Below, in pieces: positions 1-45,429 of a stretch of DNA of 45,429 nucleotides. How positions within the stretch are numbered: the stretch's first letter is position 1; the number at the start of each line of letters is the position of its first letter. The notes under the pieces are model-generated. The model was not told the origin of the DNA. It saw nothing but the letters and a program-made list of their open reading frames with translations, and searched no databases. The translations under genes were made by a program, and so were the position numbers. This DNA comes from Oscillospiraceae bacterium (GTDB lineage Bacteria; Bacillota; Clostridia; Oscillospirales; Ruminococcaceae): positions 1 through 45,429 of the forward strand of contig JAFUIS010000004.1 in the NCBI GenBank assembly GCA_017468365.1. Reading direction: 5' to 3'.

Positions 1-508
1 GATCAAAGAAATGCAGCGCAATGCGGCATTTATGGATCCCACCAGAGCAGCGGCACATCTTGTGGGCGCACAGGCATCTGCAATGCAGGCGGCGGCATCC
101 AATGAAGGAGCAGGCGCAGCAATGGCGTTCATGGGCATGAACATGGCACAGGGAGCAGGCGGCGTAAACGCAGCAAATCTTTATCAGATGGGACAGCAGC
201 AGGCAGCACAGCAGCCTGCACCTGCACCTGCACCGGCAGCTCCTGCAGGCTGGACTTGTTCCTGCGGTGCAGTAAATACCGGTAAGTTCTGCACTTCCTG
301 CGGAGCAAAGAAACCGGAAGACGGTTGGGTTTGTTCCTGCGGAACCGTTAACAAAGGTAAATTCTGCAGCGAATGCGGAGCCAAGAAACCTGCCGGCGTT
401 CCCCAGTATAAATGCGACAAATGCGGTTGGGAACCCGAAGATCCCAAAAATCCGCCCAAATTCTGCCCCGAATGCGGCGACCCTTTCGGTGACGAAGATA
501 TTAAATAA
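1..508 (+). CDS. SPFH-domain protein with C-terminal zinc ribbons (3' part only)
   Basis: The reading frame is open from the window edge (an ATG at 11 is internal), so only the C-terminal ~168 residues are present. What is visible: an Ala/Met/Gln-rich linker (GMNMAQGAGG), then two near-identical CxCG...CxxCG zinc ribbons, each followed by AKKP, and a third CxxCG...CPECG ribbon at the very C-terminus. This tail is typical of bacterial SPFH/band-7 proteins of the YdjI (so-called virion core protein) type. In those, an N-terminal SPFH domain, here outside the window, associates with membrane. The next gene encodes a small membrane protein 45 bp downstream with its own strong RBS, so the two may be cotranscribed. 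The SPFH assignment rests on the tail composition and not on the SPFH domain itself. Confidence 0.75.
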   Translation, partial: IKEMQRNAAFMDPTRAAAHLVGAQASAMQAAASNEGAGAAMAFMGMNMAQGAGGVNAANLYQMGQQQAAQQPAPAPAPAAPAGWTCSCGAVNTGKFCTSCGAKKPEDGWVCSCGTVNKGKFCSECGAKKPAGVPQYKCDKCGWEPEDPKNPPKFCPECGDPFGDEDIK

Positions 509-553
509 TTTTTAATTATTTAAATAAATGAGTTTTTTTCAGGAGGTAACATT

Positions 554-844
554 ATGGAAAACAATAAACTTATGGGAATTCTCAGCTATATCGGAATTCT
601 TGTTCTTATCCCGATTTTTGCGGCAAAAGACGATCCTTTCGTTCGCTATCATGCAAACCAGGGACTTGTTAACTTCATCGTAGCACTTGTTGCAGGTGTT
701 CTTACCGCAATTCCGATAGTAGGAATCGTTGCAGGTCTTGTAGGCATTGTCTGCTTTGTATTCGCTATCATCGGAATCATCAACGTTATCAACGGCAAAA
801 TGCAGCCCCTTCCTCTTATCGGCGGAATCGAGATCCTTAAATAA
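554..844 (+). CDS. DUF4870-like small membrane protein
   Basis: A 96-residue, very hydrophobic protein. An AGGAGG RBS at 541-546 sits 7 bases before the ATG. The N-terminus (LMGILSYIGILVLIPIF) is one membrane segment. The conserved-looking FVRYHANQGLVNFIVAL patch follows, then a long hydrophobic stretch that would form one or two more helices and a short polar C-terminus. The order 'short helix, RxHxxQG, hydrophobic hairpin' is characteristic of DUF4870/Tic20-like proteins. Function is unknown. It follows the SPFH/zinc-ribbon gene directly and is closed by a strong terminator at 855-886. Confidence 0.8.
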   Translation: MENNKLMGILSYIGILVLIPIFAAKDDPFVRYHANQGLVNFIVALVAGVLTAIPIVGIVAGLVGIVCFVFAIIGIINVINGKMQPLPLIGGIEILK

Positions 845-854
845 TTCCATAACG

Positions 855-886
855 AAAAAAGCCTCCGGAAACGGAGGCTTTTTTTA
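855..886. terminator. Bidirectional intrinsic terminator
   Basis: Stem AAAAGCCTCCG / CGGAGGCTTTT with a GAAA loop, an A-run on the left and a T-run on the right. It ends the DUF4870 unit on the plus strand and overlaps the last codon of the convergent mnmM gene, so it can serve both. Confidence 0.9.
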
Positions 887-1465
887 TTTGAAATATTCAG
901 GATCTTTTACTATGAAAATGGGGAAGGGAGGATCGTTGGGACGATTGAGAAAATCGCATTTCATTACGTTATATTGTGCGCCGGGAAGGGAAGAAACGAA
1001 TTCAAGGATAGCGTCGCGCTCGGAATAGCCGTTGTTTCTTCCGTAATAGACACAAAGTGAAAGCATGCCGCCGGGTTTTAAGATGTCGAGGGATTTTTGA
1101 ATGGCAGGAATACTTGTTTCGGCGCGGGTGAAAACGTCGTGGCTTCCGCCCGGAAGCCAACCAAAATTGAAAACGATGCAGTCGGCGGTGTTGGGCTTTG
1201 CAAATTTGTCGATTTCGCTGTGGCTGGTGCAAACGACCTCGGTCATTTCGGAAAAGCCGTTTTCCTCAAGGTTTTTCTTTGTGGAATCAACGGCGTCCTG
1301 CTGGATATCCATTGCGAGGACGCGGCCTTCTTTTCCGCAAAGCTCACAAAGATATACGGAATCGTGACCGTTGCCGCAGGTGGCGTCAATGCAGAAATCG
1401 CCAGGTTTTATATGCATTTTAAGAATTTTATGGACGATGCCGAGGGCACTGAAAGGACTGAACAT
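884..1465 (-). CDS. mnmM: MnmM (YtqB) tRNA mnm5s2U34-type methyltransferase
   Basis: 193 residues, the usual length of the YtqB/rRNA_methylase (PF06962) family. SAM-binding motif I is DATCGNGHD (27-35). An acidic motif II follows at AMDIQ, then the family signature FNFGWLPGG (about 99-107) and the C-terminal RPNDPPF. YtqB of Bacillus subtilis has been shown to be MnmM, which methylates 5-aminomethyl-2-thiouridine at the tRNA wobble position in Gram-positive bacteria; that function is transferred here by family resemblance. The gene stands alone, convergent with DUF4870 and divergent from the lipoprotein at 1714. Confidence 0.85.
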   Translation of the reverse strand: MFSPFSALGIVHKILKMHIKPGDFCIDATCGNGHDSVYLCELCGKEGRVLAMDIQQDAVDSTKKNLEENGFSEMTEVVCTSHSEIDKFAKPNTADCIVFNFGWLPGGSHDVFTRAETSIPAIQKSLDILKPGGMLSLCVYYGRNNGYSERDAILEFVSSLPGAQYNVMKCDFLNRPNDPPFPIFIVKDPEYFK

Positions 1466-1649
1466 TTTTATCCTCCGATGTTTTGAAATTCTTTTATAAT
1501 CCTAAAACAAAGATGAAAATATGTCAAGAAAATAATTTTAATTATTATACTATAAAATATATAATTATATAAAAATTTGTCATTTATCCGCAGTTTGTGT
1601 ATTTTTTATTAATAAACGGTCAATTTTTCTTTATAATATAAAAAACCAT

Positions 1650-1678
1650 TTGCATTTTTTTGCCTTTTATATTATAAT
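1650..1678 (+). promoter_or_regulatory. Putative sigma-A promoter of the 1714 lipoprotein gene
   Basis: A perfect -10 TATAAT (1673-1678) lies 17 bp after TTGCAT (1650-1655), which is a weak -35. The flanking 1500-1680 region is very AT-rich and contains no ORF. It separates two divergent genes. Confidence 0.5.
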
Positions 1679-1713
1679 CTCGTTTAGATATCCAGAAAGG
1701 AATGTTTATTTTT

Positions 1714-2451
1714 ATGAAAAAAATGCTTGCCGTTATTCTCGGCCTTATGCTTATTTTGCTTTCCGCAACCGGTTGTGCAAGACCCGACCCCACCTATGTA
1801 ACCCCCGAAGATTTTGATATCGAGTTTTATCCCATGAGCGAAGACGGAAAAGTTTTTGCTGCAGGTCTTACCGCTATCCAGATCGTTATCAACACTCCCA
1901 ACGTAGAAATGGGAACCGGTGAGCTTGCTATTTACAAAGCTTCCAACGATGAAAGAATCGCTGTTTACGATGCACGTATGGATACCGACTATATCTATAT
2001 CAACAGCGGCACCAACCCTGCTTATGCACAGCTTATCATCTTCCTTCCCGAAGATCAGGTTTTTGAAGCAGGCGAAAGCTATTACGTAACCGTTGATGAA
2101 AAATTCTTCTATGTTGATGACATCAAAGATTTTATCGGAGGAATTGAAAAAGGCGAATGGGAATTCACCATCGGCAATTACGGTTATGACGGCAATATCA
2201 AAGAACTGCCTTCCACCTATCTTGTAGGTGACGTTATTGAAATCCCTGTTTCTGTTGCAGATAACGCAAAACTTGCGGTTATCAATTATGATAACGTAAG
2301 TGTTGTTAAAGCTGATCAGCGTGCACTTTTCGAAAACGGAACTTTCAAACTTGAAGCTATCAGCGAAGGCACCACCGCTATTTCCATCATGTTCCTCGAT
2401 GAAAACGGAATGCATATCGAAACCCTTGGTTTCACCGTAACTGTTAAATAA
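1714..2451 (+). CDS. Hypothetical lipoprotein
   Basis: Start: an AGAAAGG RBS (1694-1700) touches the ATG at 1702, so the ATG at 1714 is preferred (245 aa). The N-terminus MKKMLAVILGLMLILLSATGC is a lipoprotein signal with lipobox SATGC, so the mature protein should be lipid-anchored outside the cell membrane. The rest is beta-rich and acidic (…EDFDIEFYPMSEDG…). A C-terminal ~80 residues (DVIEIPVSVADNAKLAVINY… to …FTVTVK) resemble an Ig-like/Big domain with the pattern seen in bacterial surface modules. No enzyme motif is visible. It is monocistronic between a promoter and a terminator. Function unknown. Confidence 0.8.
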   Translation: MKKMLAVILGLMLILLSATGCARPDPTYVTPEDFDIEFYPMSEDGKVFAAGLTAIQIVINTPNVEMGTGELAIYKASNDERIAVYDARMDTDYIYINSGTNPAYAQLIIFLPEDQVFEAGESYYVTVDEKFFYVDDIKDFIGGIEKGEWEFTIGNYGYDGNIKELPSTYLVGDVIEIPVSVADNAKLAVINYDNVSVVKADQRALFENGTFKLEAISEGTTAISIMFLDENGMHIETLGFTVTVK

Positions 2452-2465
2452 CCAAAAAGCGAATA

Positions 2466-2494
2466 AAAGAGCCGCAGAAATGCGGCTCTTTTTA
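2466..2494 (+). terminator. Intrinsic terminator
   Basis: Stem AGAGCCGCA / TGCGGCTCT, GAAA loop, followed by TTTTTATT. It closes the lipoprotein unit. Confidence 0.9.
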
Positions 2495-2505
2495 TTGCGT
2501 TTCAT

Positions 2506-2533
2506 TTGTAATTGTTATATAATAATATATAAT
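2506..2533 (+). promoter_or_regulatory. Putative promoter of thyX
   Basis: TTGTAA (2506-2511), a 16-bp spacer and TATAAT (2528-2533), located 40 bp upstream of the thyX start. Confidence 0.5.
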
Positions 2534-2573
2534 GGTGTATATTGCACGCAACAATAATAAGGAGGCAAAAATC

Positions 2574-3329
2574 ATGAAAGTAAATCTTCTTTGTCATACG
2601 CCCAATCCCGAAAAAACCATTGCCGCTGCCGCAAGACTTTGTTACAGCAATTCAGGCGCAGACGAACTTTTTGACGGAATGACAGATGAAAAAGCTTCCG
2701 ATTATGTCGCGATGCTTGAAAGACTCGGACATGAAAGCCCTCTTGAGCACGCTACTTTCACATTTACCATCGAGGGCGTTTCCCGTGCTTTTCTTGCGCA
2801 GATCACAAGACACAGAATTGCTTCCTTCAGTGTTCAGAGCCAGCGTTACGTAAACAAAGAAGGACATTTTGAATTCATCGTTCCGCCTTCCGTTTCCGAG
2901 AATGAAGAGGCGCTTGAGGAATATAATAAAATTATGGCAACCTGCAGCGAAAGCTATAAAAAGCTTACCGAAATTCTTCAGAAAAAGGCAGCAGAAGAAT
3001 TTATGGCCGAAGGAAAATCCGAAGAAGCCGCATGGAAGCTTGCCGAAAAGAAAGCTATTGAAGACGCAAGATTTGTTCTTCCCAATGCATGCGACACCAA
3101 GATGATCGTTACCATGAACGTAAGAAGTCTTCATAACTTTTTCCGCCTTCGCTGCTGCAACCGTGCACAGTGGGAAATAAGAGCAGTGGCTGACGAAATG
3201 CTTCGCCTTTGCAGAGCGGAAGCTCCTTCTCTCTTTGCACATGCGGGTCCTGCATGTGTTTCCGAAGGAAAATGCTCCGAAGGAAAAATGACCTGCGGAA
3301 AACCCAGAACCGAACTTATTTTCAAATAA
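2574..3329 (+). CDS. thyX: Flavin-dependent thymidylate synthase ThyX
   Basis: Makes dTMP from dUMP using FAD, NADPH and methylene-tetrahydrofolate. The diagnostic ThyX motif RHRxxSxxxxSxR is seen as RHRIASFSVQSQR at residues 79-91. Start: an open frame exists from 2532, but AAGGAGG at 2559-2565 points to the ATG at 2574 (MKVNLLCHTP), giving 251 aa, a usual length for clostridial ThyX. The conserved ESPLEHATFTF and the C-terminal dUMP-region MNVRSLHNFFRLR are both present. The DJ-1 gene follows 10 bp later in a likely operon. ThyX use would fit an organism without ThyA. Confidence 0.97.
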   Translation: MKVNLLCHTPNPEKTIAAAARLCYSNSGADELFDGMTDEKASDYVAMLERLGHESPLEHATFTFTIEGVSRAFLAQITRHRIASFSVQSQRYVNKEGHFEFIVPPSVSENEEALEEYNKIMATCSESYKKLTEILQKKAAEEFMAEGKSEEAAWKLAEKKAIEDARFVLPNACDTKMIVTMNVRSLHNFFRLRCCNRAQWEIRAVADEMLRLCRAEAPSLFAHAGPACVSEGKCSEGKMTCGKPRTELIFK

Positions 3330-3339
3330 GGAGGAAAAT

Positions 3340-3861
3340 ATGGTTTTTGTTTTTCTTGCCGACGGATTTGAGGATATGGAGGCCGTTGTTCCTTTTGACC
3401 TTATGAAAAGGGCGGGGATAGAAGCGGTGACCGTCGGAACCGGCGGAAAAAACATTGAAAGCGCCCACGGACTTTCGGTAACTGCGGAAATTGACGAAAG
3501 CGAAGTCGATTTTTCCGTGGCGGAGGCTTTTATTTTTCCCGGTGGATGGCCCGGTGCAAAAAATCTTAAAAATTCAGAAACAGTTAATAATGCCGTAAAA
3601 TTTGCGCTTGATAATGATATCATTATCGGAGCTATCTGTGCTTCGCCGGGATACGTTCTTTCCGGAACCGGTGCGCTTTTAGGCAAAAACTACACCTGTT
3701 TTCCGGGATTTGAGGCAGAAGAGGGAAATTATACCGCAAACGATATTGAAATTGACGGAAAACTTATTACCGCAAACGGACCGCAATCCGCGGTGAAGTT
3801 CGGACTTGCGCTTGTAAAAGCAATTAAAGGCGATACTGAAGAACTTTCGGCGTTTTATTGA
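3340..3861 (+). CDS. DJ-1/PfpI family protein (YajL-like)
   Basis: 173 aa, standard for the DJ-1 subfamily. The N-terminal LADGFEDMEAVVPFD carries the family's conserved Glu. The nucleophile-elbow cysteine is C100 in GAICASP, and the FPGGWPGAKNL loop is also conserved. Family members are reported as glutathione-independent glyoxalases/deglycases or chaperones, which cannot be separated from sequence alone. GGAGG sits 9 bases before the ATG, and 10 bp separate it from thyX, so it is probably cotranscribed. A shared stem-loop lies 3' of it. Confidence 0.9.
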   Translation: MVFVFLADGFEDMEAVVPFDLMKRAGIEAVTVGTGGKNIESAHGLSVTAEIDESEVDFSVAEAFIFPGGWPGAKNLKNSETVNNAVKFALDNDIIIGAICASPGYVLSGTGALLGKNYTCFPGFEAEEGNYTANDIEIDGKLITANGPQSAVKFGLALVKAIKGDTEELSAFY

Positions 3862-3867
3862 TAAAAT

Positions 3868-3903
3868 GCCGAAAGCCCTGCGTTATTGCGCAGGGCAAAG
3901 GCT
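3868..3903. terminator. Shared stem-loop between convergent genes
   Basis: Stem GCCCTGCG / CGCAGGGC, extended by GCC/GGC. The downstream T-tract is poor on both strands (CTTTCGGCATTTT on the minus side). It lies exactly between the convergent DJ-1 and Cys-rich genes, so a weak bidirectional terminator is the likeliest role. Confidence 0.55.
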
Positions 3904-3914
3904 TATGGATTTTT

Positions 3915-4049
3915 TCAGCCGCAACCGCAGCCGCAATCGTTTCCGCAGCCGCAACCGCAGTTGTTGTTATAGCCGTTGTTGCCGCAGCAACTGAAGAGAA
4001 GGATAAGGATGATGATCCACCAGCAGCAGTTATTGTTGTTTCCGAACAT
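3915..4049 (-). CDS. 44-aa Cys/Gly/Asn-rich membrane peptide
   Basis: Too short for ordinary ORF calling. On the minus strand a clear GAGGTGA RBS sits 6 bases before the ATG at 4049. Translation gives MFGNNNNCCWW, a hydrophobic core IIILILLFSCC, then GNNGYNNN and a CGCGCG…CGCGCG tail, ending in TGA at 3915. It has ten cysteines in 44 residues, one membrane-length segment and a Gly-Cys dipeptide repeat. This composition is like the small high-cysteine/YjcZ-like peptides of spore-forming Firmicutes. Those are often spore-coat associated, though a role here is inference. Codon choice (TGC/GGC alternation) and the RBS make it a real gene and not a repeat artefact. Confidence 0.8.
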   Translation of the reverse strand: MFGNNNNCCWWIIILILLFSCCGNNGYNNNCGCGCGNDCGCGCG

Positions 4050-4083
4050 GAAATTTCACCTCGCGAAAATAATTTATACGGGC

Positions 4084-4101
4084 GGCGGAAATTTTTCCGC
4101 C
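4084..4101. repeat. Perfect 18-bp palindrome upstream of mltG / Cys-rich peptide
   Basis: GGCGGAAA-TT-TTTCCGCC, between the divergent Cys-rich peptide gene and mltG. There is no T-run on either side, so it is more like an operator or leader hairpin than a terminator. Confidence 0.5.
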
Positions 4102-4187
4102 TTGCCGGTATGTTATATATTATGAAAACCCCGAAGCGTTGGTTACAAAGAGTTTTGCTTTTTCCGGCGCGATGAATGGAGGACTTT

Positions 4188-5558
4188 ATGAACAACAAAG
4201 AATTTGAAGATTTCTTCAAAGACCTTGATCCAAACGACATTCCCGTTGTTGACGACGAGGACGACGGAGAAGATTTTGCCTTTTCTTCGTTTTTCGAGGA
4301 CGAAACATCTTCCGTAAAAAAAGAAGAAAAAATTGAGCAGGAGCCTGAAACTGTCGCACCGGCGAAAAAGGAACTTGTTTTTGAAGAAGAAACCGCAGAG
4401 CCGGAAGAAGAGGATGTTTTTCCCGACCCGGATCCGGAACCGGTGAAGAAAAAAACACCTTCCGCAAAAAACAAAAAAACTTCCGTAAAAAATAAGAAGA
4501 AAAAATACAACACCATTTACAACTGGCTTATAACCGTTGTTTGGGTTTCGGCGGTACTTGCGGTTTCTGTTTTCATCGCTTCCTTTGCACTTTCAAGCAT
4601 AAACGACCTTGTAGGTTTCAGCAAAGAGAGCAAAGAAGTTCAGATCACCATTCCGGAAGGATACGACCTTTCCGAAATTGCCGAACTTCTTAAAGATAAC
4701 GGAGTTATTGACGAACCTTTTACCTTCGAAGTTTACGCAAGGGTAAAGGATATGGACCAGAAGCTCGATTCCGGTACTTTTACCCTCAACTCGAACCTTG
4801 GATATGACCAGATCTTCCAGATCCTTAAGAGAAAAGAAGCGGCAAAGAACGTTGTAAGCGTAACTTTCTATGAAGGTATGCGACTTTCTGACATTGCAAA
4901 ACGCCTTGAGGAAAACGGAGTTTGCGGCTATGACGAATTCATGGAAGCTGTAAAGACCGAAGTTTTTGAATATGAGTTTGAAAGCATGATGGGAACAAGC
5001 GAATACATTTATTATAAATGGGAAGGCTATCTGTTCCCGGATACCTATGAATTCTTCACCGATTCCAGCCCCAGAAGCGTTATGGCGAAGTTCATCGACA
5101 ACTTCAACAGCAAAATTTCCGGTTATTACGACCGCATGAAGGAAATGGGAATGAGCCTTGACGAAGTTATCACCCTTGCTTCCGTTATCCAGTCCGAGGC
5201 GGCTTATCGCGAAGATATGGAAAAAGTTTCTTCCGCATTCCACAACCGTCTTGCCGAAGGTTCCGGACTTCCTTATCTTCAGTCCGACGTCACCTGGTTC
5301 TATTATGAACAGGAGATCATGCCTTTCGTTGAGGATCAGGAACTTTCCGACACTTACCACACCTCTTACGATACCTATTACAAGAGAGGACTTCCGGTGG
5401 GACCCATCTGCAACCCCGGTATCAACGCAATCGAAGCCGCGCTTTATCCTGCGAATACGGATTACTACTACTTTGTCACCGACAAGGAAGGAAAATTCTA
5501 TTACGCATCCACTCTTGCCGAACACGAGGCAAATATCGTTGCCGCCGGCAGAGGCTGA
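4188..5558 (+). CDS. mltG: Endolytic transglycosylase MltG
   Basis: Cleaves nascent peptidoglycan strands at the membrane and is thought to set glycan length. Start: GGAGG at 4178-4182 precedes the ATG at 4188, so upstream ATGs are rejected (456 aa). Layout: a long acidic then Lys-rich cytosolic N-terminus (1-110), one TM helix (about 112-137), a LysM-like subdomain, then the YceG catalytic domain. The catalytic Glu is E337 in VIQSEAAYRED. The downstream family blocks HNRL, LQSDVTW, YKRGLPVGPICNPG and the C-terminal LAEHEAN are intact. The ~100-residue acidic/Lys N-terminal extension is longer than in E. coli MltG but common in Firmicutes. Strong terminator downstream. Confidence 0.95.
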   Translation: MNNKEFEDFFKDLDPNDIPVVDDEDDGEDFAFSSFFEDETSSVKKEEKIEQEPETVAPAKKELVFEEETAEPEEEDVFPDPDPEPVKKKTPSAKNKKTSVKNKKKKYNTIYNWLITVVWVSAVLAVSVFIASFALSSINDLVGFSKESKEVQITIPEGYDLSEIAELLKDNGVIDEPFTFEVYARVKDMDQKLDSGTFTLNSNLGYDQIFQILKRKEAAKNVVSVTFYEGMRLSDIAKRLEENGVCGYDEFMEAVKTEVFEYEFESMMGTSEYIYYKWEGYLFPDTYEFFTDSSPRSVMAKFIDNFNSKISGYYDRMKEMGMSLDEVITLASVIQSEAAYREDMEKVSSAFHNRLAEGSGLPYLQSDVTWFYYEQEIMPFVEDQELSDTYHTSYDTYYKRGLPVGPICNPGINAIEAALYPANTDYYYFVTDKEGKFYYASTLAEHEANIVAAGRG

Positions 5559-5570
5559 TAGTTTTAAAAG

Positions 5571-5606
5571 AAAAAAGCACCCTTTCACCGAAAGGGTGCT
5601 TTTTTT
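5571..5606 (+). terminator. Intrinsic terminator
   Basis: Stem AGCACCCTTT / AAAGGGTGCT with loop CACCG, followed by seven T. Ends mltG. Confidence 0.92.
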
Positions 5607-5607
5607 G

Positions 5608-5636
5608 TTGCCTGCAAAAAGCCGCGTTCATATAAT
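5608..5636 (+). promoter_or_regulatory. Putative promoter of the DUF3343-desulfurase pair
   Basis: TTGCCT (5608-5613), exactly 17 bp, then TATAAT (5631-5636). It lies just after the mltG terminator and 35 bp before the next start. Confidence 0.65.
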
Positions 5637-5670
5637 GTAGAGAAATAATATCGAGGAACAGGCGGTAATT

Positions 5671-5892
5671 ATGATGAAAGAGTATTATTTTCTTTTAAGC
5701 TCGGTAACAAGCGCTGTTAAAGGCGAAAAGATACTTTTGAAAAACGGTTTCAGGGCGCATGTTTTAAAAGACGGTTCGGTGAACCCATATGGCTGCGGAT
5801 ATATGATAAGAGCTTCCGGCGAAAAGGAAAAAATGACAGAACTTCTTAAAAAAGGCGGAATAAGGATAAACGAAATAAGGGAGGCAAAGTAA
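5671..5892 (+). CDS. DUF3343 (putative Se/S carrier-like) protein
   Basis: 73 aa with the YYFLLSSVTSAVKGEKILLKNG opening and the central NPYGCGYMIRA block containing the single conserved Cys. These are the marks of DUF3343 (PF11823), a small family found next to cysteine desulfurases and selenium-trafficking genes. It is proposed to carry sulfur or selenium on its Cys; that role is inference from neighbourhood. The stop codon overlaps the ATG of the next gene (TAATG), so translation is coupled. The start may be 5671 or the adjacent ATG at 5674. Confidence 0.85.
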   Translation: MMKEYYFLLSSVTSAVKGEKILLKNGFRAHVLKDGSVNPYGCGYMIRASGEKEKMTELLKKGGIRINEIREAK

Positions 5893-7034
5893 TGCTTTAT
5901 TTTGACCATGCAGCTACAAGTTTTCCAAAGCCGATTGCAGTAAGAAACGCGGTGAACGAAAGCCTTTTATATTACGGAGCAAACCCGGGAAGAAGCGGCC
6001 ACGAACTTTCGATAGAAACTGCAAAAAAGGTTTTTGAAACAAGGGAAAAGGCGGCAGAACTTTTCGGCGTAAGCGAACCGGGAAACGCTGTTTTTACTTC
6101 AAACTGTACCGAAGCCATAAACCTGGTGCTCATGAGCATCGCAAAGCAAAAAGGGCATTTTATCATTTCGGACCTTGAGCATAATTCGGTGCTCAGACCG
6201 TTGTTTGAACTTAAAAACCGCGGTATCATCGACTTTTCAGTTGCCGAAACCTTTGCGGGAGAACCCGAAAAAACATTGCGCTCTTTTGAAAAATTGATAA
6301 GAAAAGATACGAAACTTATAATGGTGACCGGGGCTTCGAACGTATTCGGAACGAAACTTCCGGTCGCCATGCTTGGAAAAAGCGCCTGTGAGCACGAAGT
6401 GCTTTTTGCTGTTGACGGAGCACAGATCGCCGGGAACGAAAAGATAGATATGGCAAAGGAAAACATAGATTTTCTTTGTGTTCCGGGTCACAAAGGCCTT
6501 TTGGGACCCATGGGAACGGGAATGATGATAACGAAAAGACCGGAACTTATAGAACCTATCATTTTCGGTGGAACGGGAAATTTTTCGCTTTTTCCGATAC
6601 AGCCGCCGGAACTTCCGGAAAGGACGGAAAGCGGAACGCTGAACGTTCCGGGAATATGCGGACTTTTGGCAGGAATGGAAGCTGTGGAAGGAAAGGAGGA
6701 AAAAATCGGAAGAAAAGAAAGCAAACTTGCAAACTTTATTTTCGACGAGCTTTCAAAAATAGAAGGGGTGAAACTTTTTTCCAAAAAGCCGGAATATGAA
6801 AATTCGGCACCGATCGTTTCGTTTGTTATCGGTGATCTTTCGGGGGAAGAAACGGCGCGGATCCTTTCGGAAAAAGGTGTGGCGGCAAGAGGAGGATTCC
6901 ATTGCAGTGCTCTTGCGCATCTTAAAGCAGGAACGGAAAAAAGAGGACTTTGCAGGGTGAGCATCGGTTGGCCAAACAGTTTTGGAGAGGCGGATAAACT
7001 TGTAAAAATTGTTGCCGAGGCGGCGAAAAATTAA
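5892..7034 (+). CDS. Cysteine desulfurase-family class V aminotransferase (EGY type)
   Basis: PLP enzyme expected to release sulfur (or selenium) from cysteine/selenocysteine. 380 aa. It begins MLYFDHAATSFPKP, as class V desulfurases do. The PLP lysine lies in VPGHKGLLGPMGTG, the signature of the TIGR01977 'EGY' subgroup and not of IscS/SufS. A C-terminal active-site loop Cys is seen in AARGGFHCSALAH. Coupled by a 1-bp overlap to DUF3343, suggesting the small protein accepts the persulfide or selenide. No selD, selA or yedF is in the window, so the selenium link cannot be tested here. Confidence 0.9.
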   Translation: MLYFDHAATSFPKPIAVRNAVNESLLYYGANPGRSGHELSIETAKKVFETREKAAELFGVSEPGNAVFTSNCTEAINLVLMSIAKQKGHFIISDLEHNSVLRPLFELKNRGIIDFSVAETFAGEPEKTLRSFEKLIRKDTKLIMVTGASNVFGTKLPVAMLGKSACEHEVLFAVDGAQIAGNEKIDMAKENIDFLCVPGHKGLLGPMGTGMMITKRPELIEPIIFGGTGNFSLFPIQPPELPERTESGTLNVPGICGLLAGMEAVEGKEEKIGRKESKLANFIFDELSKIEGVKLFSKKPEYENSAPIVSFVIGDLSGEETARILSEKGVAARGGFHCSALAHLKAGTEKRGLCRVSIGWPNSFGEADKLVKIVAEAAKN

Positions 7035-7055
7035 TGTATGTTCACAAAATAACTC

Positions 7056-7083
7056 TTGAAAATACACACTCTTGTGTTATTAT
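7056..7083 (+). promoter_or_regulatory. Putative promoter of cdaA-cdaR
   Basis: TTGAAA (7056-7061), a 16-bp spacer and TATTAT (7078-7083), inside the only AT-rich gap before cdaA. Confidence 0.5.
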
Positions 7084-7133
7084 ATTAATAAGAGAAATTC
7101 TAACTTTATGTTTAATATAGAAGAGGTAAAAAT

Positions 7134-8003
7134 ATGGGTGAGTTTGCATTTTCCTGGAACAACATACTCAATGTCCTCAAAACGTTCGGCATATGGGATC
7201 TTATAGATATCATTATCATTGCAGCGCTCTTATACAGGGTGCTTATGTTTGCTGCAAACAGCCGCGCAGGACAGCTTATCAAAGGTATTTCGCTTCTTCT
7301 TCTCATGTATATTCTGGCGGCGGCTTTTGAACTTAAAACCACTTCGTACCTTCTTGAACAGGTGTTCAGTTTCGGTATCATCGCAGTGGTAGTCGTTTTC
7401 CAGCCGGAACTTCGTCATGCACTTGAAAGCATGGGTAAATCGAAACTTTCGAACTTTACTTTCTTTAATTTTACCACAGAAAAAGAGGACGACGACACCG
7501 TTATCCGCGACTGCATTTCTGAGGTTGTGGAAGGCGTTACAGAGCTTTCTAAACATGACGTGGGCGCGCTTATCGTTTTTGAACGCGAGACCAAGCTTGG
7601 AGAAATCATTTCCACGGGCACCATTGTTAACGCCGACACCAGCAAAGAGATAATCGGAAACATCTTTTTCCATAATGCGCCGCTTCACGACGGTGCAACT
7701 GTTATCCGTGACGGAAGAGTTTATGCGGCAGGCTGCTTCCTTCCGCTTTCACAGAACTATGATATCAGCAACATGCTTGGCACAAGGCACAGAGCCGCTC
7801 TTGGCATGAGTGAAAACAGCGACGCCGTTACTGTTGTTGTTTCCGAAGAGACCGGCGTTATTTCCATGGCAATCAACGGAAACCTTTACCGCGACCTTAC
7901 TCCTTCGCTTCTTAAAAAGAGACTTGAGGAGCTTCTTATTCCGGAAAAAACCGAACCCGTTGTTTCCAGATTCTTTGGAAAAGGGGGTACTGAAGAGAAA
8001 TGA
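7134..8003 (+). CDS. cdaA: Diadenylate cyclase CdaA
   Basis: Synthesises the second messenger c-di-AMP from two ATP at the membrane. 289 aa. Three N-terminal hydrophobic helices (about 20-40, 50-65, 78-92) are followed by the DAC (DisA_N) domain. The catalytic DGA motif is at 186-188 (PLHDGATVIRDG) and RHR at 218-220 (GTRHRAALGMSE). It overlaps cdaR by 4 bp (ATGA), the usual CdaA-CdaR operon. GAGGTAAAAAT before the ATG is the RBS. In many Firmicutes glmM comes third; here it is absent and a terminator follows cdaR. Confidence 0.97.
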   Translation: MGEFAFSWNNILNVLKTFGIWDLIDIIIIAALLYRVLMFAANSRAGQLIKGISLLLLMYILAAAFELKTTSYLLEQVFSFGIIAVVVVFQPELRHALESMGKSKLSNFTFFNFTTEKEDDDTVIRDCISEVVEGVTELSKHDVGALIVFERETKLGEIISTGTIVNADTSKEIIGNIFFHNAPLHDGATVIRDGRVYAAGCFLPLSQNYDISNMLGTRHRAALGMSENSDAVTVVVSEETGVISMAINGNLYRDLTPSLLKKRLEELLIPEKTEPVVSRFFGKGGTEEK

Positions 8004-9253
8004 CAGGAAAGCTTTTTAAAGATAAAAGATTGGTATTTGCACTTTCGCTTTTGATTTCCTTTGTTTTCTGGCTGATCGTTTCTATCTTCCTTCGTCCCAC
8101 CGGCGAGATCGTTGTTTCCGGAGTTGGCGTAAACGTTAATGTACAGTCCGGAATTTTGGGCGAACTGGGTCTTTCGGCAATCGAAGGTGCTGAAAGGACC
8201 GTAAACGTTACCATAAGCGGTCAGCGTTCCGTAATCGGCGGTATTTCCGCAGAGGATATTTCAATTTCTCCTTCGCTTTCCGGTGTTACCGGCGCGGGAA
8301 CTTATGAACTTGATTTAAAAGCCACCAATAACAGTTCCAAAGAGTTTGAAATTGTGAATGTTTCGCCTTCAACCATAACCGTAAAGTTCGATAAGTATGT
8401 CGACAAGGTGGTAAAAGTCGAATATGCCATCGAGGGAGAATATAATATTTCCGACGACCTTATCCAGGAAGAAATTTATACCGATCCCAAATTCATAACC
8501 ATTACCGGACCGGAAAGAGATATTTCCGTTATCGAAAAAGCCGTTGTAAAAGCCGAACTTTCAGGAGATTATAACGAAACCATCTATGCTGAGGGCGAGA
8601 TAGTTCTTATCGACGCGAACGGAAACGAGGTTTATTTTACCGGAAACGAGGTTTCTCTCAGCACAGAGAGCGCGAGAATTGTAATTCCCGTTCACAGGAC
8701 CCGCGAATTCCCGATCGTATTCGAATACACCAATATTCCCGAAGGATTTGACCCGGCGAATATAAAATATACCCTTTCGCCCGACAGTATTGTTGTTGAA
8801 GGAGAGGACAGCGTTCTTGATAAATACAGTAATATTTTCGTCGGATACGTTGATATGAGCGCAATAAGCCTTGAAAATCATTCTGCAAGCTTTGGCGTAA
8901 CTCTTCCGGACGGAATGAACGCACAGGATCCCGTTGACGAGATAATCGTGGAATTTGACCTTGAAGATTACGTGGAGGCTGAGTTCAACGTTAACCAGAT
9001 AAGCATCATCAACATTCCGAAAGAATATAAAGTTACCGCCAACGCAAACAAAGTTGCGGTTACGGTTATCGGACCGCGTGAGATTGTGAACAATATTTCC
9101 GCAAAAGATATTGTTGTTCAAGTCGACCTCAGCAGCAGAGAAATAACCCAGACCGGACAGTACCGTATTCAGGCGGATGTATTCCTTCCCGGCGGCGAAA
9201 ACGCCTGGGCAACAGGAGATTATTCCGTTACCGTTACGGTAAAAGAACAGTAA
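8000..9253 (+). CDS. cdaR: CdaR, YbbR-domain regulator of CdaA
   Basis: 417 aa. A short cytosolic N-terminus and one TM helix (LVFALSLLISFVFWLIVSIF, about 10-30) anchor it. The exported part is built of about four YbbR repeats (each ~80 residues, beta-rich). Visible repeat landmarks are the recurrent …VTISGQRSVIGGISAEDISI…, …ITGPERDISVIEKAVVKAELSG… and …VIGPREIVNNISAKDIVVQVDLS… segments. CdaR binds CdaA and modulates c-di-AMP synthesis. Translationally coupled to cdaA. Confidence 0.95.
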   Translation: MTGKLFKDKRLVFALSLLISFVFWLIVSIFLRPTGEIVVSGVGVNVNVQSGILGELGLSAIEGAERTVNVTISGQRSVIGGISAEDISISPSLSGVTGAGTYELDLKATNNSSKEFEIVNVSPSTITVKFDKYVDKVVKVEYAIEGEYNISDDLIQEEIYTDPKFITITGPERDISVIEKAVVKAELSGDYNETIYAEGEIVLIDANGNEVYFTGNEVSLSTESARIVIPVHRTREFPIVFEYTNIPEGFDPANIKYTLSPDSIVVEGEDSVLDKYSNIFVGYVDMSAISLENHSASFGVTLPDGMNAQDPVDEIIVEFDLEDYVEAEFNVNQISIINIPKEYKVTANANKVAVTVIGPREIVNNISAKDIVVQVDLSSREITQTGQYRIQADVFLPGGENAWATGDYSVTVTVKEQ

Positions 9254-9260
9254 ACAAGAT

Positions 9261-9288
9261 AAAAAGGCTCAGTTTTTTGAGCCTTTTT
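9261..9288 (+). terminator. Intrinsic terminator
   Basis: AAAAAGGCTCA / TGAGCCTTTTT stem-loop, immediately after cdaR. Confidence 0.9.
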
Positions 9289-9312
9289 AATTTTTGAAGC
9301 AGGAGAAAGAAA

Positions 9313-10890
9313 ATGCCTATAATTGTTTCCGAAATAAGAATATTGCCGGGAGAACCGAAAGAGAAAGCCTTTGAAAAAGCGCTTTCCGTGCTCGGAGTGA
9401 AATCTTCGGAAACGAAGGAGATTTCGCTTTCGAAAATTTCCGTCGATGCAAGAAAAAAAGACAGGGTGAACCTTGTGTGCAGTGTTGCTGTGACTGTTGA
9501 CGGAGAAGAAAAAATTTATAAAAAAGCAAAATCCAAAAACGTCGTGCTCAGAAAAATCGCGCCTTCGGATATTCCGGTGCTCAAAAAAGCTCCGGAAGCG
9601 AGACCGCTTATAATCGGATTCGGACCGGCGGGGATATTTGCAGGACTTTATCTTGCCAGAGCCGGCGCCTGTCCGATAATCCTTGAAAGAGGAGCGAAAG
9701 TTGAAGAACGTACCGCCACAGTCGAAAATTACTGGAAAGGCGGCGTGCTCAACGAAAGAGCGAACGTTCAGTTCGGTGAAGGCGGCGCCGGAACTTTCAG
9801 CGACGGCAAGCTTACCACAAGGATAAACGATCCCAGATGCGATTTTATCATCAGAGAATTTGAAAAACACGGCGCGCCGAAGGAAATTTTGAGCAAGGCA
9901 AAACCGCACATCGGAACTGATATGCTCAGAACGGTTGTGAAAAATATCCGCGAAGAGATAATCTCTCTCGGCGGTGAGGTGCGTTTTCTTTCAAAAGCAG
10001 AGGATATTGTTGTAAAAAACGGAAAAATCGTTTCGGTGGTGACCGAAGGAACCGAAATAACCGCAGAAAACGTTATTATTGCAGCGGGACACAGCGCAAG
10101 GGATACCTTTGCAATGCTCAAAGAAAAAGGCGTGCTCATGGAGGCAAAACCTTTTTCTGTCGGCGTTCGAATCGAGCATCTTCAAAGCGATATCAACCGT
10201 GCGCAGTACGGGGATTTTGCCGAAAATCCTGCGCTTTGGGCGGCGGAATATCAGCTTTCGCAGCACGTGGGTGAAAGATGCGCATACACTTTCTGTATGT
10301 GTCCGGGAGGATACGTCGTTCCTTCCGCAGACAGGGAAGAAGCTATTGTTACCAACGGAATGAGTTGCTTTGCCCGCGATGGAAAGAACGCAAACTCCGC
10401 GCTGGTATGCTCGGTTTCGGCAGAAGATTTTGGTGGCGACCCCTTTAAAGCCATGGCATTCCAGCACGATATTGAGAAAAAGGCTTTTGAGATGGGTGGA
10501 ATGAAGGCTCCTGCCCAGACGGTGGGTGCGTTCCTAAATGGAGGAAGTTCGAAGTTCGGAAAAGTTGAGCCGACTTATGCAAGGGGCGTTGCCGACAAAA
10601 ATCTTTCGGAACTTTTTCCGGAAGAGATAACCTCCGTGCTCAAAACCGGACTTCTTGCCATGGACAGAAAACTTCACGGTTTTGCAGACCCGGAAGCGGT
10701 GCTCACCGGACCTGAAACCAGAACAAGTTCTCCGGTTCGAATAGTCAGAAATTCGGAAACTCTGGAAGCAATTGGCGTTGAAGGACTTTATCCCTGCGCC
10801 GAAGGAGCCGGTTATGCCGGCGGAATAATGTCTGCCGCCGCGGATGGAATCCGCTGTGCGGAAAAGGTGCTCGAAAAACTTATGAAATAA
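9313..10890 (+). CDS. FAD-dependent dehydrogenase (COG2509 type)
   Basis: 525 aa NAD(P)/FAD oxidoreductase. An N-terminal ~90-residue domain (PIIVSEIRILPG…) precedes the FAD Rossmann motif GFGPAGIFAGLYLARAG (about 102-118). FGEGGAGTFSDGKLTTR, the signature of the COG2509 group, and a C-terminal FAD-binding GLYPCAEGAGYAGGIMSAAADG complete it. Substrate is unknown for the whole family. AGGAGAAAG sits 6 bases before the ATG. It begins 60 bp after the cdaR stop, with a terminator between, so it is probably a separate unit; no clear promoter was found. Confidence 0.9.
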   Translation: MPIIVSEIRILPGEPKEKAFEKALSVLGVKSSETKEISLSKISVDARKKDRVNLVCSVAVTVDGEEKIYKKAKSKNVVLRKIAPSDIPVLKKAPEARPLIIGFGPAGIFAGLYLARAGACPIILERGAKVEERTATVENYWKGGVLNERANVQFGEGGAGTFSDGKLTTRINDPRCDFIIREFEKHGAPKEILSKAKPHIGTDMLRTVVKNIREEIISLGGEVRFLSKAEDIVVKNGKIVSVVTEGTEITAENVIIAAGHSARDTFAMLKEKGVLMEAKPFSVGVRIEHLQSDINRAQYGDFAENPALWAAEYQLSQHVGERCAYTFCMCPGGYVVPSADREEAIVTNGMSCFARDGKNANSALVCSVSAEDFGGDPFKAMAFQHDIEKKAFEMGGMKAPAQTVGAFLNGGSSKFGKVEPTYARGVADKNLSELFPEEITSVLKTGLLAMDRKLHGFADPEAVLTGPETRTSSPVRIVRNSETLEAIGVEGLYPCAEGAGYAGGIMSAAADGIRCAEKVLEKLMK

Positions 10891-10893
10891 AGA

Positions 10894-10928
10894 AAAATCC
10901 CTTTGCCGAATGGCAAAGGGATTTTTTT
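10894..10928. terminator. Bidirectional intrinsic terminator
   Basis: AAAATCCCTTTGCC / GGCAAAGGGATTTT with a GAAT loop. It ends the FAD dehydrogenase on plus and touches the stop of the convergent membrane-protein gene on minus. Confidence 0.92.
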
Positions 10929-11220
10929 ATTTCAACAATTTATCATATTTTCTTTCGACATGGATTGTAAGAAAAAATGCCGGAAGAGCAAGGATTATTA
11001 TAAGTAAAAAGGTTAATACAAAGCCCGGGTCGTATTGCTCGAAAGCGAGATAAAGGATAAACCACGGAACACCGAGAAGAATATCGGCGATGCCCAGCTC
11101 TCTCATATAATTCTTCGTCCATTCATGATCTTTGAACTTTTCGGCAATTCTCATTTTTCCGAAAAGCCCGAAAATACCGTAAACAATATAGAAAAGGCTC
11201 ATCATAAAAATAACTTCCAT
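10927..11220 (-). CDS. Small membrane protein, function unknown
   Basis: 97 aa with three hydrophobic segments (about 4-19, 46-62, 68-86), a charged loop KMRIAEKFKDHEWTKNYMRE and a Lys-rich C-terminus. Layout resembles DUF3784-type proteins, but I cannot assign a family firmly. AAAGGA on the minus strand 8 bases before the ATG supports the start at 11220. The U32 gene upstream ends 12 bp away, so the two form an operon. Confidence 0.7.
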   Translation of the reverse strand: MEVIFMMSLFYIVYGIFGLFGKMRIAEKFKDHEWTKNYMRELGIADILLGVPWFILYLAFEQYDPGFVLTFLLIIILALPAFFLTIHVERKYDKLLK

Positions 11221-11232
11221 AAGATTTTTCCT

Positions 11233-13266
11233 TTACAAAAGTTCCCTGAAATAAAGTCCGTTTGTTTTTTCAAAATCTGCGGGAACTTTATTTTTAAACA
11301 TATTATAGATTTTTTCGCAGTTTTCCGGAGATTCGGTGGTGAACCAAAGGGTCATAAAATCGATTCCGGAAACATCTTTATCTGCAATATAAAGCGGAAC
11401 GCCGTTTAAAAGGGTGCCGAATTTCTTTTCAAAGCAAAGATAGGTGAATTCCTTGCCAAGGCGGTCCTTAATCTTTCCGTTTCCGGGGCAGTTTTTGCAG
11501 CCGGCGGGACCTTTTAAAGGACAGGCGCGCATTCTCATAAGGGGAAGATATCCGTAGCCGAGGATTCCGCGGCGGATGTTTCCTCCAAGATGTCTTATTT
11601 TCGGCGCGGCAAGTTCAAAGGAAAGGGTGGCGTCGCAAAGACCGATCCTTTCATATTCATTTACTGAAATGCTGTTGAGAATATTGAGTCCGTGGCCGCC
11701 GTGAACGGCAAAACCGCATTCTTTTGCGAGATGAACAGCACCGATGTTTTCGCAAAGGGCGTTTTTTGCGCCTTTTTCTTTAAGTAAAAGAAGGCGGTTT
11801 TTGATTTTTTCTTCGTCGCCGGGGAAAATAAGCGCGGGAAGTTCAGCAAAAAGTCTTTTACCGAAAATTTCGATCGCTTCCGGGTGCTTTTCGATTTCAG
11901 AAAGGGGAAGGATGACGGCTTCGGCATCGTTTTCAAAAGAGACCTGGTCGAATTTTTCGGCTCTTATGCGTAAAGAGCAATTTGAAGAAATATGTTTTTC
12001 GAATTCCGGAAGGTCGATATTGTTCGTTTTATGGGACGAAACTTTTTCGCGAAGTGCAAGAAGTTCCGAAAGGACGCTGCGGCGCATTTCGTTAAGTTCG
12101 CCTGCGGCGATTACGGGTTCACCGTCGGCGGTGAAATCCAGTTCGGAAAGGAAGAACGGGGTTCCGCCGGTTTTGGAAAGATAGCGTTCTGCAAGAGCCT
12201 TATCGGTAGGGGCACGAAGAGCCTTTTCACATACGGAACCGGTTGCGGAAACATAGTTTTCACCGTCGGTGGCCATAAGAACGGATTCAGCATTTTCCGA
12301 GATGAAAAGGCTCATCCTAACGGGAACTTTTTTCGGTTCGTCTTTATAAAGATTTGCAAGGTTTTTAAGAACTTTGTCTGCAGCGGTGACGTCATCGTGG
12401 CTTCGGAAACCGAACATATCGAAGGTGCGTTTTCCGGTGATATATCCGTCGGTGAAACCCTGGCGGGAGAAAACCGCACGAAGAGATTCAATGTCGGGAG
12501 TTTCACCCTCAAGAGCGGCTTTGCAAGCCGTTACAGCGGCCGCAACGTACTCCGGGCGTTTCATTCTTCCTTCGATTTTAAAAGAGCATACACCGGCTTT
12601 TGAAAGTTCTCTGATGTATTCGACATGGGACATATCTTTTAAAGAAAGGGCGTGGTCTTTTTTGCCGTAGCGGAAATCAAGACGGCAGGGCTGGGCACAA
12701 AGTCCGCGGTTGCCGCTTCTTCCGCCAAGAACGGAGGAAAGATAGCAGCACCCGGACATGCACATGCAAAGAGCGCCGTGGACGAAAGCTTCGAGTTCGA
12801 TATCGGTGTTTTTTGCGATATATCTGATTTCTTCGAGCGAAAGTTCGCGTGAAAGAACGGCTCTTTTGAAGCCGAGTTTTTTTGCTTCAAGTGCGCCTGC
12901 AAGATTGTGAATAGTCATCTGGGTGGAAGCGTGCATTTCCATTTTGGGACAGATTTCGCGCACAAGTTTTGCGACCGCAAGATCCTGAACAATGACGGCA
13001 TCGGCTCCGGCGGATGCGATGTTTTTTATTTCCTCGGCAAGAGCGGAAAGTTCCGAATCCATCACAAGGGTATTGAGGGTCACGTGGACTTTTACATTTC
13101 TTGCGTGGCAATAGGAAACGATTTCGGAAAGTTCTGTATCTTCGAAGTTTGAGGCGTTTCGCCTTGCGTTGAAATTTTTTGCGCCGAGATAGACTGCGTT
13201 TGCACCGGAACGCACTGCGGCGATGAGTTGTTCTTTTCCTCCAACAGGAGCGAGAATTTCGGTCAT
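11233..13266 (-). CDS. U32 family peptidase / RlhA-like protein with C-terminal extension
   Basis: 677 aa from the ATG at 13266 (MTEILAPVGGKEQL). GGAGG 10 bases upstream supports this start; the longer open frame reaching 13476 crosses a tRNA gene on the other strand and is rejected. N-terminal U32 domain (about 1-320): the AGADAVIVQDLAVAKL barrel region, HASTQMTIHN, and the family Cys motif CMCMSGCCYLSS…GRSGNRGLCAQPCRL. The C-terminal half resembles the DUF3656-containing long form and ends in a Cys-rich CPLKGPAGCKNCPGNG segment. E. coli relatives (RlhA, TrhP) hydroxylate 23S rRNA or tRNA with prephenate dependence; others are called collagenases. RNA hydroxylation is the safer guess. Confidence 0.88.
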   Translation of the reverse strand: MTEILAPVGGKEQLIAAVRSGANAVYLGAKNFNARRNASNFEDTELSEIVSYCHARNVKVHVTLNTLVMDSELSALAEEIKNIASAGADAVIVQDLAVAKLVREICPKMEMHASTQMTIHNLAGALEAKKLGFKRAVLSRELSLEEIRYIAKNTDIELEAFVHGALCMCMSGCCYLSSVLGGRSGNRGLCAQPCRLDFRYGKKDHALSLKDMSHVEYIRELSKAGVCSFKIEGRMKRPEYVAAAVTACKAALEGETPDIESLRAVFSRQGFTDGYITGKRTFDMFGFRSHDDVTAADKVLKNLANLYKDEPKKVPVRMSLFISENAESVLMATDGENYVSATGSVCEKALRAPTDKALAERYLSKTGGTPFFLSELDFTADGEPVIAAGELNEMRRSVLSELLALREKVSSHKTNNIDLPEFEKHISSNCSLRIRAEKFDQVSFENDAEAVILPLSEIEKHPEAIEIFGKRLFAELPALIFPGDEEKIKNRLLLLKEKGAKNALCENIGAVHLAKECGFAVHGGHGLNILNSISVNEYERIGLCDATLSFELAAPKIRHLGGNIRRGILGYGYLPLMRMRACPLKGPAGCKNCPGNGKIKDRLGKEFTYLCFEKKFGTLLNGVPLYIADKDVSGIDFMTLWFTTESPENCEKIYNMFKNKVPADFEKTNGLYFRELL

Positions 13267-13375
13267 ATTTTCGGCGCCTCCTTTTTTTGTGAAGTAACTG
13301 ATATTTAATGATAACACAAATATATATAATAAAGCAAATATCTTTGAAAAAATATAAAAAAATTTAAAAAAGGTA

Positions 13376-13404
13376 TTGATTTTTCTTTTTATATTTAGTA
13401 TAAT
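13376..13404 (+). promoter_or_regulatory. Promoter of tRNA-Ser
   Basis: TTGATT (13376-13381), 17 bp, TATAAT (13399-13404). The expected transcript start, about 13411, is ~35 bp before the tRNA. Confidence 0.8.
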
Positions 13405-13445
13405 AATCAAGCGCCGTGATAAACGGCAAGTTTTCTTGAGCATTT

Positions 13446-13537
13446 GGAGATGTCGCCTAGATGGTCGAGGGCGCACGACTGGAAATCGTGTAGGGGTCAG
13501 AAGCCTCTCAAGAGTTCGAATCTCTTCATCTCCGCCA
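13446..13537 (+). tRNA. tRNA-Ser (anticodon GGA), CCA encoded
   Basis: Acceptor GGAGATG pairs with CATCTCC (13527-13533), discriminator G, encoded CCA (13535-13537). The anticodon arm CACGA-CTGGAAA-TCGTG gives anticodon GGA (serine UCC/UCU). The T-arm GAGTTCGAATC is canonical. A long variable arm (AGGGGTCAGAAGCCTCT region) fits class II tRNA-Ser. The 92-nt length includes CCA. Confidence 0.97.
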
Positions 13538-13570
13538 CAAAACCTTGGAACTTTGTTCCAAGGTTTTTTT
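13538..13570 (+). terminator. tRNA terminator
   Basis: AAAACCTTGGAA / TTCCAAGGTTTT stem followed by a T-run, directly 3' of the CCA. Confidence 0.93.
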
Positions 13571-13607
13571 GTTTTTCAGGGCAAAAATTCTGTTAAAAAA
13601 TATATCG

Positions 13608-13636
13608 TTGATTTGGCGAAAGATGCATGTTATTAT
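13608..13636 (+). promoter_or_regulatory. Promoter of the aldo/keto reductase gene
   Basis: TTGATT (13608-13613), 17 bp, TATTAT (13631-13636), 39 bp before the ATG. Confidence 0.65.
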
Positions 13637-13674
13637 AAGAAAAAAATCTTATGGAAAAGGGGCGAAATTTTTTA

Positions 13675-14529
13675 ATGCAGTTCATTGTTTTTGAAAACGG
13701 AGTAAAAATACCAATCATAGGTTACGGCGTAAATAAACTTGAAAAAGGTGAATGTGAACGCTGCGTTCTTGATGCGCTTAAAGCGGGTTACCGCCTTATC
13801 GATACCGCACAGGCATATTTCAATGCAGAAGAGATTGGTTCAGCTATTAAAAAAAGCGGCCTTTCCCGCGAAGAGGTTTTTATCACTACCAAAATAGGTA
13901 TTGAAAATTACGGATACGATAACTGCAGAAAATCGGTTCTTGAAGATCTTGAAAAATTCGGCACCGATTATCTTGATCTTTGTCTTATCCACCAGCCATT
14001 CGGCGATTATTACGGTGCATACAGAGCGCTTGAGAATCTTTATGACGAAGGAAAAATCAAGGTTATAGGAATTTCGAATTTTTATGCTGACAGAATGGTG
14101 GACCTTGCTTCCTTTGCAAGAATAAAACCTATGGTAAACCAGGTCGAGGTGCATCCTTTCAACCAGCAGATCGAAAGCAAAAAATGGCACGACAAATATG
14201 GAGTACAGATGATGGCATGGGCACCTTTCGGTCAGGGAAGGGCAAGGCTTCTTGAGCGTCCCGAACTTGAAATTATTGCCGAAAGATACGACAAAAGTGT
14301 TGCCCAACTTATTCTTCGTTGGGATATCCAGCGCGGAATTGCCGCTATTCCTAAATCTTCGAATTTTGAAAGAATGAAAGAAAACCTTGATGTTTTCGAT
14401 TTCGAGATTTTTGAGGAGGATATGGAAAGAATAGAAGCTCTTGATAAAGAAAGAAGTCTTTTCTTTTCCCATACTGATCCCACCACCGTTGAATGGTTTG
14501 CAAAAAAAGTTGAAGAAAGAAAAAAATGA
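13675..14529 (+). CDS. Aldo/keto reductase
   Basis: NADPH-dependent carbonyl reductase of the AKR superfamily. From the ATG at 13675 (MQFIVFENGVKIPIIGYG, the standard AKR opening) it has 284 aa; an upstream in-frame ATG at 13651 would add a non-AKR leader. The catalytic tetrad is visible: D43 and Y48 in RLIDTAQAYFN, K73 in FITTKIG, H106 in LIHQPFG. The phosphate-binding IPKSSNFERMKENL, for NADP(H), is intact near the C-terminus. The RBS (AAGGGG) is rather far from the ATG. Substrate unknown. Own promoter and terminator. Confidence 0.95.
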   Translation: MQFIVFENGVKIPIIGYGVNKLEKGECERCVLDALKAGYRLIDTAQAYFNAEEIGSAIKKSGLSREEVFITTKIGIENYGYDNCRKSVLEDLEKFGTDYLDLCLIHQPFGDYYGAYRALENLYDEGKIKVIGISNFYADRMVDLASFARIKPMVNQVEVHPFNQQIESKKWHDKYGVQMMAWAPFGQGRARLLERPELEIIAERYDKSVAQLILRWDIQRGIAAIPKSSNFERMKENLDVFDFEIFEEDMERIEALDKERSLFFSHTDPTTVEWFAKKVEERKK

Positions 14530-14535
14530 TTTAAA

Positions 14536-14564
14536 AAAAGCCTTCGCATTGCGAGGGCTTTTTT
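14536..14564 (+). terminator. Intrinsic terminator
   Basis: AAAAGCCTTCGC / GCGAGGGCTTTT stem-loop with a T-run. Confidence 0.9.
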
Positions 14565-14565
14565 G

Positions 14566-14594
14566 TTGAAAAGAAAAGGAAAAGAGGTTATATT
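14566..14594 (+). promoter_or_regulatory. Promoter of yjbR-lipoprotein unit
   Basis: TTGAAA (14566-14571), 17 bp, TATATT (14589-14594), right after the AKR terminator. Confidence 0.65.
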
Positions 14595-14612
14595 AGGTTT
14601 AGAGGTGATTTT

Positions 14613-14999
14613 ATGCTTACAAGAAAAGAGGTCATAGAATCCTGCCTTCGTTTTGAAGATGCTTATGAGGATTATCCTTTTCACGACCCTAACTGGACGG
14701 TGATGCGCCACAAAAGCAACAACAAGATGTTTGCCGCCATTTGCGAAAGGCTGGGGCATATCTGGATAAACCTTAAAGCAGAGCCCATGACCGGAGATTT
14801 TTGGAAAAGCGTTTTTCCGGCAGTGGTGCCGGCTTATCATATGAATAAAGAGCACTGGATAAGCGTTATCCTTGACGGAAGCATGACCGACGATGAAATA
14901 AACCCGCTTATCGAAGACAGCTTTTTGCTTACTGCGCCTAAAAAGCCGAAAAAGAATAAAACCGGTGCAACAAAAAAGGAAAAATCCGGCACTATATAG
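14613..14999 (+). CDS. MmcQ/YjbR family protein
   Basis: 128 aa. YjbR fold markers: an N-terminal helix LTRKEVIESCLRF, WTVMRHKSNNKMFAAIC, the WINLKAEPM strand and the YHMNKEHWISVIL block with the conserved HW. The family (PF04237) has a CyaY-like DNA-binding-type fold but no proven general function. A Lys-rich C-terminal tail (KKPKKNKTGATKKEK) follows the domain and may bind nucleic acid. The next gene starts 27 bp later with GGAGG, so the two are probably cotranscribed. Confidence 0.88.
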   Translation: MLTRKEVIESCLRFEDAYEDYPFHDPNWTVMRHKSNNKMFAAICERLGHIWINLKAEPMTGDFWKSVFPAVVPAYHMNKEHWISVILDGSMTDDEINPLIEDSFLLTAPKKPKKNKTGATKKEKSGTI

Positions 15000-15026
15000 G
15001 TGAAGACAAAAAAGGAGGCGGATTTT

Positions 15027-16271
15027 TTGAAAAAGTTTTTTATAATGCTTCTTGCACTTATCATGCTTTGTTCCTGCGCACTGGAAGAACAGCCGGGAAT
15101 CGAGATTCCGGAAAACACAAACCCGGTTCCGGAAGTTTATCTTGGCGGCGATAACGCCGGTATCACAAAATTCGGATACGAGTGGGACGTGGACAACGGT
15201 AACGGGACCCGAAGCAATACCATTGCCTGCGGGATACACCCTTTGCAGTGCGAAGATATTTATAATATACACGTTTTCGGCGAGACGGAGATGAAGCTTG
15301 TTTTTGAGGAAGACCCTGTTTCCTATGAACTTATCCGTTACGAGGTCGAAAGCGACAGAAGAATAAACGGACTTGAATTTACCGGAAACGAGGTTTCCGA
15401 ACCGGTTGAAACCGAAGACGATATTTTCAAAATAAGCAACGACGGAAAAACCTATGTTTACGTTCTTGATGCGGAATATAAAAACGGAAAATGTCAGTAC
15501 GGATTCGAACTTTATTCTCCGCTTCCGACGGTTGAAAGATATATCCTTGCAGATACTCTTGAAGACGGAAAACTTCTTGTTGCAAAAGAAAGCGGCGGAC
15601 TTTCAACTTTAAATATAGACGATACACCGGTTTTTCTTGACGGAGAACCCGCCGATGCGTCCGTTCTTCAGGATGGAATGCAGATGCAGATAAAACACAG
15701 CGGATATATGATGGAAAGCTACCCTTCAATTTTCGGCGGTGTTTATGAAATCCATGTTTTCGGCCGCGGAAGTAAAAACGACCCCATGGGAACCTGTTTC
15801 GATATCTGCGGACTTTATACCAAGGTTCTCTGCGACCTCTGGCAGGCTGACGAAGGCCTTAACGATGGAACCGAGATAGTCAACATCGATCTTTCAAAAG
15901 CCCCCGGAAGGCTTTCTGACGGCCAGAAAGAGGCTATCCTTTATATGTTCAGTCAGGAGATGAGAAAATTGGGCGGCGAAACCATATGGCCCATTTCAAT
16001 GACCGAGGAAGAACTTTTGGAAAACGGATATCTCGCTCCGTACGGAGATGTTGAAAACGCTTATTGGTTTGAAAAAGGCGTTTCGCTGAGTATCGCAGAT
16101 TTTGATTACGGCGAAGATCAGGCGGAAAGCTATTCACTGCCGGTGGTGCATTTCAATGCGACCAAATGGCGCAGTCCACTTGGGGCATACGTTTTTTATG
16201 ATTGCAAAGCAGTCTGGCCGCAAAACGGAACTTGGAGCGATTATACTGTTGGATCTGAAATGATATCGTAA
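15027..16271 (+). CDS. Hypothetical lipoprotein (TTG start)
   Basis: The open frame begins with a GTG at 15000, but AAAGGAGG at 15011-15018 points to the TTG at 15027, 8 bases away. That start yields a clean signal: KKFFIMLLALIMLCSC, lipobox LCSC. So it is an exported, lipid-anchored protein of 414 aa. Two thirds in, the sequence contains YPSIFGGVYEIHVFGRGS and NIDLSKAPGRLSDGQKEAILYMFSQEMRK. No known catalytic motif is recognised. It follows YjbR directly and is closed by a terminator. Function unknown. Confidence 0.8.
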   Translation: MKKFFIMLLALIMLCSCALEEQPGIEIPENTNPVPEVYLGGDNAGITKFGYEWDVDNGNGTRSNTIACGIHPLQCEDIYNIHVFGETEMKLVFEEDPVSYELIRYEVESDRRINGLEFTGNEVSEPVETEDDIFKISNDGKTYVYVLDAEYKNGKCQYGFELYSPLPTVERYILADTLEDGKLLVAKESGGLSTLNIDDTPVFLDGEPADASVLQDGMQMQIKHSGYMMESYPSIFGGVYEIHVFGRGSKNDPMGTCFDICGLYTKVLCDLWQADEGLNDGTEIVNIDLSKAPGRLSDGQKEAILYMFSQEMRKLGGETIWPISMTEEELLENGYLAPYGDVENAYWFEKGVSLSIADFDYGEDQAESYSLPVVHFNATKWRSPLGAYVFYDCKAVWPQNGTWSDYTVGSEMIS

Positions 16272-16299
16272 AAAAAGCGACCGAAAGGTCGCTTTTTTT
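16271..16299 (+). terminator. Intrinsic terminator
   Basis: AAAAAAGCGACC / GGTCGCTTTTTT, GAAA loop. Confidence 0.92.
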
Positions 16300-16363
16300 G
16301 CAACGTTTTTCTTCTTTTGGGTGTCTTTATTATTGAAAGATAAAAAACGAAAGGAGATATTTT

Positions 16364-17173
16364 ATGAAAAAGCTGTTTGTGGTTTTAACGGTCTGCGTTT
16401 TGGTTTTTGTTTCCGGTTGTGCCGCAGAAAAACCGGAACCGGAAGTTTTCGAAGAACCGCAGAAAGAAGAAACCGTTCAGGAACCGGAGATTTTTGAAGA
16501 GCCTGAAGACGTTTCGGAATGGTTTTTTGAGCCTGAAAGTGGATTTCCGCTTTTTCTGAAAGATGTTTTTGAAGAAGGAACAAAAATTTATGACCGGACG
16601 GATGAAACGATTGAAAACATAACGGTTCTGGGCGACGAAAACGAGTTTTTTGTGACTTATGAATATATGGCAAGAGAAGGCAAAAACAAAGACTTCAACG
16701 ACGATTGCCGGCTGAGGATATACGGCACCAAAACCGATGACGGAAAATATCTTCTTGAATACCGCGGCGGCGGATATCAGGGGGAAATGAATCTTGAAAA
16801 AAGCGATATTTCCGTTCCGGATATTCTGGAAGGAAGAGAAGCCGGGTACGATGCCGCTCTTTCGGAACTTATAGAAAACCTTGAACCTATGGAAGTTCTG
16901 GATACAAAATACAGTTTTCCGCAGAATATCGGAGAGATTTTTGAAATAATGACGGGAAAAGATAAAAGCGGGCTTTCGGGAATAGAAGTCTTTGGCGGCG
17001 CAAACGAATTTTTTGTCCGGTACGTGTATTCTTCCGAAACGAACGATACGGAATTTTTGCAGATCAGAGTAAGGGCAGATAATAACGGATTATATAACCT
17101 TATTGCAAAAGGCAGCGGTCCTATGGATCACGGACTTGAAAAAACGGATATCAATCTTGAAGATATTAAATAA
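16364..17173 (+). CDS. Hypothetical lipoprotein with Glu/Pro-rich linker
   Basis: 269 aa. AAAGGAG 8 bases before the ATG. Signal MKKLFVVLTVCVLVFVSGC ends in lipobox VSGC. It is followed by a 40-residue Glu/Pro-rich linker (EKPEPEVFEEPQKEETVQEP) of the kind that spaces a domain from the membrane. Two repeat-like halves then share the pattern 'ENITVLGDENEFFVTYEY' / 'GIEVFGGANEFFVRYVY', followed by a basic strand and 'GLEKTDI' / 'NLEKSDI', suggesting an internal duplication of a ~100-aa unit. No family recognised. Confidence 0.8.
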   Translation: MKKLFVVLTVCVLVFVSGCAAEKPEPEVFEEPQKEETVQEPEIFEEPEDVSEWFFEPESGFPLFLKDVFEEGTKIYDRTDETIENITVLGDENEFFVTYEYMAREGKNKDFNDDCRLRIYGTKTDDGKYLLEYRGGGYQGEMNLEKSDISVPDILEGREAGYDAALSELIENLEPMEVLDTKYSFPQNIGEIFEIMTGKDKSGLSGIEVFGGANEFFVRYVYSSETNDTEFLQIRVRADNNGLYNLIAKGSGPMDHGLEKTDINLEDIK

Positions 17174-17179
17174 CAAATA

Positions 17180-17212
17180 AAAAATCCCCGAACATTGTTC
17201 GGGGATTTTTTT
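17180..17212. terminator. Bidirectional intrinsic terminator
   Basis: AAAAATCCCCGAAC / GTTCGGGGATTTTT. It ends the lipoprotein on plus and the long branched-chain operon on minus (stop at 17217). Confidence 0.93.
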
Positions 17213-17216
17213 GTGT

Positions 17217-19727
17217 TCAGTTATTGCCTTTTGCGGTATCAATGGAAACAGCATTTTCCAGTCCAAGGCGTTTTGCGGCTTCTTCGCGCATTTTGTATTT
17301 AAGAATTTTTCCGGCGGCATTCATGGGGAAGCCTTCGACAAATTCGATATACTTCGGCACTTTGTGCCTTGCAAGACGGCCTTTGATGTATTCGGTCATT
17401 TCTTCAACGGTCATGCTGCCAGGTTCTTTAAGAACGATCTGCGCCATAATTTCTTCGCCGTATTTTTTATCCGGAACGCCGATTACCTGAACGTCTTTTA
17501 CATTTTCGTGAGTATAGATGAATTCCTCTATCTCTTTGGGATAAATGTTCTCTCCGCCGCGGATTATCATATCTTTAAGACGGCCGGTGATTTTATAGGT
17601 TCCGTCATCGCTTTTGCAGGCAAGGTCACCGGAATGGAGCCAGCCTTCGTCGTCGATGGTTCCTGCGGTGGCTTCGGGCATTTTATAATAGCCTTTCATA
17701 AGGTTATAGCCGCGTGAACAGAATTCACCGTTGACCCCGTTGGGAACTTCGTCGCCGGTTTCGGGATCCACAACTTTTGTTTCAACGTGGGGAAGGTTAT
17801 AACCGACGGTGTAGCAGCGAAGATCGATGGGGTCTTCCCAGGCGGAAGTGGTGCTGCCTGGAGAAGATTCCGTTTGTCCGTAAACGCTGATGATTCCGCG
17901 CATATTCATTTCGTCCGGCTGGGCGGCACGCTTCATAAGTTCGGGAGGACAGCCGGCACCTGCCATGATTCCGGTACGCATATAGGAAAAATCGGTGGAG
18001 CGATAGTCCGGGTGGTTGAACATAGCAATAAACATTGTGGGAACGCCGTGGAAACAGGTTATCCTTTCGCGGGTTATGCAGGCGAGAGAGCTCTTTGCGG
18101 AAAAATAGGGAAGGGGACAAAGAGTTGCGCCGTGGGTCATGGCGGCGGTCATTGCAAGCACCATTCCGAAGCAGTGGAACATAGGTACCTGAATCATCAT
18201 TCTGTCGGCGGTGGAAAGTCCCATTCGGTCGCCGATGCATTTTCCGTTGTTGGCAACGTTATAGTGGGTGAGCATTACGCCTTTGGGAAAACCGGTGGTG
18301 CCGGAAGTGTACTGCATGTTGCAAACGTCGTCGGGACGAACCGCGGCGGACATTCTTGCGATTTCTTCTTCCGAAACGGTTTCAGCGCGCTCCATAGCTT
18401 CATCGAATTCAAGACAGCCGGGCATTTTGAAACCGACGGTTATTACGTTGCGAAGGAACGGAAGTTTTTTGCAGTGAAGAGGGGCGCCGGGTTTTGTGCT
18501 TTTGATTTCAGGGCAAAGCTCATTGATTATCTGCGCATAGTTGGAATCCAGGCAGGAATCTATCATTACAAGAGTGTGGGTATCGGACTGGGAAAGAAGA
18601 TATTCCGCTTCATGGATCTTATAAGCGGTGTTGACCGTTACAAGAACGGCACCGATTTTGGTTGCCGCCCAGAAAGTGATATACCATGCAGGAACGTTGG
18701 TTGCCCAGATAGCGACCTTGCTTCCGGCTTTTACGCCCATGGCAACAAGCGATCTTGCAAAGCGGTCTACGTCTTCGCGGAATTCGGAATAGGTCCTTGT
18801 GTAATCAAGGGTAGTATAGCGGAAGGCATACTGGTCCGGGAATTCTTCGCAAAGTTTATCAAGAACCTGGGGGAAAGTGAGGTCTATAAGGGAATCTTTT
18901 TTCCAGATATATTGACCGGTGTGGTCAAAATTATAATAAAGACTTCTCTTTTTTCCTCGGGGGCTTTCAAAACGGTTCATATAGTTTACGAAATGGGGGA
19001 AGATGACTTCGTATTCCTGAAGGTCCTCCATCCATTCCGGCTTCCATTCAAGGGAGATGAAACCGTTATAGTCAATGGAAGAAAGAGCGCGCATCATTTC
19101 GGCAATGGGCATATTACCTTCGCCGATGAGGTTATAGGTGTTTTCGTCGTCCGAATCGCGGAGATGAACGTGTTTTACATATGCGCCGAGGTTGCGGATG
19201 GTCTTATCAGCAGATTCTCCGTTGGTGCGGTAGGGGTGATGCATATCCCAAAGAGCCGCAAGATTGTCGGAAGCAAATTCATCCATAAGTGCGCGGAGCC
19301 TTGCGGTATCGGAATAGATTCCGCTGGTTTTGATAAGAAGAGTGACGTTTATGTTTTCGGCATAGGCGATAAGCTCGGCAACGTTTTCTTTTACGAGTTT
19401 TTCGTTCTCATTGAGCGCAACGGCGCAGACGTAAGGAACTTTAAGATTATGGGCAATATCCATAAGTTCCTTTACGGTTGCGATATTTCCGTTTTCGGAA
19501 ATATCGCAGGAAGTATCAAGACAGGGAACAGAGATACCTTTTTCGCGAAGCAACCTTACGGTTGCGGCGGTATTATATTTGTGAAGCGGACAGCCTTTTT
19601 CGGTGAATTCCGGACGCTTCTGGATATTATAAAGCTCGATTCCGGAAAAACGCATTTCTTCGGCGGTTTCGATAAGCTCGTCCCAGCCGAGAGACTGCCA
19701 GCCGCGGGTAGAGAAAGAAAGATTCAT
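17217..19727 (-). CDS. TIM-barrel isomerase-like domain fused to AMP-forming acyl-CoA synthetase
   Basis: 836 aa, two modules. Residues ~1-255: sugar phosphate isomerase/epimerase (AP-endonuclease-2 fold) TIM barrel, with the usual metal-site strand ends LWDMHHPYR, VKHVHLRDSD, NLIGEGNMP and FISLEWKPEW. Residues ~270-830: ANL acyl-CoA synthetase, with P-loop YTSGTTGFPKG, VYGQTESSP, the hinge-region GRLKDMIIRGGENIYPKEIE and catalytic K807 in NAAGKILKYK. Closest in look to medium/short-chain acyl-CoA ligases. The fusion is unusual: the barrel could bind a sugar-like ligand, regulate the ligase or be a separate enzyme. It overlaps the upstream 2-isopropylmalate-synthase-like gene by 4 bp, so the two are coupled. 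Substrate not known; isovalerate is one guess from the operon. Confidence 0.85.
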   Translation of the reverse strand: MNLSFSTRGWQSLGWDELIETAEEMRFSGIELYNIQKRPEFTEKGCPLHKYNTAATVRLLREKGISVPCLDTSCDISENGNIATVKELMDIAHNLKVPYVCAVALNENEKLVKENVAELIAYAENINVTLLIKTSGIYSDTARLRALMDEFASDNLAALWDMHHPYRTNGESADKTIRNLGAYVKHVHLRDSDDENTYNLIGEGNMPIAEMMRALSSIDYNGFISLEWKPEWMEDLQEYEVIFPHFVNYMNRFESPRGKKRSLYYNFDHTGQYIWKKDSLIDLTFPQVLDKLCEEFPDQYAFRYTTLDYTRTYSEFREDVDRFARSLVAMGVKAGSKVAIWATNVPAWYITFWAATKIGAVLVTVNTAYKIHEAEYLLSQSDTHTLVMIDSCLDSNYAQIINELCPEIKSTKPGAPLHCKKLPFLRNVITVGFKMPGCLEFDEAMERAETVSEEEIARMSAAVRPDDVCNMQYTSGTTGFPKGVMLTHYNVANNGKCIGDRMGLSTADRMMIQVPMFHCFGMVLAMTAAMTHGATLCPLPYFSAKSSLACITRERITCFHGVPTMFIAMFNHPDYRSTDFSYMRTGIMAGAGCPPELMKRAAQPDEMNMRGIISVYGQTESSPGSTTSAWEDPIDLRCYTVGYNLPHVETKVVDPETGDEVPNGVNGEFCSRGYNLMKGYYKMPEATAGTIDDEGWLHSGDLACKSDDGTYKITGRLKDMIIRGGENIYPKEIEEFIYTHENVKDVQVIGVPDKKYGEEIMAQIVLKEPGSMTVEEMTEYIKGRLARHKVPKYIEFVEGFPMNAAGKILKYKMREEAAKRLGLENAVSIDTAKGNN

Positions 19728-21139
19728 ATATTTTCCTCCTCATAAACGATTTTGTTGAGTGCGTTGAGGTAGGCGAGGATACTTGCGCCGACGATATCGG
19801 TGGAAGTACCGCGTCCGGAATAGATTTTTCCGTCGGAAACGAGTTTTACAACAGTCTGACCCATTGCCTCACGGCCTTCGGTGACGGACTGTATCTGGAA
19901 ATCGTCAAGTTCGTAATGAAGACCGATTATTTGTTCGATTGCAAGGAAAGCGGCGTCGATAGGTCCGTCACCGATGCAGATTCCTTCAAGGGCGTGGTCG
20001 CCTTTCATGATGCGAAGGTGCGCGGAAGAGGTGAGGATATTGCTTGCGTTGATAACGTAGCTTTCGAGTTTATAGGTGGGCGGGACCTGAAGAGCGGAAG
20101 AAGCAACGATCGCATCAAGCTCTTTGGAACCGACTTTCTTTTTGAGCACGGCGATCTGTCTGAAAGCATCAAAAACCTTTGCACTGTCCTCTTCGGAAAG
20201 GTCGTAACCAAGGCGTTCAACGGCTTTGAGCACGGCTTCGATATTGTCGTGCTCAGTGAGCACCCATTCACCTTCGTCGCGGACGGAATCATCAAAGGGG
20301 GAATTTTTGCTTTTTTCGGTATGACAAAGACGGTCAATCTGGGCGATAACACGATTGATTTCAGCCATGCGAACGGAACCGCAGGCATCAAAGGTGCTGC
20401 CTTTTGCATCAAGGATCTTTGCGATTTTTATAAGGCGAACGTTGTCGGTGGCAACGGAAGTTGCTTTTACTTCGTCTGCACCGGAACGAACTGCGGAAAC
20501 CGCGCAGGAATCTGCCATGGAAAGAGCATCGGAGCAGCTTACGCCAACGCTAACTTTTTTAAGTTCGGGAACGGTTTCAAAAATTTTGTCAATGAAGGCG
20601 GAAAATTCGTCAGGAAGCATAACACCTGCGGTATCACAGAAGGTCACGACGGAAACACCGGCTTCGATAGCGGTTTTTACCGCGGATTCAAGGAAAGGTG
20701 CGTCGCTTCTTGTGGCATCGCCCGCAACAAATTCAACATCGTTACAGAATTTTTTACATTCAGTAACGGTGTTTTTTATTGCTTCAAGCATGGCTTCGGG
20801 TTTTTTATGGGAAAGATATTCCATCTGCATAGGGCTTACGGGTGCGCAAACCTGAAGACGGGGGTTCTTGGCTTCTTTAAGGGCGTTCCAAACGGTTTCG
20901 GCAGAACCTTCTTCAAGCGCAACGGGAACGGCAACAATGGCGCTTTTGACCGCTGCAGCGATGGATTTTATAAGAAGGCTGTCGATTTTGAGATTTTCGA
21001 TGGGGTGTAGCTCAATGACAGATACCTCAAGACGGTCAAGTAGCTTTGCAAGCTCGATCTTTTCTCTGAAGCTGAGAGAAAAGTCGATTCCTTTTCCGGT
21101 CTGTTTCATGGTAACGTCGCTGATTCTGATGTTCCTCAT
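19724..21139 (-). CDS. Degenerate 2-isopropylmalate synthase-like protein with intact LeuA regulatory domain
   Basis: 471 aa; AAGGAGA 7 bases before the ATG. N-terminal HMGL-like TIM barrel (~1-290) and C-terminal LeuA_dimer domain (~350-468: GDGPIDAAFLAIEQ, SVTEGREAMGQ, SGRGTSTDIVGAS, YLNALNK). The barrel has lost what active Claisen-condensing members need. The usual TLRDGEQ is TMKQTGK (10-16), so the metal-ligand Asp is Gln and the Arg is Lys. The metal-binding HxH (HCHND) is SCSDA (201-205). The GERAGN loop reads SVATDN. CDTAGVMLP is kept. It therefore looks like a pseudoenzyme or a repurposed enzyme that still carries the leucine-binding module. It sits between ilvE/VOR and the TIM-ligase, behind an attenuator. 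Confidence 0.85.
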   Translation of the reverse strand: MRNIRISDVTMKQTGKGIDFSLSFREKIELAKLLDRLEVSVIELHPIENLKIDSLLIKSIAAAVKSAIVAVPVALEEGSAETVWNALKEAKNPRLQVCAPVSPMQMEYLSHKKPEAMLEAIKNTVTECKKFCNDVEFVAGDATRSDAPFLESAVKTAIEAGVSVVTFCDTAGVMLPDEFSAFIDKIFETVPELKKVSVGVSCSDALSMADSCAVSAVRSGADEVKATSVATDNVRLIKIAKILDAKGSTFDACGSVRMAEINRVIAQIDRLCHTEKSKNSPFDDSVRDEGEWVLTEHDNIEAVLKAVERLGYDLSEEDSAKVFDAFRQIAVLKKKVGSKELDAIVASSALQVPPTYKLESYVINASNILTSSAHLRIMKGDHALEGICIGDGPIDAAFLAIEQIIGLHYELDDFQIQSVTEGREAMGQTVVKLVSDGKIYSGRGTSTDIVGASILAYLNALNKIVYEEENI

Positions 21140-21165
21140 CTAAACATCTCCTTTTTATCGGAATA

Positions 21166-21223
21166 TAAAAAAATCCGGGAAAACCTTATTGAAAGGTCCC
21201 CGGATAAAGAAAACGCTGACCTT
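21166..21223 (-). promoter_or_regulatory. Transcription attenuator before the IPMS-like gene
   Basis: On the minus strand: terminator ATCCGGG…ACCTT-TCAAT-AAGGT…CCCGGAT (21173-21205) followed by seven T. An upstream AAGGTC (21218-21223) can instead pair with GACCTT (21193-21198), the 5' arm of the inner terminator helix. The two foldings exclude each other. No promoter fits in the 25 bases between the terminator and the gene's RBS, so all transcripts must pass it. Confidence 0.7.
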
Positions 21224-21260
21224 AAAAAAGTGATTGAAAAAATATAATTAATATACCCAT
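21222..21260 (-). CDS. Candidate leader peptide MGILIIFFQSLF
   Basis: A 12-codon ORF whose UAA overlaps the antiterminator arm of the downstream attenuator. It is rich in Ile (ATA, ATT, ATA), Leu (TTA, CTT) and Phe (three). A ribosome finishing at the stop would cover the AAGGTC arm and allow termination; stalling at early Ile/Leu codons would free it. The RBS (AAGTGG) is weak. A TTGACA at 21280-21285 lies too close to give a transcript containing the ATG, so read-through from ilvE would be needed. Confidence 0.4.
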   Translation of the reverse strand: MGILIIFFQSLF

Positions 21261-21342
21261 TCAACCACTTTTTAAGACTTTTGTCAATATTAATTCTTGT
21301 TAAATGTGAATATTTATACAAGAACTGTTTGTATATTATGCA

Positions 21343-22419
21343 TCAATCGCAAACTTTATAAGTCCAGCCAAGGGTGTCTTCGACTTTGCCGCTCTGGATA
21401 CCGTAAAGGGTATCATAAAGCTTCTGGGCAACAGTACCGATTTTTCCTTCGTTGATGGTGATTTTTTTGTCTTCCCAACCCATTGAACCAATGGGGGAAA
21501 TAACTGCAGCGGTGCCGCAGCCCCAGGCTTCTTCAAGGGTGCCGTTTTCGGCAGCTTCAAAGAGTTCTTCAGCGGTGATAAGGCGTTCTGCAACTTCGAT
21601 TCCCCAGCTTCTTATAAGGTCGATGCAGCTCTTTCTGGTGACGCCGGGAAGAATGGAACCGCTGAGTTCGGGAGTAAGAACTTTTCCGCCGACTTTGAAC
21701 ATTACGTTCATTGCGCCGACTTCTTCGACATATTTGCGCTCTACGCCGTCAAGCCAAAGTACCTGAACATAGCCCTTTTCTTCTGCAGCCTGACCTGCAC
21801 GAAGAGATGCGGCATAGTTTCCGCCGCATTTGGTATATCCGGTACCGCCGCGTACCGCACGTACGTCGCGGCTTTCAACGTAGATATCAACGGGGCTCAT
21901 TCCGTTGGGATAATAGGAACCGGAGGGGCTGCAGATGATGCAGAAGAGATAGGTGTTGGAAGCATGTACGCCGAGATGTGCATCGGTTGCAAAAATGAAC
22001 GGGCGAATATAAAGGGAAGTGCCGGGATTGTGGGGTACCCATTCGGCATCAACGGCGACGAGTTCCTTGATAGCTTCAACGAAAATATCTTCCGGAACGG
22101 CGGGCATGCAAAGACGCTCGTTGGAATTCTGCATACGTTTTGCGTTTTCATAAGGACGGAAAAGATGGATGGAACCGTCTTCCCAGCGATATGCTTTCAT
22201 ACCTTCAAAAACTTCCTGGGCATAGTGAAGAACCATGCAGCTGGGGTCGAGTTCGAGAGGAGCATAGGGAACGATCCTTCCATCGTGCCAACCTTCGCCG
22301 GCGGTATAGTTCATAAGGAACATGTGGTCGCTGAAGGTGCGACCGAAACCGAGTTTTCCTTCATCGGCGGGTTTGGTTTTGGGATTCTGGGTATATGTTA
22401 CGGGAAAAGTGAATTCCAT
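21343..22419 (-). CDS. ilvE: Branched-chain amino acid aminotransferase
   Basis: 358 aa from the ATG at 22419 (MEFTFPVTYTQNPK; AGAAGG 9 bases upstream); this is the long (~340-360 aa) BCAT form. It interconverts Val/Leu/Ile and their 2-oxo acids with glutamate/2-oxoglutarate. PLP lysine K197 lies in GGTGYTKCGGNYAAS. The family blocks LHYAQEVFEGMKAYR, FRPYENAKRM and SGSILPGVTRKSCIDL are intact. It follows the VOR gamma gene by 22 bp and is the transamination partner of that enzyme. No terminator follows before the leader of the next gene. Confidence 0.96.
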   Translation of the reverse strand: MEFTFPVTYTQNPKTKPADEGKLGFGRTFSDHMFLMNYTAGEGWHDGRIVPYAPLELDPSCMVLHYAQEVFEGMKAYRWEDGSIHLFRPYENAKRMQNSNERLCMPAVPEDIFVEAIKELVAVDAEWVPHNPGTSLYIRPFIFATDAHLGVHASNTYLFCIICSPSGSYYPNGMSPVDIYVESRDVRAVRGGTGYTKCGGNYAASLRAGQAAEEKGYVQVLWLDGVERKYVEEVGAMNVMFKVGGKVLTPELSGSILPGVTRKSCIDLIRSWGIEVAERLITAEELFEAAENGTLEEAWGCGTAAVISPIGSMGWEDKKITINEGKIGTVAQKLYDTLYGIQSGKVEDTLGWTYKVCD

Positions 22420-22441
22420 GTTGTTCTGCCTTCTTTCAAGA

Positions 22442-22984
22442 TTATTCCTGAGTATAGTTTTTGCCCAGTTCGAGCGCTTTGAGGTTGAGGTCGATAAGGT
22501 CCGCGTGTCTTGCGGGAACTGCACTGCGAAGTCCCTGTTCAAGGTGTTCTTCGGAAACGCAGCCGGTCTCTTTTACGATAGTGCCGAGAAGGATCATGTT
22601 TGCAAGGGTGGGTGCGCCCATATCCTTTGCAAGCTGAGTGGCGGGAATGTAATAAACGTCGATGTCGTCGCGTTCGACTTTTCTTCCGATAAGAGCGGAG
22701 TCGATAAAGAGTTTTCCGCCGGCAGCGACCATGTTCTCATATTTATCAAGAGAAGGGTTGTTCATTACCATTACTACGTTCGGGTGGTCGACGATGGGGG
22801 AACCGATGGGTTCATCGGAAAGGATGACGGTGCAGTTTGCGGTGCCGCCGCGCATTTCGGGTCCGTAGGAAGGAAGCCAGCTGAGCTGACGGTCTTCGGC
22901 AAGACCTGCGTGAGCAAGAACTTTTCCGGCGAAAAGAAGACCCTGGCCGCCGAAACCGGCGATGATTATCTGATGATCAGCCAT
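22442..22984 (-). CDS. 2-oxoacid:ferredoxin oxidoreductase gamma subunit (VOR type)
   Basis: 180 aa from the ATG at 22984 ([24 protein letters not shown]), overlapping the beta-subunit stop by 8 bp. GFGGQG is the hallmark of the POR_gamma (catalytic Rossmann-like) domain. The middle contains the typical [21 protein letters not shown]. It is part of the heterotetramer with the next three genes upstream. Confidence 0.93.
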
Positions 22985-23735
22985 TGTTTTCACCGTCCTT
23001 ATCACGATATACGCCAAGAGGATAATAAGGGATCATTTTTTCATCGATCCATTCAAGAGCCTTTTGAGGAGTCATACCCCAGTTGGTGGGACAGGAAGAA
23101 AGAACTTCAACAAGGGAGAAGCCTTTTCCGTCTATCTGGTTCTGGAAAGCTTTTTTGATAGCTTTTTTAGCGTTGCGAACGTTTTTGACGTTGTTTACGG
23201 TAACACGTTCAAGATATGCGGGGCCGTCAAGCTCGCTGAGAAGTTCGCAAACGCGGATAGGAAAGCCCTGGGTCTCGGTGTTTCTTCCGTAAGGAGAAGT
23301 CTGGGTGACCTGACCGGGAAGAGAAGTGGGTGCCATCTGACCGCCGGTCATTCCGTAGATAGCGTTGTTGATGAAGATAATAGTGATGTTTTCACCGCGG
23401 GCAGCGGAATGAACGGTTTCACACATACCGATAGAAGCAAGGTCGCCGTCGCCCTGATAGGTAAAGACGATTTTGCTGGGGTCGGAACGTTTTACGCCGG
23501 TTGCAACAGCCGGTGCACGGCCGTGTGCGGCTTCGACCATATCAACGGTGAAATAGTCGTATGCCATAACGGAACAGCCAACGGGTGCAATACCGATGGT
23601 TCTGCCTTCGATTCCAAGTTCATCGATTACTTCGGCAACAAGACGATGAACGATACCATGGGTGCAGCCGGGGCAGTAATGAAGAACGGCATCGGTAAGA
23701 GCTTTCGGTTTTTCAAATACAACTGCCATTATCAT
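22977..23735 (-). CDS. 2-oxoacid:ferredoxin oxidoreductase beta subunit (TPP-binding)
   Basis: 252 aa; ATGA overlap with the alpha subunit and AAAGGAG just upstream (a second in-frame ATG lies at 23729). The TPP/Mg2+ motif is GDGDLASIGMCETVHSAARGEN…INN. The N-terminal CPGCTHGIVHR provides the Cys pair and fold typical of the short VOR/KOR beta chain. It catalyses decarboxylation of the 2-oxo acid or, in reverse, reductive carboxylation of the acyl-CoA. Confidence 0.95.
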   Translation of the reverse strand: MIMAVVFEKPKALTDAVLHYCPGCTHGIVHRLVAEVIDELGIEGRTIGIAPVGCSVMAYDYFTVDMVEAAHGRAPAVATGVKRSDPSKIVFTYQGDGDLASIGMCETVHSAARGENITIIFINNAIYGMTGGQMAPTSLPGQVTQTSPYGRNTETQGFPIRVCELLSELDGPAYLERVTVNNVKNVRNAKKAIKKAFQNQIDGKGFSLVEVLSSCPTNWGMTPQKALEWIDEKMIPYYPLGVYRDKDGENNG

Positions 23736-24796
23736 TCATCTCCTTTCACGGCTTCTTTAATGGAAGCGAGAATGTCGTCAACGGTGGTAATCATGCCGCC
23801 GACTCTGGTGCAGCCGTAAACGGGCTTTTTGCAGCGAACAGCAAGTTCGATATCCTCTTTCATCTGGCCCATGTTGAGTTCTACGGAGATGAAAGCTTTA
23901 ACTTTTTCTGCAGCGGCAAGAAGAGGCTTTTTGGGGAAGGGCCAAAGGGTGATAGGTCTTATCATACCGACTTTGATTCCCTGTTTTCTTGCTTCAAGAA
24001 TGGCGTTTCTGGAAACGCGGGCGGTGATTCCGCAGGAAACAATGCAGATTTCAGCATCCTCCATCATGAATTCTTCCCAAAGGCATTCTTCCTCTTCGAT
24101 TTTCTTATATCTTTCGTAACGCTCAAGGTTGATGTCCTCGAGTTTTTTGGGAGAAAGATAAAGGGAGTTTACGATGTGGTGTTCGCGTTTGCATTCGGTG
24201 CCGGTAACTGCCCAGTCCTTGGGAGTTTTGTCAAGTTCGACGGGGTCGGGAAGAACGACCGGTTCCATCATCTGACCCATGGTGCCGTCTGCAAGAAGCA
24301 TGCAGGGCATGCGGTATTTGTCGGCAAGCTCAAAGCCTTTAAGAGTCATATCTGCCATTTCCTGAACGGAAGCAGGAGCAAGAACGATTACGTGGAAGTC
24401 GCCGTGACCGGGTCCGCGGGTTGCAAGGAAATAGTCGGACTGGGAAGGCTGGATTCCGCCAAGTCCGGGACCGCCGCGCTGTACGTTTACGATAAGTGCG
24501 GGAAGGTCGGAACCTGCAAGGTAGGAGATGCCTTCGCATTTAAGAGCGATACCGGGGCTGGAAGAAGAGGTCATTGCACGTTTGCCGGTGGCGGCAACGC
24601 CATAGACCATGTTTATTGCCGCAATCTCACTTTCTGCCTGAAGAAAAACGCCGCCGATTTTAGGCATTTTTTTGGACATATAAGCGGCAACCTCGGTCTG
24701 AGGAGTGATGGGGTATCCGAAGTAATGACGGCATCCGGCAAGGATAGCTGCTTCGGCAAGGGCTTCGTTGCCCTTCATAAGTACTTTTTCCTGCAT
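23732..24796 (-). CDS. vorB: 2-oxoisovalerate:ferredoxin oxidoreductase alpha subunit VorB
   Basis: 354 aa from the ATG at 24796 (MQEKVLMKGNEALAEAAILAGC; GGAGG 7 bases upstream). The pyruvate:ferredoxin alpha-chain core is present: YFGYPITPQTEVAAYMS, TSSSSPGIALKCEGISYLAGS (stretch), RGGPGLGGIQPSQSDYF and GHGDFHVIVLAPAS. The latter blocks are those seen in chains annotated VorB (3-methyl-2-oxobutanoate) and KorA. The neighbouring BCAT and T-box leaders favour branched-chain substrates over 2-oxoglutarate. The operon order delta-alpha-beta-gamma is standard. Confidence 0.92.
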   Translation of the reverse strand: MQEKVLMKGNEALAEAAILAGCRHYFGYPITPQTEVAAYMSKKMPKIGGVFLQAESEIAAINMVYGVAATGKRAMTSSSSPGIALKCEGISYLAGSDLPALIVNVQRGGPGLGGIQPSQSDYFLATRGPGHGDFHVIVLAPASVQEMADMTLKGFELADKYRMPCMLLADGTMGQMMEPVVLPDPVELDKTPKDWAVTGTECKREHHIVNSLYLSPKKLEDINLERYERYKKIEEEECLWEEFMMEDAEICIVSCGITARVSRNAILEARKQGIKVGMIRPITLWPFPKKPLLAAAEKVKAFISVELNMGQMKEDIELAVRCKKPVYGCTRVGGMITTVDDILASIKEAVKGDE

Positions 24797-24809
24797 TTTT
24801 CCGCCTCCT

Positions 24810-25022
24810 TTATTTTTCAACGGTGATTACGCAGTCAGGGCACATGGTGGCACAGAAAGCGCATCCGATGCATTTTTCGGGTTCGGTGATCTCTACGGGA
24901 GAGTGACCTTTCTGGTTAAGTCTGTCACGGGAAAGCTGGAGAAGCTTTTTGGGACAGGCATTGACGCAAAGGCCGCAGCCTTTACAGAGTTCTTCTTTAA
25001 AAGTGAGTTTTGCCAAAATCAT
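24810..25022 (-). CDS. 2[4Fe-4S] ferredoxin, VOR delta subunit
   Basis: 70 aa. Two CxxCxxCxxxCP sets are visible: [14 protein letters not shown] and [13 protein letters not shown]. It is the electron-transfer subunit of the oxidoreductase encoded just downstream. Its ATG overlaps the stop of the ATPase gene by one base (TAATG), with GGAGGTG just upstream. Expected to exchange electrons with free ferredoxin in the cytosol. Confidence 0.95.
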
Positions 25023-25702
25023 TACACCTCCGTGTTCAAATGATAATATAGCTTCTGAAGAGAAAGAGGGAAAAGGTTTTCTACTCTGTCTTTCAGTTCT
25101 TCATAAAGTTTTTCGTCGCAGCAGGTCATTTTTATCGGGATTCCGAGAGCTTTTGAAACTTCCTGTGCGTAAGCACCGCTTGAAAGAACGTCTTCTGCGG
25201 TGGTTTCCGGACCGAGGTTGGTGTTGTTGACTATCCCGGTAAAAGGAAGACCGCAGGCGGAAACCATTTCGTTTACCACCTCAACGGTGTCCGCGGCGTT
25301 GCGGGTAAGAGGTCTTGCTTTGTTGATGACGAGAAGCATTTCGTAATCGTTTTCATCGATTATCGACGGAACGTATCTTCCCAGTGCAAGAGCACCGCGG
25401 TCATCGCCGCCGATATCAAGAACGCCGTATTCGGAGCGGCTGTCGATAAGTGTATAAACTTCTTTCGGCATTGCGGGAGCATCGACGTTGCTGTTCGCAA
25501 ACTGTGAGCATATAAGTTTTATTCCGTGCTCACGGAAAACCGATTCGCTGTCAAGGGTGCGGAAATAGGGGTTTACGATATCAAGGTCGGCAACCGTTAC
25601 AGGAAGGTCTTTTTCACGCAGCCAAAGGGCATAGTTGACGGCTATGTTGGTTTTTCCGCTGCCGTAATGTCCGGCGAAAAGGGTAAGTCTTTTGAATTCC
25701 AG
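25022..25702 (-). CDS. P-loop (ParA/MinD-like) ATPase, CTG start
   Basis: Reading back from the obvious ATG at 25471 the frame stays open for 77 more codons and gains a Walker A motif, GHYGSGKT, at residues 11-18. The only start compatible with GGAGGTGA on the minus strand is a CTG at 25702, 6 bases away; an in-frame TGA lies two codons further up. This gives 226 aa ([11 protein letters not shown]…). Other motifs: [12 protein letters not shown] after the P-loop, and [13 protein letters not shown] as Walker B/switch II. It resembles the CobQ/MinD nucleotide-binding fold. Placed between the acyl-CoA ligase (25 bp) and the VOR ferredoxin (overlap), it is plainly in the operon. Its role is unknown; VOR Fe-S maturation or assembly is a guess. 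Confidence 0.82.
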
Positions 25703-25727
25703 AGGAAATCACCTCCGTTTTATAAAA

Positions 25728-28016
25728 TCAAAGTTTGCTTCTTATGATTTTTCCGCTGGTGGTCTTGGGAAGTTCGGTGCGGAACTCGACTATGCGGGGA
25801 TATTTATAAGGAGCGGTATGGGTTTTTACGTAATTCTGGATATCTTTTTTGAGTTCTTCGGTGGGTTCTGTGCCTTTGGTGAGAACGATGCAGGCTTTTA
25901 CGACCTGACCGCGAACCTCGTCCGGTGCAGCACATACGCCGCATTCAAGAACGTAAGGAAGTTCCATGATGACATTTTCAATTTCGAACGGTCCGATGCG
26001 GTAGCCGGAAGACTTGATAAGGTCATCGGCGCGGCCGACGTACCAGAAGAAGCCGTCTTCATCTTTCCATGCAAGGTCGCCGGTATGATAGAACCCGTCG
26101 CGCCAGGTCTCTGCGGTTTTTTCGGGGCTGTTGTAATATTGATAGCTGAGTCCGCAGGGAAGACCTTTGCTGATGTTGATGCAGATCTCACCGGTGTCAC
26201 CGGCTGCGACTTCGTTTCCGTCGGAATCAAGAAGATGAACGTCATAAAGCGGAACGGGTTTTCCCATGGAACCGATTTTATGGCTGCCGCCGGAAAGGTT
26301 GCCGATGATAAGGGTGGATTCGCTCTGGCCAAAGCCTTCCATTATCTGAAGACCGGTGGCGTTTTCAAACTGACGGAAAACTTCGGGGTTAAGCGCTTCG
26401 CCGGCAATGGAAGCATGTTTGATGGAGGAAAGGTCGAAACGGCTCAGATCCTGTTTTATCAGCATGCGGTACATGGTGGGCGGTGCGCAGAAGGTGGTGA
26501 TGTGGTATTTTGCGAACATCGGAAGTATCTTTTCTGCATCGAATCTGTCGAAGTCATAGACGAAGATAGGCGCTTCGCAAAGCCACTGGCCGTAAAGTTT
26601 TCCCCAAAGGGATTTTGCCCAGCCGGTATCGGAAATTGTAAGGTGAAGTCCTTCCGGGTCAACACAGTGCCAATACTTGGAAGTGATGAAATGTCCCAGA
26701 GGATATTTATAGTTGTGAGCGGCGATTTTGGGATAACCGGAAGTACCGCTGGTAAAGAACATGAGCATGGGGTCATTTCCGCAGGGGGTCTCTTCGTTTC
26801 TGCGGAAAGAAGAGGAGAACATGGTGTAATCCTCGTCAAAATTGAACCAACCTTCGCGGCTTCCGTTGACGATTATTTTAGTGGTAAGGGAAGGGCTGTT
26901 GGCGGCGGCTTTGTCAACCGCTTCTGCGGTTTCGCCGTCTGCAGTACAAATTATTGCGCTGATTCCTGCGGAATTGAAACGGTATTCAAAGTCGTGCTCA
27001 AGAAGCTGGTTTGTGGCAGGAATGGCTATTGCGCCGATTTTGTGAAGGGCAAGGATAGCGAACCAGAACTGGTAATGGCGTTTGAGAACGAGCATGACCT
27101 TATCGCCGCGTTTGATTCCGAGAGATTTAAAATAGTTTGCGGCGCGGCCAGATTCCTTCTTGATATCGCGGAAGGTAAAACGGCGTTCGGTTCCGTCGTT
27201 GGAAACGTGGAGCATTGCAAGTTTATCGGGCTGTTCTCTTCCGAGAGCATCGACAACGTCATAAGCGAAGTTGAAGTTTTCTTCGTTTTTGAACGAGATC
27301 TTGGTGCAAAGTCCGTTTTTATCCTTTTCGGTAATGATGAATTTGTTATAAACGCGCTCGGTATCGTCGGAACGGTGCGGAGCATTTGGCATGATAGGTG
27401 CTTTGTGGGTGGAAGTTTCCTTCTGAGGAGTGAGAACGATTGCATAGAAAATGCAATCGTTTCCACCTACGGCAACCATTCCGTGGGGAGTAGAGCTGTC
27501 GAAATAAATGCAGTCGCCCTTATTGAGGGTTTCAGTATGTTCGCCTATCTGGATTTTAAGGCTTCCCTCAATGATAAGGTCGAATTCCTGACCTTCGTGA
27601 GAGGTGAGGGCGATAGGGCTGTGTTCGGCTTCTTCGCTGTATTTGTTGACAACGAAAAGCGGTTCGGAAATACGGTTTCTGAAGTCTGAAGCCATATTGT
27701 AATAAATCATTCCGTGGGCCTGTTCGATTTTCTGTCCCTGACCGGCACGGGTAACGGTATAGCCGCGAAGCTTAGGGCTTTGGCCTTCGATGATGTCGGT
27801 GATATCGACGCCGAGGCTTAAAGAACAGCGGTAAAGAAACGCAAAGTTGAGGTCGCTCTGACCGGATTCGCAGCGGATGTATTCCTCTTCGGAAACACCG
27901 GTGCGCTGGGCCATTTCCGCGGTGGAAAGACCGGTTATTTCACGAAGGGCGCGGATACGTTCCGCCATTTCGCGAATTTTGTATTCAAGTCCTGTTAACT
28001 GTTTTTCCTGCTGCAT
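25728..28016 (-). CDS. HTH-cupin-acyl-CoA synthetase (Val T-box controlled; ligase A)
   Basis: 762 aa from the ATG at 28016 (GGAGG 5 bases upstream). Three modules: an XRE-type HTH (about 17-70, MAERIRALREITGLSTAEMAQRTGVS…), a cupin_2 (about 120-195, HEGQEFDLIIEGSL…PHGM), and an AMP-forming acyl-CoA synthetase (about 245-762) with P-loop TSGTSGYPK (422-430), GFGQSES, GFYHTGDLAWKDEDG and catalytic K756 in TTSGKIIRSK. The first two modules form a classic HTH-cupin regulator; here they are fused to the enzyme. First gene of the operon with ATPase, VOR and BCAT, behind a T-box whose specifier reads GUA (Val). Isobutyrate:CoA ligase in valine synthesis is the inferred role. It is a close paralog of the 28407-30668 gene. 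Confidence 0.9.
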   Translation of the reverse strand: MQQEKQLTGLEYKIREMAERIRALREITGLSTAEMAQRTGVSEEEYIRCESGQSDLNFAFLYRCSLSLGVDITDIIEGQSPKLRGYTVTRAGQGQKIEQAHGMIYYNMASDFRNRISEPLFVVNKYSEEAEHSPIALTSHEGQEFDLIIEGSLKIQIGEHTETLNKGDCIYFDSSTPHGMVAVGGNDCIFYAIVLTPQKETSTHKAPIMPNAPHRSDDTERVYNKFIITEKDKNGLCTKISFKNEENFNFAYDVVDALGREQPDKLAMLHVSNDGTERRFTFRDIKKESGRAANYFKSLGIKRGDKVMLVLKRHYQFWFAILALHKIGAIAIPATNQLLEHDFEYRFNSAGISAIICTADGETAEAVDKAAANSPSLTTKIIVNGSREGWFNFDEDYTMFSSSFRRNEETPCGNDPMLMFFTSGTSGYPKIAAHNYKYPLGHFITSKYWHCVDPEGLHLTISDTGWAKSLWGKLYGQWLCEAPIFVYDFDRFDAEKILPMFAKYHITTFCAPPTMYRMLIKQDLSRFDLSSIKHASIAGEALNPEVFRQFENATGLQIMEGFGQSESTLIIGNLSGGSHKIGSMGKPVPLYDVHLLDSDGNEVAAGDTGEICINISKGLPCGLSYQYYNSPEKTAETWRDGFYHTGDLAWKDEDGFFWYVGRADDLIKSSGYRIGPFEIENVIMELPYVLECGVCAAPDEVRGQVVKACIVLTKGTEPTEELKKDIQNYVKTHTAPYKYPRIVEFRTELPKTTSGKIIRSKL

Positions 28017-28029
28017 TTTTTCCTCCGAA

Positions 28030-28338
28030 TTTTTTCTTTGGGATAAACAAAAAAGCCCGTCCCAAAGAAATGATTCTTTGAGACGAGCCGTTGAAAACAA
28101 CAAACCCGCGGTACCACTCAAATTGTGCTTTGCTTTTGCAAATGCACCGCTCGTTGGGTTCAGACAAACCCTAAGCACTTACGCAGCTTGCGCGGAAGAG
28201 TTCTACTTGCGGAAAACCGTTTTCTTCTCTTCGGCTCGGAAGCTACAATATAAAACACCCGTCATCGGCTCACATCGACCGCCGACTCTCTTTAGGCAGG
28301 AAACGTTTTATACACTCTTCGTCACAGCCTTTAATAAT
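28030..28338 (-). promoter_or_regulatory. T-box riboswitch leader, specifier GUA (Val)
   Basis: T-box sequence GAGTGGTACCGCGG (minus, 28105-28119). Stem I base: AAGGCT / AGCC with the K-turn (TGAC / CGA), lower stem GAAG / CTTC, upper stem ATAAAAC / GTTTTAT. The specifier loop 3' side is ATT-GTA-G before CTTC. By alignment with the second leader and with known T-boxes (specifier, purine, stem) the codon is GTA at 28244-28246. Terminator at 28053-28090 (GCCCGTCCCAAAGAA / TTCTTTGAGACGAGC) before a T-run. The base after UGG is U, matching a tRNA with discriminator A, as in tRNA-Val. It fills most of the 390-base gap before ligase A. Confidence 0.9.
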
Positions 28339-28344
28339 AAAAGA

Positions 28345-28373
28345 ATCATATCACTTGATTATTTTATTGTCAA
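28345..28373 (-). promoter_or_regulatory. Promoter of the Val T-box / VOR operon
   Basis: TTGACA (28368-28373), 17 bp, TATGAT (28345-28350) on minus. Transcript start expected near 28338, just before stem I. Confidence 0.88.
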
Positions 28374-28406
28374 GCAAAATTCAGAATTTTTGCATAATTA
28401 TAAATA

Positions 28407-30668
28407 TCAGAGTTTGTTTCTCTGGATCTTTCCGCTGATGGTTTTGGGAAGTTCTTCGCGGAATTCAACGATTCTCGGATATTTATAGGGTGCGGTATGG
28501 GTCTTTACGTAATTCTGGATCTCTTTTTTGAGTTCTTCGGTGGGCTCGGTGCCTTTTACAAGGACGATGCAGGCTTTTACTACCTGGCCGCGGACCTCAT
28601 CGGGTGCTGCGCATACGCCGCATTCAAGAACGTAGGGGAGTTCCATGATGACGTTTTCGATTTCGAACGGTCCGATGCGGTAACCGGAAGACTTGATGAC
28701 GTCGTCCGCTCTGCCGACATACCAGAAATAACCGTCCTCGTCTTTCCAGGCAAGGTCGCCGGTATGGTACATTCCGTCATGCCATGCATTTTTGGTCTTT
28801 TCGTCGTCCTTGTAATAACCGAGGAAAAGTCCGCAGGGGACGGAGTCGTCGGTGCGAACGACGATCTCGCCGTTTTCACCGGTAGGAACGGAGTTTCCGT
28901 CGGCATCAACAAGGTCGATATCATATCCGGGAGTGGGACGGCCCATAGAACCGGGTTTAAGAAGTCCGCCGGTAAGGTTTGCGAGAGTGAGGGTGGTTTC
29001 TGTCTGGCCGAAACCTTCTGCGATGCGAAGTCCGGTGGCTTTTTCAAACTGATAGAATACTTCGGGGTTAAGCGCTTCGCCTGCGGTGGTGGCATGCTCG
29101 ATGGAAGAAAGATCGTATTTTGAAAGATCCTGTTTTATCAGCATGCGGTACATGGTGGGCGGTGCGCAGAAAGTGGTGATATGATATTTTGCGAACATGG
29201 GAAGAATCTTTGCTGCGTCGAATCTGTCGAAGTCATAGGTAAAGACTGCGCTTTCACAAAGCCACTGGCCGTAAAGTTTGCCCCAAAGTGCTTTTCCCCA
29301 GCCGGTATCGGAAATGGTGAAATGAAGTCCGTCGCGGCGTACCCAGTGCCAGTATTTTGCGGTGACGTAATGTCCGAGAGGATATTTGTAGCTGTGGGTG
29401 GCGATTTTGGGATATCCGGTTGTGCCGGAAGTGAAGAACATGAGCATCGGGTCGTCGCCGCAGGGAGTTTCTTCGTTTCTGTGGAGGCGGCGGCTGAAGA
29501 GCTGATATTCGTTGCGGAAATCGTGCCAGCCTTCGCGGGGTTCTCCGACGATAATCTTGACGATATCGTTTTCGTAATTTTCCGCGGCAAGTTCAGCCTG
29601 GTGAGCGACGTCGCCGACACCGGTGCAAACGATAGCTTTTACGTTTGCAGCTTTGTAACGGTATTCAAAGTCGTGCTGAAGAAGCTGGTCGGTGGCGGGA
29701 ATTACGATAGCGCCGATTTTATGGAGTCCGAGAATGGAGAACCAGAATTCGGAATGGCGTTTGAGAACGAGCATTACGGTATCGCCTTTTTTGATTCCAA
29801 GGGAAGTGAAATAGTTTGCCGCCTGGGCAGAACGTTCTTTCATATCGCGGAAAGTATAGACGTTTTCGGTAAGGTCGTTGGAAACATGGACCATTGCCAC
29901 TTTATCCGGCTGCTGACGGCCAAGTTCATCAACGATATCGAAAGCAAAGTTGAACTGATCGGTATTGGTAAAGTGGAGCTTTACGGGATATCCGTTTTCG
30001 TCAGTGTCAGCCTTTACAAAAGAGTTGCTGATAAGGTCGTTTTCGTGAGTGGGCTTTTTGGGAATGATATAGTCCGCTTTTTCAGGTTTTTTGTCAGCCA
30101 TTACCATTGCAAGGAAGGTGCAGTCCTCACCGCCTACGGCGATCATTCCGTGGGGGGTAGAGGATTTATAGAAGATGCTGTCGCCTTCATTGAGAATTTC
30201 GGTATGGTCGCCGACCTTTACCATAAGGGAACCTTTGATCACAAGGTCGAATTCCTGACCGGCATGGGTTGCGGTATGGATGGGCTTGTTCTGAAGTTCT
30301 TCGGAATATTTATATGTAACCCAATAGGGTGCGCCGAGTTTTCTCTGGAAAAGAGGGGCAAGGTTCTGGATGCAGATGCCATCCTCTTCAGCAGTAACAA
30401 GACCTTCGCCTTTTCTTGTTACAGTATAATGAGAAAGGTTTGAAGCATGACCTTCGAGAAGTTCGGTAAGCTCGAGACCGAACGCAAGAGAACATTTGTG
30501 AAGAAAAGAGAAAGGAAGATCGACTTTTCCGCTCTCGTAAATTCGATACTGCTCCTCCGAAACTTCAGTGCGTTCAGCAAGCTGGGCGGGTGAAAAACCC
30601 ACTATCTCACGCATTTCACGAATTCGCTGGGCAATCTCCTTAAGAGAGGTTTCTGTCTGTTTTTTCAT
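28407..30668 (-). CDS. HTH-cupin-acyl-CoA synthetase (Ile T-box controlled; ligase B)
   Basis: 753 aa from the ATG at 30668 (MKKQTETSLKEIAQRI); AAAGGA is 10 bases before it and only 1 base before the upstream ATG, which is rejected. Same three modules as ligase A: HTH (~13-70), cupin (~115-190, HAGQEFDLVIKGSL…PHGM), ANL synthetase with TSGTTGYPK, GFGQTET, GMYHTGDLAWKDEDG and K747 in TISGKIQRNK. The last ~90 residues are almost identical to ligase A, other parts less so. Its T-box specifier is AUC (Ile), so 2-methylbutyrate:CoA ligase feeding isoleucine synthesis is inferred. No strong terminator separates its stop from the ligase A promoter, so some read-through is possible. Confidence 0.9.
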   Translation of the reverse strand: MKKQTETSLKEIAQRIREMREIVGFSPAQLAERTEVSEEQYRIYESGKVDLPFSFLHKCSLAFGLELTELLEGHASNLSHYTVTRKGEGLVTAEEDGICIQNLAPLFQRKLGAPYWVTYKYSEELQNKPIHTATHAGQEFDLVIKGSLMVKVGDHTEILNEGDSIFYKSSTPHGMIAVGGEDCTFLAMVMADKKPEKADYIIPKKPTHENDLISNSFVKADTDENGYPVKLHFTNTDQFNFAFDIVDELGRQQPDKVAMVHVSNDLTENVYTFRDMKERSAQAANYFTSLGIKKGDTVMLVLKRHSEFWFSILGLHKIGAIVIPATDQLLQHDFEYRYKAANVKAIVCTGVGDVAHQAELAAENYENDIVKIIVGEPREGWHDFRNEYQLFSRRLHRNEETPCGDDPMLMFFTSGTTGYPKIATHSYKYPLGHYVTAKYWHWVRRDGLHFTISDTGWGKALWGKLYGQWLCESAVFTYDFDRFDAAKILPMFAKYHITTFCAPPTMYRMLIKQDLSKYDLSSIEHATTAGEALNPEVFYQFEKATGLRIAEGFGQTETTLTLANLTGGLLKPGSMGRPTPGYDIDLVDADGNSVPTGENGEIVVRTDDSVPCGLFLGYYKDDEKTKNAWHDGMYHTGDLAWKDEDGYFWYVGRADDVIKSSGYRIGPFEIENVIMELPYVLECGVCAAPDEVRGQVVKACIVLVKGTEPTEELKKEIQNYVKTHTAPYKYPRIVEFREELPKTISGKIQRNKL

Positions 30669-30715
30669 AAGATGCATATCCTTTCCGGCTTCGAAAAAAA
30701 GCCAAATTTTTAAAA

Positions 30716-30986
30716 ATAAAACCCGTCCCAAGAAAAAATCTTGAGACGGGTAAAAAATCTTTTATCCGCGGTACCACTCAAATTGCAGTAATACTGCCGC
30801 CTTCAGGCTCTGACAAGCCCTATACCTTAACGCGGTCAAACGGAGAACGTCTACTGAGAAAAACTTTTCGGGTTCCCGGCTCGGAAGTGATAAGTCCATG
30901 GTTCAGCAGCTGCCGGTTTTCACCAACCACCGGTTCTCTGAAAGTCCGCCGTTCCGACCGTCTTCGTCAACGCCTTTAACAATATA
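30716..30986 (-). promoter_or_regulatory. T-box riboswitch leader, specifier AUC (Ile)
   Basis: T-box sequence GAGTGGTACCGCGG (30765-30779). The 5' block TTAAAGGC…TTGACGAAGA and 3' block CTTCCGAGCC match the Val leader. The codon immediately before purine A and the CTTC stem is ATC (30889-30891). The apical hairpin ACCGGT…ACCGGC lies in stem I. Terminator 30721-30751 (ACCCGTCTCAAGA / TCTTGGGACGGGT on minus) runs into TTTTATTTTT. It occupies the 390-base gap between ligase B and the collagen-like gene. Confidence 0.88.
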
Positions 30987-30992
30987 AAAATC

Positions 30993-31021
30993 ACTTTATC
31001 ACTTTTGAGCGGCGTTGTCAA
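30993..31021 (-). promoter_or_regulatory. Promoter of the Ile T-box / ligase B unit
   Basis: TTGACA (31016-31021), 17 bp, TAAAGT (30993-30998) on minus. Perfect -35, moderate -10; same geometry as the Val unit. Confidence 0.78.
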
Positions 31022-31058
31022 TAAAAAAACAAAAAAACGGTAAAAGTAAATTGTTTGA

Positions 31059-31943
31059 TCAGCGAAGACGGGTAATGGTAAGATGTGCGGAAACCGGATC
31101 TATGCCGCCGGCGGTGGGAGTAAGAGTAAGAGCGGTGGCGGAGCCTTCCGGATTGCGAACGGTAAGGACAGAACCTGCTGTGGTCGTTTCAACAAGTGCG
31201 GTCCCAAAAATTTGGGAAGATCCGGTGGCTCTTCCTACAACGGTATAAGGAAGTTCTACACCGTTGAGAGTGAGCGCAAGCTGACCGGCTTCTGTGATGC
31301 TTGCCTGGAAGGTGACCTGATAAACACCGATATCAGGAAGAATAAAGGAAGAAGCAGTGGAATTTACTATTCCGTCACCGCTGTTCGGTCCGCTTTGCGG
31401 GAATTCGATATCAGCGCCTGCGGCGACAGGAGCAGCGTTGTCACCGGGCATAAGAGCATAATAATCGGCAAATCCCAGTACAGTTCCCGCGGGTCCCTGC
31501 GGACCAGCAGGACCGGTAAGCCCAATGGGGCCCTGAGGACCAGTTGCACCGGCAGGACCTGCAGGACCGGTAAGCCCAATGGGACCCTGAGGACCCGTTG
31601 CACCGGCAGGACCCGCAGGACCGGTAAGTCCAATGGGGCCCTGAGGACCGGGTGCACCTGTTGCACCGGCAGGACCGGTCAAACCGATAGGACCCTGGGG
31701 ACCCTGAGGACCGATGGGACCCTGGGGTCCGGCAAAACCCTGAGGTCCTTCGGGACCCACCGCACCGGGAATTCCCTGCGGTCCTCTGGGACCGATGGGA
31801 CCTTGAGTGCCGGCAGTGGGATTGCAGCAAGAAGCGCAGCATCCGTAAGGATAAGCCTGAACAGGTTGGATATAAGGTTTATAAAGATTGCATCCGCTCT
31901 GAAAATCCGAAAAAGTATTTTCAGAGCAATTATATCTGTTCAA
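31059..31943 (-). CDS. Collagen-like (BclA-type) surface protein
   Basis: 294 aa; AAGGAGG 8 bases before a TTG start. No signal peptide. Residues 1-44 hold a Cys-rich patch (GCCASCC). Residues ~45-153 are uninterrupted Gly-X-Y repeats with a threefold 18-aa unit ([18 protein letters not shown]). Residues ~155-294 are a beta-rich C-terminal domain ([22 protein letters not shown]…LTLNG…) like the TNF-like trimerising head of BclA exosporium glycoproteins. Such proteins form trimeric filaments on spores of Bacillus/Clostridium; spore location here is inference. The Thr residues of the repeats are potential O-glycosylation sites. Monocistronic. Confidence 0.93.
31510..31671. repeat. Three tandem 54-bp repeats inside the collagen-like gene
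   Basis: Units start at 31510, 31564 and 31618, each opening GGACCGGTAAG on plus. They are near identical, encode one 18-aa collagen unit each and are prone to copy-number change. Confidence 0.85.
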
Positions 31944-32041
31944 TAAAACACCTCCTTAAAAGTTGGGTAATAACATAGTATGCGAAAGCGAGAATAGGGG
32001 GAACATACGAAGAAACTTTGGAACAAAGGGGAAATTATTGA

Positions 32042-32070
32042 TTGACATAACTTAAATAATGATATATTTT
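32042..32070 (+). promoter_or_regulatory. Promoter of the RNHCP gene
   Basis: TTGACA (32042-32047), 17 bp, TATTTT (32065-32070), 31 bp before the ATG. Confidence 0.65.
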
Positions 32071-32101
32071 ATATTTATAACGAATTCACCGGAGGAATCC
32101 A

Positions 32102-32527
32102 ATGAACAGAGAAAATAAAAGAAAAACTTTTGAAAAGGGTTATTATAAGACCCATGCCTGCAACGAAGTGTTTACCTGTAAAAACTGCGGAAGAGAAGTA
32201 ATTCCCGAAGGTGCCGGAAGCGATCACCGCAACCATTGCCCCAACTGCCTTTGCAGTGTTCACCTTGATAACGAACCCGGTGACCGCGAAGCTGATTGCG
32301 GCGGACTTATGGAGCCTATTGCCGTTTGGGTACGCAAAAACGGAGAATGGGCAATCATCCACCGCTGCCGTATTTGCGGAGCGATGAGTTCCAACCGCAT
32401 TGCAGGCGACGATAACCCCATGAAACTTATGTCCATAGCAATGAAACCCCTTGCAAATCCGCCTTTCCCTATTGAAAGAATAGAAGAACTTACCAAAATG
32501 ATGGGCGGAGAGGGAAGCCTTGAATAA
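32102..32527 (+). CDS. RNHCP domain protein
   Basis: 141 aa small zinc-ribbon-like protein. It has the defining DHRNHCPNCL motif of PF12647 (RNHCP), a preceding CKNCGREV pair and a later CRICG pair, giving several potential zinc sites. The family has no known function. GGAGGAATCC precedes the ATG. Own promoter and terminator. Confidence 0.92.
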   Translation: MNRENKRKTFEKGYYKTHACNEVFTCKNCGREVIPEGAGSDHRNHCPNCLCSVHLDNEPGDREADCGGLMEPIAVWVRKNGEWAIIHRCRICGAMSSNRIAGDDNPMKLMSIAMKPLANPPFPIERIEELTKMMGGEGSLE

Positions 32528-32531
32528 AAAA

Positions 32532-32562
32532 CAGCCGGCAAAATCTGTCGGCTGATTTTTTT
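32532..32562 (+). terminator. Intrinsic terminator
   Basis: CAGCCGGCA / TGTCGGCTG stem followed by eight T. Confidence 0.85.
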
Positions 32563-32641
32563 TATAAATTTTGTTTTACGTATTTAAGTATCGCCATTGG
32601 TGTGGTAAAATATAATAAATTTGCGGAAGGAGGAATATCTT

Positions 32642-33127
32642 TTGAGCAAATATAAAAGCGATCTTTCAAACCTTGACGAAGTTTTTGAAAAAATCGAAAA
32701 CGTTCCCGAAAATCTTATAACCGTTCTTCAGAAAGCTCAGGAGATATACGGCTTTCTTCCGAAGGACGTAATGTATCATATCGGCGAAAAACTTGGTGTA
32801 AAGCCGGCAAAAGTTATGGGCGTTGCAACTTTTTATTCCCAGTTCCGTCTTGAGCCTATGGGAAAATATCTTGTTATGCTTTGCGGCGGAACGGCTTGCC
32901 ACGTAAGCGGAAGCGAAAAGGTCGCAAAAGCGGTTTTTGATTATCTTGAAACCGAAAGCGGAAGAACCACGAAGGACGGACTTTTTACGATTGAAAAAGT
33001 AGCATGTCTCGGTTGTTGTTCTCTTGCGCCGGTAATGATGATAAACGGAGAGGCTTTCGGTAACCTTACGCCCGAAAAAGCCGTTTCGATCCTTGCGGAT
33101 ATCCGCAAAAAGGAGGCGGCAGAATGA
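32642..33127 (+). CDS. NuoE/HydC-like [2Fe-2S] subunit
   Basis: 161 aa from a TTG at 32642, 8 bases after AAGGAGG (32627-32633). Thioredoxin-like [2Fe-2S] protein: CGGTAC…CLGCC supplies the four cysteines. KVMGVATFYSQF is the classic NuoE/HydC/HndA signature, and QEIYGFLPKDVM precedes it. First subunit of a three-gene complex; ATGA overlap with the NuoF-like gene. Expected to pass electrons within a cytosolic flavin-FeS complex. Confidence 0.93.
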   Translation: MSKYKSDLSNLDEVFEKIENVPENLITVLQKAQEIYGFLPKDVMYHIGEKLGVKPAKVMGVATFYSQFRLEPMGKYLVMLCGGTACHVSGSEKVAKAVFDYLETESGRTTKDGLFTIEKVACLGCCSLAPVMMINGEAFGNLTPEKAVSILADIRKKEAAE

Positions 33128-34869
33128 GAATAATCATAGGTGAAGGTTCCTGCGGAATCGCTGCGGGTGCCTTAAAAGTACATAAAGCTCTTGAAAAAGC
33201 CGCCGAAGGAAAAAACATAAGGATCGGCATCACCGGATGTGTGGGAATGTGTTTTCTCGAGCCGATAGTCGACATTTATGACGAAGAAAAACTTGTAAAA
33301 AGACTTGTTAAAGTTTCGGAAAACGACGCTCAAAGAATAGTTTGTGCCGCAGAAAAAAACGATTATTCGGATATAGATGACCTTGTTATTTCAAAAGAGG
33401 ACGAAGAATTCCTTTCTCTTCAGACGAGGATAGCCCTTCGAAACTGCGGCATCACCGATCCGACCGCCATTGATGATTATCAAAAAAGAGGCGGATATAA
33501 AGCGCTGGAAAAAGCTCTTTCGATGTCGCCGGAAGAAGTAATAGAAGAAATCAAAGCTTCGGGTCTTGCAGGAAGAGGCGGAGCGGGTTTTCCCACCTGG
33601 TATAAATGGAGTGCCGCAAGAAAAAGCGAAAGCAAAACTAAATATCTTATATGCAACGCGGACGAAGGCGACCCGGGTGCTTTTATGGACAGGGCGGTTA
33701 TAGAATCCGATCCTCACGCGCTTATTGAAGGAATGCTCATCGGAGCATACGCCATTGGTGCCGCGGAGATGATAGTTTACGTAAGGGCGGAATATCCGCT
33801 GGCGATAAAGCGCCTTGAAAAAGCCATAAAAGACGCAAAAGAAGCAGGATTTATCGGCGAGAACATTCTCGAAAGCGGTTTTTCCTGCAAAATGAGAATA
33901 AAATCGGGAGCGGGTGCTTTCGTTTGCGGTGAAGAAACCGCGCTTATTGAATCTCTTGAAGGAAAACGCGGAATGCCGAGACTTAAACCGCCGTTTCCCG
34001 CACAGAGTGGATTTAAAGACGAACCTTCGAATATTAATAATGTCGAAACTTTTGCAAACGTTGCGTGGATAATCGCAAACGGCGGAAAAGAATTTTCAAA
34101 ACTCGGTACCGAAAACAGCAAAGGCACGAAGGTTTTCGCTCTTACCGGAAAGGTAAGAAAAAGCGGGCTTGTAGAAGTTCCAATGGGAATGACCCTTCGG
34201 GACGTTATCTATAAAATCGGCGGAGGAATAAAAAACGGAAAGAAGTTCAAGGCAGTTCAGCTTGGCGGACCTTCCGGCGGATGTATTCCGGAAGAACTTC
34301 TTGATACGGTGATAGATTATAAAGCGCTTTCCGAAACCGGCGCGATAATGGGTTCCGGCGGAATGGTCATAATGGATGAAGATACCTGTATGGTGGGTAT
34401 GTCGAAATTTTTTCTTGACTTCACTGCTGAGGAATCCTGCGGAAAATGCGTTCATTGCCGTATCGGTACGAAACGTATGCAGGAAATACTGACGCGAATG
34501 GTGAACGGAGAGGGAAGAGAAGACGACGTTTTGCTTCTTGAAGAACTTTGCAAAGCGATAAAAGACGGCGCGCTTTGCGGTCTTGGACAGACTGCACCGA
34601 ATCCGGTGCTCACCACTCTTAAATATTTCCGTGAGGAATACGACGAGCATATTTTTGAGCACCGCTGCCGCGCAAAGGAATGCACGGAATTGCTCACGTA
34701 TTCAATAGACGCTGAAAAATGCCGTGGATGTACCCTTTGTGCAAAAAAATGCCCGGCCAAAGCCATTGAAGGCGAAGTTAAAAAGCCGCACATAATAGAT
34801 AAAGAAAAATGCATCCGCTGCGGAGCGTGCTCAAAAGTCTGCCGCTTCGGAGCAGTGGTTGTTGAATAA
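33124..34869 (+). CDS. NuoF/HydB-like NADH-binding flavoprotein subunit
   Basis: 581 aa. N-terminal thioredoxin-like segment (GEGSCGIAAGA, TGCVGMCFLEP), in which one of the four usual cluster Cys positions is Ala. Then the Complex1 51-kDa core: FMN/NADH site GLAGRGGAGFPTWYKW, NADEGDPGAFMDR, GAGAFVCGEETALIES, an SLBB region and the [4Fe-4S] ESCGKCVHCRIG. The C-terminus adds two ferredoxin clusters (CRGCTLCAKKCPAK and CIRCGACSKVC). This is the layout of electron-bifurcating HydB/HndC/StnB subunits. It is followed 17 bp later by the GltD-like subunit. Confidence 0.95.
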   Translation: MRIIIGEGSCGIAAGALKVHKALEKAAEGKNIRIGITGCVGMCFLEPIVDIYDEEKLVKRLVKVSENDAQRIVCAAEKNDYSDIDDLVISKEDEEFLSLQTRIALRNCGITDPTAIDDYQKRGGYKALEKALSMSPEEVIEEIKASGLAGRGGAGFPTWYKWSAARKSESKTKYLICNADEGDPGAFMDRAVIESDPHALIEGMLIGAYAIGAAEMIVYVRAEYPLAIKRLEKAIKDAKEAGFIGENILESGFSCKMRIKSGAGAFVCGEETALIESLEGKRGMPRLKPPFPAQSGFKDEPSNINNVETFANVAWIIANGGKEFSKLGTENSKGTKVFALTGKVRKSGLVEVPMGMTLRDVIYKIGGGIKNGKKFKAVQLGGPSGGCIPEELLDTVIDYKALSETGAIMGSGGMVIMDEDTCMVGMSKFFLDFTAEESCGKCVHCRIGTKRMQEILTRMVNGEGREDDVLLLEELCKAIKDGALCGLGQTAPNPVLTTLKYFREEYDEHIFEHRCRAKECTELLTYSIDAEKCRGCTLCAKKCPAKAIEGEVKKPHIIDKEKCIRCGACSKVCRFGAVVVE

Positions 34870-34886
34870 GAAAGGAGGCGGCGTTT

Positions 34887-36917
34887 TTGGAAAAGATAAA
34901 AATCACGGTTAACGGAAAAGAAATTTTCGGAAAAAGCGGAGATACTGTTCTTAATATCGCCGCTGAAAACGGAATTGAGATTCCGAACCTCTGCCACAGC
35001 AAAGAACTTAAAAGTTTCGGTGCCTGCGGAATCTGTCTTGCAGAAGAAGAGGGAAACAAAAAGCTTATCCGAACCTGTTCTGCGGAAGCTTATGACGGAA
35101 TGATCATAAATACCGAAACCGAAAGAGTAAAAAGAGCGCGCAGCGCCGCACTTGAACTCATAATGAGTGACCACGAAGGAGACTGCGTGGGACCTTGCTC
35201 ATTAAATTGTCCGGCGCATACCGACGTTCAGGGTTATCTTAAAAAAATTGCCGAAGGAAAAGATTCCGAAGCGGTGGAAATAATCAAGAAAAAAATCCCG
35301 ATCCCGGCTTCCATAGGAAGGATATGTCCTCATCCTTGCGAGGCAAACTGCAGAAGAAGGCTTGTGGAAGAGCCGCTTTCGATAGCATATCTCAAAGCTT
35401 TTGCGGCGGATAAAGACCTTGAATCAAAATCTCCTTTCGTGCCGGAAATCGAAAAAGAAAGCGGCAAAAAAGTCGCGATAATCGGCGGAGGCCCTGCGGG
35501 ACTTGCGGCAGCATACAGACTCAGGATAAAAGGACATTCGGTTACCGTTTTTGATGCGATGCCAGAAATGGGCGGAATGCTCCGTTACGGAATTCCGGAA
35601 TACAGACTTCCCAAAGCGGTGCTGAAAAAAGAGACCGATGCCATTGAAAAACTCGGCATTGTTTTTAAAAACAACGTAAAAATCGGCGAAAACGAAGATT
35701 TTGAAAACATTAGAAAAGAATTCGATGCGGTTCTTATTGCCATAGGTGCCTGGAAAGATGCAAAAATTGGGTGTGCGGGCGAAGAACTTGATGGCGTTTT
35801 CAGCGGAATCGATTTTCTTCGGGAAGTTAACACCGGAAAAATTCCCGAAATCGGAAAAAAAGTCGCCGTTGTCGGCGGCGGAAACACCGCTATGGATGCC
35901 TGCCGCACCGCATTGAGATGCGGAGCAGAGGAAGTTTACGTAATCTACCGAAGAACAAGGGCGGAAGCACCGGCGGAAGATTCCGAAATAGAAGAGGCGG
36001 CAGAAGAAGGCGTTACTTTTAAATTCCTTACGAATCCGGACGAAATAATCGGAGAAGACGGAAAAGTAAAAGCCGTAAAACTTCAGGTCATGGAACTTGG
36101 GGAAGCGGATTCTTCGGGAAGAAAAAAACCGATGCCGGTTAAAGGAAAATTCGAGACCGTCGAGGTGGATTCCGTCATCACTGCTATCGGACAAAAATGC
36201 GACGCAAAGGGTTTCGGTTCCGTTGAGCTTACCCAAAAAGGAACAGTGCTCATGAACGAGCAAAACGGCGCGACGAATCTTGAAGGGGTTTTTGCCGCGG
36301 GCGACGCAGTAAACAAAGGAGCTTCAATTGCGATTGATGCTGTTGCCGAAGGCAACCTTGCGGCAAAAGCAATCGAAGCTTATCTTTGCGGAATGCCTTT
36401 TGAGGCTTTTGAGCACGCATATTCAAAGCGCGAAGTTTCGGAAAAAGATTATTTCGAAATCGTTAAAAAACCGCGAGAAAAAATGTCCGTTAAACCTGCA
36501 GGCGAAAGAAAAAAGACTTTTGACGAAGTTATAAATGGATTTTCAGAAGCACAGGCGAGAAACGAGGCTAAAAGATGCCTTGAATGCGGCTGTCACGACT
36601 TCGGTGAATGTAAGCTAATAAGATATGCGGACGAAAACCGCATAAATACGGGAAAATTCAAAGGTGTAAAGCATAATATCTTTACAGAAAGAAAATTGAT
36701 TTCCATAGAAAGAGACCAGGGAAAATGCATGCTTTGCGGACTTTGTGTAAGGGTTTGCGAAGAAAAAATCGGCAAAGGACTTCTGGGATTCAGAGGACGC
36801 GGATTCAAAACCGCCATAAAACCGGAGTTTGAGCATGGCTTTGAAATTGAAGGCTGCGCAAACTGTCTTGAATGCGCAAACATCTGTCCTACCGGTGCTT
36901 TGAAAATTATAAAATAA
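34887..36917 (+). CDS. HydA-N-terminus / GltD-like flavoprotein / ferredoxin fusion (Stn-type transhydrogenase subunit)
   Basis: 676 aa, TTG start 8 bases after AAAGGAGG. Modules in order: [2Fe-2S] (GACGIC…C, ~1-75), His-Cys3 [4Fe-4S] (HEGDCVGPCSLNC), GltD-like FeS helical part (CPHPCEANCRR), two Rossmann folds (VAIIGGGPAGLAAA and VAVVGGGNTAMDACR, FAD and NAD(P)H), then C-terminal [4Fe-4S] (CMLCGLCVRVC and CANCLECANICP). There is no H-cluster domain (no TSCCPxW), so it is not a hydrogenase. The NuoE-NuoF-GltD-type trio matches the published Stn (Sporomusa type Nfn) NAD/NADP/ferredoxin transhydrogenase architecture. Formate- or glutamate-linked alternatives are less supported because no further subunits are here. 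Confidence 0.88.
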   Translation: MEKIKITVNGKEIFGKSGDTVLNIAAENGIEIPNLCHSKELKSFGACGICLAEEEGNKKLIRTCSAEAYDGMIINTETERVKRARSAALELIMSDHEGDCVGPCSLNCPAHTDVQGYLKKIAEGKDSEAVEIIKKKIPIPASIGRICPHPCEANCRRRLVEEPLSIAYLKAFAADKDLESKSPFVPEIEKESGKKVAIIGGGPAGLAAAYRLRIKGHSVTVFDAMPEMGGMLRYGIPEYRLPKAVLKKETDAIEKLGIVFKNNVKIGENEDFENIRKEFDAVLIAIGAWKDAKIGCAGEELDGVFSGIDFLREVNTGKIPEIGKKVAVVGGGNTAMDACRTALRCGAEEVYVIYRRTRAEAPAEDSEIEEAAEEGVTFKFLTNPDEIIGEDGKVKAVKLQVMELGEADSSGRKKPMPVKGKFETVEVDSVITAIGQKCDAKGFGSVELTQKGTVLMNEQNGATNLEGVFAAGDAVNKGASIAIDAVAEGNLAAKAIEAYLCGMPFEAFEHAYSKREVSEKDYFEIVKKPREKMSVKPAGERKKTFDEVINGFSEAQARNEAKRCLECGCHDFGECKLIRYADENRINTGKFKGVKHNIFTERKLISIERDQGKCMLCGLCVRVCEEKIGKGLLGFRGRGFKTAIKPEFEHGFEIEGCANCLECANICPTGALKIIK

Positions 36918-36946
36918 AAAAGCCGCTCGAAAGAGCGGCTTTTTTG
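36915..36946. terminator. Bidirectional intrinsic terminator
   Basis: AAAAAAGCCGCTC / GAGCGGCTTTTTT, GAAA loop, between convergent genes. Confidence 0.93.
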
Positions 36947-36955
36947 GTGTGATGA

Positions 36956-37513
36956 TTATTCGGCGTAAACGGAATCTTCAAGGTGGAAACCGTTATATTT
37001 CTTATAGAATCTCCACATATGAAGCATGAGCATTGCTTCGCAGTAAAGGTCGATAAGAAGGAAAATGTAAGAGGGAAGTCCGTGGATTCCCATTGCGTGG
37101 GAAGTGAGTTCGACGGAGGTTGCGATAATATCGATCCACATATGGGTGATGAAGTGGTGGGACATATGGTGGTCGCTTGCTTTGTTTGCATATTTTGCAT
37201 AGTTGGTGCACATGAGATAAAGGAGCAAACAGAAGGCGGCTTTCGGAAGAAGTGCAACAAGATGTCCGATTTCTTCCCAAAGCATGATAAAGCTTGCGGT
37301 GGAGCAAACCATTGCGGTCATGATGGAAAGGGTGAAACCGCCGGTTTCACGATGAAGAAGATAAAGTCCTGCGGTGATGAGGACAAAGCCGAAGAAATCG
37401 AGAAGAGTTCCGATTTCAGGCCAAAGGAACTCAAGGTCTAGCGGAGCCAACATAAAGCACATACCGACGATTATCGGAATAGTGCCCTTGAGTTTGAGCT
37501 GGTCTTTTTTCAT
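36956..37513 (-). CDS. Polytopic membrane protein, His-rich loop, unknown function
   Basis: 185 aa from the ATG at 37513 (AGGGGG 10 bases upstream). About six hydrophobic segments: GTIPIIVGMCFMLAPL, TLLDFFGFVLITAGLYLL, SIMTAMVCSTASFIMLW, LLPKAAFCLLLYLMC and two more. A cytosolic or external loop carries NYAKYANKASDHHMSHHFITH with a cluster of His residues that could bind metal. No family recognised. A small hairpin (ATCCGG / CCGGAT) sits just before its RBS. Confidence 0.75.
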   Translation of the reverse strand: MKKDQLKLKGTIPIIVGMCFMLAPLDLEFLWPEIGTLLDFFGFVLITAGLYLLHRETGGFTLSIMTAMVCSTASFIMLWEEIGHLVALLPKAAFCLLLYLMCTNYAKYANKASDHHMSHHFITHMWIDIIATSVELTSHAMGIHGLPSYIFLLIDLYCEAMLMLHMWRFYKKYNGFHLEDSVYAE

Positions 37514-37576
37514 AATAAATAATCCCCCTGAATCCGGCATCAAACCGGATTTTCTTTTCTTTAAACAGTCTATATA

Positions 37577-37605
37577 TTTATAACATTGAAAAGAAAAAAA
37601 ATCAA
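37577..37605 (-). promoter_or_regulatory. Promoter of the 36956-37513 gene
   Basis: TTGATT (37600-37605), 17 bp, TATAAA (37577-37582) on minus. Confidence 0.65.
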
Positions 37606-37662
37606 CCTTTTTTGATAAATAAATCACGGTTGGTCGAATAAAATGGAAAAAAGTCGGTGCTA

Positions 37663-37691
37663 TTGAAAAAGACGGCGATTTAATGTATAAT
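37663..37691 (+). promoter_or_regulatory. Promoter of the ABC-F gene
   Basis: TTGAAA (37663-37668), 17 bp, TATAAT (37686-37691), 35 bp before the ATG. No attenuator-like leader is visible, unlike drug-induced ABC-F genes. Confidence 0.75.
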
Positions 37692-37726
37692 TAATTGGTT
37701 ATTTTAAGAAAGGAGGTTTTTGCCTT

Positions 37727-39637
37727 ATGATAATCGATCTTAACGGAATCTCAAAAAGCTTCGGGGCGAAAACCGTCCTTACGAACGTGGATCTTAAAAT
37801 TGAGGACCACGACAGGATCGGTCTTATTGGTGAAAACGGCGCCGGGAAATCGACTCTTCTCAATATCATAATCGGCGACCTTGAATATGACACAGGAACT
37901 TTTGCAAAAGGAACCGGGAAGAAAATAGGTTTTCTTCGTCAGGACAGCGGACTTGCCCTTGGAGGAACGATCATTTCCGAAATGCGTTCGGTTTTTGAGC
38001 CGGTTTTCAAAGCAGAAGAACGTATCCATGAACTTGAGCACCAAATGGCGACTCTTGAGCACGATTCCGAGGAATATCATTTGCTTCTTGCGGAATATGA
38101 GCACAAAAAGAACTTTTTTGAAGCGAACGACGGTTATAATGTCGAAGTCAAAATAAATACCATTCTTACCGGTATGGGATTCAGCACTTTCGATCCGGAA
38201 ACTTCGGTTGACAGACTTTCGGGCGGTGAAAGAACGCGCCTTGCATTGGCAAAACTTTTGCTTGAAGGCCCGGAGCTTCTTATGCTGGACGAACCTACCA
38301 ACCACCTTGACTTCAAAACTCTCACATGGCTCGAGGATTATCTCACTGCTTATAAGGGCGCCATTCTTACCGTTTCTCACGACAGATATTTTCTCGATAA
38401 AATCGTGAACATCGTCTGCGAAGTTGAAAACAAGACCCTTGTGCGCTACAATGCGGGATATACCAAATATCTCGACCTTAAAGCCGCAAGACTTACCCGC
38501 ATGCAGAAGGAATATGACCGCCAGATGCGCGAAATTGCGGAACTTGAGGATTTCATCGCCAGAAATAAGGTGCGCGCTTCAACCACAAAACGCGCCCAGG
38601 CCCGCGAAAAAGAAATCGAGCATATGGAGATAAAAGAAAGACCGACCCCGCCGCCGAAACCTCCGAAATTCCGTTTTGGATACGAGCGCGAGCCGGTAAA
38701 AGATGTTCTTTTTGTAAAAAATCTTCGTCTTGAAGTGGGCGAAGGTTTTGAGAAAAAGCTTCTTAATCCTTCCGTTGATCTTGAAGTTCGCAGGGGCGAA
38801 AAAATCGCTCTTGTGGGAATGAACGGAGTCGGAAAAAGTACTTTTATAAAAACTCTTCTTGGAATTTTGCCACATGACGGTGGAATCATAGAATGGGGAC
38901 GGAATGTAAGGACCGGCTATTATGACCAGCATAACAGCTATCTTACGGGCTCAAAAACGATGCTTGACGAGATGTGGGATATGTTTCCACGTTCTGACGA
39001 ACTGACCCTCAGAACGGCGCTGGGACGTGCAAGACTTACCGGCGACAATGTGTTTAAACGCATCGACGTTCTTTCCGGCGGGGAAAAAGCAAGACTCAGT
39101 TTTGCGGCGCTGACTCTTAAAGACGCCAACGTTCTTCTTCTTGACGAACCGACGAACCATATGGATATTGCCTGTAAAGAAGCTCTTGATGAAGCGCTTC
39201 GCGAATATACCGGAACGATAATCATGGTAAGCCACGACCGTTATCTTCTCAACCGTGTTCCGACCAAGATAATCGAAATGTTCCCGGACCATCTTTCAGC
39301 GTATGAAGGCGGATATGACGATTATATGCGCCTCAAAGAAGAGGTTGCGGCACCGGTAAAAGAAGCGAAAAAGCCTTCGGCAAACGAAACGGTGTATTAC
39401 CGCTCGAAACAGCAAAAAAGCGAGGACGCAAAACGCCGCAACCGTCTTAAAGCGGTCGAACAGGAAATTTCCGATGCTGACGATCGCCTTGCGCAAATCG
39501 AAAAGGAAATGGCAGACCCGGAAATCTGTGCGGACTATGAAAAAATGGCTGCGCTTTGTGCCGAAATGGAAGAACTTAAAAACCGCCAGAACGACCTTAT
39601 GGACGAATGGGCAGAACTTTCGGAGGAACTTGCATGA
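37727..39637 (+). CDS. ABC-F family ATPase (ribosome-associated type)
   Basis: 636 aa soluble tandem ABC protein without membrane domain. First ABC: GENGAGKST, LSGGERTRLALAKLLL, MLDEPTNHLD. Second: GMNGVGKST, LSGGEKARLSFAALTL, LLDEPTNHMD. Between them lies the ~80-residue P-site tRNA-interaction linker rich in Arg/Lys/Glu (LTRMQKEYDRQMREIAELED). The C-terminal ~100 residues are a charged coiled coil (KKPSANETVYYRSKQQKSEDAKRR onward). Probably a translation factor of the YfmR/Uup/YdiF type that rescues or adjusts stalled ribosomes; resistance function not indicated. GGAGG upstream; ATGA overlap with the next gene. Confidence 0.96.
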   Translation: MIIDLNGISKSFGAKTVLTNVDLKIEDHDRIGLIGENGAGKSTLLNIIIGDLEYDTGTFAKGTGKKIGFLRQDSGLALGGTIISEMRSVFEPVFKAEERIHELEHQMATLEHDSEEYHLLLAEYEHKKNFFEANDGYNVEVKINTILTGMGFSTFDPETSVDRLSGGERTRLALAKLLLEGPELLMLDEPTNHLDFKTLTWLEDYLTAYKGAILTVSHDRYFLDKIVNIVCEVENKTLVRYNAGYTKYLDLKAARLTRMQKEYDRQMREIAELEDFIARNKVRASTTKRAQAREKEIEHMEIKERPTPPPKPPKFRFGYEREPVKDVLFVKNLRLEVGEGFEKKLLNPSVDLEVRRGEKIALVGMNGVGKSTFIKTLLGILPHDGGIIEWGRNVRTGYYDQHNSYLTGSKTMLDEMWDMFPRSDELTLRTALGRARLTGDNVFKRIDVLSGGEKARLSFAALTLKDANVLLLDEPTNHMDIACKEALDEALREYTGTIIMVSHDRYLLNRVPTKIIEMFPDHLSAYEGGYDDYMRLKEEVAAPVKEAKKPSANETVYYRSKQQKSEDAKRRNRLKAVEQEISDADDRLAQIEKEMADPEICADYEKMAALCAEMEELKNRQNDLMDEWAELSEELA

Positions 39638-40242
39638 GAGAATACGTACCTTTTATACTCGGCGCGGCATTGCTATGCGGATTTTTGGGAACACTTATTG
39701 CAAAAAACGCAAAAAGGAAATCAAGCTATGCGATGCTTTATGTTTCTGCAGCGCTTGCGGTAATCACCCTTGTGGGAGTTGTTGCTTCTGCGGCTTTCCT
39801 TTTCCTTCCGGAAAAACAGAAAGCGGATATTGAGGTGCCGGCAATTATCATAAATGACGAGACCGGCGAAAGCGAAAACACCGTCCTTAAATTCGAAGGC
39901 GAATGGACATATGGAAATCTTCTTAAAAAGCAGAAAAGTTATGTAGGAGAGATTTCGATAGAGGCTCTTGATTTTACAAATGATGATGATCTTTGGGAAC
40001 TTGAACTTCAGTTTGAACCGACGGACGACGAAGGCAAAATTAAAACCATAATGTCTGCATTTTTCTATAACTCCACCGAGAACAAAGGAATTGCATCAGG
40101 TGTCCTTTGGGCAAACAGAGCCGGAGAAAAATATGTTATGACCGTTGTTCCTCAGGGAGAGGAAAGCGGCTATACCGTTATTGCACCGGCTGAAAGTATC
40201 GAAGAGGCTCTTGAACTTAAAGCTGCTTTCGGACTTAACTGA
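39634..40242 (+). CDS. Membrane-anchored protein of unknown function
   Basis: 202 aa from the ATG at 39634, overlapping the ABC-F stop (ATGA), with GGAGG 7 bases upstream. Two N-terminal hydrophobic segments (YVPFILGAALLCGFLGTLIA and AMLYVSAALAVITLVGVV) are followed by an exported acidic domain (DIEVPAIIINDETGESENTV…). No family recognised. Translational coupling to the ABC-F gene is clear but its meaning is not. Confidence 0.78.
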   Translation: MREYVPFILGAALLCGFLGTLIAKNAKRKSSYAMLYVSAALAVITLVGVVASAAFLFLPEKQKADIEVPAIIINDETGESENTVLKFEGEWTYGNLLKKQKSYVGEISIEALDFTNDDDLWELELQFEPTDDEGKIKTIMSAFFYNSTENKGIASGVLWANRAGEKYVMTVVPQGEESGYTVIAPAESIEEALELKAAFGLN

Positions 40243-40253
40243 ACAAAAAAAGA

Positions 40254-40290
40254 AAAGCCCTCCGCAAAATGCGGAGGGCGATTTTTATTT
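40254..40290. terminator. Bidirectional intrinsic terminator
   Basis: GCCCTCCGC / GCGGAGGGC stem, AAAAT loop, T-rich on the right and A-rich on the left. It lies between convergent genes. Confidence 0.88.
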
Positions 40291-40291
40291 C

Positions 40292-40465
40292 TTATTCAAC
40301 AACTGCATAGCAGCAACGAACGGGAGAATAGATCTTTTCTTCTGCTTTAAGTTCTTTGATTGCTTTGGAAACGGCGTCTTTATCTTCGCCGAGAGCTGCT
40401 GCGATTTCGCCGGGACGAAGGGGTTTTTCTGCGTTTTTAAGGACTTCGAGGATTCTTTCTTTCAT
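40292..40465 (-). CDS. 57-aa winged-helix transcriptional regulator
   Basis: Found by reading the minus strand: AAAGGAG 9 bases before the ATG at 40465, TAA at 40292. Translation MKERILEVLKNAEKPLRPGEI, then AAALGEDKDAVSKAIKEL and KAEEKIYSPVRCCYAVVE. This is the helix-turn-helix-wing pattern of small MarR/ArsR-like winged helices ('…PLRPGEIAAALG-x-DKDAVSKAIKELKAEEKI…' recognition helix then a wing). A CC pair in the wing might sense thiols or metal. A consensus promoter and a perfect 24-bp palindrome lie just upstream, suggesting autoregulation. Confidence 0.85.
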   Translation of the reverse strand: MKERILEVLKNAEKPLRPGEIAAALGEDKDAVSKAIKELKAEEKIYSPVRCCYAVVE

Positions 40466-40494
40466 GATGTTAAATCTCCTTTCAATTTAGAAGA

Positions 40495-40518
40495 ATTAAT
40501 TCCTAAATAGGAATTAAT
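40495..40518. promoter_or_regulatory. Perfect palindromic operator candidate
   Basis: ATTAATTCCTA-AA-TAGGAATTAAT: two 11-bp arms around a 2-bp centre. It lies between the -10 of the winged-helix gene and its RBS. Confidence 0.7.
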
Positions 40519-40536
40519 ATTATTTATTACAATTGC

Positions 40537-40565
40537 ATTATATACTATATTTTTCCGTTTGTCCA
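40537..40565 (-). promoter_or_regulatory. Promoter of the 57-aa regulator
   Basis: TGGACA (40560-40565), 17 bp, TATAAT (40537-40542) on minus. Confidence 0.75.
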
Positions 40566-40593
40566 TAGGAAAATGCAAAATTTTTTAAAAAAT

Positions 40594-41448
40594 TTATTTT
40601 GTGGAATTTTTCATGCAGACGACAGAACGTTCGGGAACTCCGACAAATTCCGCAATAGTGGGGCATTTTATCATGAGCAGGAAATAAAGGTTTTCTTTTT
40701 CGTCGCTCAGGGATTCATAGTTGCCCTGACCTTTTGAAATGATAAGGTCCGCTCTGTGATAAAGTTTTCGAAAATCCTCGCTTGTGCGGTCAAGAACAGT
40801 TCCCAGGGAACAGTCGCCGTTTTCGATTATTTCGGCAAGTTCGTCCATTTTTACCGAAAGGGCGTCTTCTTTTGTGTTGTCGTTTGCAGCGGGCATTCCC
40901 CGAACAGCAAAATAAACTTTGCAGTCGGGATTTATATTTTTAATTTGTTTTATTAGAAGTTTATCAAGGCATATTTCACCGCAGTTATCGCCGAGATAGA
41001 GAACTGTGTTTGCCTTTTTGATGTCGGAAAGGAGTTTTTCGCTGTCGTCAACGGCGAATTCAAGGGATTCAGCAGTGGTAAAAAGCTTTGCGACTTCGCT
41101 TTCGATATCCACTCTTACGGCGCTGAAATCAACAATGTTTCCCAGAATAGCGAATTTTACGGCGTCTTTGAAAGAAGTGATTTTTTCTTCGAAAAGGGGA
41201 AGCTTTTCCTCAAAATAGCGGTTGTAATAATCTTTCAGGTTCTTATAAGGATCGTAAACGCCGGTTTTTTTTGCAAGCATGGAATAAATTTCGCCGCTTA
41301 CGGCAGGACTTGATTTTGAATAATCCGCGACGCTTAAAATTCGAAGAGCTTCGCGAAGGATTTCTTCGCGGTTTTCTGCACCGAGCATATCTTCGGTTTT
41401 TATGACCTGTTTTAAAAGGCAGGGAAAACAATGTTCGCTTATTTTCAT
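40594..41448 (-). CDS. DUF89 / ARMT1-like damage-control phosphatase
   Basis: 284 aa. N-terminal CFPCLLKQ, then the DUF89 metal-phosphatase core: YLGDNCGEICLDKLLI (the conserved DN pair binding metal), KVYFAVRGMPAANDNTKEDA, ADLIISKGQGNYESLSD and the C-terminal MIKCPTIAEFVGVPERSVVC. The family hydrolyses damaged or excess sugar phosphates or nucleotides; the exact substrate of the prokaryotic subfamily with CxxC is not settled. Stand-alone gene. Confidence 0.92.
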   Translation of the reverse strand: MKISEHCFPCLLKQVIKTEDMLGAENREEILREALRILSVADYSKSSPAVSGEIYSMLAKKTGVYDPYKNLKDYYNRYFEEKLPLFEEKITSFKDAVKFAILGNIVDFSAVRVDIESEVAKLFTTAESLEFAVDDSEKLLSDIKKANTVLYLGDNCGEICLDKLLIKQIKNINPDCKVYFAVRGMPAANDNTKEDALSVKMDELAEIIENGDCSLGTVLDRTSEDFRKLYHRADLIISKGQGNYESLSDEKENLYFLLMIKCPTIAEFVGVPERSVVCMKNSTK

Positions 41449-41510
41449 AAAATCACTTCTTTTCTGCGGTTTATAAGAATATTATATATCGCATTTTTGA
41501 AAATGTACAG

Positions 41511-41545
41511 AAAAAAGTGCCTGCCGTAAGGCAGGCACTTTTTTA
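41511..41545 (-). terminator. Intrinsic terminator of the LytTR-DUF3021 unit
   Basis: AAAAAAGTGCCTGCC / GGCAGGCACTTTTTT, overlapping the DUF3021 stop. Confidence 0.92.
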
Positions 41546-41962
41546 TTTGGCGCGAAGGGAGTTAAGGTCCTTTGCCTGGTTTTTTGTAATAAAATAAATT
41601 ATGAGCCAGACCAGGGCAAAACCGGTAACAAAAATCGCCGAGAAAACTCCGATGGCAAAAGCGTTTTTAGGTATCCAGTCGTTAAGAAGATACATGATAA
41701 GATAATCGAGATACAAAACCGCGGCATGGATAAGTATCGAAGAAACGAGGGGGAGTTTTTCGCACTGATAAATCGCGGTGATTCCGCCGGCAATAAAAGC
41801 CATTATCAAAATAGAAATTATTCCAAGGGAAATTTCATTGGGAGAAAAACTTTGAACAGTGCCGGTTTTTCCGATGATAAAATAGATTATTGCAAGAATA
41901 AGGGGACCGCCACCGGCTGCCAAAAATCCTCTTTTGAAAAATTCACGAAAAAATACTTTCAT
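41543..41962 (-). CDS. DUF3021 membrane protein
   Basis: 139 aa with four TM helices (about 12-30, 42-60, 72-90, 103-124) and a charged C-terminus. DUF3021 proteins are regularly encoded next to LytTR regulators and are thought to modulate them at the membrane; that arrangement is exact here, with a 4-bp ATGA overlap. Confidence 0.88.
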   Translation of the reverse strand: MKVFFREFFKRGFLAAGGGPLILAIIYFIIGKTGTVQSFSPNEISLGIISILIMAFIAGGITAIYQCEKLPLVSSILIHAAVLYLDYLIMYLLNDWIPKNAFAIGVFSAIFVTGFALVWLIIYFITKNQAKDLNSLRAK

Positions 41963-42402
41963 TTTTCTGAAAACCTCCTTTTAATTTCAGCGAAACACCT
42001 TCGGGAAACATATTCCTTGCTTCCGCTTTTAAAAACCGCATCAATGCCGCCGCTGAAAACCGCGGAAAATCTTTCGATTCGTCTTTCGTTTGCAAGGGCG
42101 GATTTGTTTATGCGTATGAAAAAAGAGGGAAGAAGTTCTTCGATTTCATAAAGGCGCATTTTTATGCGGTATTTTTTTCCGTTTGAAGCGGCGGCAAAGG
42201 TTTTTCCGTCTTCGGAAAAAACGTATTCGATTTCGGAAAAGGGAAGACTGAGCATTTCGTCTTCGGTATAAGCGGGAATACGGTCGGTTTTGCTGTATTG
42301 CATAACAAGAGTTTCTATCCGGTCGGTGAGAGGAGAGCGACCGTGTACTGTCGCGGTGACCTCTTCGTCCTTTGATTTATCGATGACCAAATTGAATTTC
42401 AT
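41959..42402 (-). CDS. LytTR DNA-binding regulator
   Basis: 147 aa from the ATG at 42402 (GGAGGTGA 4 bases upstream; longer open frame rejected). N-terminal ~45 residues (MKFNLVIDKSKDEEVTATVHG) without a receiver domain, then LytTR: PFSEIEYVFSEDGKTFAAASNG, YRIKMRLYEIEELLPSFFIRINKSALANERRI, SGSKEYVSRRCFAEIKR. It binds DNA through the ten-stranded LytTR fold. Partner DUF3021 overlaps it. Repeated GTGCTCAAA elements in its upstream region are the likely binding sites. Confidence 0.93.
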   Translation of the reverse strand: MKFNLVIDKSKDEEVTATVHGRSPLTDRIETLVMQYSKTDRIPAYTEDEMLSLPFSEIEYVFSEDGKTFAAASNGKKYRIKMRLYEIEELLPSFFIRINKSALANERRIERFSAVFSGGIDAVFKSGSKEYVSRRCFAEIKRRFSEK

Positions 42403-42415
42403 CGTTTCACCTCCT

Positions 42416-42484
42416 GTGCTCAAAGTATAGCACAAATAAAATACGCCGTGCTCAAAATTTCGGCAATCGGTATTTTTTGAGCAC
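42416..42484. promoter_or_regulatory. Three GTGCTCAAA repeats upstream of lytTR
   Basis: Copies at 42416-42424 and 42448-42456 (direct, 32 bp apart, about three helix turns) and an inverted copy TTTGAGCAC at 42476-42484. A further AGCAC at 42429-42433 makes a short dyad with the first. They lie between the lytTR RBS and the upstream gene's terminator. Confidence 0.6.
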
Positions 42485-42490
42485 CGAACG

Positions 42491-42523
42491 GCAAAAAACA
42501 AGCCGCAGAAAAATCTGCGGCTT
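42491..42523 (-). terminator. Intrinsic terminator of the fRMsr unit
   Basis: On minus: AAGCCGCAG / CTGCGGCTT followed by GTTTTTTG. Confidence 0.88.
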
Positions 42524-42535
42524 TGAAATTTGCTT

Positions 42536-42991
42536 TTAAAGAACTTTTTCAAGAACATTTACGAATTTCTCAAGCCCGGTTTTATCTTCGTCGCAGAATC
42601 TTCCGACATAGGGGCTGTCGATATCAAGAACGCCCCAGATTTTTCCGCCGACGTGGATGGGAACGACGATTTCGGAATTGGAAGCACCGTCACAGGCAAT
42701 ATGTCCGGGAAATTTATGAACGTCGAAGACGACCTGGGTGGAATCTTCGGCAACAGCGGTTCCGCAAACGCCGCGTCCCACTTCGATTTCAATGCAGGCG
42801 GTTTTGCCCTGGAAAGGTCCGAGAACGAGTTTTCCGTCGATCATTTTATAAAATCCGGCCCAGTTGAGCATTGGAAGCTGTTCCCACAAAAGTGCGGAAG
42901 CATTGGCAAGGTTTGCGGTTTCGTAAGGAACGCCTTCGGTTATTGCCTCGAGGCTTTGGCAAAGAAAATTATAATCGGTTTTATTATCCAT
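42536..42991 (-). CDS. msrC: Free methionine-(R)-sulfoxide reductase (GAF domain)
   Basis: 151 aa GAF protein. Cysteines C66, C76 and C100 (KTACIEI, GRGVCGTA, HIACDGASNSE) have the 10/24 spacing of the catalytic triad of E. coli fRMsr. Other family residues: WAGFY, GPFQGK, EIVVPIHVGGKIWGVLDID. It reduces free Met-R-O to Met in the cytosol. It overlaps the 3' end of the upstream membrane-protein gene by 8 bp. Confidence 0.95.
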   Translation of the reverse strand: MDNKTDYNFLCQSLEAITEGVPYETANLANASALLWEQLPMLNWAGFYKMIDGKLVLGPFQGKTACIEIEVGRGVCGTAVAEDSTQVVFDVHKFPGHIACDGASNSEIVVPIHVGGKIWGVLDIDSPYVGRFCDEDKTGLEKFVNVLEKVL

Positions 42992-43433
42992 TTTGTGCCT
43001 TTCTGTATTTGTTTACGGTTACACAGACATGTCCGATAGCAAAAATTGCTGCAAAAATCACAAGGAACCAATGGCGGAAAATAATTCCGCAAAGGGCAAA
43101 AACAATAATGCGTATTGCGGCAAGAACAAGGCCGAGAGTGAGGCTCTGTTTTTTGAAAAAGAAGAAAAAGAGAACAAGATAAACGGCAAGCAAAACGCCG
43201 TTTGCGGCGAAATAGATTATCATTTCCTCCGGCGCCTTAAAACCGAATTCGCGGATTCCCAAAGGAAGAATCATAAGAAGCATCGAAAGATAGCGTCCGA
43301 ACTGTTCAGTAAGGGAAGCGGCTTTTGAATATTTCTTTTCTCCGTTTTCACGGTGGATAGCGAAAAGAAGTTCGGGTATGATGATTATCCAGACAATAGC
43401 CGCCTGAATGAAGTTTATAAGATTGAGTACCAT
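42984..43433 (-). CDS. Small polytopic membrane protein
   Basis: 149 aa from the ATG at 43433 (GCGAGG 6 bases upstream; the longer frame to 43478 lacks an RBS). Four hydrophobic segments: VLNLINFIQAAIVWIIIIPELLF, SMLLMILPLG, YFAANGVLLAVYLVLFFFFF and AIRIIVFALCGIIF…FLVIFAAIFAIGHV. Family not recognised. Translationally coupled to the fRMsr gene by overlap. Confidence 0.75.
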   Translation of the reverse strand: MVLNLINFIQAAIVWIIIIPELLFAIHRENGEKKYSKAASLTEQFGRYLSMLLMILPLGIREFGFKAPEEMIIYFAANGVLLAVYLVLFFFFFKKQSLTLGLVLAAIRIIVFALCGIIFRHWFLVIFAAIFAIGHVCVTVNKYRKAQNG

Positions 43434-43491
43434 TTTAAACCTCGCAAAAAGGATATAGTTTTCCTTATTATACACCAAGCTGATAAAAAAG

Positions 43492-43518
43492 AAAAGCGCC
43501 CCAGAGGGCGCTTTTTTA
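43492..43518 (-). terminator. Intrinsic terminator of the MBL operon
   Basis: AAAAGCGCCC / GGGCGCTTTT, CAGA loop, overlapping the MBL stop codon. Confidence 0.9.
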
Positions 43519-44268
43519 TCTTAGGGATTCGTAAAGTTCTTTTTTAGAAAAAGGTTCCCGGTGGCCGCTGGCGCAAAGGTCAAAATCATATCTGTCGAGG
43601 AAGGTGATGAATTTATCCACAATGTCTTTGTCATAAGGTATCGCATCAACGGAATCAAGAAAATCTTCTTCGTGTTCGATGTCGAAATGCCAGGGCTTTC
43701 CGTAAAGATCCTTGCAGTTGCTGTCGCCGAGGAACATGAATCTGTCTTCGGGAACGTAACAGACGACCGAATCGTCGGAATGGGGGCCCTTTGAATGGGC
43801 AAGTTCACAGGTCACACCGCCGAGGTCTATGGTGAGTTTATCGTCAAAAACGATATCTGCGCCGACGACTTTTATTTCGCTGCGGTCGGGATATTCGCGC
43901 TTTATCATTTCGGAGCAAAAGGCAATATCTTCGCGGCTCTTAATTCTTTTCTCCATGGAATCGTCGTCCCATTCCCAGTCTGAAACTTCGATGAGTTTTT
44001 CATGTGTCTTTCTTCCGGCAATGGAAGGGATTTTCCAGGCATCCATTCCGAAGCTGTGGTCCCAATGCCAATGGGAAACGGCTACAAAATCCGGAAAGGG
44101 AAGACCCTGCTCCGAAAGTTCGTTTTTCATAAGTTCGACGTGAAAACGGGAATTTCCCGCTTCGTAAAGCATGGAATATTTTTCGCCGACGATAAGACCG
44201 ATATTCGGTCTGTCGGTATAGCTTTCGCAGGGGCGGATATAGATATGTTCGGTGATTTTTTCAAACAT
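43516..44268 (-). CDS. Metallo-beta-lactamase fold hydrolase
   Basis: 250 aa. The metal motif HxHxDH is seen as SHWHWDHSFGMDAW. Later metal ligands: the His region AHSKGPHSDDSVVCYVP, the Asp in FMFLGDSNCKDLYG, and a C-terminal SGHREPFS. Substrate not deducible. Third gene of a short minus operon (gaps of 11 bp and a 4-bp overlap). Confidence 0.93.
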   Translation of the reverse strand: MFEKITEHIYIRPCESYTDRPNIGLIVGEKYSMLYEAGNSRFHVELMKNELSEQGLPFPDFVAVSHWHWDHSFGMDAWKIPSIAGRKTHEKLIEVSDWEWDDDSMEKRIKSREDIAFCSEMIKREYPDRSEIKVVGADIVFDDKLTIDLGGVTCELAHSKGPHSDDSVVCYVPEDRFMFLGDSNCKDLYGKPWHFDIEHEEDFLDSVDAIPYDKDIVDKFITFLDRYDFDLCASGHREPFSKKELYESLR

Positions 44269-44279
44269 GGTTTTCTCCG

Positions 44280-44525
44280 TTATCTTTTTTCGTTGATATA
44301 TCTTATGGCGGAATCGTAATCGCTGCGTTTTACGTAAAATTTATATTCATAGTTGCAGCTTCGGTCGATTCCAAAAGATCCGGTGCGGCCTCTTGACCAA
44401 AAATCGCGTCCCGCTACTTTTACGTAATGTTCGATATTTTTATCTTTAAGGATATTTTTTATCCGCACCATTTCGTTCATGTTGAAGGTGATGAAAACTT
44501 CTTTTCGGTTAAAAATCGTTATCAT
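44280..44525 (-). CDS. Small cytosolic protein, DUF2007-like
   Basis: 81 aa from the ATG at 44525 (GAGGTAATAAA upstream), ATGA overlap with the preceding gene. Pattern MITIFNRKEVFITFNMNEM then RIKNILKDKNIEHYVK, followed by YKFYVKRSDYDSAIRYI. This alpha-beta layout resembles the ferredoxin-fold 'putative signal transducing' DUF2007 proteins. Weak assignment. Confidence 0.7.
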   Translation of the reverse strand: MITIFNRKEVFITFNMNEMVRIKNILKDKNIEHYVKVAGRDFWSRGRTGSFGIDRSCNYEYKFYVKRSDYDSAIRYINEKR

Positions 44526-44953
44526 TTTATTACCTCGGTATGTTTTTGGGGTTCGGTGGGCTTTTTGACAAAAAGAAGAACAAAAAGTCCGGCGGCAAGA
44601 GAAAGGGTTATAAGAGCTCCGACAAAGGTCAGAGTTTTGATTCCGAACAAGACAAAGGGAATTACGGAAAACAGAACTCCGACGCAAAGAAATCCTCTGG
44701 AAAGGTTTATAAGATTATAATTTCCGTTTTTGCAGTAAACTGCAAGCGTTATAAAAACGATAAGGGTAATAAGAGCGGTGAGAAACGGAGCGAAATTTCC
44801 GTAGCCGAAAGGGAATAGGCTGAAATATGGGTGATATTCAATTATCGGAGGTTCGCCCGGAGGAACGGCAAACTGCATCATAACGCCCTTGGGCAAAAGT
44901 TCAAGAACAAGGGCAACTGCCGGGAAAACGAGAAGTAAAAGACGTTTTTTCAT
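44522..44953 (-). CDS. Hypothetical membrane protein
   Basis: 143 aa, four hydrophobic segments (about 4-22, 52-73, 84-103, 108-128), short charged ends, Pro-rich external loop (VPPGEPPIIEYHPYF). AGGGGGC 6 bases before the ATG. First gene of the operon with the DUF2007-like and MBL genes. Confidence 0.75.
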   Translation of the reverse strand: MKKRLLLLVFPAVALVLELLPKGVMMQFAVPPGEPPIIEYHPYFSLFPFGYGNFAPFLTALITLIVFITLAVYCKNGNYNLINLSRGFLCVGVLFSVIPFVLFGIKTLTFVGALITLSLAAGLFVLLFVKKPTEPQKHTEVIK

Positions 44954-44974
44954 AAAAAAGCCCCCTTTTTTATA

Positions 44975-45003
44975 ATTTTAAATCTCTTCACTCTATAAGT
45001 CAA
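44975..45003 (-). promoter_or_regulatory. Promoter of the membrane protein-DUF2007-MBL operon
   Basis: TTGACT (44998-45003), 17 bp, TAAAAT (44975-44980) on minus. Confidence 0.72.
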
Positions 45004-45024
45004 CTTAACGCCCCAAAATGCAAC

Positions 45025-45050
45025 AAAAGCCCGCAATTTTGCGGGCTTTT
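45025..45050. terminator. Intrinsic terminator
   Basis: AAAAGCCCGCAA / TTGCGGGCTTTT, symmetrical T/A flanks. It separates the right-edge remnants from the operon at 44953. Confidence 0.85.
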
Positions 45051-45124
45051 GATTAAAAATATCAGTCGCTGGGTTTCATGGTGGGGATTTCCACTGAGCG
45101 AGTCTTATACATTGATTTAACCTC

Positions 45125-45244
45125 TCATTTCCTGACTTTGTTAATCCAAAGCGGTTTCATTGCAGAAAACAACCTATCATAATATGGCATAACTTTATCC
45201 CATTTGTCGTAAGAATTGTCGTAAAAAAACGAGGGTGTTTTCAT
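45125..45244 (-). pseudogene. Truncated SAM-dependent methyltransferase N-terminus
   Basis: A 39-codon frame MKTPSFFYDNSYDKWDKVMPYY / DRLFSAMKPLWINKVRK then TGA. The 'YDKWDKVMPYYDRLFSAMKPLW' type of opening is that of UbiE-like class I methyltransferases. Those should continue ~150 residues into VLDxGxGxG, which is absent in any frame. A short unrelated-looking stretch (45054-45124) follows before the terminator. It looks like a gene remnant cut at about 45120. Confidence 0.4.
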
Positions 45245-45285
45245 TGCCCAACAAAGAAATACATATCTCCTAAACTGTATAATTA

Positions 45286-45429
45286 CTATTTCTTCATTTG
45301 TCGCAAGAATAGCAGCACCGCCAACACGAGTAGAATAGCGGCATATCCGAGTACCCACCAAAGATGAGGAAAAACCCCTACAAAATCTCCTACAAGTACA
45401 GCACGCTCCATCTCTACTGCGTGAACAAA
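45286..45429 (-). CDS. ABC-2 type transporter permease (3' end only)
   Basis: 47 C-terminal residues, open to the window edge: FVHAVEMERAVLVGDFVGVF, then PHLWWVLGYAAILLVLAVLLFLRQMKK. HAVEMxRAxLxGD, a short Trp/Pro loop, a last TM helix and a basic end are typical of DrrB/NodJ-like ABC-2 permeases. The remainder lies outside the window. Confidence 0.65.
   Translation of the reverse strand, partial: FVHAVEMERAVLVGDFVGVFPHLWWVLGYAAILLVLAVLLFLRQMKK

Follow-up and report, generated by a model that had tools for sequence, protein, structure and literature searches.

A putative T-box-controlled locus for making branched-chain amino acids from branched volatile fatty acids in a gut Oscillospiraceae bacterium

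We identified in a gut Oscillospiraceae bacterium (Ruminococcaceae in GTDB; assembly GCA_017468365.1) a locus that very probably lets the cell salvage branched volatile fatty acids and turn them into branched-chain amino acids according to demand. It occupies positions 17217-31021 of the window, the whole 45,429-nt stretch of contig JAFUIS010000004.1 that was analysed. In the route that we propose, uncharged tRNA-Ile would stabilise the antiterminator of T-box A and allow ligase A to be made, and uncharged tRNA-Val would open T-box B for the synthesis of ligase B, 2-oxoisovalerate:ferredoxin oxidoreductase (VOR) and the aminotransferase IlvE. Ligase A would convert 2-methylbutyrate, and ligase B isobutyrate, to their CoA esters at the expense of ATP; VOR, drawing on reduced ferredoxin, would carboxylate the acyl-CoA, and IlvE would aminate the resulting 2-oxo acid to Ile or Val. 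Such a salvage route would stand in for the pyruvate route (IlvB, IlvC, IlvD). The argument starts from what can be read in the DNA (T-boxes, codons, gene order, family relations and the failure to find standard genes), and the substrates, the direction of VOR and the regulation in the cell are inferred from these features. A first-pass annotation had read the locus in a similar way and is supported overall, but it gave T-boxes A and B no amino acid and missed the Leu branch.

Layout of the locus and its recurrence in relatives

Ligase B, the VOR genes and IlvE share the minus strand, and the order of the locus is T-box A, ligase A, T-box B, ligase B, P-loop NTPase, ferredoxin subunit, VOR alpha, beta and gamma, and IlvE. 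The features, listed from the highest coordinate down, are:

30993..31021, minus: promoter-like site of T-box A, TTGACA-17-TAAAGT (consensus scan 10/12)
30739..30979, minus: T-box A, specifier AUC (Ile), bulge UGGU (RF00230, 81.4 bits, E 1.2e-16)
30721..30751, minus: intrinsic-terminator-like stem of T-box A (13 pairs, then a T run)
28407..30668, minus: ligase A, HTH-cupin-AMP-forming acyl-CoA synthetase, predicted to use 2-methylbutyrate (Pfam; MbcS best, 442 bits)
28345..28373, minus: promoter-like site of T-box B, TTGACA-17-TATGAT (consensus scan 11/12)
28076..28334, minus: T-box B, specifier GUA (Val), bulge UGGU (RF00230, 91.2 bits, E 3.6e-19)
28054..28089, minus: intrinsic-terminator-like stem of T-box B (16 pairs, then a T run)
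25728..28016, minus: ligase B, HTH-cupin-AMP-forming acyl-CoA synthetase, predicted to use isobutyrate (Pfam; MbcS best, 429 bits)
25022..25702, minus: P-loop NTPase, likely CTG start (weak NUBPL/ParA match, E 3.6e-4, below cut-off)
24810..25022, minus: VOR delta subunit, ferredoxin-like (Fer4, E 2.7e-12)
23732..24796, minus: VOR alpha subunit (NF005507 VorB, 535 bits against a cut-off of 399)
22977..23735, minus: VOR beta subunit, TPP (TPP_enzyme_C, E 3.3e-21; PorB_KorB family below cut-off)
22442..22984, minus: VOR gamma subunit (POR, E 7.7e-38)
21343..22419, minus: branched-chain aminotransferase IlvE, type II (NF009897, 498 bits against a cut-off of 307)
19724..21139, minus: LeuA2, isopropylmalate-synthase homologue without the catalytic metal ligands, with LeuA_dimer (Pfam, NCBIfam, alignment)
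17217..19727, minus: ligase C, xylose-isomerase-like TIM barrel plus acyl-CoA synthetase, predicted to use isovalerate (Pfam AP_endonuc_2 and AMP-binding)
17179..17211, minus: terminator-like stem after ligase C (15 pairs with a T run)

Both T-boxes match RF00230 and both ligases carry HTH, cupin and AMP-binding domains, in agreement with the earlier description of two acyl-CoA ligases, each behind a T-box. The continuation of the second ligase into a four-subunit VOR and a branched-chain aminotransferase also holds: Pfam domains identify alpha, beta, gamma and ferredoxin subunits, and the NCBIfam cut-offs for VorB and IlvE are passed. The arrangement recurs in relatives. Missing from the earlier description were the codons read by the T-boxes, the P-loop NTPase gene and, at 17217-21139, the further ligase pair. 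Of the 63 related loci with room for vorA, 60 have it no more than 4 kb past the last ligase on the downstream side; it was not found nearby in the other three. Homologues of the P-loop NTPase stand before vorA in related loci. For ilvE, 17 loci offered enough room, and the gene was found at a distance of up to 6.5 kb in just 10 of them. The terminator-like stems overlap the 3' ends of T-boxes A and B, a layout suggestive of alternating terminator and antiterminator. Promoter-like sites in the region number 13, against 13.6 expected in shuffles, and terminator-like counts likewise equal the shuffled expectation, so that only the position of a site counts as an argument.

T-boxes and their specifier codons

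The two T-boxes match the full length (1-219) of the RF00230 covariance model. A default Rfam scan was silent because neither reaches the gathering score of 93 (T-box A, 81.4 bits; T-box B, 91.2); a scan by E-value found both. Half of the 12 clear T-boxes of the genome score below 93, namely A, B and the valS, alaS, cysE and thrS leaders. The specifier of T-box A lies in stem I, beside the helix GAAG/CUUC. The UGGU bulge fits discriminator A of three tRNA-Val genes (UAC, CAC and GAC; A before CCA); no tRNA-Ile was found in the 27 loci scanned (30 fetched, 44 matches), and the UGGU-discriminator fit thus covers tRNA-Val.

The specifiers AUC (Ile) for A and GUA (Val) for B bear out the proposed tie between the T-boxes and Val/Ile supply, and relatives uphold them. 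With the codon chosen by stem geometry alone (a helix of 4 flanked by a single unpaired base on either side, a length of 80-90 and a T-box motif), 96 leaders were kept from 134 ligase genes in the related loci L044-L123, a sample separate from the window. All 65 leaders before ligase A gave an Ile codon, and all 31 before ligase B a Val codon. We took the counts from this stricter geometry because the best-scored helix of a looser call was sometimes a chance one; for ligase A of the window, the looser call ranked ATC second. In 27 of the 65 A leaders, the codon is followed by C instead of a purine. Upstream DNA could be read in 79 related loci, and in every one of them a T-box precedes ligase A. 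The motif identified 71 of these T-boxes; the other 8, recognised by eye, have a variant T-box sequence together with a stem I in which ATC precedes CTTC. For ligase B, the strict motif, which was the only criterion applied, detected no T-box in 17 of 55 loci, and two ligase B genes without the motif (L069 and L073) follow gaps of 246 and 286 bases.

Elsewhere in the genome, reading the specifier by eye at the same position yields the correct amino acid for 9 of the 10 other T-boxes (pheS, tyrS, leuS, trpB, metN, alaS, valS, cysE and thrS). The tenth leader (L006), before a TrpX-like gene (317 bits against a cut-off of 390), carries UUC (Phe), not Trp. The only transporters directly behind these ten T-boxes are MetN-like and TrpX-like.

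The retention of Ile and Val T-boxes on the ligases across related loci also argues against a reading in which branched-chain amino acids are imported, VOR acts mainly on 2-oxo acids of the medium and the operon has a minor scavenging or regulatory role. A ligase would be of no use for imported amino or oxo acids, and we consider this reading quite improbable.

Ligases, VOR and the standard pathway

Ligases A and B are 64% identical and fall into two clades of the tree (n=80 and n=50, respectively) with support 100. A single position of the catalytic domain tells the two clades apart without exception, being Gly in every A sequence (Gly458 in ligase A) and Ala in every B sequence (Ala467 in ligase B). 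Among solved structures, MacsMa of Methanosarcina acetivorans (3etc, E 1.6e-189) comes closest to ligase A; it resembles the ligase domain and has Gly at the separating position. A structure model of ligase A was poor (mean pLDDT 66) and was set aside. The 580-residue archaeal chain matches only residues 208-751 of ligase A and has no fused HTH-cupin. To our knowledge, T-box control is not to be expected for this archaeal enzyme. According to PMC10455477, MacsMa prefers 2-methylbutyrate. The best NCBIfam family of both ligases is MbcS of Staphylococcus aureus (NF047394), which activates 2-methylbutyrate and isobutyrate (PMC10026030), the same substrates that we predict. Kinship with MacsMa and MbcS suggests that ligase A uses 2-methylbutyrate and ligase B isobutyrate. 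The earlier assignment to isobutyrate and 2-methylbutyrate thus stands as far as relation to characterised CoA synthetases goes; the MbcS equivalog is not reached, with scores of 442 (A) and 429 (B), half the cut-off of 850.

As described in PMC10026030, MbcS feeds fatty acid synthesis by priming branched-chain fatty acids. The match to this model could therefore be read to mean that the locus supplies branched-chain acyl-CoA primers for membrane fatty acids. The Ile/Val T-boxes argue against it, as do VOR and IlvE in the layout, superfluous for priming, and the rarity of ilvC in the same genomes. We regard primer supply as highly unlikely to be the main function, though it may be a side use of the ligases.

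Enzymes of the OFOR type are reversible, and IlvE and VOR by themselves would equally fit amino-acid fermentation, in which VOR oxidises 2-oxo acids from Val, Ile and Leu and the ligases work toward free acids. Induction by uncharged tRNA, by which T-boxes turn genes on (PMC7778990), is the opposite of a catabolic need. Furthermore, AMP-forming ligases consume ATP, the codons match the product amino acids and the genome searches found none of the standard biosynthesis genes. Such a catabolic role is very improbable, and VOR is predicted to work here as a carboxylase.

Searches for the domains of IlvC, IlvD, acetolactate synthase and LeuC (PF01450, PF00920, PF02776 and PF00330) gave no match in this 97.8% complete genome and matches in all 14 control genomes. 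The absence of ilvC and ilvD had been set beforehand as a test of the salvage reading, and relatives agree: ilvC occurs in 9 of 50 related genomes with the locus versus 42 of 61 genomes of the family (Fisher 7e-8), and ilvD-type domains in 14 of 50 versus 42 of 61 (Fisher 2e-5). The completeness control, alaS, was present in 49 of the 50 locus genomes (one weak). Genomes with both ligases have ilvC in 3 of 36 cases versus 6 of 12 for those with ligase A only (Fisher 0.004, from few independent events); a tree-based pair test of ligase B against ilvC loss gave no significance (4 pairs, median p 0.5).

The predicted chemistry and the habitat recall the route of rumen anaerobes. The passages of PMC7356843 that cite the original work attribute the conversion of isobutyrate to Val and of 2-methylbutyrate to Ile in rumen bacteria to Allison and Peel (1971) and Robinson and Allison (1969), and to Allison and co-workers (1962-1971) the formation of Val, Ile and Leu by reductive carboxylation of the respective acids, isobutyrate, 2-methylbutyrate and isovalerate. 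What appears to be new here, relative to this known chemistry, is the T-box-controlled genes and the Leu pair; specific genes, a dedicated ligase per acid and tRNA-sensing control are proposed. T-boxes on branched-chain amino acid biosynthesis are familiar from the ilv-leu leaders of Bacillota (PMC2494555 and PMC12452182), but those operons comprise ilvBNC/leuABCD, whereas acyl-CoA ligases and VOR are controlled here, with one T-box per amino acid. In open-licence papers we found no description of T-box-controlled genes for branched-acid carboxylation, in line with the first-pass remark that no description of T-boxes on such ligases was known. The main texts of PMC2494555, PMC3766115, PMC7778990 and PMC12452182 do not contain "acyl-CoA", and those of PMC2494555, PMC3766115 and PMC12452182 mention neither ferredoxin nor ferredoxin oxidoreductase.

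The locus provides candidate genes for branched-acid carboxylation, ligase substrates assigned from T-box codons and a testable regulatory logic. Some rumen bacteria require branched volatile fatty acids. A T-box, an HTH-cupin ligase and VOR, with no ilvC, could serve as a genomic marker of organisms whose branched acids may have to come from neighbours, a marker relevant to isoacid feeding of ruminants.

The leuA2 and ligase C pair

The ligase C gene adjoins leuA2 in all 42 loci that hold both. A T-box stands before the pair in 41 of 48 relatives examined and is absent in the window and its clade. Eight of the 41 T-box-bearing leaders gave no codon call; of the 33 called, 31 carry a Leu codon, and the two others (L070 and L077) have one at the expected place by eye. 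Ligase C and LeuA2 probably serve to convert isovalerate into Leu, a step that in relatives would be governed by a Leu T-box.

The metal ligands of LeuA we take to be an Asp and two His. In an alignment of 40 sequences to 3ewb, the window included, the Asp is kept in 0/40 LeuA2 sequences and the His in 0/40 and 1/40. A working isopropylmalate synthase was ruled out for LeuA2, given these missing ligands and a genome in which no LeuC domain was found.

Taken jointly, the evidence permits a wider reading that we hold only tentatively, as possible but somewhat doubtful in its entirety. Ile, Val and Leu T-boxes would each control their own ligase (for 2-methylbutyrate, isobutyrate and isovalerate), all feeding one shared carboxylating VOR and one aminotransferase, in bacteria most of which would have lost the pyruvate-derived pathways; LeuA2, once an isopropylmalate synthase, would now sense Leu and throttle ligase C, and A and B would, through their HTH-cupin parts, be self-regulating, BirA-like ligase-repressors.

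LeuA2 shares with LeuA the barrel fold and, by Pfam, the LeuA_dimer domain, and differs from it in the catalytic metal ligands, missing in the orthologues. Foldseek ranked whole LeuA chains, including the Leu-bound 3fig, at rmsd values of up to 20 and with TM scores no better than those of barrel-only chains. Because rmsd and TM favour no whole chain, the LeuA_dimer assignment is taken from Pfam (PF08502, E 7.5e-29).

Organization of the locus and its T-box leaders

The elements of the locus, read from right to left on the reverse strand, include two paralogous acyl-CoA synthetases (ligases A and B), a 2-oxoisovalerate:ferredoxin oxidoreductase (VOR), a branched-chain aminotransferase (IlvE), an isopropylmalate synthase homologue (leuA2) and a third ligase (C).

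Elements of the locus in reading order
30979-30739 (-): T-box A, the first element
30668-28407 (-): ligase A, 3' of T-box A
28334-28076 (-): T-box B, between ligases A and B
28016-25728 (-): ligase B, 3' of T-box B
to 21343 (-): P-loop NTPase, VOR delta, alpha, beta and gamma, and IlvE, in that order after ligase B
21139-19724 (-): leuA2, after IlvE
19727-17217 (-): ligase C, after leuA2

The first-pass annotation had placed each of two ligases behind a T-box, and the full-length model matches at 30979-30739 (E 1.2e-16) and 28334-28076 (E 3.6e-19) agree with it. Its claim that ligase B runs on into a four-subunit VOR and an aminotransferase was confirmed as far as 21343. Both T-boxes fall under the Rfam gathering score, which is not decisive here because only 6 of the 12 clear T-boxes (E < 1e-13) in this genome reach it; those of valS, alaS, cysE and thrS are also under it. 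The P-loop NTPase (25022-25702, -) has homologues in related loci and seems to start at CTG, as there is no in-frame ATG, GTG or TTG near its Shine-Dalgarno sequence.

We read the specifier codon one base before the helix closing the specifier loop in the T-box alignment, and obtained AUC (Ile) for T-box A and GUA (Val) for T-box B. The genome's ten remaining T-boxes, inspected by eye at the same position, served as a control, and in nine the codon matched the NCBIfam-named gene: pheS (UUC), tyrS (UAC), leuS (CUC), trpB (UGG), metN (AUG, an assignment below its NCBIfam cut-off), alaS (GCC), valS (GUA), cysE (UGC) and thrS (ACC). The tenth (L006) precedes a TrpX-like binding protein, also below its cut-off, and carries UUC (Phe), a codon that suggests a transporter handling Phe instead of Trp. 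All three tRNA-Val genes fetched have A before CCA, which fits the UGGU bulge; the scanned loci contained no tRNA-Ile gene. That of ligase A is the sole Ile T-box seen among the 12 clear T-boxes (L001-L012), none of which, by the families found, has ileS directly behind it; a 2008 survey termed the ileS T-box universal (PMC2494555).

T-boxes open on uncharged cognate tRNA (PMC7778990), so Ile shortage would raise ligase A, and Val shortage ligase B, VOR and IlvE. VOR would carboxylate the acyl-CoA with reduced ferredoxin and IlvE would aminate the product, a single copy of each, under the Val T-box, serving all three acids. We infer the carboxylating direction of VOR from the way T-boxes respond and from our failure to find the standard pathway. 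Divergent from T-box A (33124-36917, +) are NuoF-like and glutamate synthase small subunit-like flavoproteins, which possibly supply ferredoxin for VOR; the NuoF-like gene is also present in L045-L047. Further on (37727-39637, +) lies an ABC-F protein above the NCBIfam cut-off of a ribosomal protection-like family.

Rumen bacteria have long been known to make Val from isobutyrate, Ile from 2-methylbutyrate and Leu from isovalerate (as cited in PMC7356843), and T-boxes on ilv-leu genes are already known (PMC2494555, PMC12452182). The first-pass annotation knew of no description of T-boxes on such ligases; our searches of open-licence papers likewise showed none, either for acyl-CoA ligases or for VOR.

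Conservation and predicted substrates of ligases A and B

Species genomes were scanned with both ligases as profile, and the best 80 of 575 confirmed stretches (more exist) were used. Most belong to metagenome assemblies that carry the name Oscillospiraceae or Clostridia, many of them of ruminant origin, and they are by method the nearest relatives, so that the conservation figures are silent on distant groups. In these 80, every locus whose upstream DNA could be read (79) has a T-box before ligase A, recognized by motif in 71 and by eye in 8. Stem I was found by geometry, blind to the codon, in leaders of 96 of the 134 ligase genes; ATC (Ile) occurred in 65/65 ligase A leaders and Val in 31/31 ligase B leaders (GTA 27, GTC 4). 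The T-box motif precedes ligase B in 38 of 55 loci, with gaps between A and B of 337-539 bases (37 loci measured). For the 17 loci lacking the motif the gap is 17-286 bases, so ligase B may be governed there by the Ile T-box of ligase A. Ligases A (80 sequences) and B (50), window included, form two clades with support of 100. The co-occurrence with VOR that the first-pass annotation had proposed to check was also found: of the 63 loci with enough room, 60 have vorA no more than 4 kb downstream of their last ligase, and 10 of the 17 with room for ilvE have that gene within 6.5 kb, ilvE being present also in many loci with less room (all from the best 80 of 575).

Ligases A (28407-30668, -) and B (25728-28016, -) are fusions of an HTH and a cupin to an acyl-CoA ligase, an architecture that recalls the BirA ligase-repressor. 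Some family genomes (L022, L024, L029) have an unfused ligase preceded by a separate HTH-cupin match, with a T-box motif upstream; the T-box codon is ATC in L024 and L029. Among solved structures, 3etc (MacsMa) comes closest to ligase A (E 1.6e-189), and MacsMa prefers 2-methylbutyrate (PMC10455477). Both ligases score highest in NCBIfam against MbcS, at about half of the cut-off; MbcS is selective for 2-methylbutyrate and isobutyrate and uses isovalerate poorly (PMC10026030). Twelve positions discriminate A from B at ≥85% (80 and 50 sequences, best 80 of 575 stretches), ten of them N-terminal to residue 126, in the HTH or the segment that runs into the cupin. One in the ligase part is fully discriminating: Gly458 in all 80 A and Ala in all 50 B, adjoining an invariant Trp. 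MacsMa has Gly here, like ligase A, and we infer that the extra methyl of Ala may narrow the pocket of ligase B for the smaller isobutyrate.

Standard pathway genes

The window's genome (97.84% complete, 33 contigs) gave no profile match for IlvC, IlvD, the acetolactate synthase N-domain or the aconitase/LeuC domain, all matched in 14/14 control genomes; ilvC and ilvD, whose absence the first-pass annotation had proposed to check, were thus not found. Across 61 family genomes, this one counted in, ilvC and ilvD were each found in 42; ilvC was in 30 of the 41 that are ≥90% complete. Among 50 locus-bearing genomes examined from the best 80 of 575 stretches (completeness not given), 9 had ilvC and 14 had ilvD-type domains, with the completeness control alaS matched in 49 (weakly in G064). 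Aconitase-type domains were in 41 of these 50; frames of 420-452 aa, which we take to be LeuC size, were in only 8, seven of them within the nine ilvC genomes.

Genomes with both ligases retained ilvC in 3/36 cases versus 6/12 with ligase A only (best 80 of 575; two genomes with little room after ligase A excluded), an association weakened by shared ancestry, as only 4 independent pairs remain and the test is not significant. In the family sample (≥90% complete), two ligase matches, counting ligases without a fused HTH-cupin, occurred in 6/11 genomes without ilvC versus 2/30 with it.

LeuA2 and ligase C

Ligase C (17217-19727, -) joins a xylose isomerase-like TIM barrel and an acyl-CoA ligase in one protein. 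In the best 80 of 575 stretches, leuA2 adjoins it in 42/42 loci holding both, a T-box motif occurs in 41 of 49 leuA2 leaders (41/48 relatives), and Leu was read in 31 of 33 codon calls (CTG 19, CTC 10, CTT 2). The eight leaders lacking the motif are those of the window, its near kin L045, L046, L047, L049 and L050, and L053 and L114. By eye, the window and its five near kin share a TTGACA element (6/6), and a terminator-like hairpin is visible in four, the window among them.

LeuA2 lacks what we take to be the metal-binding residues of isopropylmalate synthase (Asp in 0/40 sequences; the His residues in 0/40 and 1/40) and has a well-conserved C-terminal LeuA_dimer domain, the only one found in the genome. 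Foldseek matched its structure model (pLDDT 84.7, pTM 0.60) to isopropylmalate synthases, including the Leu-bound LeuA of M. tuberculosis; whole-chain fits were loose (rmsd up to 20), with clear superposition for the barrel only. Since no LeuC domain was found in the genome, LeuA2 is not expected to supply the standard route to Leu. Its sequence makes it a likely Leu-sensing pseudoenzyme, and we somewhat favor a Leu arm in which ligase C would activate isovalerate and LeuA2 would sense Leu.
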